Source of the DNA: Sanyastnella coralliicola
GTDB lineage: Bacteria > Bacteroidota > Bacteroidia > Flavobacteriales_D > Sanyastnellaceae
Assembly: GCF_030845195.1 (NCBI RefSeq)
Contig: NZ_CP132543.1
Location: forward strand, 2,187,501 to 2,251,500
Reading direction: 5' to 3'
Length of the DNA stretch: 64,000 bases
Shown: positions 1-64,000 of the stretch, in pieces
Position numbering within the stretch: position 1 is the stretch's first letter
Layout of the letters: each line of letters starts with the position of its first letter
Notes under the pieces: model-generated
Seen by the model: the letters and a program-made list of their open reading frames with translations, nothing else
What the model was told of the DNA's origin: nothing
Database searches by the model: none
Translations under genes and position numbers: made by a program

Positions 1-753
1 GTAGAAGTGATTATTGATAGTTTTCTTCCAATCACGCATCATTCCGCGCATTTTAGACTTGTGACGGATGATGGAATGAGAATGAGAACTAAATGTAAAG
101 CCACCGAAGGAATTCTCATTTCCAGTATTTTCCTCTTTGATAGCTTCTCCTCGAATTGAACTGACCGTTAAATCAAAACCATGATAGTTGTTATAGGTAA
201 CATATATTTGATTAGAAGATGGATTCAATGGGCTGTCTTCGCCGATCACATCCTCGTCACTCTCTGCATCAGTTCCTAATTGTCCAAGGGTAGAAAGGAG
301 TTCCTGAGTCGTCGGTGGAAGGAACTTATCCATCCAATCAATCTTCAACGAGAAAGTCTTGTCTGGTTTTCTATATCTCGTTTGACTTATTTTCTCTTCT
401 CCAGAAAAATCATCTGGTATTCCATTCAGTTGCCTCGTAATTGCCCCAGGATTTAGATGCCAACCTAAACCAACCCAAGAAGCTTCTTGATCAGGCGAAA
501 TTCCAGCACGATAGTGCAAATTCAAAGGAAACGACCCTTTGGATCCGGGTACCAACATCACAGGGATGTTATACGAAAAATCTCCTGTAAATGGATCTAC
601 CCATTGTGAGTTGTCAGCTTGCATGAAACTGTCATAACTCGGGTTGCCATTTGCATTTGCCGTAGAGATCATTCCAGGCACAGTAATCTCTGCAATGAAC
701 AAGAAAAGGAAAGCCCAAGCTTTTATTTGAATTGATAAAGACACTCTTTTCAT
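1..753 (-). CDS. RHS-family giant exported protein, N-terminal 251 residues (cut by window edge)
   Basis: The frame is open from an ATG at 753 to the window edge with no stop, so only the N-terminus is visible. It begins with a charged stretch and hydrophobic segment (residues 11-24) that reads as a signal peptide. The motifs DPFTGDFSYNIPVM and EASWVGLGWHLNPGAI follow at about residues 53-110. They match, in the same order, the N-terminus of the 2335-residue protein at 26710-33717, so the two are paralogues. Proteins of this kind in Bacteroidota usually continue for one to three thousand residues and are often paired with RHS-repeat proteins. The start is 7 bases after the stop of the gene at 761, so it belongs to the same operon. 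Function unknown; a large surface or secreted scaffold is likely. Confidence 0.85.
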   Translation of the reverse strand, partial: MKRVSLSIQIKAWAFLFLFIAEITVPGMISTANANGNPSYDSFMQADNSQWVDPFTGDFSYNIPVMLVPGSKGSFPLNLHYRAGISPDQEASWVGLGWHLNPGAITRQLNGIPDDFSGEEKISQTRYRKPDKTFSLKIDWMDKFLPPTTQELLSTLGQLGTDAESDEDVIGEDSPLNPSSNQIYVTYNNYHGFDLTVSSIRGEAIKEENTGNENSFGGFTFSSHSHSIIRHKSKMRGMMRDWKKTINNHFY

Positions 754-760
754 GGCTATA

Positions 761-3631
761 TTATTTGGCAAAACGGAGGAAATAGTTCTCTCCTTTGTCG
801 TTGGTAACTTGAATTATGTAATCTCCTGGGGCTGATATCCCCGCGAGGTTTAGATCTAGGGCATACTTATTATACCCTATCGTCGAGGAAAGAATTGGGT
901 TTGAAGGATCGACATTGGCTATGGTTGTCGACACCTGCAAATCATTATTCGCGGCATCAAACACTTTTAAAGTAAAATTTCCGTCAGGATTGAAATAGTC
1001 ATTGTCATATGAGAAGTAGACCACATCGTCTACTGCTAGATAAACATTGCTACTTATCTCTCTCTGTAAAGGTGAATATTGGATTAGTGGATTCGGGCAG
1101 CTAAAAGATGCACGACAGTTTATCAAGCGAGAATTACCGTAGTCAACATGTCCTTTTCCGTTCACTCGTGGGAAGGAGTTGTTGATCACAGAAATCGTGT
1201 TGTTCAAAGAAGTACGGGCAAAATATTGCCCTCCTTCTCTAGACAATCTGATTCTCCCGTCAGCATCGTTATCCCAGAGGGCCACATATGTTCCATCTTC
1301 ATTAAATAAGAGAGTGATTGATAGTCCATATTGCTCGTTAAAGTATGTTGACAGAAATAGGTCGCCATTCTGATCTACCAATTGAAACACCCCAATTGTT
1401 GACACGTCAACTTCTATCCAACCTTCTATTCCGTAATTCAATTGGTTCACTGAAGTTGCGTTGGAACCTGCGTAAAACAGCCCGGAACCATTATATAACA
1501 CTGAGTTTTCTTCAACGGTGTTAGTAGCCAAGGCCCAAGCTTGAGTATCAGTCCAATCAACTTCGTAACCAATATCAAAGTTGTACGTCCATTCTGAAAG
1601 ATCGCAATCACCGCTCGGTATAGCTTTAATTGTGTAGTTCCCTGGAAGAATGTTTGTGAAAACGCCTAACGGATTAGACGATACCAATTGTCCTAACTCA
1701 TCAAATAACTGAAAGGTGAATAAGCAAAAGTTGTTCTGTAGTGGCAGTACGATGTAAGCTTCTCCTACCTGTGAACGATCGCAGCTCCAATCAACTGTTC
1801 TCAATTCACCTCGTCTAATTGGCTTTTTGATGTTATCAAAGGCAATCTTTTTCACTTGAATCACCTCATCTTGATTTGTGATAAAAGCATCCAACTGATA
1901 AACGTTTCCTTGCGGTAAAGACTCAGATCGTATAAGGTCTTCATCCTTGAAGTAAAACACAGAATCGGTAGTGAACTCAGTTCTCAAGATCTCATTGCCA
2001 AAGACTTTTCCGTAGTATGAACCTAAAACTCCATTATAAATAGTCTTCAATGACCCGTTGGAAACACTGAAACCGAATTCAATATGATTTCCTGCTGACG
2101 CCGGAGTGCTATTTTCAAGCGTCAATCCAATGCGGAAATTATTCGACAATCCGTTGATTGGTTGTATCTCTACCTTACCAACGCTCACCCCGCTTTCTAT
2201 CCCATTATCTAATCTCCAATTCGCATTTGCTGACGAGCTGTATGCTGCGGTTTTTTGTAACACACCTTCAGAAAAATCCATTCCATAAATCGTGTCATTG
2301 GTTACTTGGTAAGTCATCTCTACCGGAACTCGAAAAACGTTCCCGTTGTCATCTCTTGTCGCAAGCACTAATTCTTCAGAAATGGATGAAATTTTACTGG
2401 ATGAAGTAGAGAAGAAGAGATCTTCGAACGAAATGGAATCAACAACATTCAAAATGGTCGAATCCATGGCCAATTTTGCGCTATTCCAATCCGACTCGCT
2501 GGCTATTTCCGAACTCCAGAAGTACTTCTTTGTTACATCGGTTCCGAAGGATTTCGCCGTAAACACACCGTCCTGATCATAATCCAACGGCGTCACCTCC
2601 ACATAACTATACACTTCCTGATCAAAGCTCACCCGGAAGTCACTCTGATTTAGCACGGTGTTGTTTCGATAGATCGCTAGATCAGCGATCATCGGCTCTC
2701 TGCTGTAGTCATTTGATGTATGTAGCACTGTAGTGTTCTGAGTGAATATGTATTCGTTGTCTTGTCGTGTAATCGTAAGGACATCGCCAGCAGCGTAACT
2801 ACCAGCGAACAATAAGGATCCATTTGAATAACCTTTTAGCATTCCTGAAGCATCTACCAACATGCAATAATCAATGCTTGAGTAATGTTGATCTTTGTCT
2901 AGATCGCTGAATCCGAAAGCTATATGGCCTGTTGTATTTGGTGGTGTGTATGAAACCCATCCTGCTTCATTTGGTTTTAGGACGTTATCACTCGAAGCTC
3001 CAGCATTTCCCCAGCCATCAGCTGCCGTTTTCGTTAAAGTCGTAGCTGTTTTGGCAATTCCTATTACCTCTTCCCATTCAGAATCATAATCATTACCAAA
3101 ACTCACTTCAAGTTTCCCAATGTATCCCCATCTGGTATGGAATGCTAAATCGAGAAACATGTCACTGAATTGGGCCGGAGTTGTTGTGACCCTGATGACA
3201 CCGTTTACTTTGTATTCTATGTCCGTGCCATTCTTAACAATCTCCAAGACATCTCCTTGGGTCACGGCCATCGTTCCCACGATTACACTTCCCTTTTGAA
3301 AGTAACACGTACTGTTCGCAAGGCGAAAAGAATACGCCATTGAAGTGTAATGGTAATTCGGATCAGTAATAGCAAAACCAAAAGCACGCGTAGCACTTTG
3401 GTAAGATTCAACCTCATAGCGAATCCAACCATCATCAGCAGCGAGCAGCACCTCTGAGGATCGTGCCCCAGAATTCCAACCGGCCGCCGCTTCATCCTTC
3501 ATAACCACCTCGTTACCAGGAGTATAATGAATGCCAGAATCGTCAATCCAGGTAGGATAATAGGAAAGTTCGGCAAAGGCTTCGCCTGAACATGCCAGCA
3601 AAGCCAGCATGCAAAATGCTTTGATATTCAT
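761..3631 (-). CDS. Secreted repeat protein with lectin-like (SPRY-like) sandwich repeats
   Basis: 956 residues with a clear signal peptide (about residues 1-20, ending SGEAFA). Two similar blocks lie at about residues 22-185 and 190-345. Each contains an A..GW..GA.SS motif, then an ..AFGF.. strand, a Y.S..Y strand and a final G..L.I.R..... pattern. The same block occurs once at the start of the 895-residue protein at 34805-37492, so the two proteins are related. The middle is beta-rich without a catalytic motif I recognise. The last 30 residues (GDYIIQVTNDKGENYFLRF) look like the end of a T9SS sorting domain, but the match is weak. Such blocks are common in Bacteroidota surface proteins, where a ligand-binding beta-sandwich is the usual guess. 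It lies 11 bases downstream of 3643-4092 in the same operon. Confidence 0.8.
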   Translation of the reverse strand: MNIKAFCMLALLACSGEAFAELSYYPTWIDDSGIHYTPGNEVVMKDEAAAGWNSGARSSEVLLAADDGWIRYEVESYQSATRAFGFAITDPNYHYTSMAYSFRLANSTCYFQKGSVIVGTMAVTQGDVLEIVKNGTDIEYKVNGVIRVTTTPAQFSDMFLDLAFHTRWGYIGKLEVSFGNDYDSEWEEVIGIAKTATTLTKTAADGWGNAGASSDNVLKPNEAGWVSYTPPNTTGHIAFGFSDLDKDQHYSSIDYCMLVDASGMLKGYSNGSLLFAGSYAAGDVLTITRQDNEYIFTQNTTVLHTSNDYSREPMIADLAIYRNNTVLNQSDFRVSFDQEVYSYVEVTPLDYDQDGVFTAKSFGTDVTKKYFWSSEIASESDWNSAKLAMDSTILNVVDSISFEDLFFSTSSSKISSISEELVLATRDDNGNVFRVPVEMTYQVTNDTIYGMDFSEGVLQKTAAYSSSANANWRLDNGIESGVSVGKVEIQPINGLSNNFRIGLTLENSTPASAGNHIEFGFSVSNGSLKTIYNGVLGSYYGKVFGNEILRTEFTTDSVFYFKDEDLIRSESLPQGNVYQLDAFITNQDEVIQVKKIAFDNIKKPIRRGELRTVDWSCDRSQVGEAYIVLPLQNNFCLFTFQLFDELGQLVSSNPLGVFTNILPGNYTIKAIPSGDCDLSEWTYNFDIGYEVDWTDTQAWALATNTVEENSVLYNGSGLFYAGSNATSVNQLNYGIEGWIEVDVSTIGVFQLVDQNGDLFLSTYFNEQYGLSITLLFNEDGTYVALWDNDADGRIRLSREGGQYFARTSLNNTISVINNSFPRVNGKGHVDYGNSRLINCRASFSCPNPLIQYSPLQREISSNVYLAVDDVVYFSYDNDYFNPDGNFTLKVFDAANNDLQVSTTIANVDPSNPILSSTIGYNKYALDLNLAGISAPGDYIIQVTNDKGENYFLRFAK

Positions 3632-3642
3632 GTCTTTACGAC

Positions 3643-4092
3643 TTAATTAATCTCGGGAAAAAGAACTGGTGTAGTAGTAGTACCATCTTCATAAATAAGA
3701 TGTACTCGACAAAAAATCTCTTCTACAAAAGGATAGACTCCTGCATCGACAGTCACCTTGTCGTCATCTCGACTAAAATCAAAAGGTGCAGGTGCTACTT
3801 CGTCGAAAGCCAAAGTCACCGAAGCAATCTCACTTCCAGTTGGAGTGCTTCCAAATTCGACCACTACACTATCCACTCCAAGTATGGAGCTGACGTAGAA
3901 GCTGGCTTGATAATTCATTTGAGGGTGGAGATCCGCATCAACTAAGGGATTCTCGAGATCGTCAACACCGAGATCGGTGACGTTTATCTCTTCGGCAGCC
4001 GCTAAGAAAAAGCGCAAATCAGAAATTTCACCTTGGGAGAGCATTGTCAGGGATAGCAGACACCCCATGACAATTAGGCTAGTCTTTTTCAT
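3643..4092 (-). CDS. Small exported protein of unknown function
   Basis: 149 residues starting with a typical signal peptide (MKKTSLIVMGCLLSLTML, cleavage near SQG). The mature part is acidic, predicted beta-rich, and has one cysteine near the C-terminus. I do not recognise a family. It is the first gene after the secretion-machine genes: 190 bases separate it from the GspF gene and 11 bases from the surface protein downstream. The gap upstream holds a strong palindrome (4106-4136), so this gene may start a separately controlled segment. It may be a partner of the neighbouring surface proteins, but nothing in the sequence shows how. Confidence 0.7.
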   Translation of the reverse strand: MKKTSLIVMGCLLSLTMLSQGEISDLRFFLAAAEEINVTDLGVDDLENPLVDADLHPQMNYQASFYVSSILGVDSVVVEFGSTPTGSEIASVTLAFDEVAPAPFDFSRDDDKVTVDAGVYPFVEEIFCRVHLIYEDGTTTTPVLFPEIN

Positions 4093-4105
4093 CTGAATTT
4101 GTTTA

Positions 4106-4136
4106 GATGATTAATGTTGAAACATAGTTAATCATC
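4106..4136. promoter_or_regulatory. Long palindrome / stem-loop upstream of the 3643-4092 gene
   Basis: Arms GATGATTAA (4106-4114) and TTAATCATC (4128-4136) are perfectly complementary. The interior continues as ATGTT-GA-AACAT with a two-base bulge, giving about 13 paired bases. On the minus strand a TATGTTTC (4126-4119, one mismatch to TAnnTTTG) lies inside it, with TTG at 4145-4143, spacing 16. No T-run follows, so it does not look like a terminator. It may be an operator over a promoter that splits the operon between gspF and the 149-residue gene. The 190-base gap around it (4093-4282) is AT-rich and holds no gene. Confidence 0.4.
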
Positions 4137-4282
4137 ATTTCTCAAGGGCGCAAATTTTTATTATGAATTTCATGTTAACAACTAGTATGCATGTATCTTC
4201 AAATTCAATTAAATACCAATAAAATCAACCCATCCGATTTCGGATTTCTGTTCATTACTTGTTGATATCGTTTTTGAGAATA

Positions 4283-5410
4283 CTAGCCCAAGAGCTTCCC
4301 AAACTGGAAAAGTGGTAAGTAAAGTGCCACCAAAATGATCGCAATAAAGGTCGCTACGAAGATGATGATGATGGGCTCCATTAATTTCCCAACCATTTTA
4401 CTCCGGTTCTCCACCTCTTCTTTATACTCCTCGCTCAATTTGAGGAACATTTCTTCGAGTCTGTTCACTTCTTCACCAATGGCAACGAAGCGATGTACTT
4501 TTTTCGGGTAGATGGAATGCTGTGCAATCGATTCACTTAATCGTTTTCCTCGATTTACTTCCTCAACGATTTCGGCGTTAGCCAAAGTAAATGGAGAAGC
4601 ATTGAGCATGTCTGAAACCATACGAAGACCGTCTAGCAAAGGAATCTTAGCGCTCATTAACATCGCCATCGATGTACAGAACCGTCCGACATAAGTTAAA
4701 TGCACAAGCCTTCCGAAAATCGGTAAGCCGAAAAGCACCTTAAAATACAAACCCTGGAAGCGTTCTTGCTTAAATAGGAACCATCCAAGAAGGACGATCC
4801 CTCCTAAAAGCAAAAGGATCAACGAAAAATTCTCTTGTACCCAATTGGAAGCATCCATCACACCGCGGGTGATGCTCGGTAAATCAGCATCAAAACGCTG
4901 GAATAGATCTTCGAATAACGGCACTACGGCGATCATCATAAAGCTCACCACACCAAAAGAAACGAGCAATAGAAATGTTGGATAGGTCAATACACTGATC
5001 AATTGACGTTTCAACCCTTCGGTTCGTTCTAGGTAATTCACCAACTCAACAAATATTTCTCCAAGACGACCGCTCGCCTCACCTATTCTAATATTTTCGA
5101 GCTCGAAGACTGACCACCCCTTTTGTGACTCTAATGCCACCGCCAAGGTTTTACCGTCATCAACCAACGCGATAATCCTTGCGAGTTCTGCTTCTTCTTT
5201 TGGCTTTGAGAATTCTTCTGCGGCCATGTGCAAACTTGATCGGAAATCCAATCCAGCATCAACAAGAACAGAAAGTGACCGCAAAAAGCGAAGCTTACGC
5301 TTGTTTGACCAAAAAGGACGTAAGGAAATATCCTGTTGCAGAAACGACGTTTGTTGCCCAGAACTTTCTTCTTGACCTTGTAGTTTCCCTATGTCGATAC
5401 GGTCTGCCAT
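4283..5410 (-). CDS. gspF: GspF/PilC-type inner-membrane platform protein
   Basis: 375 residues from the ATG at 5410, which overlaps the preceding stop as TAATG. An upstream in-frame ATG at 5446 would lie inside the previous gene, so it was not chosen. The protein has the GspF plan: a cytoplasmic helical domain, membrane segments at about 140-166 and 193-213, a second cytoplasmic domain repeating the first, and a last membrane segment at about 340-366. GxG-type turns around GEASGRL and the repeat-2 equivalent AIGEEVNRLEEMF are the family signature. GspF anchors the pseudopilus assembly ATPase and is thought to turn with it. It is the last gene of the machinery segment. No PilT-type retraction ATPase is nearby, which favours a type II secretion-like role over a retractile pilus. 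Confidence 0.93.
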   Translation of the reverse strand: MADRIDIGKLQGQEESSGQQTSFLQQDISLRPFWSNKRKLRFLRSLSVLVDAGLDFRSSLHMAAEEFSKPKEEAELARIIALVDDGKTLAVALESQKGWSVFELENIRIGEASGRLGEIFVELVNYLERTEGLKRQLISVLTYPTFLLLVSFGVVSFMMIAVVPLFEDLFQRFDADLPSITRGVMDASNWVQENFSLILLLLGGIVLLGWFLFKQERFQGLYFKVLFGLPIFGRLVHLTYVGRFCTSMAMLMSAKIPLLDGLRMVSDMLNASPFTLANAEIVEEVNRGKRLSESIAQHSIYPKKVHRFVAIGEEVNRLEEMFLKLSEEYKEEVENRSKMVGKLMEPIIIIFVATFIAIILVALYLPLFQFGKLLG

Positions 5411-5856
5411 TACGGATTGATGCGATGAAAATGAACAAACTGCCAAGATAACATCTGATCATGCCATTGCCCTTCTAAGGTATAAGTATTCTTCTTGCGA
5501 TTGATTGTGCTCAACCATGCGCTTCCAGTAATTTCTAAGGTATCTCTAACGTCGCTCGCATTATACCTAACGATACCATCCGAAGTACTGTAGTAGTCTA
5601 TTTTTTCTTCGCCAGAAAAGACCTTCAAACTAGATCCATTCACCAACACAGAATCGGCTTGGCTGATTTCTCGTTCTAGTGTCATCATCCAAGTCCGTAA
5701 TTCGACTTTGTCTTCATTTCTACTGCTGAATCGTTGAAAAGAGGCCCCGGTCCAATTCAATCCTAGCAAGACAATGGACAGCAGAATACCCGAAACTATC
5801 AAAGTCACTAATAATTCCATCAAAGTCAGGGCTTTCAAAGTTCTAATCTTCATCAT
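5410..5856 (-). CDS. Minor pseudopilin (GspJ/GspH-like)
   Basis: 148 residues with a class III (type IV pilin-like) signal. A short basic leader MMKIRTLKA precedes LTLMELLVTLIVSGILLS, with Glu at +5 and a hydrophobic helix of about 20 residues. The residue before the expected cleavage site is Ala, not the usual Gly. The C-terminal part is a beta-rich globular domain without cysteines. It overlaps the GspI-like gene upstream by 14 bases and gspF by TAATG. In type II systems GspI, J and K form the tip of the pseudopilus, and gene order with GspK- and GspI-like genes just upstream suggests the GspJ place. The exact subunit name is inferred from order and length. Confidence 0.82.
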   Translation of the reverse strand: MMKIRTLKALTLMELLVTLIVSGILLSIVLLGLNWTGASFQRFSSRNEDKVELRTWMMTLEREISQADSVLVNGSSLKVFSGEEKIDYYSTSDGIVRYNASDVRDTLEITGSAWLSTINRKKNTYTLEGQWHDQMLSWQFVHFHRINP

Positions 5857-6127
5857 GAGAATAGATTAAGAACTCAACAGCCATGCTATCGGAATCTGCA
5901 ATTTGAATTTCCTCCACCACAACTCTTACTTCCGAAGTAAGGTCTCTTCCTAGCTTATCTACCTTTTGGTTTTCAACGAGATCAGATTTAACCAAGGGTA
6001 AATACCCTCGTTGGTTTTCGGCGCTAGCCAAATGCAAATAGGCAGTAAGAGCAGCAGACAAGGCGACGATAACAATCACCAGGGCCACCAAAGTCTCGAT
6101 CAAACTACTTGCCTTTAGTCTAGCCAT
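5843..6127 (-). CDS. Minor pseudopilin (GspI-like)
   Basis: 94 residues. The leader MARLKA is followed by SSLIETLVALVIVIVALSAALTA: Glu at +5 and a long hydrophobic helix, so this is a type IV pilin-like protein. Ala again occupies -1. The globular part is short (about 60 residues), as in GspI. It starts 13 bases inside the end of the GspK-like gene and overlaps the next pseudopilin gene by 14 bases, so translation is probably coupled. Together with its neighbours it would form the pseudopilus tip. The subunit name rests on size and order. Confidence 0.8.
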   Translation of the reverse strand: MARLKASSLIETLVALVIVIVALSAALTAYLHLASAENQRGYLPLVKSDLVENQKVDKLGRDLTSEVRVVVEEIQIADSDSMAVEFLIYSHDED

Positions 6128-7266
6128 GCCGATTGAATATAGATTCGTTTGCCATCTCCAAGAGGTAAGCCCTTTGTCATGTCATAGTTACCTGGAATAA
6201 TCTTTCCATTCACCATGGCATTGATCTGAGAACTTGAAGGACTAATATGTTGAAGCACATCAACCATTAATGGCCCTTGAACTTCGCCTTCTAATTGTAG
6301 GCTTCCATCACAGACAACCATACCGTGGACGACACTTTCTTCACCAATAAAACTCAAAGCGGAACCTCCCAAATTTGCTACGACCCCATCAATCGAACAG
6401 TTCGATGCAATTTCTAATCGGGTAGAATCACCCACCGCGAAAATTCCACTTGGGTAATTTAGATTGACCTTTTCCTCTAGTGTCACTTTACTGGCTTGGC
6501 ATTGAAGGGTTCCGCTAAATCCGCTTTCGATGTACACATGATTGGCTCGAATAATGACGCCTTCGACAACCACATCCGATGGTATGAACAACGAGTCTGC
6601 GGTGATCAGCACTTTACCATTTGCTTGCTCCCAATCAAGCCCTGCAAGCGTCATTTCCAAAGGTGATTCATTCCATGCATTCGATTCCTTTGATCCTGTC
6701 ATCGAAGCAATCGAATTGGCACACTCCAGCAATTTTAGACGCGTATTCATTAGCAGCCCGCAGTCATTTACGGCATTCACTTCCATCACACCGTGAAAAT
6801 GTTCACCACCAAGTGATACTCTTTCAAATCCGCGTTGCGGGAAGCTTCCAGTACCTATTACCTGTGCATCTCCTGATAATCGAATCGCCCTTCCGCGATC
6901 AGCGATGCAAAATCGAAGATCAACGGGATCAACCTGTGAGCTCATCAGGTGCGTATGAAGGATGGTATCGTGATTTGTGTGCGTTTTGACGTGATAGAGG
7001 TCAATCCATCCCCAAGATTCTCGGAGAACCTCCACCTCCATTTCCACCCCTCTAAATTCTATGCGGTCTTTATAGCTATCGCCGAATCCACCTTCGAGTA
7101 AAATATTGGTCGCTTGTGTATGAAACGAACGCATGGCTTGTTCTTGTTCAAGCCTGTCGTTTAAATTTCCGTAACCAGAATAAACCATGATCAACGCACC
7201 AATGGTGAGGCTTGATATAACCACAAAGGTGAGGGCGTAGAATATGGCGCTAGCGCGGAATTTCAT
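6115..7266 (-). CDS. GspK/PilX-like tip pseudopilin with a beta-helix-like C-terminal domain
   Basis: 383 residues, much longer than the other pseudopilins, as expected for GspK. The N-terminus MKFRA-SAIFYALTFVVISSL resembles a pseudopilin signal with Ala at -1, but +5 is Tyr instead of Glu; absence of Glu5 is a known trait of GspK. A single membrane helix follows. The distal half (about residues 215-350) shows short regular repeats such as GVIIRANHVYIES, KVTLEEKVNL, TRLEIASNCSIDG and GSLQLEGEVQG. These look like a bactofilin-type or right-handed beta-helix, not the alpha-helical insert of proteobacterial GspK. It lies between the MORN-like gene and the GspI-like gene. The leader contains a perfect heptamer array five bases before the start codon. 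Confidence 0.7.
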   Translation of the reverse strand: MKFRASAIFYALTFVVISSLTIGALIMVYSGYGNLNDRLEQEQAMRSFHTQATNILLEGGFGDSYKDRIEFRGVEMEVEVLRESWGWIDLYHVKTHTNHDTILHTHLMSSQVDPVDLRFCIADRGRAIRLSGDAQVIGTGSFPQRGFERVSLGGEHFHGVMEVNAVNDCGLLMNTRLKLLECANSIASMTGSKESNAWNESPLEMTLAGLDWEQANGKVLITADSLFIPSDVVVEGVIIRANHVYIESGFSGTLQCQASKVTLEEKVNLNYPSGIFAVGDSTRLEIASNCSIDGVVANLGGSALSFIGEESVVHGMVVCDGSLQLEGEVQGPLMVDVLQHISPSSSQINAMVNGKIIPGNYDMTKGLPLGDGKRIYIQSAWLD

Positions 7267-7271
7267 TTTAC

Positions 7272-7350
7272 ACGGTTGACGGTTGACGGTTGACGGTTGA
7301 CGGTTGACGGTTGACGGTTGACGGTTGACGGTTGACGGTTGACGGTTGAC
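7272..7350. repeat. Perfect heptamer tandem array (ACGGTTG, about 11.3 copies) in the leader of the GspK-like gene
   Basis: The 7-bp unit is repeated without a single mismatch over 79 bases. It ends five bases before the start codon (ATG at 7266-7264, minus strand). The rest of the gap to the MORN-like gene stop (7351-7402) holds nothing I recognise. It is the only heptamer array in the left half of the window and the only perfect long one, suggesting recent or ongoing expansion. Copy-number change here would alter the distance from upstream signals to the start codon but not a reading frame. Confidence 0.95.
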
Positions 7351-7402
7351 GAAAACTCAGATAAATTTGTGAACCTCGGTCAATCAAAGTCCATTCTTAT
7401 TC

Positions 7403-7927
7403 TCATTCTTCTTTTAACTCTTCTTCTTCCTTCATCTCTTCCTTTCCTTCTTCCTCTTCCTCTTTAGCTTTCCGCTGTTTCACTTTTGGTTGTTTCTCCT
7501 CTCCTTTTTTGTATTCAATCTCAACCTTTGGTGATTTGGTGTAATCCACCATTTGACCATGTTTGATGCCTTTGCAATACGTGACTGTTGAATCTAGTTT
7601 TTCGTTTGTCCAGTATTTCCAGCTTCCGTGGTGTAGGCCTTGTTTGAACTCGCCTTCAACGATCATATTCCCTTGTAGGTCGAGCTTAATGAACTTTCCG
7701 TGAAGCAATTTCCCATCGTACGATCCTTGGAGCTTTTTGAGGCGATTGCCGATTAAGAAATGATACTCCAGTGTATCAACGGTACGAATGTTTTTCTCTT
7801 TCTCGAGAATTTCACATCTCACATAGCCGCCGTCTACAGGAAACTCGCGTGATTCAATCTGGGCTGTAATTTCTGGTGAGATCCAGACGAATAAGATGCT
7901 AACGAATAAAAGTCTTGCGCTCTTCAT
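7403..7927 (-). CDS. Exported MORN-like repeat protein with an acidic/basic low-complexity tail
   Basis: 174 residues with a signal peptide (MKSARLLFVSILFVWISPEITAQ). Residues about 60-120 contain MORN-like turns (LHGKFIKLDLQGN, VEGEFKQGLHHGSWKYW, CKGIKHGQMVDY), the beta-hairpin repeats of the toxin-antitoxin YwqK/MORN type often seen in Bacteroidota exported proteins. The last 45 residues are almost only Glu and Lys, encoded by a degenerate GAA/GAG run. It overlaps the GspC/PilP-like gene by 29 bases, so it sits inside the secretion operon. It has no counterpart in standard type II systems; a lineage-specific periplasmic part is possible. Confidence 0.72.
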   Translation of the reverse strand: MKSARLLFVSILFVWISPEITAQIESREFPVDGGYVRCEILEKEKNIRTVDTLEYHFLIGNRLKKLQGSYDGKLLHGKFIKLDLQGNMIVEGEFKQGLHHGSWKYWTNEKLDSTVTYCKGIKHGQMVDYTKSPKVEIEYKKGEEKQPKVKQRKAKEEEEEGKEEMKEEEELKEE

Positions 7928-8375
7928 TGAATTCTAGAATAATGCTGTCTCTGTACACTTCAATCGGAGTAATTCCTTGAAGTGGTTCATTCATAAAGCC
8001 CAGTTGATCAACGCCATTGATTCTCAAAAAAATCAAAGGATCTCCTCCTTGTGCGTTATTGACGCCTCGATATTCGACTTGTGGCCAAGGAACTTCCGGC
8101 TCCAAGATGATATTCTGAGGCTTTGGCTTGGAAACCGGAGTAGAAGTGGTCGTTGAAGAAGATGGTCTACGTCGCTTTCCTAGGAATGGATCGCGGTAAT
8201 CTCCAATGAGCTGATACTCCTTCATGGGTTCATAGGTATCAGCGCTCATTTCTACATCTGGCATTTGCCAAGTGACCTGTGGTCCTTCACCTTGAAAGAA
8301 CAGACGATAGGCAATAAGTCCCCAAATAATGAGGACAGCCACTAAAGCCACTATGGTCATTGCCTTATTTTTCAT
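7899..8375 (-). CDS. GspC/PilP-like inner-membrane protein linking to the secretin
   Basis: 158 residues. One N-terminal membrane helix (about residues 7-28) is followed by a proline/serine linker and a small C-terminal domain. The motif DYRDPFLGK near residue 60 is the usual lead-in of PilP and GspC. The final 65 residues (VEYRGVNN..., FLRINGV...G, GITPIEVYRDSIILEF) have the beta pattern of the homology region that binds the secretin N0 domain. The gene begins at an ATGA overlap with the FN3 lipoprotein gene. The role assigned is transmission between the GspL/M platform and the GspD secretin. Confidence 0.75.
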   Translation of the reverse strand: MKNKAMTIVALVAVLIIWGLIAYRLFFQGEGPQVTWQMPDVEMSADTYEPMKEYQLIGDYRDPFLGKRRRPSSSTTTSTPVSKPKPQNIILEPEVPWPQVEYRGVNNAQGGDPLIFLRINGVDQLGFMNEPLQGITPIEVYRDSIILEFNEERKTFIR

Positions 8376-9346
8376 TTTGTGAAGCTACGAGCATCAGATA
8401 ATGAGAAATTTCCAGCAGCGTCGTTGGTTCTGACTTGCCAGTAGTACACTCCGGAGGCTAAGCTGGTCAAATCCTGATCAAGACTGAGCTCAGTGCTACT
8501 CTGACTCAAGACCACCGTCTCCAATCCTTGGTCGCTGTAAATGATCAACTGGTAGTCTGAAAGATTGGCATCGCTTCCTTCTGTCCAAGTGAAAACTTGA
8601 GATGGGCTACCGATGAAACTGTTGTCTAGGGGTTCTTGTAAGATGGAAGGAACAGGATCTGTCAAGTCAATTTCAATCTGTCGTGCTTCCGAATAATCCG
8701 AAACGCTCGGCACTGAATTACTTGCAATCACACGCCACCAGAAAGCACCTTCGTCAAGTTCAGTCTCAACACTTGTTTCCGCGATAGCGATATCAGCCAT
8801 CACCAAATCACCTGGCTGGCCTTCGTTGTCATCTAATATTTCTACCGTATAACTCTCTGCCGCCGCAAGCTCTGTCCAGGTGAAAGTCACCAATGAATCA
8901 CTCGTAACCAGATCAGCAGTTGGCGAATTCAACAACACGGTTTGTCCTTCTAAACCTTCGGCAGCAACGATCGTTAAGCTTCTCACAGCGTATTCCGTTT
9001 CGCTTCCACTATTCTCACCTCGAACACGCCATTCATAGTTTCCTGGATTGAGAACAATTTCTAATTCAGACTGGGTCACAAGAGAGTCTAACACCAAAGC
9101 CTCAAGACCAACAAAATTTGGCTCTCCCACTTGGATGCGGTAAGCTACGGCGTCGTCTAGATCCATCCAATCAAAATTGATCGTCTGGATGGTCGTTGAC
9201 GTTTCATCTGCCGGAGCCAGAAGCGTAATGGTTTGCCCATCGATATCATCCTCGAAGATGACATCACAGGATCCCAAAAGAAGCCATCCGCAGCAACTAG
9301 CGAGCAGCGCGAATCGATTGTATCGTAAAAGTCGCATGCAATTCAT
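8372..9346 (-). CDS. Lipoprotein with three fibronectin-III-like domains
   Basis: About 324 residues from the ATG at 9346 (in-frame ATGs also at 9379 and 9337). 9346 is preferred because it gives a normal signal peptide ending in the lipobox LLLGSC. Three similar beta-sandwich domains follow, each with a W..... Y.I.. pattern and an ending like YEWRVRGEN, FWWRVIASN or YYWQVRTND, typical FN3 strands. It starts inside the end of the GspM/PilO-like gene and ends on the ATGA start of the GspC-like gene. Its place at the centre of the operon suggests an outer-membrane lipoprotein that supports the machine, perhaps replacing a pilotin. I know of no equivalent in standard systems. Confidence 0.75.
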   Translation of the reverse strand: MNCMRLLRYNRFALLASCCGWLLLGSCDVIFEDDIDGQTITLLAPADETSTTIQTINFDWMDLDDAVAYRIQVGEPNFVGLEALVLDSLVTQSELEIVLNPGNYEWRVRGENSGSETEYAVRSLTIVAAEGLEGQTVLLNSPTADLVTSDSLVTFTWTELAAAESYTVEILDDNEGQPGDLVMADIAIAETSVETELDEGAFWWRVIASNSVPSVSDYSEARQIEIDLTDPVPSILQEPLDNSFIGSPSQVFTWTEGSDANLSDYQLIIYSDQGLETVVLSQSSTELSLDQDLTSLASGVYYWQVRTNDAAGNFSLSDARSFTK

Positions 9347-9827
9347 ACTTCCGATTAGTTCTGTTTTTAACGCGTTCAAATTGGGTGCTCACCATTTTTC
9401 CATGGGATGCATTGAACTCGAGATGTTGGCAAATTTGTAGCAGAGAAACGTAGTCTCCAGTCAGGGTTATTGAATTTAAGAAAACTTCGAATCCGTCGGT
9501 AGAAAAAACGCGCAAAGGTTCAATTCCTTTGAGCTCGCATTGATGTTCCTGCATCAAACTGTCAACTACATTGAGCAAGGCGTTCCTATTTTCTTCCGCA
9601 TCCCCCTCCATCGAGCCAGCCATAGTTTCTAGCTGACTCTTTTCCATCAAAGCAATTTGAATCCCTGTATTGATCTGGTCACCTTGACTAGCGACTTCTT
9701 GAAGTTCTTTGTTCTGACGATAGACCTCGAAAGATTTCGAAATAGATAGGTTCCAGGCGAGAATGAGGAATAAAAACAATCCTCCAGCTAGCAGGTAGAA
9801 GCGATATTTTGCAGAAGCTAACATCAA
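9297..9827 (-). CDS. GspM/PilO-like inner-membrane assembly protein
   Basis: 176 residues: a short cytoplasmic start, one membrane helix (about residues 10-30), a predicted coiled coil (about 35-75) and a C-terminal ferredoxin-like domain. The phrase VFLNSITLTGDYVSLLQICQHLE is characteristic of PilO/GspM. The start overlaps the end of the GspL-like gene by four bases (ATGA). In this family the protein pairs with GspL/PilN to make the inner-membrane ring. Sequence identity in the family is low, so the assignment rests on architecture and gene order. Confidence 0.78.
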   Translation of the reverse strand: MMLASAKYRFYLLAGGLFLFLILAWNLSISKSFEVYRQNKELQEVASQGDQINTGIQIALMEKSQLETMAGSMEGDAEENRNALLNVVDSLMQEHQCELKGIEPLRVFSTDGFEVFLNSITLTGDYVSLLQICQHLEFNASHGKMVSTQFERVKNRTNRKYELHATFTIQSIRAAR

Positions 9828-10921
9828 TACCTCACTGATAATTTAAACTCGCGCTCTGCGTAGCTACCATTCGTAAATTCCAGAATGCGGACTTGGGAGA
9901 TCATATCCATACCGCTCAAGTGTTGCACCCAGTTGTTAAGAGCTGATTGATCACCCTGACCTTTTACCAAGATTTCACCCTGCGCCACTTGAAACATCTG
10001 TCCTTCACGATCAGGTAATTCAATTGGATTCACATCTAAAACGTTCAAGGTGATTTGAGCAGGTACACTAGCCCCTAACTGATCTAAGAGTTCAGTGGTA
10101 CTTATCTCCCTTGCTGGTGCGTAGGTTGATAGAAATACTTGTTTCTTTTCATTGGCAGCATTAATCTTGGTCAACTCATTTTGCTGATCCAACAGTACTT
10201 GATTGGAGGCACTCAGCTGTGTGTTCTTTTCTTGAAGCTGCTGAAACACTAAAAAGTTGATCAACAAAATCCCAAGCAATCCGAACACTCCAATCAAGAG
10301 GGTCTTACGAAACAACAGCTGAAAAGCACTTTCCTCACGTAGATTCTTATTCGCTTGATTTCCTCTAGCGAGGGAATAGAAATATGCAGCTTCATTCTCA
10401 CCCCACACATCGAAAGGTTTGGAACCCGGTTGCTCAATGACTTCTCCATTCGATAAATCGATGCTCGATCCCTCCAATGGAAATGCTGCACTTGTTCCTA
10501 AGGCCGTTTGTAATCGAAGGGCATTTATCGCCCCAAAAGAATGGGCTGCGACATTCCATTTCTCCTTCGCCAACTTATTGATGAGCGTGGTCAGTTCCTT
10601 AGACCTAATGATCGTAGAGTATTTGGTATTCAGAACAGACACCTCCTTTTGAATGAGGTCTTTGTTAGCGGCCGTAGATTGAAGTTTGCTTCCAACTTTT
10701 TGAAGAATGCTTCGACCAACAAACTGAAGCACACATGCTTGTTGCTTGTTGATTTCGAGTGTTGAAAGATCACTCCAATCGCTCCAGTCTTCTGCTTGTT
10801 CGACTTCGTTCTTCCTCAGTTTGAAAATGCCAATACGCATTCTCCATCCTCCCTCTTCATTCAGGTCACACTGAACGATCTGGATCTTTCGGAACAGTAT
10901 GTTTTCGATCGACCTATGCAT
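9824..10921 (-). CDS. GspL-like protein (PilM/PilN-type fusion)
   Basis: 365 residues from the ATG at 10921, which overlaps the secretin stop as TAATG; an ATG at 10999 would lie inside gspD and was not used. The N-terminal about 200 residues would be the cytoplasmic domain; I see no actin-type phosphate loops, so it is a degenerate PilM-like domain at best. One membrane helix lies at about 204-227, then a coiled coil, then a PilN-like domain (TTELLDQLGASVPAQITL, ILVKGQGDQSALNNWVQHL). This is the GspL plan: a cytoplasmic ATPase-binding part fused to a PilN-like part. It would connect GspE to GspM/PilO and GspC/PilP, encoded just downstream. Confidence 0.75.
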   Translation of the reverse strand: MHRSIENILFRKIQIVQCDLNEEGGWRMRIGIFKLRKNEVEQAEDWSDWSDLSTLEINKQQACVLQFVGRSILQKVGSKLQSTAANKDLIQKEVSVLNTKYSTIIRSKELTTLINKLAKEKWNVAAHSFGAINALRLQTALGTSAAFPLEGSSIDLSNGEVIEQPGSKPFDVWGENEAAYFYSLARGNQANKNLREESAFQLLFRKTLLIGVFGLLGILLINFLVFQQLQEKNTQLSASNQVLLDQQNELTKINAANEKKQVFLSTYAPAREISTTELLDQLGASVPAQITLNVLDVNPIELPDREGQMFQVAQGEILVKGQGDQSALNNWVQHLSGMDMISQVRILEFTNGSYAEREFKLSVRY

Positions 10922-12960
10922 TAATACATGATCATAGGACGAATAAAGATGTTGAGCTTGGTGTCTTGAGCACTTCTTGATCGAGAACCAAAGAACCAAC
11001 GAAGGACTGGGATACGTGCTATTCCTGGGAGACCTCCACCGGAATTCGAAACGCTCTTGTCTTCTAGTCCGCCTAGCAAAATCATATCGCCATTTTTCAC
11101 ACGAATGGAAGAAGTGAACTCTCGGTTAACAGACCCAAAAGGTCCGTTCGCGCCTGCTCGTTCGGTGAAGTTGCTCTGAATGACACTAATATCCAGTGTA
11201 ACATGCTCTTCGCCAGATACCACCGGCACAATATCGATGGCCAGGTCTGCGTTCAATGGTCGCCAGTCTTGTTGTTCAGATACAACAGTAGCGTTGGTAC
11301 CAGGGCTTACCGTGGTATTCGTTTGCAGGTAGTACTCTTCCCTTCCAATTCTCAGGCTCGCAGGGTAACTGTTCAATGTGGCCAGTTTCGGCGTAGAACG
11401 AGTACGCAACAATCCATCGGTTTCCATAGCTTGAATACTCAGGTAGAAGTTGGGCGTTACGTTTCCTAAGTTGACCACGCCCAGTCCGTTAAAGCCGTTG
11501 ATTAACTCATTGATCGACTCCGTACTCAGATCAACATTCAAACCTGGATTGTCTGCTGTACCGGTGATCGGACCTTGCGTTGTTCCTGCGTTCTCACCGA
11601 TTCCGGCATTTACACCAGCGCTCATCGTGTTGCTCTTGTTGACATCAACAATAAGCACTTCGATCACTACCACCGGCACCACCTGATCGATACTGGCTAT
11701 GAATTGTTTGAACTGTCGCACTTCAGGTAGCGAACCTGTGACAACAAAGGAATTCAGCTCAGGAAAGGCCTCGATCTGCAGTTTCGAATTTTGGAAAGGA
11801 TTTACTCCTCCTCCACCTCTTCCTCCGGCTCCAGCACCTCCAGATCTCCCTGAGTTGAATCCTGTATTAGTTCCATTGGTTCCCGTTTGGTTACCGTTGT
11901 TTCTGTTTCTATTTCCTGTGTTCTGTCGGCCGCCACCGTATGAAGCAAAAACGTTCTCGATTGTTCTGCGCTGCAATGACACCAACTCAGTGATGGTGAT
12001 ACCATCGTTCTGCTGGTCACCAATAAGGTACACCTCATCTTCAATGATAAAACTGTAGGGTGTAGCGTGAAGCACATGCGTCAAGAACTGATCGTACGAA
12101 ACGTCTTTCACGTGAATCGTTGTCACGGCATCGGGGCGCGTATACATAAAGTGCTGCACACCCATTTCTCGTGAAACCAATTCAATAACATCACCAATGT
12201 TCTGCTCTCTGATATCAAGGCTTACCAGACTGTCTTTAACGTTGATCTTCAGTTCAGCTTTCAACGCGTCTAAAGAAATCGGCGGACGCTCCTGTGGATT
12301 CTGAGCATTGCGTTCTTCCTTCTTCGGGGCCTTTAGAATCACAAAGCCTTCTTCCTCTTCCATGATCAATCCGTTGGCCACACAGAGCTTATCAACGGCA
12401 TCTAAAAAGGGTCTGTTTTTGATGTAAGCATTGATCCGCTTACTGGTCAATCCTTCGCCGATGATGACGTTGCTTATTCCGGTATTTGTTAATGCTTTCG
12501 CTACCGCGGAAAGGGAATCGTTTTTGAATTCAAATGAAACGAAGCCATTTAAAGAATCTACCTCCACAGTTAAAGGCTGCTCTTCAGGCGGTGGAGGAAG
12601 GTAAGGCTCGTACTTCCGAACGGCGATGATCCCGCCGATGATTTCTATATCTAAATCGAACTCTTTGCATAAGAACACGATCACGTCTAGGATACGTACG
12701 TTGTTGAAGTTGTTGCTCACAATCCCTTCTAGATCGCTGGCAACGCTCAAATTGATTTCATTCTGAAGACCTAACGAGCGCAGGTATTCGGCAATGCCTA
12801 CATTCGAAACCGATGTTTCTAGGATCATATCAAGGCCAGGTTGATCTACGACCACAGATTCAAGCTGATTTCTGATCTGGTCATATCGATCTAATTGAGC
12901 CGATACAGATGAGGGCAAAGCAAGCGCAAGCAGAAATAAGATGGGGAGTGCAAATTTCAC
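10921..12960 (-). CDS. gspD: Secretin (GspD/PilQ family) outer-membrane channel
   Basis: 679 residues with a signal peptide (MKFALPILFLLALALPSSVSA). An N-terminal STN/N0-like domain (about 30-110) and further N domains precede the secretin domain at about 415-679. Family features in that domain are VPVVVIEVLIVDVN, the L-R-STPKLATLN motif, IRVKNGDMILLGGL and the end GIARIPVLRWFFGSRSRSAQDTKL (shown in part). An Asn/Gly-rich low-complexity segment of about 45 residues (about 343-390) separates the N domains from the channel. The protein forms the multimeric outer-membrane gate. 47 bases separate it from gspE upstream, and it overlaps the GspL-like gene by TAATG. Confidence 0.95.
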   Translation of the reverse strand: MKFALPILFLLALALPSSVSAQLDRYDQIRNQLESVVVDQPGLDMILETSVSNVGIAEYLRSLGLQNEINLSVASDLEGIVSNNFNNVRILDVIVFLCKEFDLDIEIIGGIIAVRKYEPYLPPPPEEQPLTVEVDSLNGFVSFEFKNDSLSAVAKALTNTGISNVIIGEGLTSKRINAYIKNRPFLDAVDKLCVANGLIMEEEEGFVILKAPKKEERNAQNPQERPPISLDALKAELKINVKDSLVSLDIREQNIGDVIELVSREMGVQHFMYTRPDAVTTIHVKDVSYDQFLTHVLHATPYSFIIEDEVYLIGDQQNDGITITELVSLQRRTIENVFASYGGGRQNTGNRNRNNGNQTGTNGTNTGFNSGRSGGAGAGGRGGGGVNPFQNSKLQIEAFPELNSFVVTGSLPEVRQFKQFIASIDQVVPVVVIEVLIVDVNKSNTMSAGVNAGIGENAGTTQGPITGTADNPGLNVDLSTESINELINGFNGLGVVNLGNVTPNFYLSIQAMETDGLLRTRSTPKLATLNSYPASLRIGREEYYLQTNTTVSPGTNATVVSEQQDWRPLNADLAIDIVPVVSGEEHVTLDISVIQSNFTERAGANGPFGSVNREFTSSIRVKNGDMILLGGLEDKSVSNSGGGLPGIARIPVLRWFFGSRSRSAQDTKLNIFIRPMIMY

Positions 12961-13007
12961 TTAAAGCTAGGTTAATGTGGGCTTAAGTTACCCAATCCGT
13001 CGACATG

Positions 13008-14432
13008 TCAAAAACTATTGACCGAAAGAATACCAAAGGTTTCCTCGACGCTGGTCGTACCATTTGATACGAGCTCAATGGCTTGATCTTTCAACGACTT
13101 GAAACCGAATTCTTTAAGTTGAGATATTTCTGGACGTTCTTTTTCACGAATCACAGCTCTAAGTGATTCATTGATAGGAATAATTTCAAATAATGCAGCT
13201 CTTCCCTTGTACCCGGTATGGAAACAAGAAGGACAACCTTTCGCGACCTGAACCTTATTCGTTCCAAAGTTCTTTGAAGACAATTCTGAGGGAAGTTGGA
13301 CCTCATCGATTGAAACTTCTTGCTTACAGTTGTTGCACAGTTTGCGCACCAAACGCTGTGCTACAGAAAGATTCAAGGTTGACGATATCATGTACGAAGG
13401 CACCCCCATATCCATCAATCGATCGATGGTTCCCCATGCTGATTGTGTGTGAATGGTAGAAAAGACTAAGTGCCCAGTAAGACTAGCCCGTACGGCCATT
13501 TCCGCAGTTTCTTTGTCTCGAATCTCCCCTAACATAATCACATCAGGATCTTGACGGAGGAATGCTCTTAGAGCCTTCGCGAAAGTCAGTCCTATCGCTT
13601 CATTTAATTGAAGTTGATTGATTCCTTCTAATGTATACTCGATCGGATCTTCAACGGTGATGACATTGCGTTCGGTTTGGTTGAGGTGTCGCAAACTCGC
13701 GTAGAGTGTTGTGGTTTTTCCCGAACCTGTTGGCCCCGAGATTAACACAATCCCTTGAGGTTTTTGAATCCCTTCCATGTAGATTGTCATCTGATTACCT
13801 GCTAGACCAATCTTATCAAGCCGAACTTCAGAAGCATCACGCTGCAGCAATCGCAACACTGACTTCTCACCGTACAAGGTGGGTATGATCGATACACGTA
13901 AATCAATCGTCTCGATACCTATATCCATCGCAATTCGTCCATCTTGCGGACGACGTTTCTCTGAAATATCAAGCTTCGATTGCACCTTGATCTTGTTGAT
14001 AAGCGCCGGATAATCCCGTAGTTCCAGTGCGTGCCTTTCGAGCAGGTGTCCGTCAACCCGCATGCGCACTCTTGCTCTGTGCTCGTAGACTTCAATATGA
14101 ATATCAGAACTGCCCAACTGATCTGCCTCTTGAACGAGGCGAACCAAGAAGTCTTCGGAATAGTTCATGATTTCTGCTCCATTCTGAGCATTGTCTCTAC
14201 CATAGTTAGTAGAGAGCATGACCATCAATTCATCCTGTGAAACCGTATGCACTTCCACGGTCTTACCCAGCAAAAATTCAACTTCTCGTAAAGTATCAGT
14301 TTTATCCCCAAGGGTGTCAGAATAGACTTCAAGCGAGCTGCTGTGATCTGTTTTTGGAACCATGCGGTACTCCCATGCCATTTCTGACGAGATGGCTTGT
14401 CGTAATTCTATGTCAAGTTCCTTAAGCTCCAT
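13008..14432 (-). CDS. gspE: Assembly ATPase GspE/PilB family
   Basis: 474 residues. Walker A GPTGSGKTTT at about 232-241, an Asp box, Walker B DPDVIMLGEIRD at about 293-304, and a His box LVFSTIHTQSA. A zinc-binding tetracysteine module is also present (C..C at about 366 and C..C at about 400). The N-terminal domain is shorter than in many GspE/PilB proteins and leads directly into SSDIHIE. The start ATGGAGCTTAA overlaps the prepilin peptidase stop by 11 bases. It powers pseudopilus extension by ATP hydrolysis at the inner membrane. No second ATPase of the retraction type is visible in the window. Confidence 0.96.
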   Translation of the reverse strand: MELKELDIELRQAISSEMAWEYRMVPKTDHSSSLEVYSDTLGDKTDTLREVEFLLGKTVEVHTVSQDELMVMLSTNYGRDNAQNGAEIMNYSEDFLVRLVQEADQLGSSDIHIEVYEHRARVRMRVDGHLLERHALELRDYPALINKIKVQSKLDISEKRRPQDGRIAMDIGIETIDLRVSIIPTLYGEKSVLRLLQRDASEVRLDKIGLAGNQMTIYMEGIQKPQGIVLISGPTGSGKTTTLYASLRHLNQTERNVITVEDPIEYTLEGINQLQLNEAIGLTFAKALRAFLRQDPDVIMLGEIRDKETAEMAVRASLTGHLVFSTIHTQSAWGTIDRLMDMGVPSYMISSTLNLSVAQRLVRKLCNNCKQEVSIDEVQLPSELSSKNFGTNKVQVAKGCPSCFHTGYKGRAALFEIIPINESLRAVIREKERPEISQLKEFGFKSLKDQAIELVSNGTTSVEETFGILSVNSF

Positions 14433-14970
14433 AAGTTTGAATGTAATACTGAACGCAGAAAGCTAAGATGGCTACAATTCCGCCATAACTCACAAAGGGC
14501 ACGGTATCATTTTCATTTTTTCTAAACAGCAGGTGCAGTATGGCAGCTGATATAAAGCAGGTGATGGTTACCCCAAGCCAAAACTGAGGGGCAAAACATG
14601 GTGCCAATGCTACCAAAAACAGAACGTCTCCTAGACCAAAGTATGATTGGAACAGTTGGCGCCAAGGCAGTCTCTTAACCAATAAGTAACCGATAATCGT
14701 GATAAGGTAGATGGCAACGATCAGCTCATTCAATAAGAGTTGATCTAACCAAAGTTTAATTCCTATTTGTCTTATGAAAAATGCATTTAGTGCGAATGCA
14801 AAGTAGGCCATATGCCATGCCTTCACTTCCCGCTCTCGCCAATCATCACGGATCATCAATAGCAGAAAAAAGAGCGCAAGAAGAACAGGTATGACTTCAA
14901 TCAGGAACAACCTCTCGTAAGGTTTTATCCTGATCAATCTCCCATACGTTGTACTCGCCATCTCCATCAA
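14422..14970 (-). CDS. Prepilin peptidase, A24 family, peptidase domain only
   Basis: Up to 182 residues with about six membrane helices. The two catalytic aspartates of the A24 family are visible: MIRDDWREREV in the first loop and the GLGD motif (YFGLGDVLFLVAL) further on. The N-terminal cysteine-bearing N-methylation domain of proteobacterial PilD/GspO is missing, as in TadV- and archaeal-type enzymes. The start is uncertain. The ATG at 14970 overlaps the pseudopilin gene by 74 bases; a TTG near 14908 (LFLIEVIPVLL) would give a shorter protein with a normal first helix. It would cleave the leaders of the four pseudopilins encoded around it. Confidence 0.88.
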   Translation of the reverse strand: MMEMASTTYGRLIRIKPYERLFLIEVIPVLLALFFLLLMIRDDWREREVKAWHMAYFAFALNAFFIRQIGIKLWLDQLLLNELIVAIYLITIIGYLLVKRLPWRQLFQSYFGLGDVLFLVALAPCFAPQFWLGVTITCFISAAILHLLFRKNENDTVPFVSYGGIVAILAFCVQYYIQTYGA

Positions 14971-15298
14971 AATCTACCACAGCAGTAGCACGAGCCAAGA
15001 AACTGTTTGGACTCGCATTGACAATCTCAAAGTCATACTTCCCATTACCACCCTGCGTCACCAGTTTATTTTCTTCGAAGTGAATCGCATTTAGGTCTTC
15101 ACTGTATTTCGAATGGGTGAAGAAATAGGTCTTCTGAAAACTATGAATAATCCCCAATTGCTGCTGTGCTTCTAAACTATGCGCATTCGATATCAACCCC
15201 GTGAAATTCGGAAGTGCCATCAAAATGATGATCCCGATTATCGCGAGTACGATGAGGAGTTCCATGAGGGTGAGGGCGCGTAGTTTGGACTCGTTCAT
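14897..15298 (-). CDS. gspG: Major pseudopilin GspG-like
   Basis: 133 residues. The leader MNESKLRA is followed by LTLMELLIVLAIIGIIILMALPNF: a class III signal with Glu at +5 and the A.P.F continuation typical of GspG. Ala, not Gly, is at -1. The C-terminus has an acidic loop DFDGDGEYNVWEID resembling the calcium site of GspG proteins. It is the first gene of the machinery set, 129 bases after the 3529-residue RHS gene. That gap (15299-15427) shows no clear promoter or terminator. It should form the bulk of the pseudopilus. Confidence 0.9.
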   Translation of the reverse strand: MNESKLRALTLMELLIVLAIIGIIILMALPNFTGLISNAHSLEAQQQLGIIHSFQKTYFFTHSKYSEDLNAIHFEENKLVTQGGNGKYDFEIVNASPNSFLARATAVVDFDGDGEYNVWEIDQDKTLREVVPD

Positions 15299-15427
15299 TC
15301 TCGTATATATTATTGATCAATGAATAAAGTTAATCGGTTTGTTTCGAATTATTCGTTACCCAAATCCAATTCTTGCATCTTAATCGCGAACAATTTTGAA
15401 GAAAAATTTCAGAATTGAACAGCTGGT

Positions 15428-18400
15428 TTAAGGGTCCTCGGTGCTACTTTCTGTTGGATCGTAGTACAAGGATATTCTCCCTTCAAGACCAAATAAAAGA
15501 CTCAAAGCTCCCCCAAACCCTGCTTCAAGTCTGTCATTTTCTGTGCTGTAACCCGCATGAAGATTGACAGACCCTCCTGCAGATACCACAGACCCACCGA
15601 AATCTACCCTAATTCCCAATCCTTCCAAAAGCGGCATATCTGTGCCTACTGACCCTCTCAATATTCCAGCTCTGGCACCGGCATCTACGTCTAAGCCGAT
15701 AAACGGATTCTCTTCTGTTCCTTGAAGGTCCACGTGAGCCTCAGCGAATAAAAAATCACCATCTCCTCGGAGGCTAGCGCTTCCATCCGATGTACTAATC
15801 TGAAAATCGGCTGATGCAACGGATACTTCTGCTCGTGCATGAACACCATAGCCATCAGAAGTTGCATATGCTTCAGCACTAGGCCCTTCAAATCTGGCAT
15901 GACTCATGCCACTATCACTAGCAACTAAAACATCTCCAGCACTCGCTTTAAAACCATTTTCGCTGAATTCTATGTAACTACCCCTTCCGCCTTCTCCAAT
16001 AGTCTGGGTTCTTTCTGCATACAATTCACCTTGCGCGTCATAATATCGATATACCCTTTGGTCAACTGACGCCTTGACATTGATTTCTTCATGAGATAGC
16101 TTCTTATGCTTATTTCCTTCACCATCATACCATACATTGTAGACATATACTTTTTCAAGCCCTTCAAGTTCAATTGAGTTTATTACTACATTTTCAGAAA
16201 AGGTGTATGGAGAATTATGAGGATAATTCGGAGCTAATGGATCCAAGCTTAAGAATCGACCAATTCTCGAATCATACACGCGATATTTGTAACTGGCTGC
16301 TCCGCCTAAGAACTCTTCATCTTCCTCTTGCCCTTGGAAGCCGTACCTGAAGTCATCACCTGAGAACCCTCTACTAGGCATCTGCATACCGAATGGATAG
16401 TGATTTGCAATTGCTTGCAAATCTCCTTTTGACTGGTTTACATCTGGCTCGCCACCCACCATTTCTATTAATTTCTTGTCACTGAACAGAGCTCTACTAT
16501 TTGCCAAGTGATCCACTATTTCATAGGATCTTTCACCTAATGCCCGGCCAAAGTTTGCCTGCTGCTGTTCGTTGTCAAAAATCTTACTAACCTGTTTTGA
16601 AAGACCCGATGTGTAATCACGTTCTACAGCAATAGCCCATCCGCTAACAGAAATCATATCATCGCTTAGCACAGAAGAAACTACTGGTTGCGGCGATGGA
16701 TCATCAGCATCCCCCACGAGAACTATATCGTCGGCTGCACCTTTTACCATCATCATTTCACCATTTATTGTTCTTCGAACATCTCCCACTCCTGCGGCAA
16801 TAGGGTCTTGGCTTCCACTAAGTACATTCGTTCTGTACAATCCTGCAGTTCCCGTTTCACCTGTGAGGTAAGTATCGTTACTACTCGCCCCAAACTTGCT
16901 CATTGATACATACAATGATTGTGATGAAGAAGAAAAGTCTAAGTCTTCAACAATGGTAAGCATGTCAAGAACATTATTCGAAATAATGGCGGCACCAGAC
17001 ATTGTTTCAGAGAGCTGATAAGTTCTCAGCGCATCTTGAAACAATGAATGGTCATATTTGAAAGACAGCAGATTCCCGTTCGGTGAGATACGGATCGGGT
17101 TTCGATCTGTCGAAGAAGAGCCCGCTCCAGCTGTATAGGAGTCTAGGACAATCTCCTCGAACGTCAAGTCTCCTTGGTTCATCTGTATGACCACAACTTC
17201 TTGAACGAATGGGTTATCCTCACTTGTTCTAGTGGCATAGACATGAATCAATCCACCAGCACGATGATCTTCAATGATCGCGAGATCGTGCTTGTAAGCG
17301 TGATTTAGCGAACTCACAGGAACGTTTGTTTCCACGATCGCGCCCATGTTCATTCCGAATAATGTGAACCCAGGCTCTTCCAAGTCTATAATGTGGCGGT
17401 ATACAACATCATCTTCACCTACAGTGAATAGTGCAAACCGTGAAGAATTCCCTAATTGCGCTGCTTGCATTGAACCGTTCGAGGAAGCAATGATTGGTTC
17501 ATCTGTTAGGTTCTGCATGATGAAACCGAAACGGTTGTATACCAGTGTAGCGTCGCTTGAACCATTCAAGTTAGCGAAAGACACACTATAGAATACCGGA
17601 ACCCCATCTTGGTCTTCAGTCAGCAAGACATTTTCTCCTAGGACCGCTCCTTGAGCCATCACCGTGGCCAGACCAGGTGCTTGAACGGGTGCCCCTGAAT
17701 CATCTGAGTAACCCAACAAATAGGCCTCGTTCGAAGTAATCGTTGTGGTGGCATTCGACATGGTGGTTGTTTGATTGTACCCTGTCCATTGCGCAGAATT
17801 TTCAGTTACACGAGTGGTATTCGGCTCTATAATCATTGGTCCAAAACCATCGATGTAATCAATCGTTCGTACTACTGGTTCTTGTAGGCGTTTGTGTACA
17901 CCTATTCGACTTGCTCCATAAATTGGTTGTTCTGTCAGTCGATACGTTTCTTGGTAGCCACCTTCATAGGTGAAAGTTGACTTTGTGTAATTGGCGGTGA
18001 TATTTCCCGAACCGTCACGAACGTAATAGGTATATATCCATTGGTCTTGATCAACCAACTGGTTATTGGAAGCAAGCCCAGTGTACTCTCGTGGTTTTAC
18101 GATTTTCACCGCTCTATTCCCATCTACATCATAGATGAATTCGAGGTCGCTAAGTTCATGCCCACTTGTGGTCCTAGTAATACGCTTGATCTTACCACTC
18201 GCATTCCATTCTATCTCATCTATGGATTGTTCCGTATCGGAAATTAGATTTCCAGTTTCATCGTAAGTGTAACTAGAAATTCCCTCAAAATCGGTTTGGT
18301 ATCCACTAGAAGAAATGGCATCAGCTACTTGAATTAACTGATTCTTGCGATCAGCCATTGGCACCCCTTGGTTATAGTAATAGGACAATTCATCCATACC

Positions 18401-21400
18401 GATTCCTGCTTCGCCGTGACCATTCCTGTTCAAAGACATGATATTGCCATTGGCATCGTAGGAATAATCAACGGCATAGTCTTGTGTCGCATTCCAAGAA
18501 CCCAGCCCAGGATCACCTACATAGTATTGGAAATCTCCTGACTTGATTCGATTTAACTGGTCATAGCGGTACTTGTAGGCAGTCTTCTGTTGGTATTGAA
18601 GATCAGTTCCTGCTGGAAGAACAGAATAGTCGAAGTTCGAAGACCAAGTAGCAATGTTTCCGTTATAGAGATTACGATCGGCATCTGGGGTGAGCCCAGC
18701 GTTAAGGCTATTAAACTCAGAATTTGTCTTCACGAAGTCTCCTTCATAGTACGTCAGCACCATTCCGAACAAATCATCCGCAAACTGATCATCCAGTTCA
18801 CTGGAAAGAAGATCGTCGTGGTTAATCGCTTTAATCCACCCTTGAAGCGTGTAAGCGTAATCAATTCCTTGAATTTTATCCTCACCTATTTCAAGACGGG
18901 CAAGAGGTCCGTGTTTGTAATAAACATATCGTGCGTCTTGATCCCAAATCACCTCATCCGTAGATGTGTATACGTTAGTCAGTCGATTGTCAGCGTCGTA
19001 CTCATATCGATGATAGAATTGATCTGGCTCCCCATCGCTGTAACTGAATTGGGTTACATTGCCGGAGAACAAATCATAATCGTACGCCATGAATCGCGTA
19101 CCAATTCCGGGAACCGATTGAGCGAGCCATTCTACATTCCCGTGAACATCGTAACTGTATTTATTAGCCGTCTGATCATCGATTGTACTGAAATCACCAT
19201 CTTCATCATAGACACGTGAACTGACCCGGTTCTGCAGATATCTTTGAGCTTTGCCTTGGTAAGCAATTGACGCTGATTCGGAGTATCGTGCTCTATTTAC
19301 TTCTTTCGCATTAGGAGCCCAAGCCATGTTATTGACATGGGCACTTGGGTTACCGTCTTCGTCATCACATTCCCCCGACTCAATTGGACGCCCTAATTCA
19401 TCATATTTTGAGTAGGACAGTTTACTGTCCACCAACTGTTGAGCATCTTGAGAATAGCGCAATTGACCAATGGCATCGTAGAACATATCCTTATCTCCCC
19501 CATCCGGAGTTGAAGTATGGGTTAGTTGCGCTAGACTGTTATATCCATACTGCGTGATAAAGCCATGTTCTGGCAGATCGTTATCAACATCCGTGTAAAC
19601 CACTCCTTCCGGTGGTATCGTTCGATGTAGATTTCCAGCACGGTCATAGTAGAATAGCGTGTAATGGTGGTACCCTAATGAATAACTCACTTGGAATGAG
19701 TCATTCAAGTTCTCAGGTGATGCACACTCTTCTTCGTACTGCGCTTCAAATTGATCTAAGTATTCTTCTTGAAAGTCGAAATTCTGTTGATCAAGAGAAA
19801 GCTCAATCGCTTGAATAGCTAAATCTTCACACGAAGGAATCGCAAGGTATTCACCTGCTGGAACGGTCAATTCTTGCCATTGGAAACAGAATGGTTCGAA
19901 GCTACACGCAGGAACTGTCATAGGATCTGATAGTTCAGATGTAGTGCCGAAGATTGCAAGCCAATCGTAGATATCACTATTTGGCGTGGCCGCTGTGTAA
20001 TATTCTGGCCCTCCATTGGAGAAATAAGACAATGATGCCCTTGAAACGGTTACCGTTGCAACAAGTTGATCTCCTTGGTTATATGTTGGGTGGTCCTGTA
20101 ACCAATCGAAAGTCCACTCTCCATTTATATCAGTGATTGTTGTCCCAAGATATTCAGGAGCTTGATCAATCGTATTGGTCTTGTACAAATTGATGTAACA
20201 GTGTTCACATGGATTCAATCCGTCTGAAGCAGGCCCGGTCTGTAAGTCTGCCGCGAAACCCTCAATATGATCAACCGTTAGCGAGTTAATATCGATCATT
20301 GGTGGTACCGCTCGGTAGTTATAACCTAAAGTTGAGTAAGAACCAATTGCCTTGGTGCAATTGAAAATACTATTTCGATGAATCGCGGTACCATGACCTT
20401 CAGTATTGCCTGTTTGGAATCCAGCGTTGTTATTTCTCACGCCGAAGCTTCCGCCAACGATCCAGTTCCCTCTGCCGACTTCCCAGCCACCAATGAGGTT
20501 ATGAATACTTGGTGGGTTAATTTCAATGCCTGCTAAACTGAAACTTAGGCCTGGATCTCCTGCCATATTGGTCCCAATAACATTACCCATCGCTGCATTG
20601 AACCTACCTTCAAATACGATCGCCTTGGAGTTAATTCCAGATCCGGAAGTAAAAACACAGTTGTACACTGCAGCACTTGAGAAAGATAATTCAGTATCTT
20701 CACCGAAGCCTAAATCGTACGTTCTTACCGCAATATTTTCATAAGTAGATGCCACATGAAAACCTAGGCCAGAGACGATTAGACTCCCCTCCACATCAAG
20801 AATTGCAGAATTCAACGAGGAATAAACGTTGGTATTTCTTATGCTGATTACAGGGCCTGAAACATCAAATCCAGATCCAGTCGAAGAGTATCCATCGATA
20901 TATATGTTTCCTGTAATGATAGGTAGCTCGTTGACAAGATCGATGACTACAGGATATGCGTCCAAATCAAAGAGTATTCGTGCGTTGCCTGTAGGTGCAT
21001 TATTAGCCAGTTGAATGGCTTCTCCTAGAGAAATGAGCCCATCTGCTGCATCGTAGACATCTTGATCTGTATCGACTATATATGTATTGAAATCAAACCC
21101 TTCAACTCCTATCAACCAAGGAAAGTGTATCCATGCAAGATCTTCTGCAGCTGAGGTTAAATCGTCGTAATTGACTACTAGTGTATTGTTGTACAACCCC
21201 AAATCCAGGAATTCATGGTCTACAGGAGCAATGGAGTAGTTGGTTGGTGAAAAGACTGTTTCATCGATCACATCATATCCTGGTGCACATGAGCCAGACC
21301 CATCAGTAGGTTGGATATCAAATCCAGCCGACATCACTTGTTGATACAAGTTCATTTCTTCAGTGGTTCCAGCAGTTAAAAACTCTCCCAATCCGTCGTA

Positions 21401-24400
21401 CTGAGGAGTTAATTGACAGTCTCCTTTACAATGTTCGACCATGGCATTGACCATGCACTGTACCTCTGACCACGTGTAGCTGAAAAAATCAGGGTTGGCC
21501 AAATCTACCGGGGCAATAGGTGTGCTCCCTGAAATGTATTCTAAGCCATATGTGTAATCCTGAACGAGATAGTTCTCATCGAAGTCTTGGATATACAATC
21601 CTTGTGCATGAATCATTTGAATAATGCCTGTCTCGAAGGCATCTCTTCGTGTTTCACATACATCTTCACAAACAGAAATGAGATCTTCTACAGGTTCCGT
21701 CGCAGATAAATACCCATTGTAGGGAGCTTGACCTTCGACACATGCCGCGAAGTCTTGCCACGCCAAACGCGAAGCGAAATTCCCCGAGAATAAATTCGGT
21801 GAGGCTTCATCGTCCCCGATTAAACAAGACGGAGAGACACAACCGAAAATTAGTTCTTCGCATGCGGTGCTCGCGGCAGGGTTGTAGTAAATCCATCGGT
21901 AGGCGTTCTCGCGGGCCTTAGAGGCGATGAGCGTGTAACCTTCAATGCGTTTGCCTTGGCATTCTACAAAGGCATCTACGACATCGTAGTCTAGACTGGA
22001 GTCTGAACCATCCAATGCATTGTAAGTGTCTTGATAAGTCTGGGTGAGCATCATCCAGCACATCCACATCTCAGAGCATTGGTAGTTTTGATCCCACACA
22101 GGAGATACATTTTCCGGAGATTCCAAAGGATCCACTCCTTGATAGAAAGTGCTAAAAGTGCTCTCGTAAGGGTGATCCACCATGTTGTTGATCAAATTCA
22201 CAAACTCTGCCTGAGAATATTCTCCAAGGAAAGCATCACCGTATACAAACGACTGACCATCCCAGTAGTTAACAAAGTGGTTGTAGAAGTAATCGCCTAA
22301 CGTTTCCCCTGCATCAAGTGACGGGCAGTAATTTTCATCGCAAGTTGAGACTGGTATAGAAACGACATAACATCCCGGAATAATTTCGAGGTCAACGGAC
22401 TCTGGGTAGGTGTTAGCGTCATCTAGGTTCCAATTCACATCATTGTAACCGTCTCCATCAGAATCATAGGTACCGTTGGCCTGTAGATAAGACAAGACTG
22501 CATCATAATCACCAACCTCGAGCAAGGTTTGGAGTACACTTAAACCAGCATCGGCATTGGCTTGGTATTGTTCCTCTAATAAATTTAAATGATGATCAAG
22601 CCAAGAGATCGGAGTCTCACCGTCAGTGTTCACGTTGTTGACATGTACCTTTCTAGTGAAGGTGTATGTGCCAGGAGGTAAATCCCACGAATTCACATAG
22701 CTCCAGGTCTCAGGTGTCCAACCAGGATCACCACAGTTCAATTCAGAACTTGGAATGGCGTGAGTAGCTACCAAGCCTAAGCTGGCTAGTTCAGGACAGC
22801 TATTGCTCTCAACCCAAATCTCAATGATATAATCACATGATGAACAATAATTGGCACACAAGGCGTAAATGTCATTCGCGGTAATCGAATAGTCTATCGA
22901 GACCACCGTGCTGGGCTCTTCTACGAGTGTTACTTCGTGCGAGGAAAAAATGGTATTAGGCCCCATCATCATATCAGACTCAATATCTTGAGTCACTATT
23001 AGTGGGTCATCATTCGCACTGTCCAAATGTTCCAATGCGCCTTCAGCTCCTGTTCTAGCCAAACATGTTGCAATGGTTTGACCAGATTTAGAGGTGTAGG
23101 TCACGTTCGCTACTTTATTCGGATCAATCGTAATCGTTTTAACCACTGTTTCGGCATCTGGTGCTTCATCTCCAAATACACGAATCAGCTCATCATCAGC
23201 CACTGCTGTAGTATGCACTATAGTTGTTCTTGAATTTGGACTGGTCGCATCTCTCATTCTGAAAGTTTCGCCTAAGCCAGCTTGCTCAATAGCACGGTCC
23301 GTTCCGTCATTGCTGAATCTTACCCGGGTGTATGGATATCCTTCAGAAGAAGGAATTCTAGGGTCTGGATTTAGATCACTGTAGTAATCGAAATAAGGAT
23401 TTCCAGAAATATCGACTGGATTTGGATTTTGGTGGTCACGATCGAAATGCTTTGCAGTGAAAAGCACTCCATCTGATTCTGTCATGAAGTGATCGATATA
23501 TCCAAGGGTCTTCTGTCCGGTTGGAATCGCCATTGAAGTGACTGCAGGTCGTCCCATGTAATCCATTACACTCTGTTGAGCAACGACCTTCCGATTTGAC
23601 TGACTTAGCGCTTGATTCTGGGTGGATTGCAACAATCCGTTGGCAAACGACAATTGCTCTGCAATCTTTACGTTCTCAGCAAAAGAGCGTGAGTAAACCC
23701 AATTTCGGTCTTCATCGAATTGTTGGTAATAACCCACCACAGGGCCAGTGCCGATATCATAGGTTCCATCAGTATTATCGTAAGCTACGGGTGAAAGATC
23801 CTCAGGCGTTGTAGACCATACACCATAATTCCGTTCATCTGCCAGTCCGTCAGAATATAAATTCCCAATTGGCCTTACTCTCCAAATGTAGAATCCCGTT
23901 CCTTCCATGAGAGATAGCGAAATCTGGGTAGCTCCATCTTCTACCTCAACCTGTAGGGCTTGGCTCCAATCTACGAATCCAGAGACTTGTGTTTCTATTA
24001 ATGTTGAATTATCGGGCATGGCACCTCCCGGTGCCCCGTTAAATTCATGGTACAGTTTAAGCAACTGAACTTGATAACCCGGGAACTCTTCAACACAACC
24101 TACCGGACTCCATTGCATGACAGCTTTACCTGTTTCAGTATCAATGTAGAATCCAGTGTTCTGCACAAGTGGTCCTCCGAAAGAGACGTTGCTTACTCCG
24201 TATTTGAACTCTTCTTCGTACGAACAAATTAAACGCACCGCGTCGGTTCCCACAGAGTTCACTGCACTGTAATTCGAAACGGTAATTAAAATGGCGTGTG
24301 TTTCTGGATGAATTTCTGTGAATGGATACCTAAATACCTCTTCTGGTTCATGTTGATTAATCAACATATCGGTCGTTTTTGAATCCAATAGCTGTGTCAT

Positions 24401-26017
24401 TCCTGCGTCAGCAAAGAAATCAACTTGTAGGTCCAAACCATACCCGAATTCATTCATTCCGTATTCATAAATATCCCCCATATCAAGACGGATATTCACG
24501 TATGCATGGTCAATCTGTTTGTCAACGCAAACTTGTCCTTCACATCCATTGATAAAGAGTGCCTGAGAATTAAAGCTTGCCAAATTTCCATCTCCGATAG
24601 TGAACTGACTTACTTCAACCAGGTCATTCGGGTGCACATATATTGAAATGTCTTGCGTCGTTCCTTCTCCACATCCTGATGAATTCGCTGGCGTAACCTG
24701 AAGAGAATAAGTTCCTTGATCAGGCCAATTCACCGAAATCTGATTCGTCCCTTGTCCAGAGGAAATCCATGCGTTATTTCCTCCTTCTATATTCCACGTA
24801 TAGCTAGAGGCGTTATTGACAGGATCCACCATATATGAGTAGGAATCAGTCGGACTGTCGCAAATGGATGACGGACCTTGGATTGGCCCTGTTGGACTTG
24901 GAGGATTTGCTAGACTTAAGTTGATTGCGGTCGTCTCTGTACCACATGAATTGATAGCAGTTACTTCAACCATTCCCGAAGTAGCATAATCATCAATCGC
25001 CAAGATGAACTCAGGATTCTCACCTAATGTAGGAAGGATAGCAGAATTGATTTCTGTGAAGTTTTCGTTTAGGAAGGTAACACCAGAACCTCCATTGTAA
25101 TTTAAGGTGTATTGAACGTTCTCTAGCCACGGGTTTGCCCAGAAATAATCGAAGCACGGATCAGTCTCTGCTTTCGTAGCTACTTCTACCTCAACCATTC
25201 CTGTTGAGCTACAATTTATTCCTGAAAGATCAGATAAGGGGTTCGCCTCGAAAACGCTGTATTGACCAGGGTCAGCCATCACGATTATATCTCCCGAATC
25301 CCCATAAGGATTGGCATCACACCCCGTATAATAAGCCTCCACCGTAACACGATGATAACCCACTGCATAGGGGTCAGAACTGTCAAATTGATAGTTCAAT
25401 TCTGGGCCTGTCGAGACTGTAATATCTTGATCTAAAATCGAATAGGAACCATCGCAATCTTGTCCATAAGAATCAATGGTCCAATGATATTCAGCTGCAT
25501 CGCTAGTGGCTGAAGCAGATTCTGAAGTTAACTGCCATGAAAAATCAGTGTCTACACACACCTTTTCCTCATTCAAGAGGTTGTCAAGGATTGGCATGAC
25601 TTCATCGATTCCATCATCCCCGATAACGAAACTTACACTGTGCAAGCACAGAGGGTTTCCTCCCACGCAATCCGTAGAAATACTTATAAACGTACCTTCC
25701 GCACCGCATTGAGTGTTAAGCACGAGATTATCACCGTCCAGTTCCACTCCAACAGTTTCAGTGAGAATTTCGGTTCCTTCGATCAATAGAGATGTACCTG
25801 AATTTACACTCACATACCATCGAAGTCCGACACAGAGAGTACAATTTTCAATGCTTATCGTGTAAGAATTCCCCTCTCCTTCTTTGATATCTTCAAACCC
25901 AGTGGATTCAGGCGATATTACTTCCATACTCTGGCCAATACTCACAAGAGATAGTCCGCATGCAATAAGCAGCAATAAAACACGACCAATTTTCAAGTTC
26001 TTTAATGTAGTTCTCAT
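15428..26017 (-). CDS. Giant RHS-repeat protein with PKD-like, beta-helix and variable C-terminal domains (3529 aa)
   Basis: A signal peptide (about residues 1-29) starts the protein. PKD/Ig-like domains follow; one is at about 370-460 (SYTWNIEGG, GTYSLQVTP). At about 770-850 there is a region like the DUF6443 domain of Bacteroidota RHS proteins (VYSRSFAENVKIAEQ, DYMGRPAVTS). About 1660-1905 is a pectate-lyase-like right-handed beta-helix (GEAIQLANN, NVIGTNMAGD, NLIGGWEVGRGNWI). YD/RHS repeats run from about 2110, closing with the core signature FRYGFQGQEEDEEF, YDSRIGRFLSLDPLAP at about 3215-3290. The last 240 residues are an Ala/Gly/Ser-rich beta domain unlike known RHS toxins, and no immunity-like gene follows; gspG does. 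RHS shells enclose their own C-terminus, so a cargo role is inferred. Confidence 0.9.
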   Translation of the reverse strand: MRTTLKNLKIGRVLLLLIACGLSLVSIGQSMEVISPESTGFEDIKEGEGNSYTISIENCTLCVGLRWYVSVNSGTSLLIEGTEILTETVGVELDGDNLVLNTQCGAEGTFISISTDCVGGNPLCLHSVSFVIGDDGIDEVMPILDNLLNEEKVCVDTDFSWQLTSESASATSDAAEYHWTIDSYGQDCDGSYSILDQDITVSTGPELNYQFDSSDPYAVGYHRVTVEAYYTGCDANPYGDSGDIIVMADPGQYSVFEANPLSDLSGINCSSTGMVEVEVATKAETDPCFDYFWANPWLENVQYTLNYNGGSGVTFLNENFTEINSAILPTLGENPEFILAIDDYATSGMVEVTAINSCGTETTAINLSLANPPSPTGPIQGPSSICDSPTDSYSYMVDPVNNASSYTWNIEGGNNAWISSGQGTNQISVNWPDQGTYSLQVTPANSSGCGEGTTQDISIYVHPNDLVEVSQFTIGDGNLASFNSQALFINGCEGQVCVDKQIDHAYVNIRLDMGDIYEYGMNEFGYGLDLQVDFFADAGMTQLLDSKTTDMLINQHEPEEVFRYPFTEIHPETHAILITVSNYSAVNSVGTDAVRLICSYEEEFKYGVSNVSFGGPLVQNTGFYIDTETGKAVMQWSPVGCVEEFPGYQVQLLKLYHEFNGAPGGAMPDNSTLIETQVSGFVDWSQALQVEVEDGATQISLSLMEGTGFYIWRVRPIGNLYSDGLADERNYGVWSTTPEDLSPVAYDNTDGTYDIGTGPVVGYYQQFDEDRNWVYSRSFAENVKIAEQLSFANGLLQSTQNQALSQSNRKVVAQQSVMDYMGRPAVTSMAIPTGQKTLGYIDHFMTESDGVLFTAKHFDRDHQNPNPVDISGNPYFDYYSDLNPDPRIPSSEGYPYTRVRFSNDGTDRAIEQAGLGETFRMRDATSPNSRTTIVHTTAVADDELIRVFGDEAPDAETVVKTITIDPNKVANVTYTSKSGQTIATCLARTGAEGALEHLDSANDDPLIVTQDIESDMMMGPNTIFSSHEVTLVEEPSTVVSIDYSITANDIYALCANYCSSCDYIIEIWVESNSCPELASLGLVATHAIPSSELNCGDPGWTPETWSYVNSWDLPPGTYTFTRKVHVNNVNTDGETPISWLDHHLNLLEEQYQANADAGLSVLQTLLEVGDYDAVLSYLQANGTYDSDGDGYNDVNWNLDDANTYPESVDLEIIPGCYVVSIPVSTCDENYCPSLDAGETLGDYFYNHFVNYWDGQSFVYGDAFLGEYSQAEFVNLINNMVDHPYESTFSTFYQGVDPLESPENVSPVWDQNYQCSEMWMCWMMLTQTYQDTYNALDGSDSSLDYDVVDAFVECQGKRIEGYTLIASKARENAYRWIYYNPAASTACEELIFGCVSPSCLIGDDEASPNLFSGNFASRLAWQDFAACVEGQAPYNGYLSATEPVEDLISVCEDVCETRRDAFETGIIQMIHAQGLYIQDFDENYLVQDYTYGLEYISGSTPIAPVDLANPDFFSYTWSEVQCMVNAMVEHCKGDCQLTPQYDGLGEFLTAGTTEEMNLYQQVMSAGFDIQPTDGSGSCAPGYDVIDETVFSPTNYSIAPVDHEFLDLGLYNNTLVVNYDDLTSAAEDLAWIHFPWLIGVEGFDFNTYIVDTDQDVYDAADGLISLGEAIQLANNAPTGNARILFDLDAYPVVIDLVNELPIITGNIYIDGYSSTGSGFDVSGPVISIRNTNVYSSLNSAILDVEGSLIVSGLGFHVASTYENIAVRTYDLGFGEDTELSFSSAAVYNCVFTSGSGINSKAIVFEGRFNAAMGNVIGTNMAGDPGLSFSLAGIEINPPSIHNLIGGWEVGRGNWIVGGSFGVRNNNAGFQTGNTEGHGTAIHRNSIFNCTKAIGSYSTLGYNYRAVPPMIDINSLTVDHIEGFAADLQTGPASDGLNPCEHCYINLYKTNTIDQAPEYLGTTITDINGEWTFDWLQDHPTYNQGDQLVATVTVSRASLSYFSNGGPEYYTAATPNSDIYDWLAIFGTTSELSDPMTVPACSFEPFCFQWQELTVPAGEYLAIPSCEDLAIQAIELSLDQQNFDFQEEYLDQFEAQYEEECASPENLNDSFQVSYSLGYHHYTLFYYDRAGNLHRTIPPEGVVYTDVDNDLPEHGFITQYGYNSLAQLTHTSTPDGGDKDMFYDAIGQLRYSQDAQQLVDSKLSYSKYDELGRPIESGECDDEDGNPSAHVNNMAWAPNAKEVNRARYSESASIAYQGKAQRYLQNRVSSRVYDEDGDFSTIDDQTANKYSYDVHGNVEWLAQSVPGIGTRFMAYDYDLFSGNVTQFSYSDGEPDQFYHRYEYDADNRLTNVYTSTDEVIWDQDARYVYYKHGPLARLEIGEDKIQGIDYAYTLQGWIKAINHDDLLSSELDDQFADDLFGMVLTYYEGDFVKTNSEFNSLNAGLTPDADRNLYNGNIATWSSNFDYSVLPAGTDLQYQQKTAYKYRYDQLNRIKSGDFQYYVGDPGLGSWNATQDYAVDYSYDANGNIMSLNRNGHGEAGIGMDELSYYYNQGVPMADRKNQLIQVADAISSSGYQTDFEGISSYTYDETGNLISDTEQSIDEIEWNASGKIKRITRTTSGHELSDLEFIYDVDGNRAVKIVKPREYTGLASNNQLVDQDQWIYTYYVRDGSGNITANYTKSTFTYEGGYQETYRLTEQPIYGASRIGVHKRLQEPVVRTIDYIDGFGPMIIEPNTTRVTENSAQWTGYNQTTTMSNATTTITSNEAYLLGYSDDSGAPVQAPGLATVMAQGAVLGENVLLTEDQDGVPVFYSVSFANLNGSSDATLVYNRFGFIMQNLTDEPIIASSNGSMQAAQLGNSSRFALFTVGEDDVVYRHIIDLEEPGFTLFGMNMGAIVETNVPVSSLNHAYKHDLAIIEDHRAGGLIHVYATRTSEDNPFVQEVVVIQMNQGDLTFEEIVLDSYTAGAGSSSTDRNPIRISPNGNLLSFKYDHSLFQDALRTYQLSETMSGAAIISNNVLDMLTIVEDLDFSSSSQSLYVSMSKFGASSNDTYLTGETGTAGLYRTNVLSGSQDPIAAGVGDVRRTINGEMMMVKGAADDIVLVGDADDPSPQPVVSSVLSDDMISVSGWAIAVERDYTSGLSKQVSKIFDNEQQQANFGRALGERSYEIVDHLANSRALFSDKKLIEMVGGEPDVNQSKGDLQAIANHYPFGMQMPSRGFSGDDFRYGFQGQEEDEEFLGGAASYKYRVYDSRIGRFLSLDPLAPNYPHNSPYTFSENVVINSIELEGLEKVYVYNVWYDGEGNKHKKLSHEEINVKASVDQRVYRYYDAQGELYAERTQTIGEGGRGSYIEFSENGFKASAGDVLVASDSGMSHARFEGPSAEAYATSDGYGVHARAEVSVASADFQISTSDGSASLRGDGDFLFAEAHVDLQGTEENPFIGLDVDAGARAGILRGSVGTDMPLLEGLGIRVDFGGSVVSAGGSVNLHAGYSTENDRLEAGFGGALSLLFGLEGRISLYYDPTESSTEDP

Positions 26018-26029
26018 GATGTCAAAGGC

Positions 26030-26710
26030 TTAGCGCAGATCGCGAATGTTATAGTTCTTGTAAGCAGCGTTGCGAAAGATCACTTCGTTGTAATCATTGC
26101 ATTGGGATGGCATACTCTCCACTGGACCGTATGCATTGATGATGTAGGTAGTTGTTACAGTAGATTGACCTTTCTTGATCGTTGTTCCTGATCGAAGCAA
26201 CTCACCTTTGCTGTTTAGCCACACTTCTATGATTTCAATTGTTGATGAGGTCGCATCTTTTGGCAAAAGACGAATGCGTTTTTCGTCCCCAACTTGTTCG
26301 ATGGTATCTATCTCCCAATGGTCCCAAAAGCGATCTATTTCCGAAAGAGGATTGAATTCATCCTCTTTTTTTTGAGGCACAGATGAAATAATAATTCTCT
26401 CCTTTTTATGGTCTACACGAATTGAATTCGCTTTAGACTCCATTACATCCATGTCATCGATGAAAACGAATTTGGTCTCACCATCGAAATACACTTCGAA
26501 GTCTTTTGAGACTTTATCTCGTTGACCGTTGAGAATTCGTTCTGTGACAACGCGTATTTCGGAATGCAGCACCTCGCCTTTGTCAACTTCTGTTGGATTG
26601 ACAGATTTGAGCGCTTCGATAATCTCTATTTTTATCTCAGATTGACCTGTAGCTAAGGCTGGGACCAATGAAAACATGATCAATAGTCTCTTGAACAATT
26701 GAACTCTCAT
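26030..26710 (-). CDS. Exported protein of unknown function, LolA-like fold possible
   Basis: 226 residues with a signal peptide (MRVQLFKRLLIMFSLVPALATG). The body has alternating short strands (FEVYFDGETKFVFIDD, SIRVDHKKERIIIS, IEIIEVWLNSKGELLRSG) that suggest a half-barrel of the LolA/LppX kind, but there is no diagnostic motif. Its start overlaps the stop of the 2335-residue gene (TAATG) and its stop is 12 bases before the 3529-residue RHS gene, so it is locked between the two giants. A periplasmic escort or adaptor for them is a reasonable guess only. Confidence 0.7.
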   Translation of the reverse strand: MRVQLFKRLLIMFSLVPALATGQSEIKIEIIEALKSVNPTEVDKGEVLHSEIRVVTERILNGQRDKVSKDFEVYFDGETKFVFIDDMDVMESKANSIRVDHKKERIIISSVPQKKEDEFNPLSEIDRFWDHWEIDTIEQVGDEKRIRLLPKDATSSTIEIIEVWLNSKGELLRSGTTIKKGQSTVTTTYIINAYGPVESMPSQCNDYNEVIFRNAAYKNYNIRDLR

Positions 26711-29700
26711 TATCGTGCGACTTTAGGAGTGTTGTAATGTGATTCTTGAAGGGTTTTTGTCCCTCTTTCTGTCTCTTTGAGCTGACGAATGAGCTTCCCT
26801 TCTGCATTGTATTGATAGAGCAAGGCGAAGTTCTGATCATCCATACTTGCTAGCAATCGATAATTGACTGGATCATAGACATAAGTTGTCATCGCTCCAT
26901 CTCTCGGCTGAATCCGCAAATCATCAATAAAGCAGCTTGTTGCTCCGGTATTTCCGTAATTCATATAGAGATAGATATCGAAACTGGATAGCCCGATATT
27001 CTCAAGAGGAGGTAGATATGCCTCGAGCAACACCCACTCTCCGGATCTTGCCACTTTCTTAAATCCATATTCACCAGCCTGAAGCGTGGTACTGCCTTCA
27101 GGACGCAGGATCATCTTGAAGTTATCAGCCAATACAAGGTCGTCAACTACATCAGAGCTCACCCATACTTTGGCAAGCAAACCTTCTTGTCCGATATGAT
27201 CATCCATGAACATGTTACTGATGAACGCACCTTGCGATGAATTGATAAGTCGTGCGGAATACTCCCCAGTATGCGACTTGAAATTGCTTCGTTCTAACTG
27301 TGGATTCGTCTTGATTCCATTCTCCAAATGTTCCGTTCCGTACAGCATTTCGTAAGAGCAGAAAATGGTATTGTTCTCATTGGCATTCTGTGCCGATAGA
27401 ACCGGTAGGTTTTCGTGGTATCCAAATTTCGTCACCCCTTCAATCCCGAGAATATTCCGTTCTTCAACGGCCTGGCCCTGAGAAGAATAGTTGGTAAGGT
27501 TACTTAGATTCAACCAAGGCCCTTGAGAACCTTCGCCTTCGCCTTCGCCCCAAACGAAGTAATTCATATCGAAGAGTCCAGTGTTGTAGTTTCTACTTTC
27601 GGCGGTAGCCGGGTTAAAATCTTCTTCAAGACTCGCTACGGCATCTGTGTTATAAGCATAGGTGCCATGACCACGCCATTTTCCTTTCTTCCCTAACTCA
27701 ACCTCGTTGTAACTGTAATCCGCTGCGAGAGGGTTTAGCTCCGGGTTCCAGTTGTCAGAAATCGTTGTGGCAGAGCATGAAACCACATTGGTAATTCCTT
27801 TTCCTCCAAACTCGGTATTACAAAACTGAGGGCATGAAATCTCTTGATCAAAGCACATACCTCCATCCGTATATATTAGCAATCCTGTTTCTTGATCGAT
27901 CGCAAATTCACCGCTAGTACCAGAAAGAGCAATATCATGGTAACAAGCTGGTTGAATCGTTTGAGGAGATCTTTCGATCATCACATTCGATTCGAAAACC
28001 TGGAAATCACATGAACTATGACTCGGTGTTAGAGTGATATACCCTTCCTCACTTTGGCCATAATCACCTATCATCTCTTGATCTGAAGAAGGAGTGGCTT
28101 CAAAATTTTGAATACAGGATGGAGAATAAGACTCCACGTAACCAACCTCTGAACCGCTCGGGTTTGGTCCAATATATTGTGCCATTTGCACGATGACTTC
28201 CCCTCCGTAGGCACCACGAAGCGATCGCAATTGATATTCTGTTTGTCCTTCTGGTTTCACATAAATCACTCGTGAAACTCCATTAATCTGACCTAGAGGA
28301 AAGAACGTAATATTCGGAATTATTTCGTAAGTACAATCAGAAAAATCGACAGCCGCTTGAGCCGCAAATGCCGCGTTCATACTGGCAAAATATCCGTCTT
28401 CATCAGTAGTAACAAACGAATATGGGAAGACTAACACATCTCCTACGCCAGGGAAATCAATGTGGAAAGAAGTCGACTCATACACAGAGAGACCTGCACT
28501 AGTGAAGTTCCAAAGCTGAGGCAATGCATTATTCAAATGTTGAACACTAAGCGCTCTATTTTCATTATCTCCACAAATTTCTGTCGATAACCATTGGTCT
28601 TCTAGCCCTCCTACCGAAATTCTAATTCGATCTGCGAGTCGTTCTAAATGAATGTCTTCTGGAATGGTGAATTGATCCACCCCCACTGTCATCTCATATT
28701 CACTTAACGGTCCACATGTTCCATTGAATGGGCTAATGAGATCATACGAAGAGACCTGCGACGTTGAAATCGTAGTCTTATCACCTTCATTCGGGATGAG
28801 TGGAAGACTTGCGTTTAACAAATCAGCCAAGCCTTGTCTTGCAGCAACTTCAGCGTTTGGAAACGAATTCAATTTCGCCTCCCCGTAGGTTGTTACATTC
28901 CCGATGCCCATGGCAATTTGATTCGAACGACCACTTCTCAAGATTTCAATTCCTGCTAAATCAGGAATGCTCGAACCGTTCACTCCATTGTGTACAAATG
29001 AAGGTGAAATGTGTAGGGTATTTCCGTCTACTGAAATAGTATTGAAGATCATATCTCCTACCACAAGCAGATCTCCACTATTGAAGTTGTCCATTAAAGC
29101 ACACAGGTCAGGTGTCCCTGCGACATCTGCATCATCAAAGAATTGAAGGATTGCACCTTCTTCATCGACCGTTTTTGAAATGGTAACCCCTTCAGTTGCA
29201 GCAACTATGAACTTTCCTTCAGCAATTGACTTTTGCTTTGTCGCATTGTACTCGAAATGAGCAGGGATACTGTAACTAGTATATGTTCCCGCAGGAGTAC
29301 CGTCGGGCATTGTTTTACCAACAAATCCGTCTGTTGTTCTTGAAACAATGGTTCTTCCTGTTAATTCGTCAAAACCAACATTCTCAGTGACGTGATACAC
29401 ACCTTCAGTGAAAGTCGTTGACTTTTTTGCAATTACTGGGTATTGAATCACCTTAGTGGTTTTGTGCAAGTACAGCTCGCTTTCCTTGTAGGTGAGCTCA
29501 GGGACAACAGTTGCGAAAGGAATGAGCGGCGTTCCGAATGAAATATCAGCTTCTACGCTCACATCATTCGTGATGTCACGAATCTGTTTCGACTCCATGA
29601 TAACGTCAACCTCTCTCCCTGGGTATTGCATTTCAATGTTGTCGAAAGTGCCGTAATCATTCTCTACATATCCCTCGAAGTTGAAGCCTTTCCAAATAGG

Positions 29701-32700
29701 TATAGCCTCTCCCGGTTCAAAATATTCTATCTCTTGTTGACTGGTAATCCGTCCAGTATCAAATGCTCCAGGTGCGCCTTCTGTCGGAGGGGCTAGCGAG
29801 AAATCACCACAAGCCTCGGCGTAAGTGGTCATCGAACGCATTTGACCGTGCATGTTGTTCTTAACGAAAGAGAATCCTTGTGTTAGCCATTGATTGTTGG
29901 TGAAATAGTTCAACATACCCAACGGCAAAGGCAAATAGTCCTTTTTGGTCAAATCCAAGTTGGTCATATCGTACTGGAACGGATAATCTTTCGCTGTATA
30001 GTAACGCTGAATATTATAACCTGACCCAGTAGGACCTTCGTGTATATTCTTCACGATGACTGTGGAGTAACCAACAGCTGCTCCTGGCATAATTGATTCT
30101 CCTAATGGACCTTCGTTGTAGTCTTTGTCCACTCCACCTACTACCTTGTCAATAAAGCTCTGTTCGAATTCGTCTAAGACATTTGTCAATGGGTTCTCTT
30201 CACGAATGCTAGGCGGCTCATTTGTGGCAACTCCACTAGACTCCCAATCTCCACTGATTGGATTGATATCCTTGTAGATGTACTCTGAACCGTACAAACT
30301 AGTGTAACTTACACCATCTTCTTGAGGCGTATCTGGGTCGTACATCAGTAGACGCTTTACTCTAACACCTCCGCCTTTCTTTGCTACTGGGAGCGGAACT
30401 CTGAAATAAGACAGTTCATCATTGATTTCAAGACAAGCTTCCGCAGCAAAGGTCATTGTGCTTAAGGCTTGAACTAAACTTTGAACAGCTGATGGCCCTT
30501 CATCATCGAACTCCCCTGACACGGGGTCGCAGACCTCACCATTGTCACTTACCAGACCTCTTCGCTGAGTCTTGTAGAAATCTCTGCAGAGTCTTTTAGG
30601 AAGATGATCCTCTTCGCTACTTAATGTAATTCGTATCCGGACGTTGCCTTCGGAAGGATCCGTTAGCGTGGCGCTGGCTAATTTTGCATATCCAGATATA
30701 TACTCTGCATTACAATCTTCCAATTCAGGTGGTGCTCCTTCGCCCAGTAAACGATACAAGAACTTGAAATAGATTTTCTTTCCTCCTAAATATTCAGCGT
30801 TAATCAAATCTACCATTTCTGATATCTCATCTGCATGAGTATCCCATGTCCAACCTAAAGTTGATTCTAAGTCCAAGAAGTACTGGCTTCCGCTAAAAAT
30901 CTCATCAGGTATGGGAGTTTCAATCGAACTAGGATGGAGCGAAACCATTGCATGTGCTCGTTGATCTTGAACATAACAGTAATCATCAGCTTCATATTGA
31001 ACATGAATTTCTCCTCCGCTAGGTAAATGAATTTGCTTTAGATTCCATGCAGCCGGGTCAAAAGGGGCGGGATTCTGATCAACCCAGTTCATGTCTTTCT
31101 TCAATCTTTCTGCTCCATCAAATTGATAGTTCCCCCATGCATCAATATTGTAAGGATTATAATCTGGGTTCTGCATACCCAAAGTATAATCGTTGTAGAA
31201 GTCCGCTATTTCCTCATATGCTTCTCCTGGACCTGACTCCGGGTAATTCGGGTTTTGTGGGTACGCATAATCAAATTCGTAAGGAGCGATTTTCGCATTG
31301 TAGATGTTCTCGTTTTCAAACCAAACCCTTTTCAGAGTAAGTTTTGCCGGATTATTACCTGTTTCGCTCTGACCATTCCAAACATTTGGTGACAAACCTG
31401 TAAGTCCAGCAGAATCGTTGTATTCCTCATGATATTCAAACCGAACAGTCTTTAGTCGTTCTCCAATGCTACCGTCTTGATTTTTTACGAAAAGCTCTAT
31501 TCTGTCTAGTTTCAACAATCCATCTTCACCATACCCTTGCACTCCCTGTCCAGCGTTATCAATCGCTTCGAATCCGTCTTTTCGATCTGATGTAATGAAC
31601 AACGCCACATGCGTTTTCGTCTCGATTCTTTCTAAGTAGTAGATTTCCTTCTCACCTTCGGAAACACTGCAGATATCATCTTTGGGATCTGATAGTGAAT
31701 TGCGGTTGTAGATATAGCCCTTATATGGTGCCCTCCATTTGTACCATTCATCGCTGTCTTGATCAAGTCCTCCTGCGATTCTCTTGTATTTGAATTTAGT
31801 CCATCCCCCGAGATCATCGTCTGTAGGACCATTCATTGTCATGTCTAAATAATCAGAGGTTGTGATTTGTGTTAGGAGGTAACTTGTAGCATATGGTGTA
31901 TCACGCTCTTCCCCCATTTTCACTTCAGCCTCTTCTGGGTTATTCATGAAGATGTTATTGACTTCTCCACTGTTTAATCCCAGATCAGGTACACTGTATC
32001 CCTCAACAAGACTGTACTGCAGATCTTTTTCGTTTCGAGCGTATACCGGTAATCCATAAACATATTGAATACCAGACTCATTAACGACTGCTATTTCACC
32101 TACTTGATCAGGAACGGTACTTCTCGCGATGGCTGCATTAGAGATATTGTCTTTTTTGGTGTAAGCCTTGTAGCGAGTTGTTGGAGATAGTGCATCTCCA
32201 TTTAAATCGTCAATGGTTTCTAAGATCTCTTCATTGGTTGTATAAGTGACAAAAGAAGATTGTCCTACTCTCTCACCACCACCCAATTCTTGCAGGATGT
32301 TTGGCACACCTCCTAAGTTGTACTCTTTGATCCCAGGAATCATTTCACCTTCATTCAAAACCGCTGCATATGGTGTTTCAGGATTGTTCGATGCGTAGGT
32401 AAGTTCTCCACCTAAATCACTATTGAATCGCATGAATACCCCTTCCGGATCATCCGCACTTGCGAATTGATACCCTCCTGTTTGCCAGCCTTCAACAGTT
32501 AAATCATGATCACCTGTTCCTAGTTGAGTACCTACCCCGTTATTTGAACCTACATTTCCTTCAAAGGCGATGTTATAGATATCGGTATGATTGGATTTTT
32601 TGTTTGGACGGAAGGTTCCTACACGTGAATTGTACATTCGGAATCCCCCGCCGATGCCCTCTCCAGAAACCACGAACGCGTCTGGATTGCTAAATGGAAC

Positions 32701-33717
32701 ACCAATGGACTTATCATTTCTATTGTAAGTATTCTCCTTCTCGACATAATAATCCTGAATATCCTCACTGTTACTCACGTCCCCTGAGTACATATATCCG
32801 TACACATTCTTCTCGTCTACTTCGGTATACTCTTGTTTAGTAAATGCTCCAGAAATACTTGCACTACTTCCAATTGGTAAGGGGGTTAAGGTTCCAACCC
32901 CTTGAAAAGTGACGTTAGTGGAGGTTCCTTCATATCCATGAATTTTCTCTGAGCGCGTTGAATAATTATGTGAGTAAACTCCATATTGACTCCCCGCAAC
33001 AGTTAATGTGCTCTTTTTACTCCCTTCTTTAATCCATGAACTGATTTTTGCAGAAGCAATCGACTCTTCCTTCTCAGACGAAGCTTGAGACGATTTGTAA
33101 CGAGTATGTGCAATTCGACCAGGATTTACTGAACCGGAGAAACTTGCTTGTCCTTCAGAAAATTGAACCCCAATGCTTGATAAACCTTTATCAGATGTAA
33201 AACTCAACCCACTTGAGAATCCGTAACCAGTGTAGTTGTTGTAGCGAACCGAGGCATTTCCAGAAACAGACAGGTCAATACCAAATGTCTCTATTGGACC
33301 AGAAATCGTAGCTGAGGTTGTCTTGTTTGCCGGACGCTTATTATGATAAGTCACACTCTCACCCTTCCAATCATCTGGAAAACCGCGCTTTGATCGGTTA
33401 ATTGCCCCTGGATTCAAAGTCCAGCCAAGACCTACCCATGATGCCTCTTCTTCAGGTTGAACACCTGAATGGTAGCTCAGTGATAAGGCATAGCCTCCTC
33501 CATTCGGACCCGGGATTTGGAGCACTGGGAGGTTATATGAGAAATCTCCGGTGAACGGGTTTACCATATCTGAACTTGAGACAGGCTCGAAGCTGCTAAA
33601 TTCAGGTTGTGACGGACCACTTGTTAGTGCCAATGCCGCTGTCGGATAAAATAATTCCGAAGCAAAAAGCAAAAGCAAAAACAGTGCTTTGAGTCGAAGT
33701 GCAGCATTAATTTTCAT
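26710..33717 (-). CDS. Giant RHS-family exported protein with PFTGDFSYN N-terminal domain (2335 aa)
   Basis: The chosen ATG at 33717 overlaps the preceding stop by 11 bases and is followed at once by a signal peptide (MKINAALRLKALFLLLLF). An ATG at 33810 would add residues read out of the lipoprotein gene. At the N-terminus are NPFTGDFSYNLPVL and EASWVGLGWTLNPGAINR, found in large Bacteroidota proteins that accompany RHS proteins and resembling the SpvB/TcB side of RHS shells. The long middle is beta-rich without recognised catalytic motifs. The C-terminus ends in a YD-like stretch (TTYVYDPVNYRLLASM, LLYQYNAEGKLIRQLKETERG). It probably works with the 3529-residue RHS protein encoded next. Confidence 0.88.
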   Translation of the reverse strand: MKINAALRLKALFLLLLFASELFYPTAALALTSGPSQPEFSSFEPVSSSDMVNPFTGDFSYNLPVLQIPGPNGGGYALSLSYHSGVQPEEEASWVGLGWTLNPGAINRSKRGFPDDWKGESVTYHNKRPANKTTSATISGPIETFGIDLSVSGNASVRYNNYTGYGFSSGLSFTSDKGLSSIGVQFSEGQASFSGSVNPGRIAHTRYKSSQASSEKEESIASAKISSWIKEGSKKSTLTVAGSQYGVYSHNYSTRSEKIHGYEGTSTNVTFQGVGTLTPLPIGSSASISGAFTKQEYTEVDEKNVYGYMYSGDVSNSEDIQDYYVEKENTYNRNDKSIGVPFSNPDAFVVSGEGIGGGFRMYNSRVGTFRPNKKSNHTDIYNIAFEGNVGSNNGVGTQLGTGDHDLTVEGWQTGGYQFASADDPEGVFMRFNSDLGGELTYASNNPETPYAAVLNEGEMIPGIKEYNLGGVPNILQELGGGERVGQSSFVTYTTNEEILETIDDLNGDALSPTTRYKAYTKKDNISNAAIARSTVPDQVGEIAVVNESGIQYVYGLPVYARNEKDLQYSLVEGYSVPDLGLNSGEVNNIFMNNPEEAEVKMGEERDTPYATSYLLTQITTSDYLDMTMNGPTDDDLGGWTKFKYKRIAGGLDQDSDEWYKWRAPYKGYIYNRNSLSDPKDDICSVSEGEKEIYYLERIETKTHVALFITSDRKDGFEAIDNAGQGVQGYGEDGLLKLDRIELFVKNQDGSIGERLKTVRFEYHEEYNDSAGLTGLSPNVWNGQSETGNNPAKLTLKRVWFENENIYNAKIAPYEFDYAYPQNPNYPESGPGEAYEEIADFYNDYTLGMQNPDYNPYNIDAWGNYQFDGAERLKKDMNWVDQNPAPFDPAAWNLKQIHLPSGGEIHVQYEADDYCYVQDQRAHAMVSLHPSSIETPIPDEIFSGSQYFLDLESTLGWTWDTHADEISEMVDLINAEYLGGKKIYFKFLYRLLGEGAPPELEDCNAEYISGYAKLASATLTDPSEGNVRIRITLSSEEDHLPKRLCRDFYKTQRRGLVSDNGEVCDPVSGEFDDEGPSAVQSLVQALSTMTFAAEACLEINDELSYFRVPLPVAKKGGGVRVKRLLMYDPDTPQEDGVSYTSLYGSEYIYKDINPISGDWESSGVATNEPPSIREENPLTNVLDEFEQSFIDKVVGGVDKDYNEGPLGESIMPGAAVGYSTVIVKNIHEGPTGSGYNIQRYYTAKDYPFQYDMTNLDLTKKDYLPLPLGMLNYFTNNQWLTQGFSFVKNNMHGQMRSMTTYAEACGDFSLAPPTEGAPGAFDTGRITSQQEIEYFEPGEAIPIWKGFNFEGYVENDYGTFDNIEMQYPGREVDVIMESKQIRDITNDVSVEADISFGTPLIPFATVVPELTYKESELYLHKTTKVIQYPVIAKKSTTFTEGVYHVTENVGFDELTGRTIVSRTTDGFVGKTMPDGTPAGTYTSYSIPAHFEYNATKQKSIAEGKFIVAATEGVTISKTVDEEGAILQFFDDADVAGTPDLCALMDNFNSGDLLVVGDMIFNTISVDGNTLHISPSFVHNGVNGSSIPDLAGIEILRSGRSNQIAMGIGNVTTYGEAKLNSFPNAEVAARQGLADLLNASLPLIPNEGDKTTISTSQVSSYDLISPFNGTCGPLSEYEMTVGVDQFTIPEDIHLERLADRIRISVGGLEDQWLSTEICGDNENRALSVQHLNNALPQLWNFTSAGLSVYESTSFHIDFPGVGDVLVFPYSFVTTDEDGYFASMNAAFAAQAAVDFSDCTYEIIPNITFFPLGQINGVSRVIYVKPEGQTEYQLRSLRGAYGGEVIVQMAQYIGPNPSGSEVGYVESYSPSCIQNFEATPSSDQEMIGDYGQSEEGYITLTPSHSSCDFQVFESNVMIERSPQTIQPACYHDIALSGTSGEFAIDQETGLLIYTDGGMCFDQEISCPQFCNTEFGGKGITNVVSCSATTISDNWNPELNPLAADYSYNEVELGKKGKWRGHGTYAYNTDAVASLEEDFNPATAESRNYNTGLFDMNYFVWGEGEGEGSQGPWLNLSNLTNYSSQGQAVEERNILGIEGVTKFGYHENLPVLSAQNANENNTIFCSYEMLYGTEHLENGIKTNPQLERSNFKSHTGEYSARLINSSQGAFISNMFMDDHIGQEGLLAKVWVSSDVVDDLVLADNFKMILRPEGSTTLQAGEYGFKKVARSGEWVLLEAYLPPLENIGLSSFDIYLYMNYGNTGATSCFIDDLRIQPRDGAMTTYVYDPVNYRLLASMDDQNFALLYQYNAEGKLIRQLKETERGTKTLQESHYNTPKVAR

Positions 33718-34291
33718 AAGTCTCAATTTTAGACAGCAAGTGCTGGATATCTTCTTGTTTGAAAACCACTTTATTCGTTCCAGTGTGGAAGATTTCATCG
33801 TGGAAGACAAATGTTAAATCGTCGTTATTCGACAGAATATGCGGGGGAAACACAGTTTGCATGGCTATTTCTTTCGAAAGACCATGGGTATTCTCGGTAT
33901 GAGTCATCAATGGTTCGATCTCTCCTTCAGAAGTGACGATCTCCACTAATTCTCCGATGTAAAAATTCACCTCATTGATTCGAGCCTTCCAATCCTGTTC
34001 GCTGTTGACATTGTGTGTCAATAAATCACGAGACGAACCTCCATTCCTAGGACTGAGGGTCCAAGAAAATGCCACTTGATTCAATTCCCCTGTTTCTTCG
34101 TTGATAGATGGAATCATGGTCACATCCATATTCATGATCGGTGTCTCTTTCAGCTTTCGCATTCCGTGAGACTCCGACTTACAGAATGACTCTATCTGAG
34201 TATTCGTATTCAAGTTTTCCACGCTAGTGCAGGAAACTAACACGACCAACAAGTAGAAGACTGTAAGATTAAAGGCCTTCATACGATTCAT
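33707..34291 (-). CDS. Small lipoprotein of unknown function
   Basis: 194 residues with a lipoprotein signal (hydrophobic stretch ending VLVSC, Cys at about 21). An ATG three codons in is also possible. The mature part has no family I recognise; it contains several Asn- and Glu-rich loops and one further Cys. The gene overlaps the OmpH-like gene upstream by 23 bases and the giant RHS-family gene downstream by 11 bases, so it is translated together with them. A lipid-anchored helper for the giant proteins is plausible but unproven. Confidence 0.72.
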   Translation of the reverse strand: MNRMKAFNLTVFYLLVVLVSCTSVENLNTNTQIESFCKSESHGMRKLKETPIMNMDVTMIPSINEETGELNQVAFSWTLSPRNGGSSRDLLTHNVNSEQDWKARINEVNFYIGELVEIVTSEGEIEPLMTHTENTHGLSKEIAMQTVFPPHILSNNDDLTFVFHDEIFHTGTNKVVFKQEDIQHLLSKIETYEN

Positions 34292-34808
34292 TTAAAGAGA
34301 TCAATACTTCGTCAGTGATGTCTAAATCCTCAGTTCCAAAAAGGACGTTACCATCCACTGTGGTTCCGATGATCATGTCATAGCCGTGTTCTTCCCCATA
34401 CTGTTTGATGTGAAAATTCACTTGATCTATAACAGCGCCTGTCAATTCAGCGTCGCGTTCAGTAAGATGGTTGTACATGCTTTCTTCGAATTGATCGCAT
34501 TGCATTTTTTTATTCTCAAGGATGGCAATCGACTTATTTCGATCTAACTCCGAAAGACCCGCAGCCGTTTGTTCAAATGCCATGTAGGTCGACTTCAAAT
34601 CGAGTCTCAAAGAGTCTAATGATCGTTGCAACTCACTTTCAAGCGAAGCATATTTATTACGCGCGTCGATCATGCCTTGATAAGCATCGATCAACTCCGC
34701 AGTTCGGACATAAACCGTGCGATCTTCACTTTTCTTCCAGATCAGGCCAAGTGCTACAATCAGCGCCAAGCTCAATGCGATAATGGATATATTCTTTAGG
34801 TCTTTCAT
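34269..34808 (-). CDS. OmpH/Skp-family periplasmic chaperone-like protein
   Basis: 179 residues. An N-terminal hydrophobic segment (about 7-24) exports or anchors it. Residues about 45-120 are long charged helices (the Skp tentacle region), and the end EHGYDMIIGTTVDGNVLFG...DITDEVLISLN matches the beta/helix closing motif of OmpH proteins. Skp-type chaperones hold unfolded outer-membrane or secreted proteins in the periplasm. The gene overlaps the 895-residue surface gene at ATGA and the lipoprotein gene by 23 bases. A private chaperone at the head of an operon of giant exported proteins suggests a dedicated role. Confidence 0.85.
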   Translation of the reverse strand: MKDLKNISIIALSLALIVALGLIWKKSEDRTVYVRTAELIDAYQGMIDARNKYASLESELQRSLDSLRLDLKSTYMAFEQTAAGLSELDRNKSIAILENKKMQCDQFEESMYNHLTERDAELTGAVIDQVNFHIKQYGEEHGYDMIIGTTVDGNVLFGTEDLDITDEVLISLNESYEGL

Positions 34809-37492
34809 TCTTTCACTATAAACTGTCCATGGCCAACTTGACCGTCATAATTCAACTCGTAGAAATAAAGTCCTGGAGTCACTGTTTGAGCCGTCAATGT
34901 TGACGTTCCGTCCCAGGCAATATTTTGATCGTAGGTTTCGAAAACCACTTGATTCATCTGGTTTCGAACCCGTAAGAAGTAATTCTGAAAATTCTCGGAG
35001 CCCACGATTTTAAACGTATCATAAACGCCGTCACCGTTAGGAGAGAAATACAAAGCGAACTCCAATTCAGGGTAACAGTGTTGTACCTCCTTTTTTGGTT
35101 CAGCCATGATATAAAGCGTGTTGTCTTCAACATTAATAACATGCCCTGTGGCTGGTACATAATCATCCATGGCTCCCACTTTCACCGAATCCAGCGATAC
35201 CTCCCCAAATGAGTTGGCACTCAACATCATGTATAGGCTGTCGTAATCATTGTACCACATCACTTCCATTGGTGATGAATCACCTGGTAAGGCATGCATC
35301 ATATTCATCGGAATAGACTCTGATTGAGACTGGAGCGACACAGCGTGATTTTCTTGATTCAGTGATATGTTACCTCCAATGAGATGATCCGCTTGTACAA
35401 TTCTGAAACTTGAAGGATTACATGTCGCATTTGAGGAAACACTGTGAACTGCGTCATTAGTGGTTCCCAAGGTGATTTCTGGTCTGAGTTTACCGTCGAT
35501 GCTTGAAGGCATAGAAACCGTTGCGAAAGTTATCTCCGCTCCATGTTGACCTGAGAAGTAAAGGTTGATCTCATTTCCTTTTCGGTAGAGTACCGCGCGC
35601 CCTTTTCTTCCTATGTTTCGATTGAAGAAGGTCTTGTTCTTGTTCGCTCCATTTTCGTCCTTGTAGTTCATTTTGACTACTTGGATTCCTGGGAGTAAAA
35701 CGAGTTCATAAATCACTTCGTCATCATCTCGTATCGCCACTTCAATGGATGAATATGGATCTGTTGAACAAACGAAGTTCGCTTCGATGTACATGTCGTC
35801 ATGAGATTCAAAACGGTAGTCGCTGTTCAAGACTGTCTCGAGGCCAGTGTTATTTTTGACATAGCCTGTACTGTAATTAGATACTGTCGCATTTGAGAGA
35901 GAACTCGGAGTCCATTGAATGTATGTCCCAAGGGCTACTGGAGTTTCTTTAATTGCCGTCCCGCTGATATAACGCGCGAGATAGATATCTGAAGGAAGCA
36001 CCGAGAAGTCTCCAACCTCACTTGTATACAGTTGGTTTCCATTCAGATCATGCAGATTGAAGTATTCGTTCTCTACAGGTGCGAACGAAGCTAACGTAAG
36101 TCCGCCTAGGTCTGCCGGACGTCCGCAATGGTAAAGGTCTCGGCTGATTTGAGGGATTTTTGGCCTGGTCACATGGGGTATGGAGTGATGAATAAACTCG
36201 ATAGATTCATCATCATCCCCGATGAAAACCCCTTCAGTGAAGTAGGAATTACTTGGTACGGACACACTTCCTACTGTGCTACCATCCAATGAAATTTCCA
36301 AGCTGAGTTGGTTTTTGACGAGGCCAACAACACTAGCATTCGTCACACCTGCACTGAGTACATTTTCGCTGCCATTTGACCGGCTCTTCAACTGGCCATT
36401 CTCGATGACAACGCCATATTTTAAGTGACTTCCGGTTGCTGAAAAATTATCTCCTTCTGGCCAGAATCCATAGACCGTTTTGTGAGAAGCGTCGCTGACT
36501 TTAAAGGTCACCTCTACATTGGAAAAGGTGGTGATTCCGTTCCAAAAGGAACATTCAAATGCATTCGGGTTTTGCGTAGTTCGAGTGAAGGTTTGTCCTA
36601 CTTGATCAACCCCTCTTAGGCTTCGTGAGATAAAATCATCAGAAACGAATACGCTATCTTCAAGAATATCTCCATTGGCATCTTCGATTCGAAAAGGTTG
36701 ATAACCACTGACATTGACCTCATAGCTGAGATTCTCACCAGTAAATATCTCGTTGTGTTTGATACCAGCGTAATTGACCCATGCCGGCAAAGCACCCAAG
36801 TATCCTGTGAATTCGCTGAAGGTCAAATACTCATCTCCCCAGTAAACCTGGTACGGTCCTACACCATTGTTTGGTGTTAACGTGATCGTAGTGGATTGAT
36901 TTTCAGATAGTGGCTGAACTGCGACTGTTACATCCAATCCAGGTGTTGGAATTGGATCATGATCCACGCTCATTACAGCACCATTGAATGTCGCTCCCTG
37001 AGCAAAGAGTGCAACGTCTACATGAAGCTCATCTGCAGAATTGGAAGCAACCGTTCTCAGTACTATTCCATTTCTACTATATATAATGTCGCTTCCAACT
37101 CGCTCAATTTTCAGAACAGCACCTGTACCCGTTCGTCCAAATGAACCCATGTTTCTTCCACGTTCTACAATGTATAATCCGGCTCCGTCAAACTGGAAGG
37201 AATAGGATATGCTGTTTTGACTCGTATTTGGATTGTTCTTATTGAACCCAAACGCGCGCATGGCAGCCTCAGACTGCAAAACGTACTCCACACTACCATC
37301 CGTGTTTGTAGGAATCTTATTGTTCGAAAATGCTCCCGCATCCCAACCATCCGCACTCGTCTTCGACATCGTTTGCGCGGCGTAGTCTACTGATACGTTT
37401 TCTTGATCGTCCCAGAGTATTGGAAAAGTTTGTCCAAAAACTGAGCATATTAAGAAAGAGAAACATGCTCCTAGGAACAGGCACTTTTTCAT
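34805..37492 (-). CDS. Secreted surface protein with lectin-like repeat and T9SS type B C-terminal domain
   Basis: 895 residues with a signal peptide (about 1-20). Residues about 35-185 form one block (TSADGWDAGAFS, AMRAFGFNKNNP, ISYSFQF) that also occurs twice in the protein at 761-3631. Further beta-rich segments follow. The C-terminus reads YFSPNGDGVYDTFKI ... YFLRVRNQMNQVVFET ... GLYFYELNY, the gliding-motility (CHU_C) type B sorting domain used by T9SS. This is the first gene of the long operon. No convincing TAnnTTTG promoter is visible in the 180 bases upstream. It should be carried to the cell surface by T9SS. Confidence 0.87.
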   Translation of the reverse strand: MKKCLFLGACFSFLICSVFGQTFPILWDDQENVSVDYAAQTMSKTSADGWDAGAFSNNKIPTNTDGSVEYVLQSEAAMRAFGFNKNNPNTSQNSISYSFQFDGAGLYIVERGRNMGSFGRTGTGAVLKIERVGSDIIYSRNGIVLRTVASNSADELHVDVALFAQGATFNGAVMSVDHDPIPTPGLDVTVAVQPLSENQSTTITLTPNNGVGPYQVYWGDEYLTFSEFTGYLGALPAWVNYAGIKHNEIFTGENLSYEVNVSGYQPFRIEDANGDILEDSVFVSDDFISRSLRGVDQVGQTFTRTTQNPNAFECSFWNGITTFSNVEVTFKVSDASHKTVYGFWPEGDNFSATGSHLKYGVVIENGQLKSRSNGSENVLSAGVTNASVVGLVKNQLSLEISLDGSTVGSVSVPSNSYFTEGVFIGDDDESIEFIHHSIPHVTRPKIPQISRDLYHCGRPADLGGLTLASFAPVENEYFNLHDLNGNQLYTSEVGDFSVLPSDIYLARYISGTAIKETPVALGTYIQWTPSSLSNATVSNYSTGYVKNNTGLETVLNSDYRFESHDDMYIEANFVCSTDPYSSIEVAIRDDDEVIYELVLLPGIQVVKMNYKDENGANKNKTFFNRNIGRKGRAVLYRKGNEINLYFSGQHGAEITFATVSMPSSIDGKLRPEITLGTTNDAVHSVSSNATCNPSSFRIVQADHLIGGNISLNQENHAVSLQSQSESIPMNMMHALPGDSSPMEVMWYNDYDSLYMMLSANSFGEVSLDSVKVGAMDDYVPATGHVINVEDNTLYIMAEPKKEVQHCYPELEFALYFSPNGDGVYDTFKIVGSENFQNYFLRVRNQMNQVVFETYDQNIAWDGTSTLTAQTVTPGLYFYELNYDGQVGHGQFIVKE

Positions 37493-38168
37493 GTTACAAA
37501 AGTTTTAGTCGCACCTAAGGCGCGGTAGTTAAAACGCTGGATGAAAGTTTTGGCAATACAATCCTACCACCCGTACAAGGCGTTTTTAAGTTAAATCTGA
37601 GCACGAGGCATCAGAAATCTATGTGGGGATTCGAAAATCCAATTAGCAAGTAACAGTTGAAATGAAATCGAGGAAATGATGAACAATCACACACCTCGCG
37701 AAGGCAAATCGCAAATTTTCATATCACTGGTTATCAATGTACTTAACAACTTAAAAGGAAATTCTCCAAAGGCAAAAAGGAGGTCTTTCATAGTTGTAGG
37801 CAGTAGTAATGTGATGTATAGTTACGAAGGAATTCTCCTACTTCCAAATCCCAATCCGGGAAAAATATCAAGTGTAAAGAAGACACCAAGACGCACATTT
37901 AGGTTTCCAAGCCCTACTATTCAAGGGTTTAACGGATTTACACTGTCAACTTTTTCTCAAGTTCCAAATGGATCTTTACTCTAAGCTTAACTTAACCAAG
38001 CGGTCGCAGTCTTCATTGTCCGACTGTTTGGTTGGAATTTGCTTCGTGGATTTAAATGTGGAGAGTTCGGTTTCCGGCGTCCTGCATCCAGTGTCTGTTT
38101 TCTTTTTGCTCTCCTTCCTCCGCCAACTGTCTGCAGTCCGCTGACCAACATAAAACTAGTCCCCTAAT
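37493..38168. other. Gene-poor region upstream of the giant operon
   Basis: No confident gene is visible. A plus-strand frame at 37676-37984 (102 codons, AGGAAATG at the start) is possible, but its basic, proline-rich product resembles nothing I know; I give it about one chance in four. At 37994-38033 an inverted repeat (AACCAAgCgGTCG and its near-complement ending GTTTGGTT) follows that frame and could be a terminator or structured RNA. A degenerate heptamer stretch related to CGGCGTC is at 38074-38094. A small hairpin GGATT-CGAA-AATCC is at 37627-37640. Confidence 0.35.
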
Positions 38169-38390
38169 TTCACAATCGTGTTTGTCGATTGCTCGTTCAC
38201 AATGACATTTTCGAATTCTGATTTCACAATCGTTTTTTCTAATGCCGTGTTCACAATGGCTTTTTCGAAATGCAATTTCACAATCATGTTTTGAGAATGC
38301 GTGTTCACAATGGTGTTTTCGAGTTGTCGTTTCACAATCGTTTTTTCAGAAGAACTGTTCACATTCGTGATTTTGGATTATTGGTTCACT
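38169..38390. repeat. 27-bp tandem repeat array A (about 8 units)
   Basis: Units starting with TTCACAAT begin at 38169, 38196, 38223, 38250, 38277, 38304, 38331, 38358 and (partial) 38385, exactly 27 bases apart. Alternate units differ: one type reads TTCACAATCG, the next TTCACAATGG or TTCACAATGA followed by a TTTTCG, giving a 54-base higher order. Some units contain an inverted repeat CAATCG...CGATTG. The stop codon of the lipoprotein gene at 38386 lies in the last unit. A minus-strand frame stays open because 27 is a multiple of three (9-residue repeat around E..TIVK/IVN). Confidence 0.93.
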
Positions 38391-38838
38391 TTGGACTTTC
38401 ATCAATCCAAAATGACCAATCTGAGGTGCGAATGAAGAAAATCATTGAATCCATTTCGGCTTTCAGAAAACCTGCTGAATGAATCTCAGGGGCAAATTCT
38501 TCTATTTGCTTTCGACGCTCACTTAAATGCCCATGAAGAAAAACCGAATTGACTACCCCTTCTCTTTCATGAAATGATAGATCATATCTCTTCTCATTCA
38601 GCGTGATTTCAACAATCAATGATGAGCTGCAATCACAAGCATTGGAAAACGACTCATGGCATATCCATGCAGAATCTACAAACTGAATTGTCGGACTGAA
38701 ACTACTATCAATTCCTTGGATAATTAAATGCTGAATTCTTTGGTCAAATCCTTCACAGTTTTTAACTGGAAAAAAGTTGCAACTGTACCAAATGGCTGGC
38801 AAAATCAGAAAGTATAGACCAAGCTTTTTATTCATCAC
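38386..38838 (-). CDS. Small lipoprotein of unknown function
   Basis: 150 residues with a lipoprotein signal: MMNKKLGLYFLILPAIWYSC, lipobox ending in Cys20. The mature protein has four further cysteines (including ACDC) and a two-strand ending (SMIFFIRTSDWSFWIDESP). I recognise no family. Together with the gene at 38942 it lies between the two 27-bp repeat arrays, and its stop codon is inside the last unit of array A. Both genes are on the minus strand but 103 bases apart, so common transcription is possible and not certain. Confidence 0.6.
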   Translation of the reverse strand: MMNKKLGLYFLILPAIWYSCNFFPVKNCEGFDQRIQHLIIQGIDSSFSPTIQFVDSAWICHESFSNACDCSSSLIVEITLNEKRYDLSFHEREGVVNSVFLHGHLSERRKQIEEFAPEIHSAGFLKAEMDSMIFFIRTSDWSFWIDESPK

Positions 38839-38941
38839 TTTGTATCAATCTAAATTTTTCCGCCTCGTCCAAATCAATGCATTAAATCAAAAAGCTCTGG
38901 TTAGGTAATTGATCGATTGGCACAACTTCTTGAGATCGACT

Positions 38942-39433
38942 CTATTGTTTTAATATTTCAAATCGAACTGCACGGTTCAATTGACGGGCGAATTCAAGCT
39001 TGGCTCTGCCCTCCTCATCCAATTCTTGGTGGGAAAAGTCTTGAATCTCTTCCAATGAGTCAAAAAGTAAGTCTCCTGATTGTTCAGGAGAATAGATTGC
39101 TTCAACCGCTACGTCTGTTGCAACACTGTCGTTTATTAATTGCATAATGAATTGGGCTCTTTCTGCTGCGATGGCACTTTTACCATTCAAGAGTTCAAGG
39201 ACATCGCAGTAGCCTACCACCCTTATCTTAAGCTCCGGGGTTTGAAGTTTGTAATCCCTAAAGATTGAGATTAGCTCTCTTGTATCCACTACGTCCCATA
39301 CAGACAACTCATCCCTATGACTGATTGGCACTACAGAATTGGGTTCGAAGCAAACCATCGGTAAAGTTTCGCAACAGCCTTGATCAGAATCATTGACCGG
39401 AAAGAAAAGCAGAACAAGAAACAGCCAATTCAT
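38942..39433 (-). CDS. Exported protein with a degenerate OmpA-like C-terminal domain
   Basis: 163 residues with a short signal peptide (MNWLFLVLLFFPVNDS). The C-terminal part has the OmpA-like order of elements: LKIRVVGYCDV (the usual I.GHTD. strand), AAERAQFIMQLIN (the LS..RA..V...L helix), then ARQLNRAVRFEI (the NRRVEI strand). The helix and last strand are close to the family, while GHTD is replaced by GYCD. Peptidoglycan binding would be the family role, but key residues are changed. It ends a two-gene minus-strand segment bracketed by the 27-bp arrays. Confidence 0.62.
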   Translation of the reverse strand: MNWLFLVLLFFPVNDSDQGCCETLPMVCFEPNSVVPISHRDELSVWDVVDTRELISIFRDYKLQTPELKIRVVGYCDVLELLNGKSAIAAERAQFIMQLINDSVATDVAVEAIYSPEQSGDLLFDSLEEIQDFSHQELDEEGRAKLEFARQLNRAVRFEILKQ

Positions 39434-39531
39434 GATTCTAATTTAAAACTTCGTTAGAAAATGTCTCCTATATATAAACTGAGTGGTGAACAAGGGTGGA
39501 ATTTCAGGGATTGGGGAGATTTCTGTTGGTT

Positions 39532-39555
39532 CCGGCATCCGGCGTCCGGCGTCCG
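39532..39555. repeat. Heptamer array, CGGCGTC family
   Basis: Three tandem copies CCGGCAT-CCGGCGT-CCGGCGT plus a partial copy. The same 7-bp unit recurs at 44526-44552, 44615-44642, 45802-45808, 47367-47390 and several times in 47441-47558. It lies in the gap 39434-40015, which has no gene. Confidence 0.85.
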
Positions 39556-39600
39556 AAGGTTTACTTTGCTTTCCGTCTGCCTTCTACATTTCCGCCTTAT

Positions 39601-39780
39601 TTCACAATCGCGTGTTTCGATTGCCCGTTCACAACGGTATTTCCGCATTCTGAATTCACAATCATGTTTTCAGAAGGCTTGTTCACAATGGTGTTTTCGA
39701 GTTGTCGTTTCACAATTGCTTTTCCGAATTCCAATTTCACAATCGTGTTTTACGATTGCATGTTCACAATGACATTTTCG
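39601..39780. repeat. 27-bp tandem repeat array B (7 units)
   Basis: TTCACAAT-type units begin at 39601, 39628, 39655, 39682, 39709, 39736 and 39763, again exactly 27 bases apart and alternating between two types. The 35 bases from 39682 are identical to those from 38304 in array A, so the arrays share a recent origin. Two units hold CAATCG...CGATTG inverted repeats (39606-39623 and 39741-39757). Read in the same minus-strand frame as array A it is broken by a stop codon, so I do not treat it as coding. Confidence 0.93.
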
Positions 39781-39862
39781 CGAACGTTTTGGGGTTTGGA
39801 CGGATGTTATCCGTCCCTCTCAGTGTTTTTCGGTATCAGCGCTTATAAAAAAGCCATCATCG

Positions 39863-39940
39863 CTACGAACTACGCACCACGCACCACGAACCACACACCA
39901 CAAACCAATCCCCGTCCACCGTCTACAGTCCACCGTCCAC
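39863..39940. repeat. Heptamer array, CCACGAA family running into CCGTCCA family
   Basis: Eleven consecutive 7-base units in one register: CTACGAA, CTACGCA, CCACGCA, CCACGAA, CCACACA, CCACAAA, CCAATCC, CCGTCCA, CCGTCTA, CAGTCCA, CCGTCCA. The sequence changes gradually from one family to the other while the phase is kept. It ends eight bases upstream of the helicase promoter element. Confidence 0.9.
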
Positions 39941-39947
39941 AAATCTG

Positions 39948-39955
39948 TATCTTTG
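39948..39955 (+). promoter_or_regulatory. Promoter -7 element TATCTTTG for the helicase gene
   Basis: Perfect match to the Bacteroidota -7 consensus TAnnTTTG, 60 bases before the helicase start codon. No TTG is found at the -33 distance; that place is taken by the heptamer array. Confidence 0.5.
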
Positions 39956-40015
39956 CCCTTCCTCTTTTGCGGAATATCTTCAAAGGAGACTCATTCCGCA
40001 AACTCCAATCACTTT

Positions 40016-41362
40016 ATGGATCAGTTCAGACCGAAGAAAAAGAAGAAGAAGAATAAGCCACGTCCTGGTCAAGGAGGAGGTAAGCCGCAAGGCGGAAACT
40101 CAAAGGGCGGTAAACCTCATGGGACGAACTCAAAAGGCGGTAAACCTAAGAAAAGGCGACCTCAAGGGGGCAACGCCAAGGGCGGTAAACCGCAAGGTAG
40201 AGGACCTCAAGGAGGAAAAGGACAGCCGAAGAAGAGAGGGAGAAGAAAATCTGATATAGATCCTAGCCTATTGGTAAAGAAGGCAAAGCCTGTTGAAATC
40301 AAGGAGTATGTTCCTGAACGAAAGATTTCAGAAATGCCGATTAGTGAGGTGCTGAAATCGAGTCTAGCGACGAAGGGGTTTGAAGTACCTACTGAAATTC
40401 AAGATCGGACATTGGAGTTTTTGCTCGAGCGAAAGAACCTTCTGGGAATCGCTCAGACAGGAACGGGTAAGACCGGAGCTTTCTTGATTCCGATTATCGA
40501 ACACATTCTGGAACGAAAGCAGCGTTCATATGCGCTGATCTTAGTTCCCACAAGAGAACTCGCAATTCAGGTGCGTGATGAGTTCCAAAGCATGAGTAAA
40601 GGGTTAAACCTGCACAGTGCTTGCTTTATCGGTGGGACAAACATCAACCGAGATCTCTACGAATGCCGACGTGAAAGTCACATCGTCATTGCGACTCCGG
40701 GAAGACTGCTCGATTTGATTCAACGGAGAGCTCTTAAGGTGTTCCGATTCAATACGCTTGTCTTGGATGAATTCGACCGCATGCTTGATATGGGGTTTGT
40801 GCACGATGTGAACCGCATTATTCAAGCGATGGAGCGCAGAGAACACACGCTCCTATTCTCAGCAACGCTTGATGATAGACAGCGAGACCTCATCGACGAA
40901 TACCTAGGTCTGGACTACGAAATGGTGAAGGTGGCTACAGGCACCAGCTCAAGCGAGAACGTCGACCAAGAGGTCATCTACATGAAGCCAAATGAGGATA
41001 AGTTCATTGTCCTGAAACAAATGCTTGAAGATGAAAGCTTTGACAAGGTGTTGATTTTCGAAGAAACCAAACACCGTGTGAAGCGCCTGTGTGCAAGACT
41101 AAACAAGTCCGGCATCAAGTCTGACGAAATACACGGAAACAAAAGCCAGAATGCCCGTCAGAATGCACTCAAAGCCTTCAAACAAGGAAAGGTGCGTGTT
41201 CTTGTAGCCACAGACGTTGCCGCCCGAGGTATCGATGTCGATGGTGTCAGCCACGTCATCAACTACCAACTTCCTTTAACTATGGACAGCTATATCCATC
41301 GAATTGGTCGTACGGGTAGAGCTGGGAAGGTTGGGAAGGCGTTTACTTTCGTTGAAGCTTAA
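40016..41362 (+). CDS. DEAD-box family ATP-dependent RNA helicase (DEFD variant)
   Basis: 448 residues from the ATG at 40016 (MDQFRPKKKKKKNK). An in-frame ATG at 39953 lies on the promoter element and was rejected. The first about 80 residues are Lys/Gly/Arg-rich with about 10-residue repeats of GGKPQGGNSK type, likely an RNA-binding tail. The helicase core has motif Q, motif I AQTGTGKT, Ia PTRELA, Ib TPGRLLDL, motif II DEFD in place of DEAD, III SAT, V ATDVAARGIDV and VI HRIGRTGRAG. It resembles the RhlE/DeaD type used in RNA unwinding, ribosome assembly or cold growth. Monocistronic: its own promoter element upstream and a hairpin terminator directly after. Confidence 0.93.
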   Translation: MDQFRPKKKKKKNKPRPGQGGGKPQGGNSKGGKPHGTNSKGGKPKKRRPQGGNAKGGKPQGRGPQGGKGQPKKRGRRKSDIDPSLLVKKAKPVEIKEYVPERKISEMPISEVLKSSLATKGFEVPTEIQDRTLEFLLERKNLLGIAQTGTGKTGAFLIPIIEHILERKQRSYALILVPTRELAIQVRDEFQSMSKGLNLHSACFIGGTNINRDLYECRRESHIVIATPGRLLDLIQRRALKVFRFNTLVLDEFDRMLDMGFVHDVNRIIQAMERREHTLLFSATLDDRQRDLIDEYLGLDYEMVKVATGTSSSENVDQEVIYMKPNEDKFIVLKQMLEDESFDKVLIFEETKHRVKRLCARLNKSGIKSDEIHGNKSQNARQNALKAFKQGKVRVLVATDVAARGIDVDGVSHVINYQLPLTMDSYIHRIGRTGRAGKVGKAFTFVEA

Positions 41363-41413
41363 GCCTCATGGCTCAAGGCTTAAGGCCTAAGGCTTATGGC
41401 TTATGGCCTTTTT
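41361..41413 (+). terminator. Heptamer-built hairpin terminator after the helicase gene
   Basis: Seven units of the AAGGCTT/ATGGCTT family start on the helicase stop codon. The arms AAGGCC (41382) and GGCCTT (41405-41410) pair, and T-runs follow (TTTTTG, then nine T after TTTAGA). This is the form of an intrinsic terminator made from the repeat family. Confidence 0.6.
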
Positions 41414-41476
41414 GTTTAGATTTTTTTTTCGGAATTCTGTGGGGTGTGAAACGTATCTTGGTCAAAATTCACCCCC

Positions 41477-42580
41477 ATGCCAGAACCCCTAAAAAACATG
41501 TATTCCCCTGCGTTTATTTCGCAGTTGAGTGAGCGTATTTGTAGTTACGATGCGAGTGTTGATGCGAAGGCTTTTGAGCGCGATGTGTTCGATAAGCAAT
41601 GGGAGGCGCGGGAGTTGAAAGATCGGATGAAGCATATTGCTTCGGTGATGAAAGAACACTTGGCTGGAGACTATGACCAGCAGCTGGGAGTCGTTGAGCA
41701 GATGGCGCTTGATCTTGATGCTGAACTGGGAGGAGAGATGAACTTCGAATATGTATTCTTAACGGAATTCATCGAGCAGTTTGGTCAACATGACCTTGAA
41801 CGTTCTGTGGCGGGAATGACAAAGGTGACGCAATTCACTAGCTGCGAGTTTGCTGTTCGTCCGTACATTCTTCAAGATCCGGAGCGGATGCATCGACAAA
41901 TGAAGGAGTGGGCTACGCATGAACACGCGATGGTCAGACGATTAGCTACCGAAGGGTACCGTCCTAGGTTGCCTTGGGGGATGGCGCTTGGGATTTATAA
42001 GAAAGACCCAACGAATGTGATTGAAGGACTCGAGATGCTCAAAGATGATCCGTCTGAAACGGTTCGACGAAGTGTCGCGAATAACTTGAACGACATTGCC
42101 AAGGACCATCCGAATACAGTCGTAGCCATTGCCAAGCATTGGTACGGTGCTTCGGAAGAACGGAATTGGTTAGTGAAGCACGCATGCCGTACCCTCTTGA
42201 AGGAAGGCAGACCGGATGTACTGGAGATCTTCGGTTATGCGAAGCCTTCGGCGTTCCGCGTTAGCGAGATTAACATTACCTCACCGCTCATTAATGCTTC
42301 TACGCCCCTCTCCTTTGAATTCAACATTGAAAACAAAGCGAAATCAGCTTCGCTCCTGCGTTTAGAATATGCCATCCACTTCCTCAAAGCCAATGGAAGT
42401 CACAACAAAAAGGTGTTCAAGATCAGTGAACGCGAACTCAAACCAGGCGAGCAAATTCAAATGGAACGCAAGCAATCATTCAAACCGATTTCGACGAGAA
42501 AGATGTATCCGGGAGTACATTATGTTTCGTTAGTTGTGAATGGGGAAGAAAAGAAGGCAGTCCCGTTTGAGCTTGAATGA
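41477..42580 (+). CDS. alkC: AlkC-type DNA glycosylase (alkylation repair) with Ig-like C-terminal domain
   Basis: 367 residues. The first about 250 are HEAT-like helical repeats of the AlkC/AlkD superfamily, with typical AlkC phrases: RPYILQDPERMHRQMKEWA, VRRLATEGYRPRLPW, DPSETVRRSVANNLNDIAKDHP. Residues about 265-367 form a beta-sandwich (FEFNIENKAKSASLLRLEYAIHFLK, GVHYVSLVVNG), matching the Ig-like domain known for AlkC. The family removes bulky cationic alkyl bases such as 3-methylcytosine and 3-methyladenine without base flipping. It stands alone, between the helicase terminator and a heptamer array; a TATCTTGG element (41454-41461, one mismatch to the consensus) is just upstream. Confidence 0.88.
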   Translation: MPEPLKNMYSPAFISQLSERICSYDASVDAKAFERDVFDKQWEARELKDRMKHIASVMKEHLAGDYDQQLGVVEQMALDLDAELGGEMNFEYVFLTEFIEQFGQHDLERSVAGMTKVTQFTSCEFAVRPYILQDPERMHRQMKEWATHEHAMVRRLATEGYRPRLPWGMALGIYKKDPTNVIEGLEMLKDDPSETVRRSVANNLNDIAKDHPNTVVAIAKHWYGASEERNWLVKHACRTLLKEGRPDVLEIFGYAKPSAFRVSEINITSPLINASTPLSFEFNIENKAKSASLLRLEYAIHFLKANGSHNKKVFKISERELKPGEQIQMERKQSFKPISTRKMYPGVHYVSLVVNGEEKKAVPFELE

Positions 42581-42632
42581 AGGGTTGGTCGTTGAGATTA
42601 TGATACCGTGTGTAGAGTTCATACTCTGGGAT

Positions 42633-42790
42633 GTAGACCGTGGACGGTGGACGGTGGACGGTGGACGGTGGACGGTGGACGGTGGACGGTGGACCGTTTG
42701 AATAATAAATAATGATTCGTGAATACTGAAAAGTAAATTCTAGGCTTAACCTCCAATTCATTATTTACGATTCATTAATCATTAATTATT
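42633..42790. repeat. Heptamer arrays: GTGGACG family, then AT-rich ATTCATT family as inverted repeat
   Basis: About nine GTGGACG units (42633-42695) run in register into AT-rich heptamers (TAATAAA, TAATGAT, TCGTGAA, to about 42730). A second block ATTCATT-ATTTACG-ATTCATT-AATCATT-AATTATT follows at 42756-42790, roughly complementary to the first AT-rich block, so a long hairpin can form. The gap 42581-42935 otherwise holds a small hairpin CCCAAA-CGAA-TTTGGG at 42870-42885 and no gene. Confidence 0.88.
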
Positions 42791-42935
42791 CTTTCAAAAG
42801 CTCGATGGGTAGATCTCAAATGGCGACTTGAGGATTCAGCTCTCCCCCAAAAAAATTCATGGTTTTGTCCCCAAACGAATTTGGGCTTCGTCATTAGAGT
42901 GAAATCAAGTTATATTCACTCAAATCCAAAATGAA

Positions 42936-43283
42936 ATGAAAGAATTCATGATGATCTTCGTCGGAACACCTTATGAGGAGCTCGGACTATCGCCAGAACA
43001 AATGCAAGCACGTATGGGCAAGTGGTTTGCCTGGAGTAATAAAATGGAATCGCAGGGGATTGCGCACCGTGGTGAGGCCTTGCATGATGCCGTGAAACGA
43101 ATTTCAGGACCTGACCGTGTGGTTGGTGACGGACCCTTCGTTGAAAGCAAAGAGCTTGTAGGAGGTTACTACATCGTGAAAGCGGAATCAGTGGACGATG
43201 TGGTTGAGATTGCCCAAGGCTTCCCTGATTATGACCTCGGAAGCTCTGTGGAAATTCGTGAGATCATGGTCTTTGATCAATGA
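42936..43283 (+). CDS. YCII/DGPF-domain protein
   Basis: 115 residues covering one YCII-type ferredoxin-like domain. The DGPF motif is present as VGDGPFVESKELVGGYYIV. These small proteins are coded next to group ECF42 sigma factors in many bacteria, as here: the stop overlaps the sigma factor start by four bases (ATGA). Their biochemical role is not settled; an effector or partner of the sigma factor is usually suggested. The stretch before the start contains TATATTCA (42911), a poor promoter match. Confidence 0.88.
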   Translation: MKEFMMIFVGTPYEELGLSPEQMQARMGKWFAWSNKMESQGIAHRGEALHDAVKRISGPDRVVGDGPFVESKELVGGYYIVKAESVDDVVEIAQGFPDYDLGSSVEIREIMVFDQ

Positions 43284-44512
43284 GCGACGAACCCTTAGTC
43301 GAACACCTTTTTAGGCACCAGTTCGGTAAGATGGTGTCTGTCTTGACCCGCATCTTCGGTCTCTCGAACCTTGAGATGATTGAGGATGCGGTGCAAGACA
43401 CCTTTGTCAATGCCTTAACCAAATGGCGTATCCAAGCGCCTGATGACCCCGAGGCTTGGTTGATGCAAGCGGCGAAAAACCGAATGGTTGATCTATTCCG
43501 CAAAACCAAAGCTGAGAACAAGCACACCGAACAGCTCTATTACAGTCCGGGTGCGCATCATTTGAATGAGTTGTTCTTAGACCATGAAATCGAAGACGCG
43601 CAACTGCGCATGATCTTCGTTGCTTGTCACCCAGCGCTGAAGCCTGAAGAACAGATCGCCTTTGCGCTCCGTAGCATCGCCGGGTTCAACATCAAAGAAA
43701 TCGCTGTCGGACTTCTTCTCCCAGAAGAAACCGTCAAGAAACGACTCCAACGCGCCCGCAAAAAAGTGGTCGATCAAGGCATTGAATTCGCCGTGCCTTC
43801 AGGAGCTGACCTCCTCCCCCGGTTCAATCGCGTAATGGATGTTATCTACCTCATCTTCAACGAGGGCTTTCAGTCGACCCACCAAGCCCAGATCATCAAG
43901 AAAGATCTTTGTGGAGAGGCCTTACGCCTTTGTCAACTCCTTCTCAAGCGCGACGAAATGCGCAGTAGCAAACTCTATGCGCTCTTCGCCCTGTTGTGCT
44001 TTCACTCCAGTCGTTTGGACACGAAAATCAGTCAAGAAGGAGAACTCATCGACCTCGAACATCAAGATCGAACCCAGTGGTTTTGGCCACTGATCAAGTT
44101 GGGCAACGAAGCCATGAACAAGGCCATGGAAAGCGATGAACTCTCCACCTACCACTTCGAAGCGGCCATTGCCGGTGAACACATCAAAGCCCGCACCTTC
44201 GCCGAAACTGATTGGAATCAAATCGCCCATTGGTACGCCTGCCTCCTTGAATGGCATGATCACGATATCTATCGATTGAATCTCGCTTACGTCCACATTC
44301 AACAAGGTAATTTCGCTAACGCGGAACGCCTTCTGCTTCAAATCCCTCCCAAAAACCTCGCTGATCGTCAATACCTCCTCTTCGGCACCTGGGCCGAACT
44401 CCACAAAGCCAAAGGAGACCGCCAGAAAGCAAATGCTTCACTGAAAGAAGCGATTGAAGCGGTGACGAACGATGTGGAGCGGAGATATTTGGAGGGTAAG
44501 CTTCGAGGGTAA
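43280..44512 (+). CDS. ECF sigma factor of the ECF42 type with C-terminal helical extension
   Basis: 410 residues. Sigma region 2 spans about 1-80 (EMIEDAVQDTFVNALTKW, PEAWLMQAAKNRMVDLFRK). Region 4 spans about 110-170 (ALRSIAGFNIKEIAVGLLLPEETVKKRLQRARKKV). A long alpha-helical C-terminal domain of about 230 residues follows, with TPR-like elements (LAYVHIQQGNFANAERLLLQI). This extension and the adjacent YCII gene are the hallmarks of ECF42. In this group the extension is thought to control activity in place of an anti-sigma factor. The two genes form an operon; a composite heptamer array begins 13 bases after the stop. Confidence 0.92.
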   Translation: MSDEPLVEHLFRHQFGKMVSVLTRIFGLSNLEMIEDAVQDTFVNALTKWRIQAPDDPEAWLMQAAKNRMVDLFRKTKAENKHTEQLYYSPGAHHLNELFLDHEIEDAQLRMIFVACHPALKPEEQIAFALRSIAGFNIKEIAVGLLLPEETVKKRLQRARKKVVDQGIEFAVPSGADLLPRFNRVMDVIYLIFNEGFQSTHQAQIIKKDLCGEALRLCQLLLKRDEMRSSKLYALFALLCFHSSRLDTKISQEGELIDLEHQDRTQWFWPLIKLGNEAMNKAMESDELSTYHFEAAIAGEHIKARTFAETDWNQIAHWYACLLEWHDHDIYRLNLAYVHIQQGNFANAERLLLQIPPKNLADRQYLLFGTWAELHKAKGDRQKANASLKEAIEAVTNDVERRYLEGKLRG

Positions 44513-44525
44513 GGGTGGTCTTACT

Positions 44526-44726
44526 CCGGCGTCCGGCATCCGGCGTCCGGCCATTGCAGCTCACATCTCAACCATACTTATCCGTCAACCGTCCACTGTC
44601 CACCGTCTACTTTTCCGGCGTCCGGCGTCCGGCGTCCGGCGTCTGTTAGTTATCGTTTATAGATTATAGACTATCGATTAGAGTCTCTAGACTCTTGTCG
44701 CTCGTCTCTAGACTATTATCTCTTCT
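44526..44726. repeat. Composite heptamer array (CGGCGTC, GTCCACC, TTATAGA and CTCTAGA families)
   Basis: Starts with three to four CGGCGTC units (44526-44552). CCGTCAA-CCGTCCA-CTGTCCA-CCGTCTA follow at 44582-44609, then four CCGGCGT units from 44615. Without losing the 7-base register these pass into CTGTTAG, TTATCGT, TTATAGA, TTATAGA, CTATCGA, TTAGAGT, CTCTAGA, CTCTTGT, CGCTCGT, CTCTAGA, CTATTAT, CTCTTCT. Nearly the whole gap between the sigma factor and the J-domain gene is made of it. Confidence 0.9.
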
Positions 44727-44729
44727 CCC

Positions 44730-44737
44730 TACCTTAG
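44730..44737 (+). promoter_or_regulatory. Possible promoter -7 element TACCTTAG for the J-domain gene
   Basis: One mismatch to TAnnTTTG, 28 bases before the start codon and four bases after the heptamer array ends. The same octamer precedes the gene at 53159. No -33 TTG is seen. Confidence 0.35.
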
Positions 44738-44764
44738 TCTCGACGCTAAGCCACTTCCAACATA

Positions 44765-45796
44765 ATGATCGATAAGTACTGTAGTATTCTTGGTGTAGAG
44801 AAAACGGCTTCTTTGGAGGAGATTAAAAAGGCCTATCGCAAGAAAGCTCGTCAATTGCACCCCGATGTGAATAAAAGTCCGGATGCGCATGATCAGTTTA
44901 TTCTTCTGAATGAAGCGTACGAGTACCTTCAAAACTACAAGACAGGTAAGACTTACAACACAAAAAAGCACGGCTACGCTAAAGCAGGTCAACGATACAA
45001 GTCATACGAAGAATGGAAGCGCAATGAACGTGAACGCGCACGGAGACGAGCTCAGGAGCATGCGAGAATGCAGTATGAGGCTTTCACCAAGACAGAATTC
45101 TACAAAACAACGGAGGCACTCGACGTTCTTGCGGATTTCTTCAACCTGCTTTTTGTTTTGTTCATCTTCATTGGTTGTCCACTGATTGGGTACACTTACA
45201 AGGGCGTTGGCGGACTCATAGCAGGAATTGTTATGATTTTTCTGACTGTCCACTTCTGGGCAGATGTGGTCTACAACAACCGTCCGGATTTCAATTTGAA
45301 AGAACTCTGGGCCTCCATAGTGCATCTGGCAGAAGTCAAGCGAATTCAACTGGCCGTGCTCCTTTTCATCAACATTGTCCTATTATTCATTTACGGCTTT
45401 AACACCCTTATCTCCTTAGGCGCCCTTGCTGCACTTTTCGCTCTTGCGTTAACCGCTGGATTTATTGTAGGCACCCAGCTCAACAAATCCTTCCACAAAC
45501 GTCTTATTCTATTCGGCATCGCTCCGGGGATTATCAATCTTGTTCTCTTATTCAATTACCACGCAAGCTCCAATGAAACCGCCGAGACGTATTCTTTCAA
45601 GCGCAAAAAAGAACTATCCGAAGACGGCGTAGAAAACACCACACTCATCATCCTCGAAGGAAACAAGTATTCAGAGTACATGCCTATGCGGTTCTTCCTT
45701 GAAGAAGACTCCTTAAGATGGCATCGAAAAATCACCTACAACATTGCGGAGGGGCCGATTGGTTTGAGGGTGGTTAAGTCATATGAGTTTGACTGA
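44765..45796 (+). CDS. Membrane protein with N-terminal J-domain (DnaJ family)
   Basis: 343 residues. The J-domain occupies about 1-65 with the HPD motif intact (LHPDVNKSPD) and the final helix FILLNEAYEYLQN, so it should stimulate an Hsp70. A charged helix region (about 75-115) leads to several membrane segments: about 120-165 (two), 195-240 (two) and 247-265. The C-terminal about 70 residues are soluble and unrecognised. It probably recruits DnaK to the inner membrane. It stands alone between two heptamer arrays. Confidence 0.85.
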   Translation: MIDKYCSILGVEKTASLEEIKKAYRKKARQLHPDVNKSPDAHDQFILLNEAYEYLQNYKTGKTYNTKKHGYAKAGQRYKSYEEWKRNERERARRRAQEHARMQYEAFTKTEFYKTTEALDVLADFFNLLFVLFIFIGCPLIGYTYKGVGGLIAGIVMIFLTVHFWADVVYNNRPDFNLKELWASIVHLAEVKRIQLAVLLFINIVLLFIYGFNTLISLGALAALFALALTAGFIVGTQLNKSFHKRLILFGIAPGIINLVLLFNYHASSNETAETYSFKRKKELSEDGVENTTLIILEGNKYSEYMPMRFFLEEDSLRWHRKITYNIAEGPIGLRVVKSYEFD

Positions 45797-45801
45797 CTGT
45801 T

Positions 45802-45881
45802 CCGGCGTCTGTTAGTTATCGTTTATAGATTATAGACTATCGATTAGAGTCTCTAGGCTCTTGTCGTTCGTCTCTCGTCTC
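45802..45881. repeat. Heptamer array copy (CGGCGT-CTGTTAG-TTATCGT-TTATAGA type)
   Basis: Near-identical copy of the second half of the array at 44636-44712: CCGGCGT, CTGTTAG, TTATCGT, TTATAGA twice, CTATCGA, TTAGAGT, CTCTAGG, CTCTTGT, CGTTCGT, CTCTCGT. It fills the whole gap between the convergent J-domain and selO stop codons. Confidence 0.9.
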
Positions 45882-47315
45882 CTAAGTCCCACAAAAGGTT
45901 TGATACCCCTCATCCACCCCCACGGGCAGCTCCTGCGGTGTTAGCCTTTCATTATACGGATCAGCCAGCGCCTTTAATAGATCGTGAAACGGATTCATGT
46001 CTCCCTTGACAGCGGCCACTAGGGCTTCTTCGACCAAGTGATTTCGAGGGATGACCATAGGATTGGTGGCTATCATGAGCGCTTCACTTTCCTCTAGGTT
46101 TGAAAGTCGGACGCGTGCTTTTTCCCATTGGATGTGCCATGCGTTGAAGTCTGTGTCCTCTCTTAGCACCTGAATGAGGGAACCGTTCGTTCTTAACTCA
46201 GTGAAGAAGTTGGTGTAGTCGACCTTGTGCTTTTGGAGGAGACGAAGGCAGTCTTCGACCAGACTGGCGTCTTCTTGCATGTGGTTTTGAATACCCAGTT
46301 TATCAGTCATCATCTTGAGGTATGACTTCGAGAACAGCTGCGGGAACTTCCCTAAGACCTCTTCAGCTTTGGATACTGCAACTTTTTCGTCTTCATCGAT
46401 CAATGGAAGCAAGGCATTCGCGAAGATTTTGAGGTTCCAGAACGCAATGTTCGGTTGGTTCGCAAAGGCATATCGGCCATTACGGTCAATGGAACTAAAC
46501 ACCGTTTGCGGATGATACACGTTCATAAACGCACACGGACCATAGTCGATGGTTTCCCCAGCAATCGAGACGTTGTCTGTATTCATGACCCCGTGAATGA
46601 ATCCCACACGAAGCCAATGGTTGATCAATTCGCTTTGCTGCTGCATCACTTTCTGAAGAAGAGCCAAGGCTAAATTATCCTCGCTAACCAACAATGGATA
46701 ATGTCTCTTGATGGTATACTCCAAGAGCTTTTCTGAATCCTTTTCACCTCCTAGGTAGCGCGCATACTCGAAGGTGCCTACTCGAATGTGGCTGGCAGCT
46801 ACACGAGATAAGATTCCTCCATCATGAATGTGCTCGCGGTAAACGTCCTCCCCTGTCTTCACCACCGACAAGCTTCTCGTCGTAGAGATCCCGAGCGCAT
46901 GCATCGCTTCACTCATGAGGTACTCACGCAACATCGAATAGAGTGTAGCCCTTCCATCTCCCCTTCTTGAATATGGCGTTTGTCCGGAACCTTTCAGCTG
47001 AAGATCATACAGTCCATTATCAGTTTGAATCTCTCCCAAGAGCACCGCACGTCCATCACCAAGACGATTGAAGTGAGCGAATTGATGTCCTGCATATGCC
47101 TGTGAGATCGGCCTACTCCCTTCCATCAACTCATTCCCCGCAAGAATTAACGCCGCTTTCGATTCATCCGCGAAGGTCTCTTCTACGCCTAGCTCTTTCG
47201 CCAATTCACCATTGAAAACCACCATTTCAGGCTTCGCTACCGAGATTGGGATTTGAGCAGTGAAAAGAGTTGGTGGTAGGTTTTCGAGGTAGGTGTTTTT
47301 TAAGGCTTTAGGCAT
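45882..47315 (-). CDS. selO: Protein adenylyltransferase SelO (YdiU family pseudokinase)
   Basis: 477 residues, normal for the family. Family motifs: SQAYAGHQFAHFNRLGDGRAVLLGE, LKGSGQTPYSRRGDGRATLYSMLREYLMSEAMHALGI (shown in parts), SVVKTGEDVYRE, and the metal-binding HGVMNTDNVSIAGETIDYGPCAFM. It ends TFCGT. SelO transfers AMP from ATP to protein Ser/Thr/Tyr residues and is linked to redox stress responses. The start codon and first residues MPKAL are coded by a heptamer repeat (47301-47335), so the N-terminus may have been acquired from it or the true start may differ. Single gene, convergent with the J-domain gene. Confidence 0.95.
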   Translation of the reverse strand: MPKALKNTYLENLPPTLFTAQIPISVAKPEMVVFNGELAKELGVEETFADESKAALILAGNELMEGSRPISQAYAGHQFAHFNRLGDGRAVLLGEIQTDNGLYDLQLKGSGQTPYSRRGDGRATLYSMLREYLMSEAMHALGISTTRSLSVVKTGEDVYREHIHDGGILSRVAASHIRVGTFEYARYLGGEKDSEKLLEYTIKRHYPLLVSEDNLALALLQKVMQQQSELINHWLRVGFIHGVMNTDNVSIAGETIDYGPCAFMNVYHPQTVFSSIDRNGRYAFANQPNIAFWNLKIFANALLPLIDEDEKVAVSKAEEVLGKFPQLFSKSYLKMMTDKLGIQNHMQEDASLVEDCLRLLQKHKVDYTNFFTELRTNGSLIQVLREDTDFNAWHIQWEKARVRLSNLEESEALMIATNPMVIPRNHLVEEALVAAVKGDMNPFHDLLKALADPYNERLTPQELPVGVDEGYQTFCGT

Positions 47316-47335
47316 TAGGCGTTGGGCGTTAGAGG
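47301..47335. repeat. Heptamer array overlapping the selO start codon
   Basis: TAAGGCT-TTAGGCA-TTAGGCG-TTGGGCG-TTAGAGG, five units of the AAGGCTT family in one register. The selO ATG (47315-47313, minus strand) and the next codons lie inside it. Confidence 0.75.
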
Positions 47336-47366
47336 GGCCTTCGCAAAGGTCGGGAAAAAGATAGCA

Positions 47367-47627
47367 CCGGCGTCCGGCATCCGGCGTCCGTTTTTCTACT
47401 TGATGATTTACTCACGACCACCCGTCAACCGTCTACTAATCCGGCATCCGGCGTCCGGCGTCCGGCGTCGGTTAATTATCGTTTATAGATTCTAGACTAT
47501 CGTTTGAGTCTCTAGACCCTCGTCCCTCGACCGGCGTCCGGCGTCCGGCGTCCGGCGTCCGTTGTTATCGTTTATAGATTATAGATCATCGATTACAGTC
47601 CCTCGACCCTTGTCTCTCGACCGTAGC
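47367..47627. repeat. Composite heptamer arrays upstream of selO
   Basis: CGGCGTC units at 47367-47390. Then CCGTCAA-CCGTCTA (47422-47435), four CCGGC(A/G)T units (47441-47468), and the TTATCGT-TTATAGA-TTCTAGA block. Four more CCGGCGT units follow (47531-47558), then a second TTATCGT-TTATAGA block to 47627. The same order of families is thus present twice in a row and resembles 44582-44726. It fills the 316-base gap between selO and the Kazal-type gene; no other feature is seen there. Confidence 0.9.
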
Positions 47628-47631
47628 TGGC

Positions 47632-48933
47632 CTATCTCACAACTCGAACCACCTGGCTTGCCGCTCCGCTTCTTACTTCCAACACATACATCCCCTTCGC
47701 CAAGTTGGCGACATTGATGATGTTGAGGTAGGCGTTTAAGTTTCCGGCTTGAATGAGTCTACCGTTGATATCTGTGAGTTGGTATTCCGCGCTAGCGACA
47801 TTGAGTTGAATATTCAGAATATCAGAGGCTGGGTTAGGCCATACTTTGAGAGATAGTTTGTCTAGGTCATTGACGCTGTTATTGCACTCTCCAGGAACCC
47901 ATTCTGTCACGCCGTTCATATACCATGCTACGCAGCTGTTTGAATACGTTTCGCCATCACAGCCACATACCGGATCGTAAAGTGTGAAGCAAAGTACGTC
48001 AGGATCGATAACCGCCTGATCAGGGCATGAACAAGGACCATCAGTAAATTCAGTGATCCCGTATTCATACATGGCTACGCAACCGTTCCAGTAAGTAACA
48101 CCATCACAACCACATACCGGATCTGGTTCAGCTTCAGGACCACAGTCTTGTTGTCCGATGAGGGTTTGATCGATGCAGCCTCCACAAGTCATTTGGCAGT
48201 CTTCGATGTCGTCAAATGCATAAATTGAATAGTCTGTTTCTCCAACGACCCAGCTGCAACCTGAAATGTAAGAACAGCTCCCATTCAATAGAGCTACGCC
48301 AAGTACCGCTTCACAAGGACCGAAGTCAATACCGTACACATCGAAGCAATCAGAGTCAAGGCAAGAACCGCATTCACTCATGTCTTCAAAGAAATATGGG
48401 GAATAGTCAAATCCGTTCACCACCCAATCACATCCAGAAAGTTCGGTGCACTCACCATTGACAATGGCGATACCTAAAGGGAAGTCACAGTCGCCGAAGT
48501 CTACGCCGCCAAGATCAATGCAATCAGTTTCTAAACATGCTTGGCAGTCTTCGATGTTTTGGTAGAAGTAAGGACTGTAATCCACACCGCCTACTTCCCA
48601 ACCACAGCCAGAAACCGACATACATTGTCCGTTTACCAACGCGATTCCCATTGCCATATCACAAAGACCGAAATCGACGCCTCCGACGTCAAAACAATCG
48701 TCTTCAAGGCAAGCTTCGCATGATTCGAAATCTTCAAAAGCGTATGGACTGTAATCAACTCCACCCACTTCCCAGCCGCAGCCAGAAACGAAGGTACATT
48801 CACCATTGACCAGGCCAATTCCCATGGCCATTTCGCAATCGCCAAAATCAACATCACCTAGGTCTTCGCAGTTTTGAGCTGACGCGGAAAGCGTGAATAC
48901 GCCCGCGATGAGAAGAGAGAGAATAGTTCGCAT
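47632..48933 (-). CDS. Secreted cysteine-rich repeat protein with Kazal-like domains and T9SS type A tail
   Basis: 433 residues with a signal peptide (about 1-19). Four repeats of about 57 residues follow (about 20-245), each with D(F/L)G.CDM/EA..G.A.(V/L)NG.C...SGC.W.V....YS.Y.F..... C..C spacing. Two Kazal-like modules come next (about 250-345), each with DPVCGCDG.TY.N.C.A. The C-terminal about 75 residues (LKVWPNPASDILNIQL, YQLTDINGRLIQ, KGMYVLEVRSG) are a T9SS type A sorting domain. Kazal modules inhibit serine proteases, so a surface inhibitor or structural protein is possible. The start is 54 bases after the ABC permease stop. Confidence 0.87.
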   Translation of the reverse strand: MRTILSLLIAGVFTLSASAQNCEDLGDVDFGDCEMAMGIGLVNGECTFVSGCGWEVGGVDYSPYAFEDFESCEACLEDDCFDVGGVDFGLCDMAMGIALVNGQCMSVSGCGWEVGGVDYSPYFYQNIEDCQACLETDCIDLGGVDFGDCDFPLGIAIVNGECTELSGCDWVVNGFDYSPYFFEDMSECGSCLDSDCFDVYGIDFGPCEAVLGVALLNGSCSYISGCSWVVGETDYSIYAFDDIEDCQMTCGGCIDQTLIGQQDCGPEAEPDPVCGCDGVTYWNGCVAMYEYGITEFTDGPCSCPDQAVIDPDVLCFTLYDPVCGCDGETYSNSCVAWYMNGVTEWVPGECNNSVNDLDKLSLKVWPNPASDILNIQLNVASAEYQLTDINGRLIQAGNLNAYLNIINVANLAKGMYVLEVRSGAASQVVRVVR

Positions 48934-48987
48934 GTTCAGATCGTTTAAGTGTTACTCAAAAGATGCAAAAACCTCTCCAGAAGTTGC

Positions 48988-49794
48988 TTACAGATCGCGA
49001 CGATTAATGATCCAACGATTCATGAGAATTAAGATGATAATCCAAGCAAGTGAGATCGCCATATCCTCCCAACGGATGTATGTAAACGTCTGGGAAAGCG
49101 CGTATTTATTGAATGGACTATGGATGAGCACCTTCGTGGCTGCATTCGGAAGAATACTAGCTAGGAATGGAAGTCCTGCAGCATATTCGATCAATGCCGC
49201 ACCGAATTGTTCGATCCATCCATAGAAAATCAAGACCACTACCCCGATTCCTGTTCTGCGAATAAGTAGTGCCACCAACATGGCAAAAAGGAAGTCATGG
49301 ACTAGGTGCAAGAAATAGGCGCCAATGAACTCTACATTCATGAACATCGAATGTGTATCTGTCACCGGAGAGTACATCAATCCAAAGATCAAACACAGTA
49401 GGAATACCACGATTGACACCACGGCCGCGAGGGATAAGATCAGCAAGAACTTTCCTTTGAAAAATTCGCCACGACTCATACCGTCTATGACGTTCTGTCT
49501 AGCTGTTTGCAAGCTGAATTCCTGTGCTACATTGATCACGATCAAACTCGAAAGCAAGACCGTGAAGTACTGATACAGGAAGGTGAAGTTCTGCCATATA
49601 TCGGCGAAGTCGTAGAAGGGAATAATGTCCTTCAACGGACTTTCTTCCGGCATGATGTTATTCGTAATCCAGCTTCCCAGTGCGTAGGTTCCGATTGGAA
49701 TGCCCACCAAAATGACGAAGAAGAGGACCAAAAGAATCCAGAAGTATCGTGCAGGCTTGAGCTTTAGGAGCTCTATGGAGAGTAGTCTGATCAT
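48988..49794 (-). CDS. ABC-2 type transporter permease
   Basis: 268 residues with about six membrane segments, first at about 17-37 and last at about 245-262. The pattern fits ABC-2 permeases (QEFSLQTARQNVIDGMSRGEFFKGKFLLI is the typical coupling region after TM2, shown here in full because it is the best evidence in parts: QEFSLQTARQ, GMSRGEFFKGK). It starts at an ATGA overlap with the ATPase gene, so the two make one exporter. The substrate is not evident. It is the last gene of the sigma-factor operon that begins at 52787. Confidence 0.85.
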   Translation of the reverse strand: MIRLLSIELLKLKPARYFWILLVLFFVILVGIPIGTYALGSWITNNIMPEESPLKDIIPFYDFADIWQNFTFLYQYFTVLLSSLIVINVAQEFSLQTARQNVIDGMSRGEFFKGKFLLILSLAAVVSIVVFLLCLIFGLMYSPVTDTHSMFMNVEFIGAYFLHLVHDFLFAMLVALLIRRTGIGVVVLIFYGWIEQFGAALIEYAAGLPFLASILPNAATKVLIHSPFNKYALSQTFTYIRWEDMAISLAWIIILILMNRWIINRRDL

Positions 49795-50687
49795 GCCTCG
49801 TTCTTTAAGATTTCGAGGAACTTCTCCTCCAGTGTTTGTCGATGCGTCACGAGGTGATCGACTGTAATTCCTTTATCGAAAAGCGCTGCATTTAAGGCAT
49901 GCGCATTGGCATCATCATTCAATACCACTTTGAATCCGCCATCGAATTCTTTGTGGAGTTCTTTGACCATAGCCAGCTCATTCAAGGCTAACTCGAGTTC
50001 TTTCTGAGGCGACTTCACCTCAACTTCAACAGAAGCAGTTTCTCCAGTGTCTTCTACCTTTCCTTGGTAAATCAGTCTTCCGCTTCTCAATACACAGAAA
50101 TCTGAACATACCTTCTGAACCTCATCCAAAAGGTGACTTGCTAGGACAATGGTTTTTCCGCTTTCCGCAATTTCTAAGATCAATTGACGAATCTCTGCGA
50201 TTCCTTGAGGATCGAGACCATTGGTTGGCTCATCCAAGATCAACACCTTCGGATCGCAAAGCATGGCTGAAGCGATCGCCAGACGCTGCTTCATACCCAA
50301 TGAATAGGTCTTGAAATTCGAGTCGCGGCGTTCGTACAGTCCGACCAACTTTAGCACTTCATTGATGCGGTTGTTATCCACTTCTTTAATGCGTGCTGTG
50401 ATCTTGAGGTTTTGCGTTGCTGTGAAGGATGGGTAGAAAATCGGTCGTTCCAAAATCGCGCCGATTTGACGACGAATCTTGTGGTCGTTTCCTTGTCCGA
50501 ACCACGTAAACTCGCCTGAGGTGGGCTGTGTTGCACCCAATACCATTCCTAAGGTTGTTGACTTTCCGCTTCCATTTGGGCCAAGGATTCCGAAGACGCT
50601 CCCTTCAGGAATCTGGAGACTAATCTCATTGGCCGCTTTGATCTTACCATAGTGCTTGGTAAGTTGTTTTGTCTCAAGCACCATCAT
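49791..50687 (-). CDS. ABC transporter ATP-binding protein
   Basis: 298 residues. Walker A GPNGSGKST (about 37-45), Q-loop region, signature YSLGMKQRLAIA, Walker B VLILDEPTNGLDP and switch His LASHLLDEV are all present, so it should be active. A C-terminal extension of about 80 residues is typical for ABC-2 partners. Both ends overlap neighbours by four bases (ATGA): the DUF4252-like gene before it and the permease after it. It drives the permease encoded next. Confidence 0.93.
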   Translation of the reverse strand: MMVLETKQLTKHYGKIKAANEISLQIPEGSVFGILGPNGSGKSTTLGMVLGATQPTSGEFTWFGQGNDHKIRRQIGAILERPIFYPSFTATQNLKITARIKEVDNNRINEVLKLVGLYERRDSNFKTYSLGMKQRLAIASAMLCDPKVLILDEPTNGLDPQGIAEIRQLILEIAESGKTIVLASHLLDEVQKVCSDFCVLRSGRLIYQGKVEDTGETASVEVEVKSPQKELELALNELAMVKELHKEFDGGFKVVLNDDANAHALNAALFDKGITVDHLVTHRQTLEEKFLEILKNEA

Positions 50688-51286
50688 AAACCGAAGAGGG
50701 ATAAAACGTTTTCATTGAAGAGTCCATCCATGGTATCTTCCATGCTCATGTTTCTGAGTTCCATGAGTTGTTCAGGGGTCATCTTCCCCTCGTAATCAAT
50801 AATCATGAACTGATCGTTGTACATGCCTAAACCGACGAAATGTTGAATCTCCCCTTCTGACTCCGATACCTGCAATGCCGCGAAGTTGGTCCCTGACATT
50901 TCAATCCATGTTTCGAACCCCTGTGCTCTCAATTCTTCATTGATTGAACTGAACTTCTCCATCATGGTCTCCTTCTTCATATCCGTACTCACCAAGATGA
51001 CTGTTTGCTCGAGACCGATGCTCAAGTCATCCCACATTGCTGCGCGTGAGACATTGATCGCACGCATGGTACTTGGGTAAATCCAGTACCCTCTGAAAAC
51101 TTCTGGCGGTACAATACTATCTGCGTGGACTCCCGCGTCCGGGTTTCGCCAGGCTTCCCTGCGCGCATCCCAATATGCCTCCTTCTTTTCGTCACTTTCT
51201 TTCATGACATCAAGGATCGCATCAGACTGACCGAAGGAAGTAAAGTTGAGTAGCAGTAGTAGTGGTAGGAAAAGGAGTCTGCGCAT
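50684..51286 (-). CDS. Exported protein related to DUF4252
   Basis: 200 residues with a signal peptide (MRRLLFLPLLLLLNFTSFGQ). The C-terminal half follows the DUF4252 pattern (FVGLGMYNDQFMIIDYEGKMTPEQLMEL), like the better match encoded just upstream. The N-terminal part has a charged helix and a unique segment. It starts one base after the stop of the other DUF4252 gene and overlaps the ATPase gene. Function unknown; in Bacteroidota these proteins regularly accompany an ECF sigma factor. Confidence 0.75.
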   Translation of the reverse strand: MRRLLFLPLLLLLNFTSFGQSDAILDVMKESDEKKEAYWDARREAWRNPDAGVHADSIVPPEVFRGYWIYPSTMRAINVSRAAMWDDLSIGLEQTVILVSTDMKKETMMEKFSSINEELRAQGFETWIEMSGTNFAALQVSESEGEIQHFVGLGMYNDQFMIIDYEGKMTPEQLMELRNMSMEDTMDGLFNENVLSLFGL

Positions 51287-51287
51287 A

Positions 51288-51797
51288 TTACTTGTTGTCC
51301 ATGTGTTCCAGTTGCTCTAGTCCGTCGATATCTACTGCACGACCAATTCGTGCCACTTGATTCAAGTCGATATCTCCTGCCAGCGACATAATGATGAACT
51401 CTTCAGTGCCGTGTCCGATCATTACCAATTCAGTCACCATCCCGTCTTTCTCTTTGATCAAGAAAGTGAAGTTGTCATCCTTGTTCTCAACGCGAAGTAG
51501 TTCTGCGTAGGAAGAGTCAAAGCGCTTGAGGGCGTCTTTGTACATGGCATATCCGTCTTCACAGTTATCGCACACCACCATTTTCATGGCATCAAGGTCA
51601 GAAATGGCTTTGAGCATTTCTTCTTCCTCTTTCGTTTCTCCTTCGATGTGCGTCATGAGTTCGAACATCTTTCCCGAGATGCTGATCTGTGTGAATCGAT
51701 CATCTTCTTGGTAATCGCTGAAGTACTCAGTCACGGCGCTCTGTGCAAACGTTACGATGCTAAAGGCCGTCAAGCAAAGGGTAATTACGTATTTCAT
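51288..51797 (-). CDS. DUF4252 exported protein
   Basis: 169 residues with a signal peptide (MKYVITLCLTAFSIVTFAQ). The typical DUF4252 order is visible: FTQISISGKMFELM near the start, a helical middle with a CDNC pair, FLIKEKDGMVTELVMIGHG and FIIMSLAGDIDLNQVARI. Overlaps the membrane anti-sigma-like gene by four bases. No enzyme activity is known for the family; envelope stress is a common guess because of its gene neighbourhood. Confidence 0.85.
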   Translation of the reverse strand: MKYVITLCLTAFSIVTFAQSAVTEYFSDYQEDDRFTQISISGKMFELMTHIEGETKEEEEMLKAISDLDAMKMVVCDNCEDGYAMYKDALKRFDSSYAELLRVENKDDNFTFLIKEKDGMVTELVMIGHGTEEFIIMSLAGDIDLNQVARIGRAVDIDGLEQLEHMDNK

Positions 51798-52282
51798 TGG
51801 TCTCTATTTGTGATCGCGAAACTAGCCTCATTGAATTTGTTGATGACCGTCGCGTGTTCTTGTCCTTTTTCCATTCCAGCACCCATCTTACGTAGTGCTT
51901 CTTGCGTTTGAATCCAAGCCTGTTGGATCTCTTCTTCGGTGTACTCTTCGGCAACAGGACCAGGGTCTTGTTGTGCGAAGAAATACCACCCTCCGAGAAC
52001 CGCAATTACGATGGCAGCGGCAGCGAATAAAGGACGGAGTCGTTGAATAGAAAAAATAGGAGTCGAAGAAGTGCTTAGCTTTTCAAGCATTTCGTCGTCG
52101 AAAGACTCTCCGAGCATCGGTTCATCCTCCATCGCTTCGAAGTAAGCAGCTACCCCTTGGAATTCATCAGGAAGGGCATCTTCTTTCGCCAATTGACGAA
52201 GCAGTGCTTCTTCTTCGAGGGAGGTACTCCCACCCCAAAACTTTTCAACGATTGATCTGATCTCCAGTTCGTTATACGCCAT
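51794..52282 (-). CDS. Single-pass membrane protein, likely anti-sigma factor
   Basis: 162 residues from the ATG at 52282, 11 bases inside the sigma factor gene; an alternative start at 52300 adds six residues. The N-terminal about 75 residues are soluble and acidic, with a helix-rich pattern like short anti-sigma domains. One membrane helix lies at about 85-103 (FAAAAIVIAVLGGWYFFA) and a periplasmic helical tail follows. I see no zinc-binding HxxxCxxC. The role follows from the position directly after an ECF sigma gene, with translational overlap. Confidence 0.75.
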   Translation of the reverse strand: MAYNELEIRSIVEKFWGGSTSLEEEALLRQLAKEDALPDEFQGVAAYFEAMEDEPMLGESFDDEMLEKLSTSSTPIFSIQRLRPLFAAAAIVIAVLGGWYFFAQQDPGPVAEEYTEEEIQQAWIQTQEALRKMGAGMEKGQEHATVINKFNEASFAITNRDQ

Positions 52283-52787
52283 AATCGTAGGCTTTCTCAA
52301 TTGTGCTTCTAACCGCCCTGCGCGCTCTGTGCAGGGTGACTTTGACTACGTTCATGTCAAGTCCGGTCTCATCTACGATTTCCTGGTAGCTCATGCCTTT
52401 CATATCACGCAAACGAATCACCTCAGACTGTTGGTCTGGAAGGCTTCTAATCGCCTCTTTGATTCGTCTCACTAACTCAGCATTTTCCACCTTTCTGTCA
52501 GGTGCTACGCTCCGATCACCAAGATCAAAGCGTTCCTCCACTTGCTCGTATTTTCTGCCCGCCTTTTTCAACAGGTCTAGGCAACGATTTCGAGCCATCG
52601 TAATGAGCCAGGCTTCTTCATTCCGAATCGCCACCGCAGTGGATTGCGATTCCCAGAACTTCAGCATGACATCTTGAACCACGTCCTTTGCCTCGTCTTC
52701 ATTTTTCATGTAGCGAAAAGCGAGACGGAACACCTTATCTTTCAAAGGCAGGATGCGGTTTCGGAAGTCATCCCTGGTCATAGTCAT
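52272..52787 (-). CDS. ECF RNA polymerase sigma factor
   Basis: 171 residues. Region 2 at about 15-85 (LAFRYMKNEDEAKDVVQDVMLKFW, EAWLITMARNRCLDLLKK; quoted in parts), region 4 at about 110-165 (LPDQQSEVIRLRDMKGMSYQEIVDETGLDMNVVKVTLHRARR; quoted in parts). It is the first gene of a six-gene minus-strand operon: sigma, membrane protein, DUF4252, DUF4252-like, ABC ATPase, permease, all overlapping or one base apart. It should direct transcription of its own operon and possibly envelope genes. I saw no recognisable promoter upstream, as expected if it uses its own recognition sequence. Confidence 0.93.
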   Translation of the reverse strand: MTMTRDDFRNRILPLKDKVFRLAFRYMKNEDEAKDVVQDVMLKFWESQSTAVAIRNEEAWLITMARNRCLDLLKKAGRKYEQVEERFDLGDRSVAPDRKVENAELVRRIKEAIRSLPDQQSEVIRLRDMKGMSYQEIVDETGLDMNVVKVTLHRARRAVRSTIEKAYDYGV

Positions 52788-52887
52788 AGCGAAGACGATC
52801 GTATTTCTGGTTTGTTACAGATCAAGGTAAAATTAATTTCACATCCCTCTCAACACCCCAGTTTTCGGGTGTAAGGAAGCAAGGGGG

Positions 52888-53079
52888 GCGTAGACGGTAG
52901 GCTGTATGCTGTAAGCGGTAGACGGTGGACGGTGGACAGTGGACGATGGACAGTGGACAGTGGACAGTGGACAGTGGACAATCTAATCATGCTAACCGCC
53001 ATTGGCGGACTAATCATGCTCACCCTCCTATTCTGCACCAATCTCCTTAAGCCATAAGCCTTAAGCCTTAGGCCTATAG
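52888..53079. repeat. Heptamer arrays (CGGTGGA/CAGTGGA and AAGCCTT families) around a palindrome
   Basis: Fourteen units from 52888 to 52985 in one register (GCGTAGA, CGGTAGG, CTGTATG, CTGTAAG, CGGTAGA, CGGTGGA twice, then CAGTGGA types). At 52983 and 53010 a direct repeat CTAATCATGCT flanks the perfect palindrome CCGCCA-T-TGGCGG. A second array CCTTAAG-CCATAAG-CCTTAAG-CCTTAGG-CCTATAG lies at 53045-53079. The gap 52788-53158 has no gene. Confidence 0.88.
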
Positions 53080-53108
53080 AAGGTGTTTAGCTTTCCAACC
53101 AAGCCCCC

Positions 53109-53139
53109 TTGTATAACCCATCATTTTTTGTTACCTTAG
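53109..53139 (+). promoter_or_regulatory. Promoter candidate TTG-N20-TACCTTAG for the 53159 gene
   Basis: TTG at 53109-53111 and TACCTTAG at 53132-53139 (one mismatch to TAnnTTTG), spacing 20, within the Bacteroidota range. The start codon is 19 bases downstream. Confidence 0.5.
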
Positions 53140-53158
53140 TATATTAGTACCATCACGT

Positions 53159-54730
53159 ATGCTGCGCCTACTAAAACATACTTGCTACCTGATCGCCTTT
53201 CTTCTGATGGGCACGGGTGTCGTGGCGCAGGTTTCTTTAGGTACAGAACCCGTTTCTTGGGGCGTAGATGAAGAATTACTTTCCTCGTTGAATTATGAGC
53301 AACTCGAAGATATTGATGCTGCTGCATTGATGGCTGAAGATGCTGCCGAAGTCATTGATAAAGATTTACCAATCCGTTTTGCGGTAAAACAGGAAGTTGA
53401 GTTTACAACCAATGTTTCCGGACGTTGGGTCAATCTAGACAACGGAGACCGAATCTGGATGCTGGGGATTTACTCTCCGAACGCCAAGGCCTTGAGTGTG
53501 ACTTTTGAAACCTTCGATATTCCGAAGGGTGCAGTGGTTCACATCTACAATGCCAACAAAGAAGAAGTGATTGGTGCCTTTACAGCTGACAATAACAAAA
53601 CTGACGGGGTACTCACTACTTCTAGCCTCACCGGAGAACAGATAGTGGTTGAGTACTACGAGCCTTATGCTGTCCGTCAGGAAGGATACCTCAATATCCG
53701 AACGGTTGCGCACACCTACCGAGAAGTAGATAGTGAACTTAATGACAATACTTCGCTCGGTGAATGTATGGTCAATGTAGACTGTGAAGTCGACGAAGCA
53801 CGCCAAGAACAAGCGGCTTCGACCGTGCTCATCACAGTTGATGACGGTACGCGCTGGTGTACTGGAACGTTGGTCAACAACGCAAACTTCGATGGTACGC
53901 CATACATCCTGACTGGTGACCACTGCCTTTACGGAGATCCGTCAAGCTGGTTGTTTACTTTCAACTACCAAGCTCGAGAATGCGATAATAGCGGTGCGAA
54001 GCAAATCACGCAAAGCATCAGTGGTGCTCAAGTAGTGACCTCGAACGTTGAAGCTGGAGTAGCTCTCCTTGAACTAAGCGCTCGTCCGAAGCCTGAATGG
54101 AATGTGTTCTACGCTGGATGGGACGCGTCAGGTGTTACTCCTCAAGGGGTTCACTCTATTCACCATCCGCTGGGTGACGTAAAGAAAATCAGTCTATCAG
54201 TTGAAGCACCGCTTCCAGAAGTATGGAAGGCGAAAGAAGTATTCACTGTAGAAAACTGGCTGTACGGTGCGACAAGCAACGGAAGCACTGGTGCTCCACT
54301 CTTCGATCAAAACGGACGAGTGATCGGTGTGATGTTCGGTGGTACTTCATCTTGCCAATTCCTTGGTGATGATCACTTCAATAAAATTGCTGGAGCTTGG
54401 GATGACATCGAGAAATATCTCAACCCTTTCAATCAAGACATCATCACCCTTGATGGTACATTCCTACGATTCGGAGTGGTTGACGTGCGTATCTTTAACG
54501 AAAACATTGCCCTCTTCCCAAATCCTGCGACTACGCAGTTCAATTTGGTAAACGATGGTGCTTCGGCCATAGTCAACGTCGAAATCCATGACATGAGTGG
54601 ACGTTTGATTGACACGATCCAATACACGGGTCAGCCGATTGACGTGAGCACGCTTCCTGTTGGACACTATGTGATCCTAATCAACAAGACACAGGGAACA
54701 GCCCGTCAGAAACTGGTTATCTGGAGATAA
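53159..54730 (+). CDS. T9SS-exported trypsin-fold protein, probably catalytically inactive
   Basis: 523 residues: signal peptide (about 1-23), an N-terminal beta domain (about 60-195), a trypsin-like domain (about 215-425) and a T9SS type A tail (about 450-523: ALFPNPATTQFNLVN, VEIHDMSGRLIDTI, VGHYVILINKTQG). The protease domain resembles lysyl-endopeptidase-like S1 enzymes. The histidine is kept (TGDHC, His255). The aspartate of the usual SDFALLEL motif is Gly300 (EAGVALLEL), and the serine of GSSGSP is Thr377 (GSTGAPLF). Two of three triad residues are thus replaced. A binding or scavenging surface protein is more likely than an active protease. Its stop abuts that of the convergent EI24 gene. 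Confidence 0.88.
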   Translation: MLRLLKHTCYLIAFLLMGTGVVAQVSLGTEPVSWGVDEELLSSLNYEQLEDIDAAALMAEDAAEVIDKDLPIRFAVKQEVEFTTNVSGRWVNLDNGDRIWMLGIYSPNAKALSVTFETFDIPKGAVVHIYNANKEEVIGAFTADNNKTDGVLTTSSLTGEQIVVEYYEPYAVRQEGYLNIRTVAHTYREVDSELNDNTSLGECMVNVDCEVDEARQEQAASTVLITVDDGTRWCTGTLVNNANFDGTPYILTGDHCLYGDPSSWLFTFNYQARECDNSGAKQITQSISGAQVVTSNVEAGVALLELSARPKPEWNVFYAGWDASGVTPQGVHSIHHPLGDVKKISLSVEAPLPEVWKAKEVFTVENWLYGATSNGSTGAPLFDQNGRVIGVMFGGTSSCQFLGDDHFNKIAGAWDDIEKYLNPFNQDIITLDGTFLRFGVVDVRIFNENIALFPNPATTQFNLVNDGASAIVNVEIHDMSGRLIDTIQYTGQPIDVSTLPVGHYVILINKTQGTARQKLVIWR

Positions 54731-55603
54731 TTACTTTTCGATCGATTTCTGATCGATATTCAACTCGTATCCTTCTATTTCTCCTTTCTCGCGCTTTTCG
54801 AGTAATGCAAGTGTTGCGCCTACCGTGCACGTGACTGGCGCGAACACCGTCCCGATAAAGGTTCCTAGAATTGGTATCATCAGCCAAAGCGCAAAGATTC
54901 CACCATTCGCTACCGCTAGTCCTCTTTGTGCCCTGATCTTCTTCACGCTATCGCGGAAACTGACACGGTAACGCTCGTTGGTATAGTCCATTGTAGAGAA
55001 GCCGAAGTAGTACGCACTCACCAAGAAATTAATGACAAGGACCGCAGGTGAAGTAATGACAGACAAGGGCGCCAAGAAAATGGTGATGAAAAGGTTTACA
55101 ATGAGCAAACCAACGGTAATACTCATTTCAAAGATGAAGTTTCGCAGTGCTATTCGAATACCGCGCACTACATCTTTCATCAGTTGCTTCCATGAAAAAG
55201 GAAAGTTCTGTCCTGTAACTACCGCATCGGTTTTCTCAGAAATCAATGCCATCACTGGCGACATGACAATCAAGACAACGTATTTACTGATCTTGTAGAA
55301 GATGTAAATCATGATAAGCCACACCAAGAAGCTCACTACGTAAGTACTGATGTTCGAAAGGAAGTTCAAGGTTATCTCCCACCATCCATCTCCCGGAACG
55401 GGCTCAGCGCCAATTATATCTAGAATCCATGGGTTCACGGTATCATTGATGTATCCGATTCCGGCGGTAGCCCCAACGCTAAATAGAATGATGAACAACA
55501 ATGGATACAAATAGAAGTGCATCATCTTGTTGCGCACGATAAACCCAAAGCTCTTGAAGTAGGTGCGGATGCCGAGGCGGAAGTCAGGCCAAAACTTATT
55601 CAT
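54731..55603 (-). CDS. EI24-domain membrane protein (CysZ-like)
   Basis: 290 residues with about six membrane segments. The EI24/CysZ pattern is seen in FRLGIRTYFKSFGFIVRNK, LIVMSPVMALISEKTD, VVRGIRIALRNFIFE and DYTNERYRVSFRDSVKKIRAQRGLAVANGG (quoted in parts). CysZ imports sulfate in proteobacteria; many Bacteroidota homologues have no known substrate. The gene is alone on its strand, convergent with the 53159 gene with zero bases between the stops. Confidence 0.85.
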   Translation of the reverse strand: MNKFWPDFRLGIRTYFKSFGFIVRNKMMHFYLYPLLFIILFSVGATAGIGYINDTVNPWILDIIGAEPVPGDGWWEITLNFLSNISTYVVSFLVWLIMIYIFYKISKYVVLIVMSPVMALISEKTDAVVTGQNFPFSWKQLMKDVVRGIRIALRNFIFEMSITVGLLIVNLFITIFLAPLSVITSPAVLVINFLVSAYYFGFSTMDYTNERYRVSFRDSVKKIRAQRGLAVANGGIFALWLMIPILGTFIGTVFAPVTCTVGATLALLEKREKGEIEGYELNIDQKSIEK

Positions 55604-55712
55604 AAGGCGTTCATTGTTAGACGCAGTGCGTGCTAAGTTCTATCGAAGATCAACAATTTGACGATTCTAAGGAAAGGGATTGTGCTTACCGCACGAAGTC
55701 AATGCTGAATGG

Positions 55713-56084
55713 TTAGTTCAGGTAGTTATGTTCTACACGATCATCTTCTTCCTTCCAGATCTGAAAGTACCAGTAGACTAAGTAGCCAATGTTCGCGAAG
55801 AAGAGAATGACCAAGGCCCATATCAGACGATTCGAAGAATCTAAACGTGAGTTATTGACCACGTGCACCAGGTAATACACGAAGAGGGCGATCGATGAGA
55901 CCACCATTAAGATGAACAAGATCAAGGTCAAGCCAATAGAAAAGATTCCCAACGACGGATCTGACATATCACCCGGTTCGTGGGCGATAAAGGCCATCGG
56001 AAAGAACGACAACACGTACAACACCATCAAAATGAATGGAAATACGGTGGCAATCCCAAGTAATATTTTGCCCATCGGAGACAT
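55713..56084 (-). CDS. Small membrane protein with PLDc_N-type domain
   Basis: 123 residues with three membrane helices (about 8-30, 48-70, 88-108). The last part (SSNRLIWALVILFFANIGYLVYWYFQIW) follows the PLD nuclease N-terminal (PLDc_N) pattern, a transmembrane hairpin also found alone in many small proteins. No nuclease domain is attached, so the role is unknown. It is divergent from mpl; the gap between them contains the perfect palindrome GACCA-G-TGGTC (56131-56141). Confidence 0.75.
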   Translation of the reverse strand: MSPMGKILLGIATVFPFILMVLYVLSFFPMAFIAHEPGDMSDPSLGIFSIGLTLILFILMVVSSIALFVYYLVHVVNNSRLDSSNRLIWALVILFFANIGYLVYWYFQIWKEEDDRVEHNYLN

Positions 56085-56216
56085 TCATACAAAGATACGA
56101 CGGTGTGTTCGGAATGTTCGTCACGATTCTGACCAGTGGTCGAATTGACGGCGGACTGTTCATTCCTTTCTAGTCAGCGGTAATTTTTGTGCCTTTCAAA
56201 TGCCTTCCTTCGTTGT

Positions 56217-57551
56217 ATGAATGTTCATTTTATCGCCATTGGCGGAAGCGCTATGCACAACCTTGCGCTCGCCCTTGCACACCAAGGAGACACTGTAACC
56301 GGATCAGACGATGAGATCTTTGAGCCATCGCGTTCACGATTAGCAGATGCGGGAATTCTTCCATCTGAATTCGGCTGGTTCCCTGAGAAGATTCATGAAG
56401 GCCTTGATGCGATTATCCTCGGTATGCATGCGCGTGAAGACAACCCTGAACTCTTGAAAGCAAAAGAGCTCGGTTTGAACATTTATTCCTACCCAGAATA
56501 CCTTTACCAAAGAACACGCTCCAAGAAACGTGCTGTCATCGGCGGTAGCCATGGAAAGACCACCATCACTTCAATGGTGCTACATGCCTTGAACTACAAC
56601 AAGGTTGATCACGATTACATGGTTGGGGCATTGCTAGACGGATTCGAACGCAGTGTGCTCTTGAAAGATGAAACACCAATCGCCGTTTTCGAAGGAGACG
56701 AATACCTCTCCTCTCCTATTGATCGTCGTCCGAAATTTCACCTGTACAACCCGCACGTGGCCCTCATCAGCGGTATCGCATGGGATCACATGAACGTATT
56801 TCCGACTTTCGATAATTATGTTGAACAGTTCCGCATCTACGTTTCGAAAATCGAAGACGGGGGTGTCTTGATCTACAACGCAGAAGACGAAGAAGTGGCG
56901 AAGGTGGCGAAGACTGCCCGTGAAGGCATCCGCGTCTTGCCTTATCACACTCCAAGCTATCGTATTGATGATGGCAAGACCTTCCTAAAACTCGAGCATG
57001 GAGAAATTCCTATCCAGGTCTTTGGAAAGCACAACCTTCAAAATATGGAAGGAGCTCGATTGGTGTGCGCCGAACTGGGTGTTTCCACCGCAGAATTCTA
57101 CGAAGCAATGCAGCATTTCCGAGGCGCTAGCCGAAGATTAGAGAAAATGCATGAAGAAGATGGCTACGTCGTTTATCGCGATTTTGCACACGCTCCAAGC
57201 AAGCTAAGGGCGACCACCTCGGCAGTAAAAGAAATGTACCCCAACAGGCATTTGTTGGCGTGTATGGAACTCCACACCTTCTCAAGCCTCAACAAAGACT
57301 TCCTTCATCACTACGAAGGCGCCATGAACGCTGCCGATACTGCCCTCGTCTATTTCTCACCAGATGTAGTAGCCCACAAGCGCCTTCCTGAAATTACAAT
57401 TGAAGATGTTTCTCAGGCCTTCGGCCGGAACGACTTAAAAGTCTTCACAAACGCCCAAGAAATGCAAGCCTTTATCGAATCTCAAGAAAAAGCAAACAGT
57501 GTTCGTTTGCTGATGAGTTCTGGGAATTGGGGAGGGGCAACTCTTTTTTAG
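56217..57551 (+). CDS. mpl: UDP-N-acetylmuramate:tripeptide ligase (Mpl) for peptidoglycan recycling
   Basis: 444 residues from the ATG at 56217 (MNVHFIAIGGSAMHN); a TTG at 56187 also fits but adds an unlikely leader. Mur-ligase features: N-terminal Rossmann loop with GGSAMHNLA, P-loop GGSHGKTTITSMV, central FEGDEYLSSPIDRRPKF and SGIAWDHMNVFPTFDNY, and C-terminal DFAHAPSKLRATTSAV and ELHTFSSLN. The DE.... and DH.N motifs distinguish Mpl from MurC. The enzyme attaches recovered L-Ala-gamma-D-Glu-meso-Dap to UDP-MurNAc in the cytoplasm. Single gene ending at a heptamer inverted repeat. Confidence 0.92.
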   Translation: MNVHFIAIGGSAMHNLALALAHQGDTVTGSDDEIFEPSRSRLADAGILPSEFGWFPEKIHEGLDAIILGMHAREDNPELLKAKELGLNIYSYPEYLYQRTRSKKRAVIGGSHGKTTITSMVLHALNYNKVDHDYMVGALLDGFERSVLLKDETPIAVFEGDEYLSSPIDRRPKFHLYNPHVALISGIAWDHMNVFPTFDNYVEQFRIYVSKIEDGGVLIYNAEDEEVAKVAKTAREGIRVLPYHTPSYRIDDGKTFLKLEHGEIPIQVFGKHNLQNMEGARLVCAELGVSTAEFYEAMQHFRGASRRLEKMHEEDGYVVYRDFAHAPSKLRATTSAVKEMYPNRHLLACMELHTFSSLNKDFLHHYEGAMNAADTALVYFSPDVVAHKRLPEITIEDVSQAFGRNDLKVFTNAQEMQAFIESQEKANSVRLLMSSGNWGGATLF

Positions 57552-57618
57552 GCTTATGGCCTATGGCTTAAGGCGTAAGTTGGATTGCTTAAGCCATACG
57601 CCTTAAGCCTTAAGCCTA
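57549..57618. terminator. Heptamer inverted repeat between convergent genes, likely bidirectional terminator
   Basis: Ten units in one register: TAGGCTT, ATGGCCT, ATGGCTT, AAGGCGT, AAGTTGG | ATTGCTT, AAGCCAT, ACGCCTT, AAGCCTT, AAGCCTA. The first half is the near-complement of the second, so a stem of about 30 bases forms. The first triplet TAG is the mpl stop codon, and the array ends two bases before the stop of the opposite gene. Confidence 0.65.
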
Positions 57619-57620
57619 GT

Positions 57621-58327
57621 TCAAAGGAATTTCCGCATTCCCAACTCAAACCCGATTTGGTAAACTACCATTTCACCTTCTATGAAGTTGTTGTGAATGC
57701 GTCTATGGGCAATTGGTTGGAAGAACATGGTACGTTCATTCGAAAAATCTACCTCTAGTCCAAAAGAACCAAAGAGATCTACGTAGGACCGTTCGAAATA
57801 ACGGAAGTTTTTCAAAGCATTTCCTGTAGCCCAGGTGTTTTCGACTCCACGCCTCATATCAATGCCGAAGAAATATCCATAGGCCATTCCTCCATTCTCC
57901 AAAAATGGCCTGAAGCTACTTTTCCCGAATGTATAACGCATTGCCAGCGGTATCTCAATGCCCGTTAGTTGATTATACCATTGCTGCCTCCCTTGAAATT
58001 CAAAAAGATATTGCCTTCAGCATCTTGGCCGTTATCTGAGTACCAATCGCTAGAGATCAACTGTCCAGAATTGATAAATCGCATCCCCGTTTTTACAGCA
58101 CAGCTCTTGGTCAAATGGATATTCAAATTGGCCCCAAATCGATAGAAAAAAAACAAGGACCGGCTATCAGTGTCTGGCCAACCCGCAGGAGAAGAACTTG
58201 AATAAATCGATCGTGGATAGGTATCCATGTGAGTATATCCCACTATCCAATCATGAGAAATACGTTGTTGACTATTCACCGCCACAGAAAGCAACAGCAA
58301 CAATCCCAAAGTGAAGGCAATTCGCAT
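57621..58327 (-). pseudogene. Outer-membrane beta-barrel protein, frameshifted copy
   Basis: A signal peptide (MRIAFTLGLLLLLSVAVNS) and about 110 residues are read from 58327. The frame then breaks and stops at 57965. The second half continues in another frame (EFQGRQQWYN, GIEIPLAMRYTFGKSSFRPF ... YQIGFELGMRKFL) to 57621. Adding one base to the A-run at 58002-58006 restores a protein of about 235 residues that aligns along its whole length with the 239-residue paralogue at 58458-59177. It may be a true pseudogene, a phase-variable gene (short homopolymer), or a sequencing error. Confidence 0.78.
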
Positions 58328-58386
58328 GGTAATGGTTTTGGTTGTAAGTAAGACGGGGGGGGTAGGTGGAAGGTTACTCTTTTACT

Positions 58387-58456
58387 GAGGCTTAGGGCAT
58401 AAGGCTTAAGGCGTAAGCTAGTCTACTTAGGCCTTAGGCCTTAGGCCATAAGCCTG
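58387..58456. repeat. Heptamer inverted repeat between the two barrel genes
   Basis: GAGGCTT, AGGGCAT, AAGGCTT, AAGGCGT, AAGCTAG | TCTACTT, AGGCCTT, AGGCCTT, AGGCCAT, AAGCCTG: ten units, halves complementary. It starts after the upstream region of the frameshifted gene and ends one base before the stop codon of the intact gene, so it probably terminates the latter. Confidence 0.75.
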
Positions 58457-58457
58457 T

Positions 58458-59177
58458 TCATATGATTTTCCTCCAACCAAACTCCACTCCCAACAAATAA
58501 GAGTACCTCGAGTCTCTTAAATTCAAAGCAGAAAGGGTGCGTGTTTGAAAGAAGGGTTGGAAGAACAAGGCTCTGCCACTTTCTAGACTGATATCCATCC
58601 CTACAGAACCGAAGTAATCTACCGTAGCGAAATTGTACGACGGAGTTCCGTCGATGAAAAGGCTGCCGAAACGACTTGAATTCTCTACTCCACTTCTACG
58701 ACTGTAATTCACTAGCATGAGATTTCCGGTAAGACCTAGTTCTGTAAAGAACTTCACTTTGTTACCGTTGGTTACAAAGCGCACGGCCAAAGGAACTTGA
58801 AATCCGGTTTCTTGATATAGGTTTCGCTGCGATCCGGCCAGTTCGAATTGGACATAGCTACTAGTATCATTCGTCTGGATAACTTCAAAAACGTCATAAA
58901 CAGCCCGTCTTAGTTGATTGTCTATCCGTAAACCAGTTTTTAGAATGACATGGTCATTCAGCGAATAGTTGACATTTACCCCGAATCGATAATTCATTCG
59001 CACAACCTGCACATCTTCAAAAGAATATTGGAAGATAAATCCCGAAGATCCTTCATTGCGTTCATGAAGGTACCCTTGATCAGCTATTCCTAAGATAAGA
59101 TCGTAACTAAACTTTGATTGCGCTTTCACCGCCACAGAAAGCAACAGCAACAATCCCAATGAGAAGGCAATTCGCAT
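58458..59177 (-). CDS. Outer-membrane beta-barrel protein (PorT-like family)
   Basis: 239 residues with a signal peptide (MRIAFSLGLLLLLSVAVKA). The mature part has about eight to ten amphipathic strands (VRMNYRFGVNVNYSL, VILKTGLRIDNQ, FQVPLAVRFVTNGNKVKFFTELGLTGNL in parts) and ends in ..LLGVEFGWRKII, as in small Bacteroidota porin-like barrels. About 60 bases before its start are nearly the same as those before the frameshifted copy (58328-58385), showing tandem duplication that included the leader. No binding partner or transported substance is suggested. Confidence 0.82.
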   Translation of the reverse strand: MRIAFSLGLLLLLSVAVKAQSKFSYDLILGIADQGYLHERNEGSSGFIFQYSFEDVQVVRMNYRFGVNVNYSLNDHVILKTGLRIDNQLRRAVYDVFEVIQTNDTSSYVQFELAGSQRNLYQETGFQVPLAVRFVTNGNKVKFFTELGLTGNLMLVNYSRRSGVENSSRFGSLFIDGTPSYNFATVDYFGSVGMDISLESGRALFFQPFFQTRTLSALNLRDSRYSYLLGVEFGWRKII

Positions 59178-59232
59178 GGTAATGGTTTTGGTTATAGGTA
59201 AGACGGGGGGTAAGGTGGAAGGTTGCTCTTTA

Positions 59233-59328
59233 TTAAGGCTTATGGCCTAAGGCCTATGGCGTAAGTTAGGTTGCTTAAGCCTTAGGCCTTAGGCCTTAGG
59301 CCATACGCCTTAGCTAGGCAAAGCCTAG
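59233..59328. terminator. Heptamer inverted repeat plus short palindrome after the ZIP transporter gene
   Basis: Eleven AAGGCTT/TAAGCCT-type units (59233-59310), the left half complementary to the right. Then comes the perfect palindrome CTAGGC-AAA-GCCTAG (59314-59328), which overlaps the transporter stop codon (59325-59327). Both could end transcription of the regulator-transporter operon. Confidence 0.55.
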
Positions 59329-60146
59329 CCTAACCCTACATCCAACATCATCATCACGATAAACCCAAAGATCAACCCCAACGTAGCGATGTCAGTGTAC
59401 TTATCACGTTGGGTTTCTGGAATTACCTCTTCTACTACGACGTAGATCATCGCTCCTGCGGCGAAGGCGAGAGCGTATGGGAGGATAGGTGTCATTTGAA
59501 TTACGAGCAGCGCACCCAGCACTCCGGCGACCGGTTCTACGATGGCTGATAGTTGTCCGTACCAGGCGGCGCGGGCTGCTTTTACGCCGTTACGGCGGAG
59601 AGGCATACTTACTGCGATTCCTTCTGGGAAATTCTGGATTCCGATTCCGATAGCGAGGGCTACAGCTCCGGCTACGGTGGCTCCTTCGACTCCTGCAGCG
59701 GCTCCTCCGAAGAGTACACCTACCGCTAACCCTTCAGGGATGTTGTGCAGGGTGATGGCCAATACCAAGAGCGTGGTCTTGTGCCAGTTGGTCTGAATTC
59801 CTTCGGCTTCATCTGCCTTGAAGTTGATGTGGAGGTGCGGTAAGAACTTATCCAGGACGAACAAGAACAGCGCACCCAGTCCGAACCCAACAGCAGCTGG
59901 CATGGCTTTAAGGAAGCCCTCTCCTTCTGACATTTCAATGGCTGGACTCAACAAACTCCAGAAACTTGCGGCGATCATGACTCCTCCGGTGAAACCCAGC
60001 ATGCCGTCTAACCATTTACGGCTTACGCCATTGAAGAAGAAGACGAGTGAAGCTCCTGCACCAGTTAAAAACCATGTGAAACAGGTAGCAATTAATGCCG
60101 CGACCACAGGGTCAATCGATTCGAAATAGGCTACGAGATCGTTCAT
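59325..60146 (-). CDS. ZIP-family divalent metal transporter
   Basis: 273 residues, about eight membrane helices. The two ZIP metal-binding helices are clear: HNIPEGLAVGVLFGG and IQNFPEGIAVSMPL (Gln in place of the second His). A cytoplasmic loop with HLHINFKADE precedes the first. ZIP proteins take up Zn, Fe or Mn into the cytoplasm. The start is four bases after the stop of the DtxR/MntR-type regulator, so uptake is probably controlled by it; this pairing suggests manganese or iron. Confidence 0.92.
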   Translation of the reverse strand: MNDLVAYFESIDPVVAALIATCFTWFLTGAGASLVFFFNGVSRKWLDGMLGFTGGVMIAASFWSLLSPAIEMSEGEGFLKAMPAAVGFGLGALFLFVLDKFLPHLHINFKADEAEGIQTNWHKTTLLVLAITLHNIPEGLAVGVLFGGAAAGVEGATVAGAVALAIGIGIQNFPEGIAVSMPLRRNGVKAARAAWYGQLSAIVEPVAGVLGALLVIQMTPILPYALAFAAGAMIYVVVEEVIPETQRDKYTDIATLGLIFGFIVMMMLDVGLG

Positions 60147-60150
60147 TTCA

Positions 60151-60810
60151 TTAGGATTTTAGAACAAGTAGGTTTCGTGCAACGAGCTGTGAAAGCTGTT
60201 GTTGTTGTTTACCGAGACTCACACGGACACTCTGATCAAAGGCGAACCGCTCTTCAACAGTGATCGAAGAACCAAGGGTCAATTTGATAGAATCGAGGTA
60301 CTGCAAGAACTCTTGAGAAGAGTCACGCACCCCAACGAGGATGCCTCCTTCCCCTTCGTTCAAAGCACTCACTGCTACTTTGTCTCGGTTATCTCGGAAA
60401 TTGCCGTCTGCATCCGGAATGGGATCTCCATGCGGGTCATATTGAGGGTGGCCAAGGAATGCGTCCAAACGTTTGAATAGCTCTTCCGATGCAATGTGTT
60501 CCAGCTCTTCAGCAATGGGATGCACTTCATCCCATTTGAAGTCGAGTTTCTCAACCAAAAACACTTCCCACAAGCGGTGGCGACGAATGATATCTATGGC
60601 GATAGTCATTCCATTATCTGTCAAATGCGCCCCCTTGTATTTCTTGTAATTGACCAGTCCTTTCGTCTTCAGTTTCTTCAACATATCGGTCACTGAAGAA
60701 GCCTGGGTTTCCAGGCGTTCCGCGATAGCGTTTGTACTCACCCCATCCGGTGAATACTGCTGAAGCGCATAGATACACTTCAAATAATTTTCAACTGTTT
60801 GACTGGCCAT
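60151..60810 (-). CDS. Metal-dependent repressor of the DtxR/MntR family
   Basis: 219 residues. An N-terminal winged helix (about 1-65: VENYLKCIYALQQ, ERLETQASSVTDMLKKLKTKGLV in parts) is followed by the dimerisation and metal-binding domain: RRHRLWEVFLVEKL, VHPIAEELEHI, DPHGDPIP. A C-terminal FeoA-like domain completes it (about 145-219). The Glu/His positions typical for metal binding (EVHPIAEELEH) are kept. It would sense Mn or Fe and repress the ZIP gene behind it. TACTTTTG (60838-60831) is a likely promoter element 21 bases before its start. Confidence 0.92.
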   Translation of the reverse strand: MASQTVENYLKCIYALQQYSPDGVSTNAIAERLETQASSVTDMLKKLKTKGLVNYKKYKGAHLTDNGMTIAIDIIRRHRLWEVFLVEKLDFKWDEVHPIAEELEHIASEELFKRLDAFLGHPQYDPHGDPIPDADGNFRDNRDKVAVSALNEGEGGILVGVRDSSQEFLQYLDSIKLTLGSSITVEERFAFDQSVRVSLGKQQQQLSQLVARNLLVLKS

Positions 60811-60830
60811 GGTTGGTTCTCAGATTGAAG

Positions 60831-60838
60831 CAAAAGTA
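60831..60838 (-). promoter_or_regulatory. Promoter -7 element TACTTTTG for the regulator-ZIP operon
   Basis: On the minus strand TACTTTTG matches TAnnTTTG exactly, 21 bases before the start codon at 60810. No clear -33 TTG. A metal-repressor operator should lie close by, but I could not identify a clear palindrome. Confidence 0.45.
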
Positions 60839-60899
60839 GGAAATGTTTTCTTTGACCGAAATGGATTTTTAGACTAATCGAAATATCGTTACGAAACCA

Positions 60900-60998
60900 T
60901 GATTGATAACTGGTAATCTATAACTGGGGTTTGGGATGGTGCAGAGCTTCGATTGAGTTTCACATTAACTTAAGCCATAAGCCCTAAGCCTTACGCCT
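60900..60998. repeat. Two short heptamer arrays upstream of the phosphatase gene
   Basis: TGATTGA-TAACTGG-TAATCTA-TAACTGG at 60900-60927 (a family seen only here) and TAAGCCA-TAAGCCC-TAAGCCT-TACGCCT at 60971-60998. The octamer TACCTTCG, two mismatches or fewer to a -7 element, follows close to the start codon at 61019. Confidence 0.75.
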
Positions 60999-61018
60999 AA
61001 TTCATTACCTTCGATTCA

Positions 61019-61522
61019 ATGAAACGCAGCCTAATACTTATTCGACATGCAAAGTCTTCATGGAACAATGAACGACTTGACGACAAGGATCGACCGTTGA
61101 ACAAACGAGGGGAACGTGATTGCCCGCACATGGCTAAGCACATGGCCGGCAGCGAAGCTTGTCCTGACATGATTGTCTCATCACATGCTTTACGCGCTCA
61201 TACCACAGCGAAAGCGTATGCCGCTGCTTTTGGCATTGCGGATGATGCGATCAAACTGGATGAACGCATTTATGAAGCCCCGGTTTCACGTCTTGTTGAA
61301 GTGATCAATGACTTCTCAGATGATCACTCGAGTGTGATTATGTTCGGACACAACCCGGGCTTCAGCTACCTCACGCAATACCTCACTGGAGAGTTGATCC
61401 AGATGCCTACCAATGGCGTGGTGAAGATTGAGATGGATGTTGATAGTTGGAAGCACATTGGCACGAACTGCGGTTCATTGACATACCACGACTTTCCTAA
61501 GCAGCACGAAGCATTGCGATGA
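61019..61522 (+). CDS. sixA: SixA-type histidine phosphatase
   Basis: 167 residues. The RHG motif is RHAKSSWNNE (residues 8-10 RHA) with the second catalytic histidine in MFGHNPGFSYL, and SSHALRAHTTA carries the phosphate-binding Arg. Length and the RHAKS start fit SixA, which removes phosphate from phosphohistidine, such as that of phosphorelay or phosphotransfer proteins. Substrate here is unknown. The stop overlaps the start of the AI-2E-family gene (ATGA), so the two are one operon. Confidence 0.9.
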   Translation: MKRSLILIRHAKSSWNNERLDDKDRPLNKRGERDCPHMAKHMAGSEACPDMIVSSHALRAHTTAKAYAAAFGIADDAIKLDERIYEAPVSRLVEVINDFSDDHSSVIMFGHNPGFSYLTQYLTGELIQMPTNGVVKIEMDVDSWKHIGTNCGSLTYHDFPKQHEALR

Positions 61523-62619
61523 GCAAAAACCTGCGATACATCCTTGGAATTATAGGAGGTATTCTCCTTTGTCTTGCCCTTTGGTACTTCCGAACCATCG
61601 TTAGCTATGTGATTGTAGCAGCCGTGATTTCATTGGTAGGTGCCCCTATCGTTCGATTGATTCGAAAGATCAAAATTGGCAAGCGTGAAATTCCTTCAAG
61701 TATCGCGGCCATTCTCACCCTAAGTAGCTTTTTACTTATCATATTCTTGTTCTTAAACATCTTCGCCCCTTTGGTGGCAGAAGAAGCACAAGCTCTGTCT
61801 CAAATTGATGTGGAGGCCTTCTCAGCCAATTTGAACAAGCAGTTCGAAAGTACCATGGGCTACTTAGAACAATTCAACCTCAGCGGTGATGACCGTTCGA
61901 ATGAGGCCTTTCTAGTAGAGCAGCTTCAAGCCCTGGTTAGCTTCGGTGACATTCGCGGAATCTTCAATAACATCTTCGGTGTGATTGGTAACGCAGTAAT
62001 CGCGCTGTTCTCTGTGCTGTTCATCACCTTCTTCTTTCTCCAAGACGGGAATATGGTCAACCGCATCATCCTGACCCTCACTCCCGACAAGCACATGGAT
62101 GAAATGAAGAGTATTATCCTTCAAACGAAGAAACTGCTCTCTCGCTACTTTGTAGGTCTTGTGGCTCAGGTAAGCATCATCACCCTGCTCGTAACACTCG
62201 GGCTTTCCATTTTCGGAGTAGAGAACGCATTCTTGATTGGCTTCTTGGCCGGACTCGTCAACCTTGTCCCTTACCTCGGACCAATTATCGGTGCATTGAT
62301 CGGAATCTTTATTGCGGTGACGACTAACCTTCAAATGGATTTTAATTCAGAATTGTTGCCCCTGATACTAAGTATTGGCGGTGTATTCTTGACAGTTCAA
62401 TTGATTGATAATTTCGTCATCCAACCCTTCATTTTCAGCAATAGCGTGAATGCCCATCCGCTAGAGATTTTCATCGTGATTTCGATGGCTGGAGCACTTG
62501 CTGGAGTGGGTGGAATGATCTTAGCCATTCCGGCCTATACCCTAATTCGAATTATAGCGAGCGAATTCCTTTCTGGTTTTAAGGTGGTTGACTCGCTAAC
62601 GCGGAATCTCGACGAATGA
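61519..62619 (+). CDS. AI-2E family membrane transporter
   Basis: 366 residues with about eight membrane helices: about 7-45, 60-85, a soluble helical region 95-145, then helices from about 155. Family motifs include FITFFFLQDG, VNLVPYLGPIIGALIG and FVIQPFIFSNSVNAHPLEIF (in parts). The family includes TqsA (autoinducer-2 efflux) and sodium/proton antiporter-like proteins; specificity cannot be read from sequence. Co-transcribed with sixA. Its stop is 88 bases before the pyrG start. Confidence 0.9.
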   Translation: MSKNLRYILGIIGGILLCLALWYFRTIVSYVIVAAVISLVGAPIVRLIRKIKIGKREIPSSIAAILTLSSFLLIIFLFLNIFAPLVAEEAQALSQIDVEAFSANLNKQFESTMGYLEQFNLSGDDRSNEAFLVEQLQALVSFGDIRGIFNNIFGVIGNAVIALFSVLFITFFFLQDGNMVNRIILTLTPDKHMDEMKSIILQTKKLLSRYFVGLVAQVSIITLLVTLGLSIFGVENAFLIGFLAGLVNLVPYLGPIIGALIGIFIAVTTNLQMDFNSELLPLILSIGGVFLTVQLIDNFVIQPFIFSNSVNAHPLEIFIVISMAGALAGVGGMILAIPAYTLIRIIASEFLSGFKVVDSLTRNLDE

Positions 62620-62674
62620 TCAAAATCATTCATTAAAAGATTTCCACATGGGATGCCTGCCTTAAACATTTGTG

Positions 62675-62706
62675 TAATTTTGTTTCCCGTATTCGTAATG
62701 CGGGAA
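62675..62706 (+). promoter_or_regulatory. pyrG promoter element and palindrome at the transcription start
   Basis: TAATTTTG (62675-62682) matches TAnnTTTG exactly. Two bases later begins the palindrome TTCCCGTATT-CGT-AATGCGGGAA (62684-62706; nine Watson-Crick pairs and one T-G). It ends one base before the pyrG ATG. Transcription should start inside it, so it is more likely a protein-binding site than an RNA hairpin. Confidence 0.45.
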
Positions 62707-62707
62707 A

Positions 62708-64000
62708 ATGAATCAATCTACCAAATACGTCTTCGTGACAGGAGGCGTTACTTCCAGTCTAGGTAAAGGAATTATTTCGGCTTCACTAGCCAAGCTTCTT
62801 CAGGGGCGCGGTTACCAAGTGACCATCCAAAAACTCGATCCATATATCAATGTGGACCCGGGTACACTTAACCCTTATGAGCATGGTGAGTGTTTCGTTA
62901 CTGACGACGGAGCAGAGACCGATCTTGACCTCGGACACTACGAGCGATTCCTGAACGTCCCTACATCGCAAGCGAATAACGTGACTACTGGTAAAATCTA
63001 TCAGTCAGTCATCAACAAAGAACGTAAAGGAGAATACCTCGGAAAGACGGTACAGATCGTACCTCACATCACCGACGAAATCAAGCGTTGTGTTCAGATC
63101 CTCGGATCAAAGAGTGAATTCGATGTCGTGATTACCGAGATTGGTGGAACTGTTGGTGATATTGAGTCGCTTCCTTACATCGAGGCTGTTCGTCAGATGA
63201 AATGGGAACGTCCGAACGATGTAATTGTCGTTCACCTTACACTCATCCCTTACCTATCCGCAGCAGGCGAATTGAAAACGAAGCCAACGCAACACTCTGT
63301 GAAGCAGTTGTTGGAGTTCGGTGTACAGCCAGATGTTTTGGTTTGTCGTACAGAGCATGAATTGACACCATCAGTACGATCTAAGGTGGCTCGCTTCTGT
63401 AACGTGAAGTTGAACGCGGTGATTCAGAGTATCGATGCTGATACTATTTACGACGTACCTCTACTTATGCAGCAAGAGAAGTTCGATGAAGTAGTCATCG
63501 AAAAGCTTGGGATGAAGAAAGGACGTAAGCCTGAACTCAAGAAGTGGAACAACTTCCTTCAAAAGCACAAAAACCCAAAGCATCAAGTACGGATTGCTCT
63601 TGTTGGTAAGTACGTTGAGCTAAAAGACGCCTACAAGTCAATCGCTGAAGCCTTTGTCCATGCAGGTGCTGCGAATGAAGTAAAAGTCGATATCAAGTGG
63701 GTACACAGTGAAAGCATCAATGAACGCAACTTGGAACAACATCTAGGGGACGTAGATGGCGTGCTTGTAGCCCCAGGCTTCGGTTCCCGCGGAATTGACG
63801 GCAAACTAGAGGCCATTCAATACGTCCGTGAGAACAAGATTCCATTCTTAGGTATTTGTCTCGGAATGCAATGTGCAGTGATCGAATTCGCTCGCAACGT
63901 TCTTGGTATGGAGGAAGCGCATTCCACTGAAATCAAGGAATACACTCCACACCCTGTCATCTCTTTAATGGCTGAACAAAAGTCAATCACAACCCTCGGA
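62708..64000 (+). CDS. pyrG: CTP synthase, N-terminal 431 residues (cut by window edge)
   Basis: The frame runs from the ATG at 62708 to the window edge; about 100 residues are missing. The synthetase domain shows [12 protein letters not shown] (P-loop), [27 protein letters not shown] and GGTVGDIES. The glutaminase domain begins at about 300 ([19 protein letters not shown]) with the nucleophile loop FLGICLGMQ. It makes CTP from UTP, ATP and glutamine. Own promoter element upstream, so it is probably transcribed apart from the AI-2E-family gene. Confidence 0.96.

Follow-up and report, generated by a model that had tools for sequence, protein, structure and literature searches.

What kind of process joins different seven-base words in one continuous register, and repeats them in the same order several times at one locus? 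The question arises from a 64,000-nucleotide stretch of the Sanyastnella coralliicola genome (the window), where the initial annotation described three stretches in which CGGCGTC units pass into other heptamers almost always in phase, and took this to imply templated copying of whole composites or step-by-step change within one array. The elements of the locus are as follows.

44614..44726, + strand: composite c1, with CGGCGTC x4, TTATCG/TTATAG words and CTCTAG/CTCTTG words in a single 7-base register.
44765..45796, + strand: gene with an N-terminal DnaJ domain (PF00226, E 3e-18), between c1 and c2; missing in the sister species.
45802..45881, + strand: composite c2, a single CGGCGTC followed by the c1 words; the c1-c2 core is 64/66 identical.
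45882..47315, - strand: SelO (protein adenylyltransferase) gene (PF02696, E 1e-113), right-hand neighbour of the locus.
47441..47530, + strand: composite c3, first of a tandem pair.
47531..47627, + strand: composite c4, second of the tandem pair; the pair is also found in the sister species, G048.

Read in one phase from 44615, c1 consists of four CGGCGTC units followed by TGTTAGT, TATCGTT, TATAGAT, TATAGAC, TATCGAT and TAGAGTC, and the reading continues with TCTAGAC, TCTTGTC, GCTCGTC, TCTAGAC, TATTATC and TCTTCTC. The third stretch, 47441-47627, is a tandem pair of copies, each about 90 bp long (Tandem Repeats Finder: period 90, 2.0 copies, 85% matches), so that the three stretches hold four copies and the recurrence of the order three to four times is confirmed. 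The passage from CGGCGTC to TTATCG/TTATAG and then to CTCTAG/CTCTCG words is interrupted by single-base slips only, one in c3 (before GAGTC, in the copy starting at 47441) and one in c4 (at the CGTTG junction of the copy starting at 47531). Self-identity at lag 7 was 0.67, 0.60 and 0.63 in the three stretches, whereas shuffles averaged 0.27, 0.28 and 0.26, and in each of seven stretches tested none of 1000 dinucleotide shuffles reached the observed value. It was still 0.53-0.63 in four of the seven when the CGGCGTC units were mostly removed; lags 6 and 8 were under the shuffle mean and lag 9 was slightly up (0.28-0.40). Between TTATCG and the nearest preceding CGGC(G/A)TC-type unit (which reads AAGCGTC in one sister-species copy) lie 6 bases in six of the seven copies of both species and 5 in the other. 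The single register is thus real, but the "different families" that it was said to join are not sharply separate: their names stand for drifting words.

The composites are part of a much larger population. The S. coralliicola genome has more than 100 intergenic tandem 7-base arrays, and period-7 arrays occupy 28, 24 and 6.5% of the intergenic DNA of three regions versus 0.4, 0.4 and 0.05% of their coding DNA, the intergenic fractions being approximate because genes were taken as longest-ORF calls. Over 400 kb of evenly sampled sequence, 56 segments had period 7, compared with 1-8 for each of the other periods from 2 to 24, multiples of 7 excluded (one run of N was scored once at every period); periods 14 and 21 had 28 and 21 segments, and shuffles had none. 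About ten word families, counted by eye, coexist in the genome. In the stretches sampled, arrays are sparse across large parts of the chromosome and mostly dense at 1.85-3.3 Mb; an origin or terminus cause for this clustering was unsupported, since the skew flips at about 3.63 and 1.2 Mb and dnaA lies at 1.98 Mb. The other arrays of the window are these.

7272..7351, + strand: ACGGTTG x11 array.
41357..41409, + strand: GCTTAAG array; the matching sister-species site has a 1.5-kb REP/transposase segment.
42636..42694, + strand: GACGGTG x8 array.
44525..44551, + strand: short CGGCGTC/CGGCATC array upstream of c1, with a counterpart at the matching sister-species position.
44582..44611, + strand: CAACCGT/CCACTGT/CCACCGT array (GTGGACN family on the reverse strand) preceding c1.
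47367..47389, + strand: short CGGCGTC/CGGCATC array, at the same place in G048.
47421..47436, + strand: short CAACCGT array.
52921..52980, + strand: GACAGTG/GACGGTG array.
57540..57625, + strand: GGCTTAT...ATAAGCC heptamer hairpin that forms the left edge of a 1.6-kb segment missing in G048.
59234..59313, + strand: matching heptamer hairpin, right border of the same segment (RNA fold z -6.6).

Several searches touched on the nature of these words. CGGCGTC x3 occurs in at least 118 database contig stretches, among the 80 listed mostly from high-G+C organisms, which is uninformative on the array. A plasmid search returned two records that share just about 30 bases of CGGCGTC, and in Rfam the single match, on a hairpin array and to a microRNA family and far under the gathering score, was taken as chance. 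GTTAGGC words presumably resemble an integron core site, hence integron-like logic was considered. A "3+1+2+1" rule for the variable positions of the unit seemed persuasive by eye and had some lean in the own genome (distance 3 in 24 of the 44 arrays that were unambiguous; p <0.0001 to 0.034 for 4-7 units). It was dropped because the arrays share families, the rule was derived from the same arrays, and the sister species G048 did not reproduce it (p 0.11-0.74).

Comparison with G048, which is about 92% identical, indicated how the arrays persist. An array was found at the matching place for 39 of 44 anchored own arrays and for all 42 anchored sister arrays (81/86 in total), and in the 86 comparisons, which left out 5 rearranged arrays and 70 without anchor, the clean empty site with target duplication expected of a MITE was not seen; the count of 60 own arrays without anchor is inflated because region A was compared twice. 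Of the five arrays scored as absent, the four whose matching sites were inspected look like homologues under the threshold. Movement of the arrays as such between strains, which the initial annotation had offered as a check, is not supported by these results; most likely the arrays are old, vertically inherited heptanucleotide repeats. Among interspecies gaps of at least 4 bases, multiples of 7 made up 27 of 54 in arrays versus 5 of 50 elsewhere, and 24 of 43 versus 4 of 29 when multiples of 3 were set aside. With tandem 7-base units beyond chance, a mainly intergenic location and length change by whole units, the arrays fit heptanucleotide SSR of the LSSR kind.

The order of the words extends beyond the window. 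With strict anchors, 18 of 45 loci have TTATCG words ahead of CTCTAG words and 2 have the reverse order, and base-by-phase tables for 42 loci outside the window show the two in step (chi-square p 5e-114 on the downstream and 6e-43 on the upstream side of the anchors). The stricter anchors, which amount to a selection of true TTATCG arrays, replaced a test with loose six-base anchors that was too noisy: there the order vanishes (TTATCG-type upstream at 35 of 64 loci vs 29 opposite), pairwise offsets peak at 0 and 4, and nearest-pair loci outside the window are near uniform across the seven offsets. The CGGCGTC-to-TTATCG junction is confined to this cluster and its sister-species counterpart; at other loci the words upstream of TTATCG vary (GGCnTTA, GTTnTTG, CGTGGTT, GGAACGC and others). 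A constant junction therefore holds within the cluster of both species and fails elsewhere, and a constant phase holds along continuous heptamers and is mostly lost over non-repetitive spacers, as phased by eye at a handful of loci.

Proximity also matters. Array similarity was 0.21 at less than 1 kb, 0.13 at 1-3 kb and 0.05 beyond 500 kb. For pairs at 1-3 kb, the value of 0.129 exceeded a null of 0.058, or of 0.081 when arrays were permuted within 500 kb (0/2000 in each case); beyond 3 kb the excess was borderline under the latter permutation (101/2000). Templated copying and stepwise change, proposed as alternatives, thus each appear partly right. The former agrees with the 64/66 identity of c1 and c2, the tandem doubling of c3 and c4 in both species and the decay of similarity with distance, and the latter with the fact that half of the in-array gaps of at least 4 bases are multiples of 7 and that adjacent words, as judged by eye, often differ in step by just 1-2 bases.

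We consider it probable that the locus is a mosaic of heptanucleotide intergenic SSR shaped by vertical inheritance, 7-base slippage, words born by mutation, local copying of composites and occasional gene gain or loss. As the gap lengths show, gain and loss mostly involve complete 7-base units, which preserves the register. Point mutation within an array would then create new words that expand by slippage, and several "families" would consequently share one phase; the gradual change from GTTATTG to GTTATAG, ATTATCG, ATTCTAG and ACCCTCG at L207:4893 would arise in this way. Composites, as their pattern of similarity shows, are occasionally duplicated or copied nearby; the simplest mechanism would be homologous recombination, or gene conversion, from array to array. 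Finally, copied composites may provide the homology through which an enclosed gene is gained or lost, a step suggested by one clear locus and two that are less so. Slippage and local copying leave the TTATCG-before-CTCTAG order (18 versus 2 of 45 loci) unexplained unless an ancestral composite was dispersed, and such dispersal was not observed.

The clear case is the DnaJ-domain gene. Between a conserved sigma-factor-like gene and SelO, whose protein is 93% identical in G048, the gene is present in S. coralliicola and absent in G048, where the empty locus, read directly, has one composite and no gene. The c1 and c2 cores are 97% identical, while their identities to the sister composite at their own place are 0.78 and 0.81. 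Their best match to any sister copy (up to 0.89) is to c3/c4-type copies, nearer than the same-place copy; therefore, either positions were mixed by copying or the sister copy diverged fast. The gene probably entered after the species split, together with the second composite copy. An alternative, that the gene was lost in the sister by recombination between two old composites, is unlikely, although repeat-mediated deletion is common and the left and right flanks of the sister composite are those expected of a deletion hybrid. Against it, c1 and c2 resemble each other more than either resembles any sister copy (gene conversion between them could mimic this), and G048 lacks any match to the gene while G047 has one limited to the N-terminal DnaJ region, full-length matches in the family (25-27% identity) being listed just for G001 and G002, which belong to a different genus. 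In the remaining two bracketed segments, the border copies match each other (0.85 and 0.72) little or no better than they match the sister copy (0.83 and 0.83; 0.78 and 0.83, respectively), and therefore recent duplication is seen just once.

Gene gain or loss is marginally enriched at arrays. Gene content had changed in 11 of 85 array-bearing and 18 of 339 other intergenic regions (Fisher p 0.027; p 0.035 when stratified by region and length), the 11 including the loci that prompted the test, and the excess was non-significant in two of the three regions taken singly. For 24 of the 39 listed gene-content changes, no border lies within 60 bases of an array. The 35 events used were 39 rows minus five, plus the event at 57617-59233, which replaces the last omitted row; the five were one array-length change (<300 non-repeat bases), one exchange counterpart, two paralogue chain artefacts and one chain artefact. 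Six of the 35 lay outside the intergenic regions used, and a 5.7-kb event was scored as array-free because the sister hairpin was under the threshold. Similar composites also enclose differing sequence at own positions 141277-141954 and 3421-4274 of C7, and homology of 44-70 bp is repeated at three junctions; judged from these sequences, incorporation may have occurred by homologous recombination. That the composites are working gene-cassette borders in this genus, where a gene and one composite form the unit that is gained, lost or exchanged through recombination of in-register arrays while drifting heptamers keep many docking sites alive, is an idea to which we give little credence.

Comparably doubtful is the proposal that selection holds the arrays as functional sites (gene-end RNA hairpins, terminators or sites for a 7-base-reading protein) and that the register reflects this constraint. 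It agrees with the preference for convergent gene pairs (28/57, vs 50/236 tandem and 11/92 divergent) and with strong predicted hairpins at two inverted arrays (z -6.6 and -4.0) and on the reverse strand of c1 (z -3.65). However, avoidance of divergent promoters is also expected of neutral repeats, c1 in the + direction folds hardly better than shuffles (z -1.74), arrays are sparse over large parts of the chromosome, and shared arrays diverge faster than the rest (substitutions 13.8% vs 8.0%, partly alignment error).

A transposable miniature element of the MITE or REPIN type, inserting as a unit, was already disfavoured and is very improbable: the 104-base composite does have 68 dispersed, largely partial matches, but just one site outside the window matches most of it (72% identity), its ends are not fixed by eye, its upstream partner varies, and no clean empty site was seen. 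REP are palindromes linked to a transposase, and a PF01797 (Y1 transposase family) protein is indeed present in all three same-genus genomes, weakly in the own genome, where the one such protein lies at 0.26 Mb and no RAYT-like match was placed at the composite locus; this count is a lower bound because the RAYT-like gene of G048:C44 is unlisted and lacks a Pfam match. One array site of G048, which lies about 3.6 kb away from the composite, also contains a REP-type transposase with REP palindromes, but these palindromes differ in sequence from the composites. The heptamer arrays share with REP/REPIN the dispersed intergenic location within one genus; unlike the palindromic REP/REPIN-RAYT system, they are directional tandem repeats.

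The mosaic reading places the arrays among known repeats. As in LSSR and in cyanobacterial STRR, there are many scattered intergenic arrays of a 7-base unit per genome, with length change between relatives, whereas here the approximately ten word families, counted by eye, intergrade in one register and a repeated order. Heptamers were the commonest LSSR class in most genomes surveyed (Mrazek 2007, as cited in excerpts of PMC4679880 and PMC4692102). TAACTGA repeats, found in Beggiatoaceae, Cyanobacteria and five Bacteroidetes and suggested to have a role in gene rearrangement, are likewise intergenic, mixed with other heptamers and subject to 7-base indels between relatives, but consist of a single invariant word, which in the main species mostly lies immediately ahead of start codons; the excerpts of that paper describe no register across word families (MacGregor 2015, PMC4679880). 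According to excerpts of Rehm 2015 (PMC4692102), the GGGAATC and GGGGA(C/T)T repeats of Xanthomonas and Nostoc are also heptamers that occupy intergenic sites, are seldom found between divergent genes, occur singly or as inverted pairs, are common to related species and vary in length; they tend to four G-tracts and more stable places. The composite's repeat units, read directly, lack the GGG tract of a G-quadruplex heptamer, and the S. coralliicola arrays tend, weakly, toward sites of gene-content change. In Neisseria minimal mobile elements, different whole-gene cassettes lie between two conserved genes through homologous recombination, and the flanking genes define the element (excerpts of PMC3082526); the DnaJ locus has the same differing whole-gene content between conserved neighbours, with a repeat composite as border homology.

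Intergenic heptanucleotide repeats of the LSSR/STRR kind are thus already known, and what sets the present arrays apart is that word families pass into one another in register and in a repeated order. Why the units of bacterial tandem repeats are so often exactly 7 bases, and any role that they have, is a standing question. The DnaJ locus provides a concrete picture, with and without the gene, of a composite bracketing a gene, and the many in-step word families of S. coralliicola, together with a close sister species, would allow word birth, slippage, local copying and gene capture to be measured directly.

At 44615-44726, 45802-45881 and 47441-47627, heptamer units of the CGGCGTC type give way to other heptamers while the 7-base register continues. 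This description by the initial annotation was correct; the self-identity at lag 7 (0.67, 0.60 and 0.63, respectively) lies above the shuffle means of 0.26-0.28. In each of seven stretches tested, none of 1000 shuffles matched the observed value, and self-identity at lags 6 and 8 in the composite stretches was under the shuffle mean. The window holds four copies of the composite, two of them in tandem (c3 and c4). The copies, the genes next to them and two very large open reading frames of the same window are as follows:

15428-26017, minus strand, very large open reading frame, 3529 residues, PKD-like domain
26710-33810, minus strand, very large open reading frame, 2366 residues, no Pfam match
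44614-44726, composite c1
44765-45796, plus strand, DnaJ-domain gene
45802-45881, composite c2
45882-47315, minus strand, SelO gene
47441-47530, composite c3
47531-47627, composite c4

T9SS sorting domains were found among the window proteins and point to a member of the Bacteroidota. Tandem repeats of 27/54/108 bases (TTCACAATCGTGTTTTCG type) at 38165-38389 and 39599-39779 are separate and are not heptamers.

The genome, a single contig of 4.10 Mb in which period-7 arrays are abundant, contains the window at 2.19-2.25 Mb. Twenty evenly spaced 20-kb stretches contained 56 period-7 segments, against 1-8 for each of the other periods between 2 and 24, multiples of 7 left aside (a run of N being scored once per period), and shuffled DNA used as the control for this survey contained none. 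In total, 142 arrays were identified in 984 kb. They take up 28, 24 and 6.5% of the intergenic DNA of three longer regions and 0.4, 0.4 and 0.05% of the respective coding DNA. Of the intergenic regions measuring 30 bases or more, 28/57 between convergent genes, 50/236 between tandem genes and 11/92 between divergent genes contained arrays. Array density is regional, mostly high at about 1.85-3.3 Mb and low in most stretches sampled elsewhere; in the sampled stretches this cluster matched neither origin nor terminus by skew or dnaA. The exact pattern GTGGACN x3 occurs at 225 places in the genome (overlaps counted). It was found in 4 of 394 other genomes drawn from the phylum, belonging to four families, and its backward control in 5 of 395; thus, outside this genome it is not commoner than the control. 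Stretches with this pattern elsewhere in the phylum are:

L292 (genome G338)
L294 (genome G137)
L295 (genome G433)

Outside the window, the bases beyond TTATCG/TTATAG-type anchors depend on phase (42 loci, each with two such words; chi-square p 5e-114 downstream and 6e-43 upstream), although part of the nearest signal is selection because the loci were picked by their words. At 45 loci in all, CTCTAG-type words lie only downstream of TTATCG-type words in 18, only upstream in 2, on both sides in 1 and on neither in 24. The respective numbers are 8, 1, 0 and 12 for the 21 loci from evenly sampled and contiguous stretches alone, and 6, 1, 0 and 11 for 18 loci of the sister species G048. No word order was apparent with loose six-base anchors (35/64). 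Upstream of the TTATCG words the partners differ (GGCnTTA, GTTnTTG, CGTGGTT, GGAACGC, CGGCGTC and others), and at 15 of the 45 loci none of nine upstream patterns was present. Therefore, the CGGCGTC junction, whose constancy across genome copies had been proposed as a check, is a trait of the local cluster. The 104-base composite has 68 matches in the genome, the four long ones being inside the window; outside it, a single weak match covers most of the composite (93 of 104 bases, 72% identity).

The exact 14-mer TTATCGTTTATAGA was found in 3 of 114 family genomes searched, at 12 places in S. coralliicola, 12 in its congener G048 and one in a further genome, the last not above the backward control, which gives as many in two genomes. 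G048 aligned at 91-92% with 97, 90 and 351 kb of three S. coralliicola regions (91% around the composites). After five arrays were set aside as rearranged, with 70 lacking an anchor, a partner array was present in G048 for 39 of 44 anchored arrays, and in S. coralliicola for all 42 anchored G048 arrays; on inspection, four of the five arrays lacking a partner resemble ones whose partner falls under the threshold. Gaps of at least 4 bases were multiples of 7 in 27 of 54 cases within arrays versus 5 of 50 elsewhere, and substitutions amounted to 378/2744 within arrays versus 39035/486274 elsewhere. Judged from these shared positions, 7-base gaps and substitution rates, the arrays appear to be old and inherited, and to change fast, mostly in steps of entire units. 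Two tandem composites are also present in G048 in the interval from SelO to the T9SS protein (47441-47627), each with one CGGCGTC-type unit versus four in S. coralliicola.

Other elements were also observed. Where the window has the heptamer array 41357-41409, G048 carries a segment (L219:3509-5039) with GGACGGAT..ATCCGTCC palindromes around a gene for a REP-associated tyrosine-transposase-like protein (L219:4010-4522; NF047646, E 3e-14, 53 bits versus a cut-off of 80; no Pfam match). A REP-like palindrome of the same type, GGACGGATGTTATCCGTCC, lies at 39798-39819 of the window. G048 also has, at C7 4834-4925 and at the right end of L219, a short element with inverted repeats whose end reads GACCCGTCCTAAAAAAAGTTGACAG. 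It is probably a MITE or the relic of an IS, and is absent from the S. coralliicola place matching C7 4834. By eye, L210:18080-19330 and L209:14240-14700 consist of tandem units of about 110-210 bp made of heptamer arrays and stem-loops (CCGCTAAAGGACC..GGTCCTTTAGCGG; TCGCCGAAGGCGA).

Similarity among the 142 arrays falls with distance, from 0.210 at <1 kb to 0.129 at 1-3 kb and 0.090 at 3-10 kb, and then 0.064, 0.057, 0.064 and 0.049 in further bins. In permutation within 500 kb the excess at 1-3 kb persisted (0/2000), and that at 3-20 kb was borderline (101/2000). The initial annotation had deduced copying of whole cassettes or stepwise change of a single array; local similarity and whole-unit length changes lend this partial support, and the proposed check of the CGGCGTC junction gave a mixed answer, constancy within this cluster and its G048 counterpart and variable upstream words elsewhere. 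Eleven pairs at 1-20 kb exceed a similarity of 0.45. The two of them at 1-2 kb within aligned DNA are the pair around the DnaJ-domain gene and the pair at 57617-59233, each of which flanks a segment that G048 lacks; the comparison with G048 did not extend to the region of three further pairs at 1-2 kb.

The 343-residue DnaJ-domain gene is flanked by c1 and c2. In G048 the gene is absent, and a single composite links the sequence to the left of c1 with that to the right of c2. A search of 113 other family genomes with its protein gave no match in G048 and matches at E 1e-20 or better in 16, all at 42% identity or less; that in G047 is N-terminal, and G001 and G002 give full-length ones at 25-27% identity. 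The shared core of c1 and c2 is identical at 64 of 66 positions. The G048 composite at this locus is identical to c1 at 47 of 60 positions and to c2 at 48 of 59, and both are closer to the c3/c4-type copies of G048 (57/64 for c1 and 54/63 for c2, each against the copy nearer to it in length). This suggests that either composite copies were swapped between places or the G048 copy at this locus diverged fast. The simplest reading is that the gene was gained after the species split, together with a second composite copy, which would have occurred by recombination at the array. Gene conversion between c1 and c2 plus loss in G048 is a less likely alternative to such a gain.

Similar arrangements were found elsewhere. 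The segments 57617-59233 and 81318-86995 are present only in S. coralliicola and have similar heptamer hairpins on both borders, with one such hairpin in G048; the copies at the two borders resemble one another little or no more than they resemble the G048 copy. Positions beyond 64000 run on past the window, in the joined region A. A 0.96-kb segment of G048 splits the arms of a heptamer hairpin, and at 141277-141954 similar composites enclose sequence different from that of G048. On the other hand, for 24 of the 39 listed changes, in-gene and paralogue changes among them, an array is missing from the 60 bases around every border. Among 424 intergenic regions examined in three regions (A, B and C), changes of at least 300 bases affected 11 of the 85 array-bearing and 18 of the 339 array-free ones (p 0.027 by Fisher's test, p 0.035 by stratified permutation). 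Region A, which contains the loci that prompted this test, carries the signal (8/38 versus 3/60, p 0.02); the association was not significant in region B (1/27 versus 2/65) or C (2/20 versus 13/214). More frequent gene-content changes at arrays are a lead rather than an established finding.

The arrays are a rich form of already known heptamer repeats, not a novel type. PMC4679880 reports, after previous studies, that heptamers are the commonest class among longer prokaryotic repeats, with the proposal that the polymerase interacts with a length of 7 bases; it also describes mixed heptamers in Bacteroidetes and suggests a role in gene rearrangement. The G-rich heptamers of PMC4692102 occupy positions more stable than average, whereas the arrays here show the opposite, as a weak trend. 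Minimal mobile elements are described in PMC3082526. The titles listed by searches of mostly open-access literature, for longer result sets the leading ones, included none dealing with mosaics in which several heptamer families share one register. The main value of these arrays is that they offer a legible case of heptamer words arising, spreading and perhaps docking genes.
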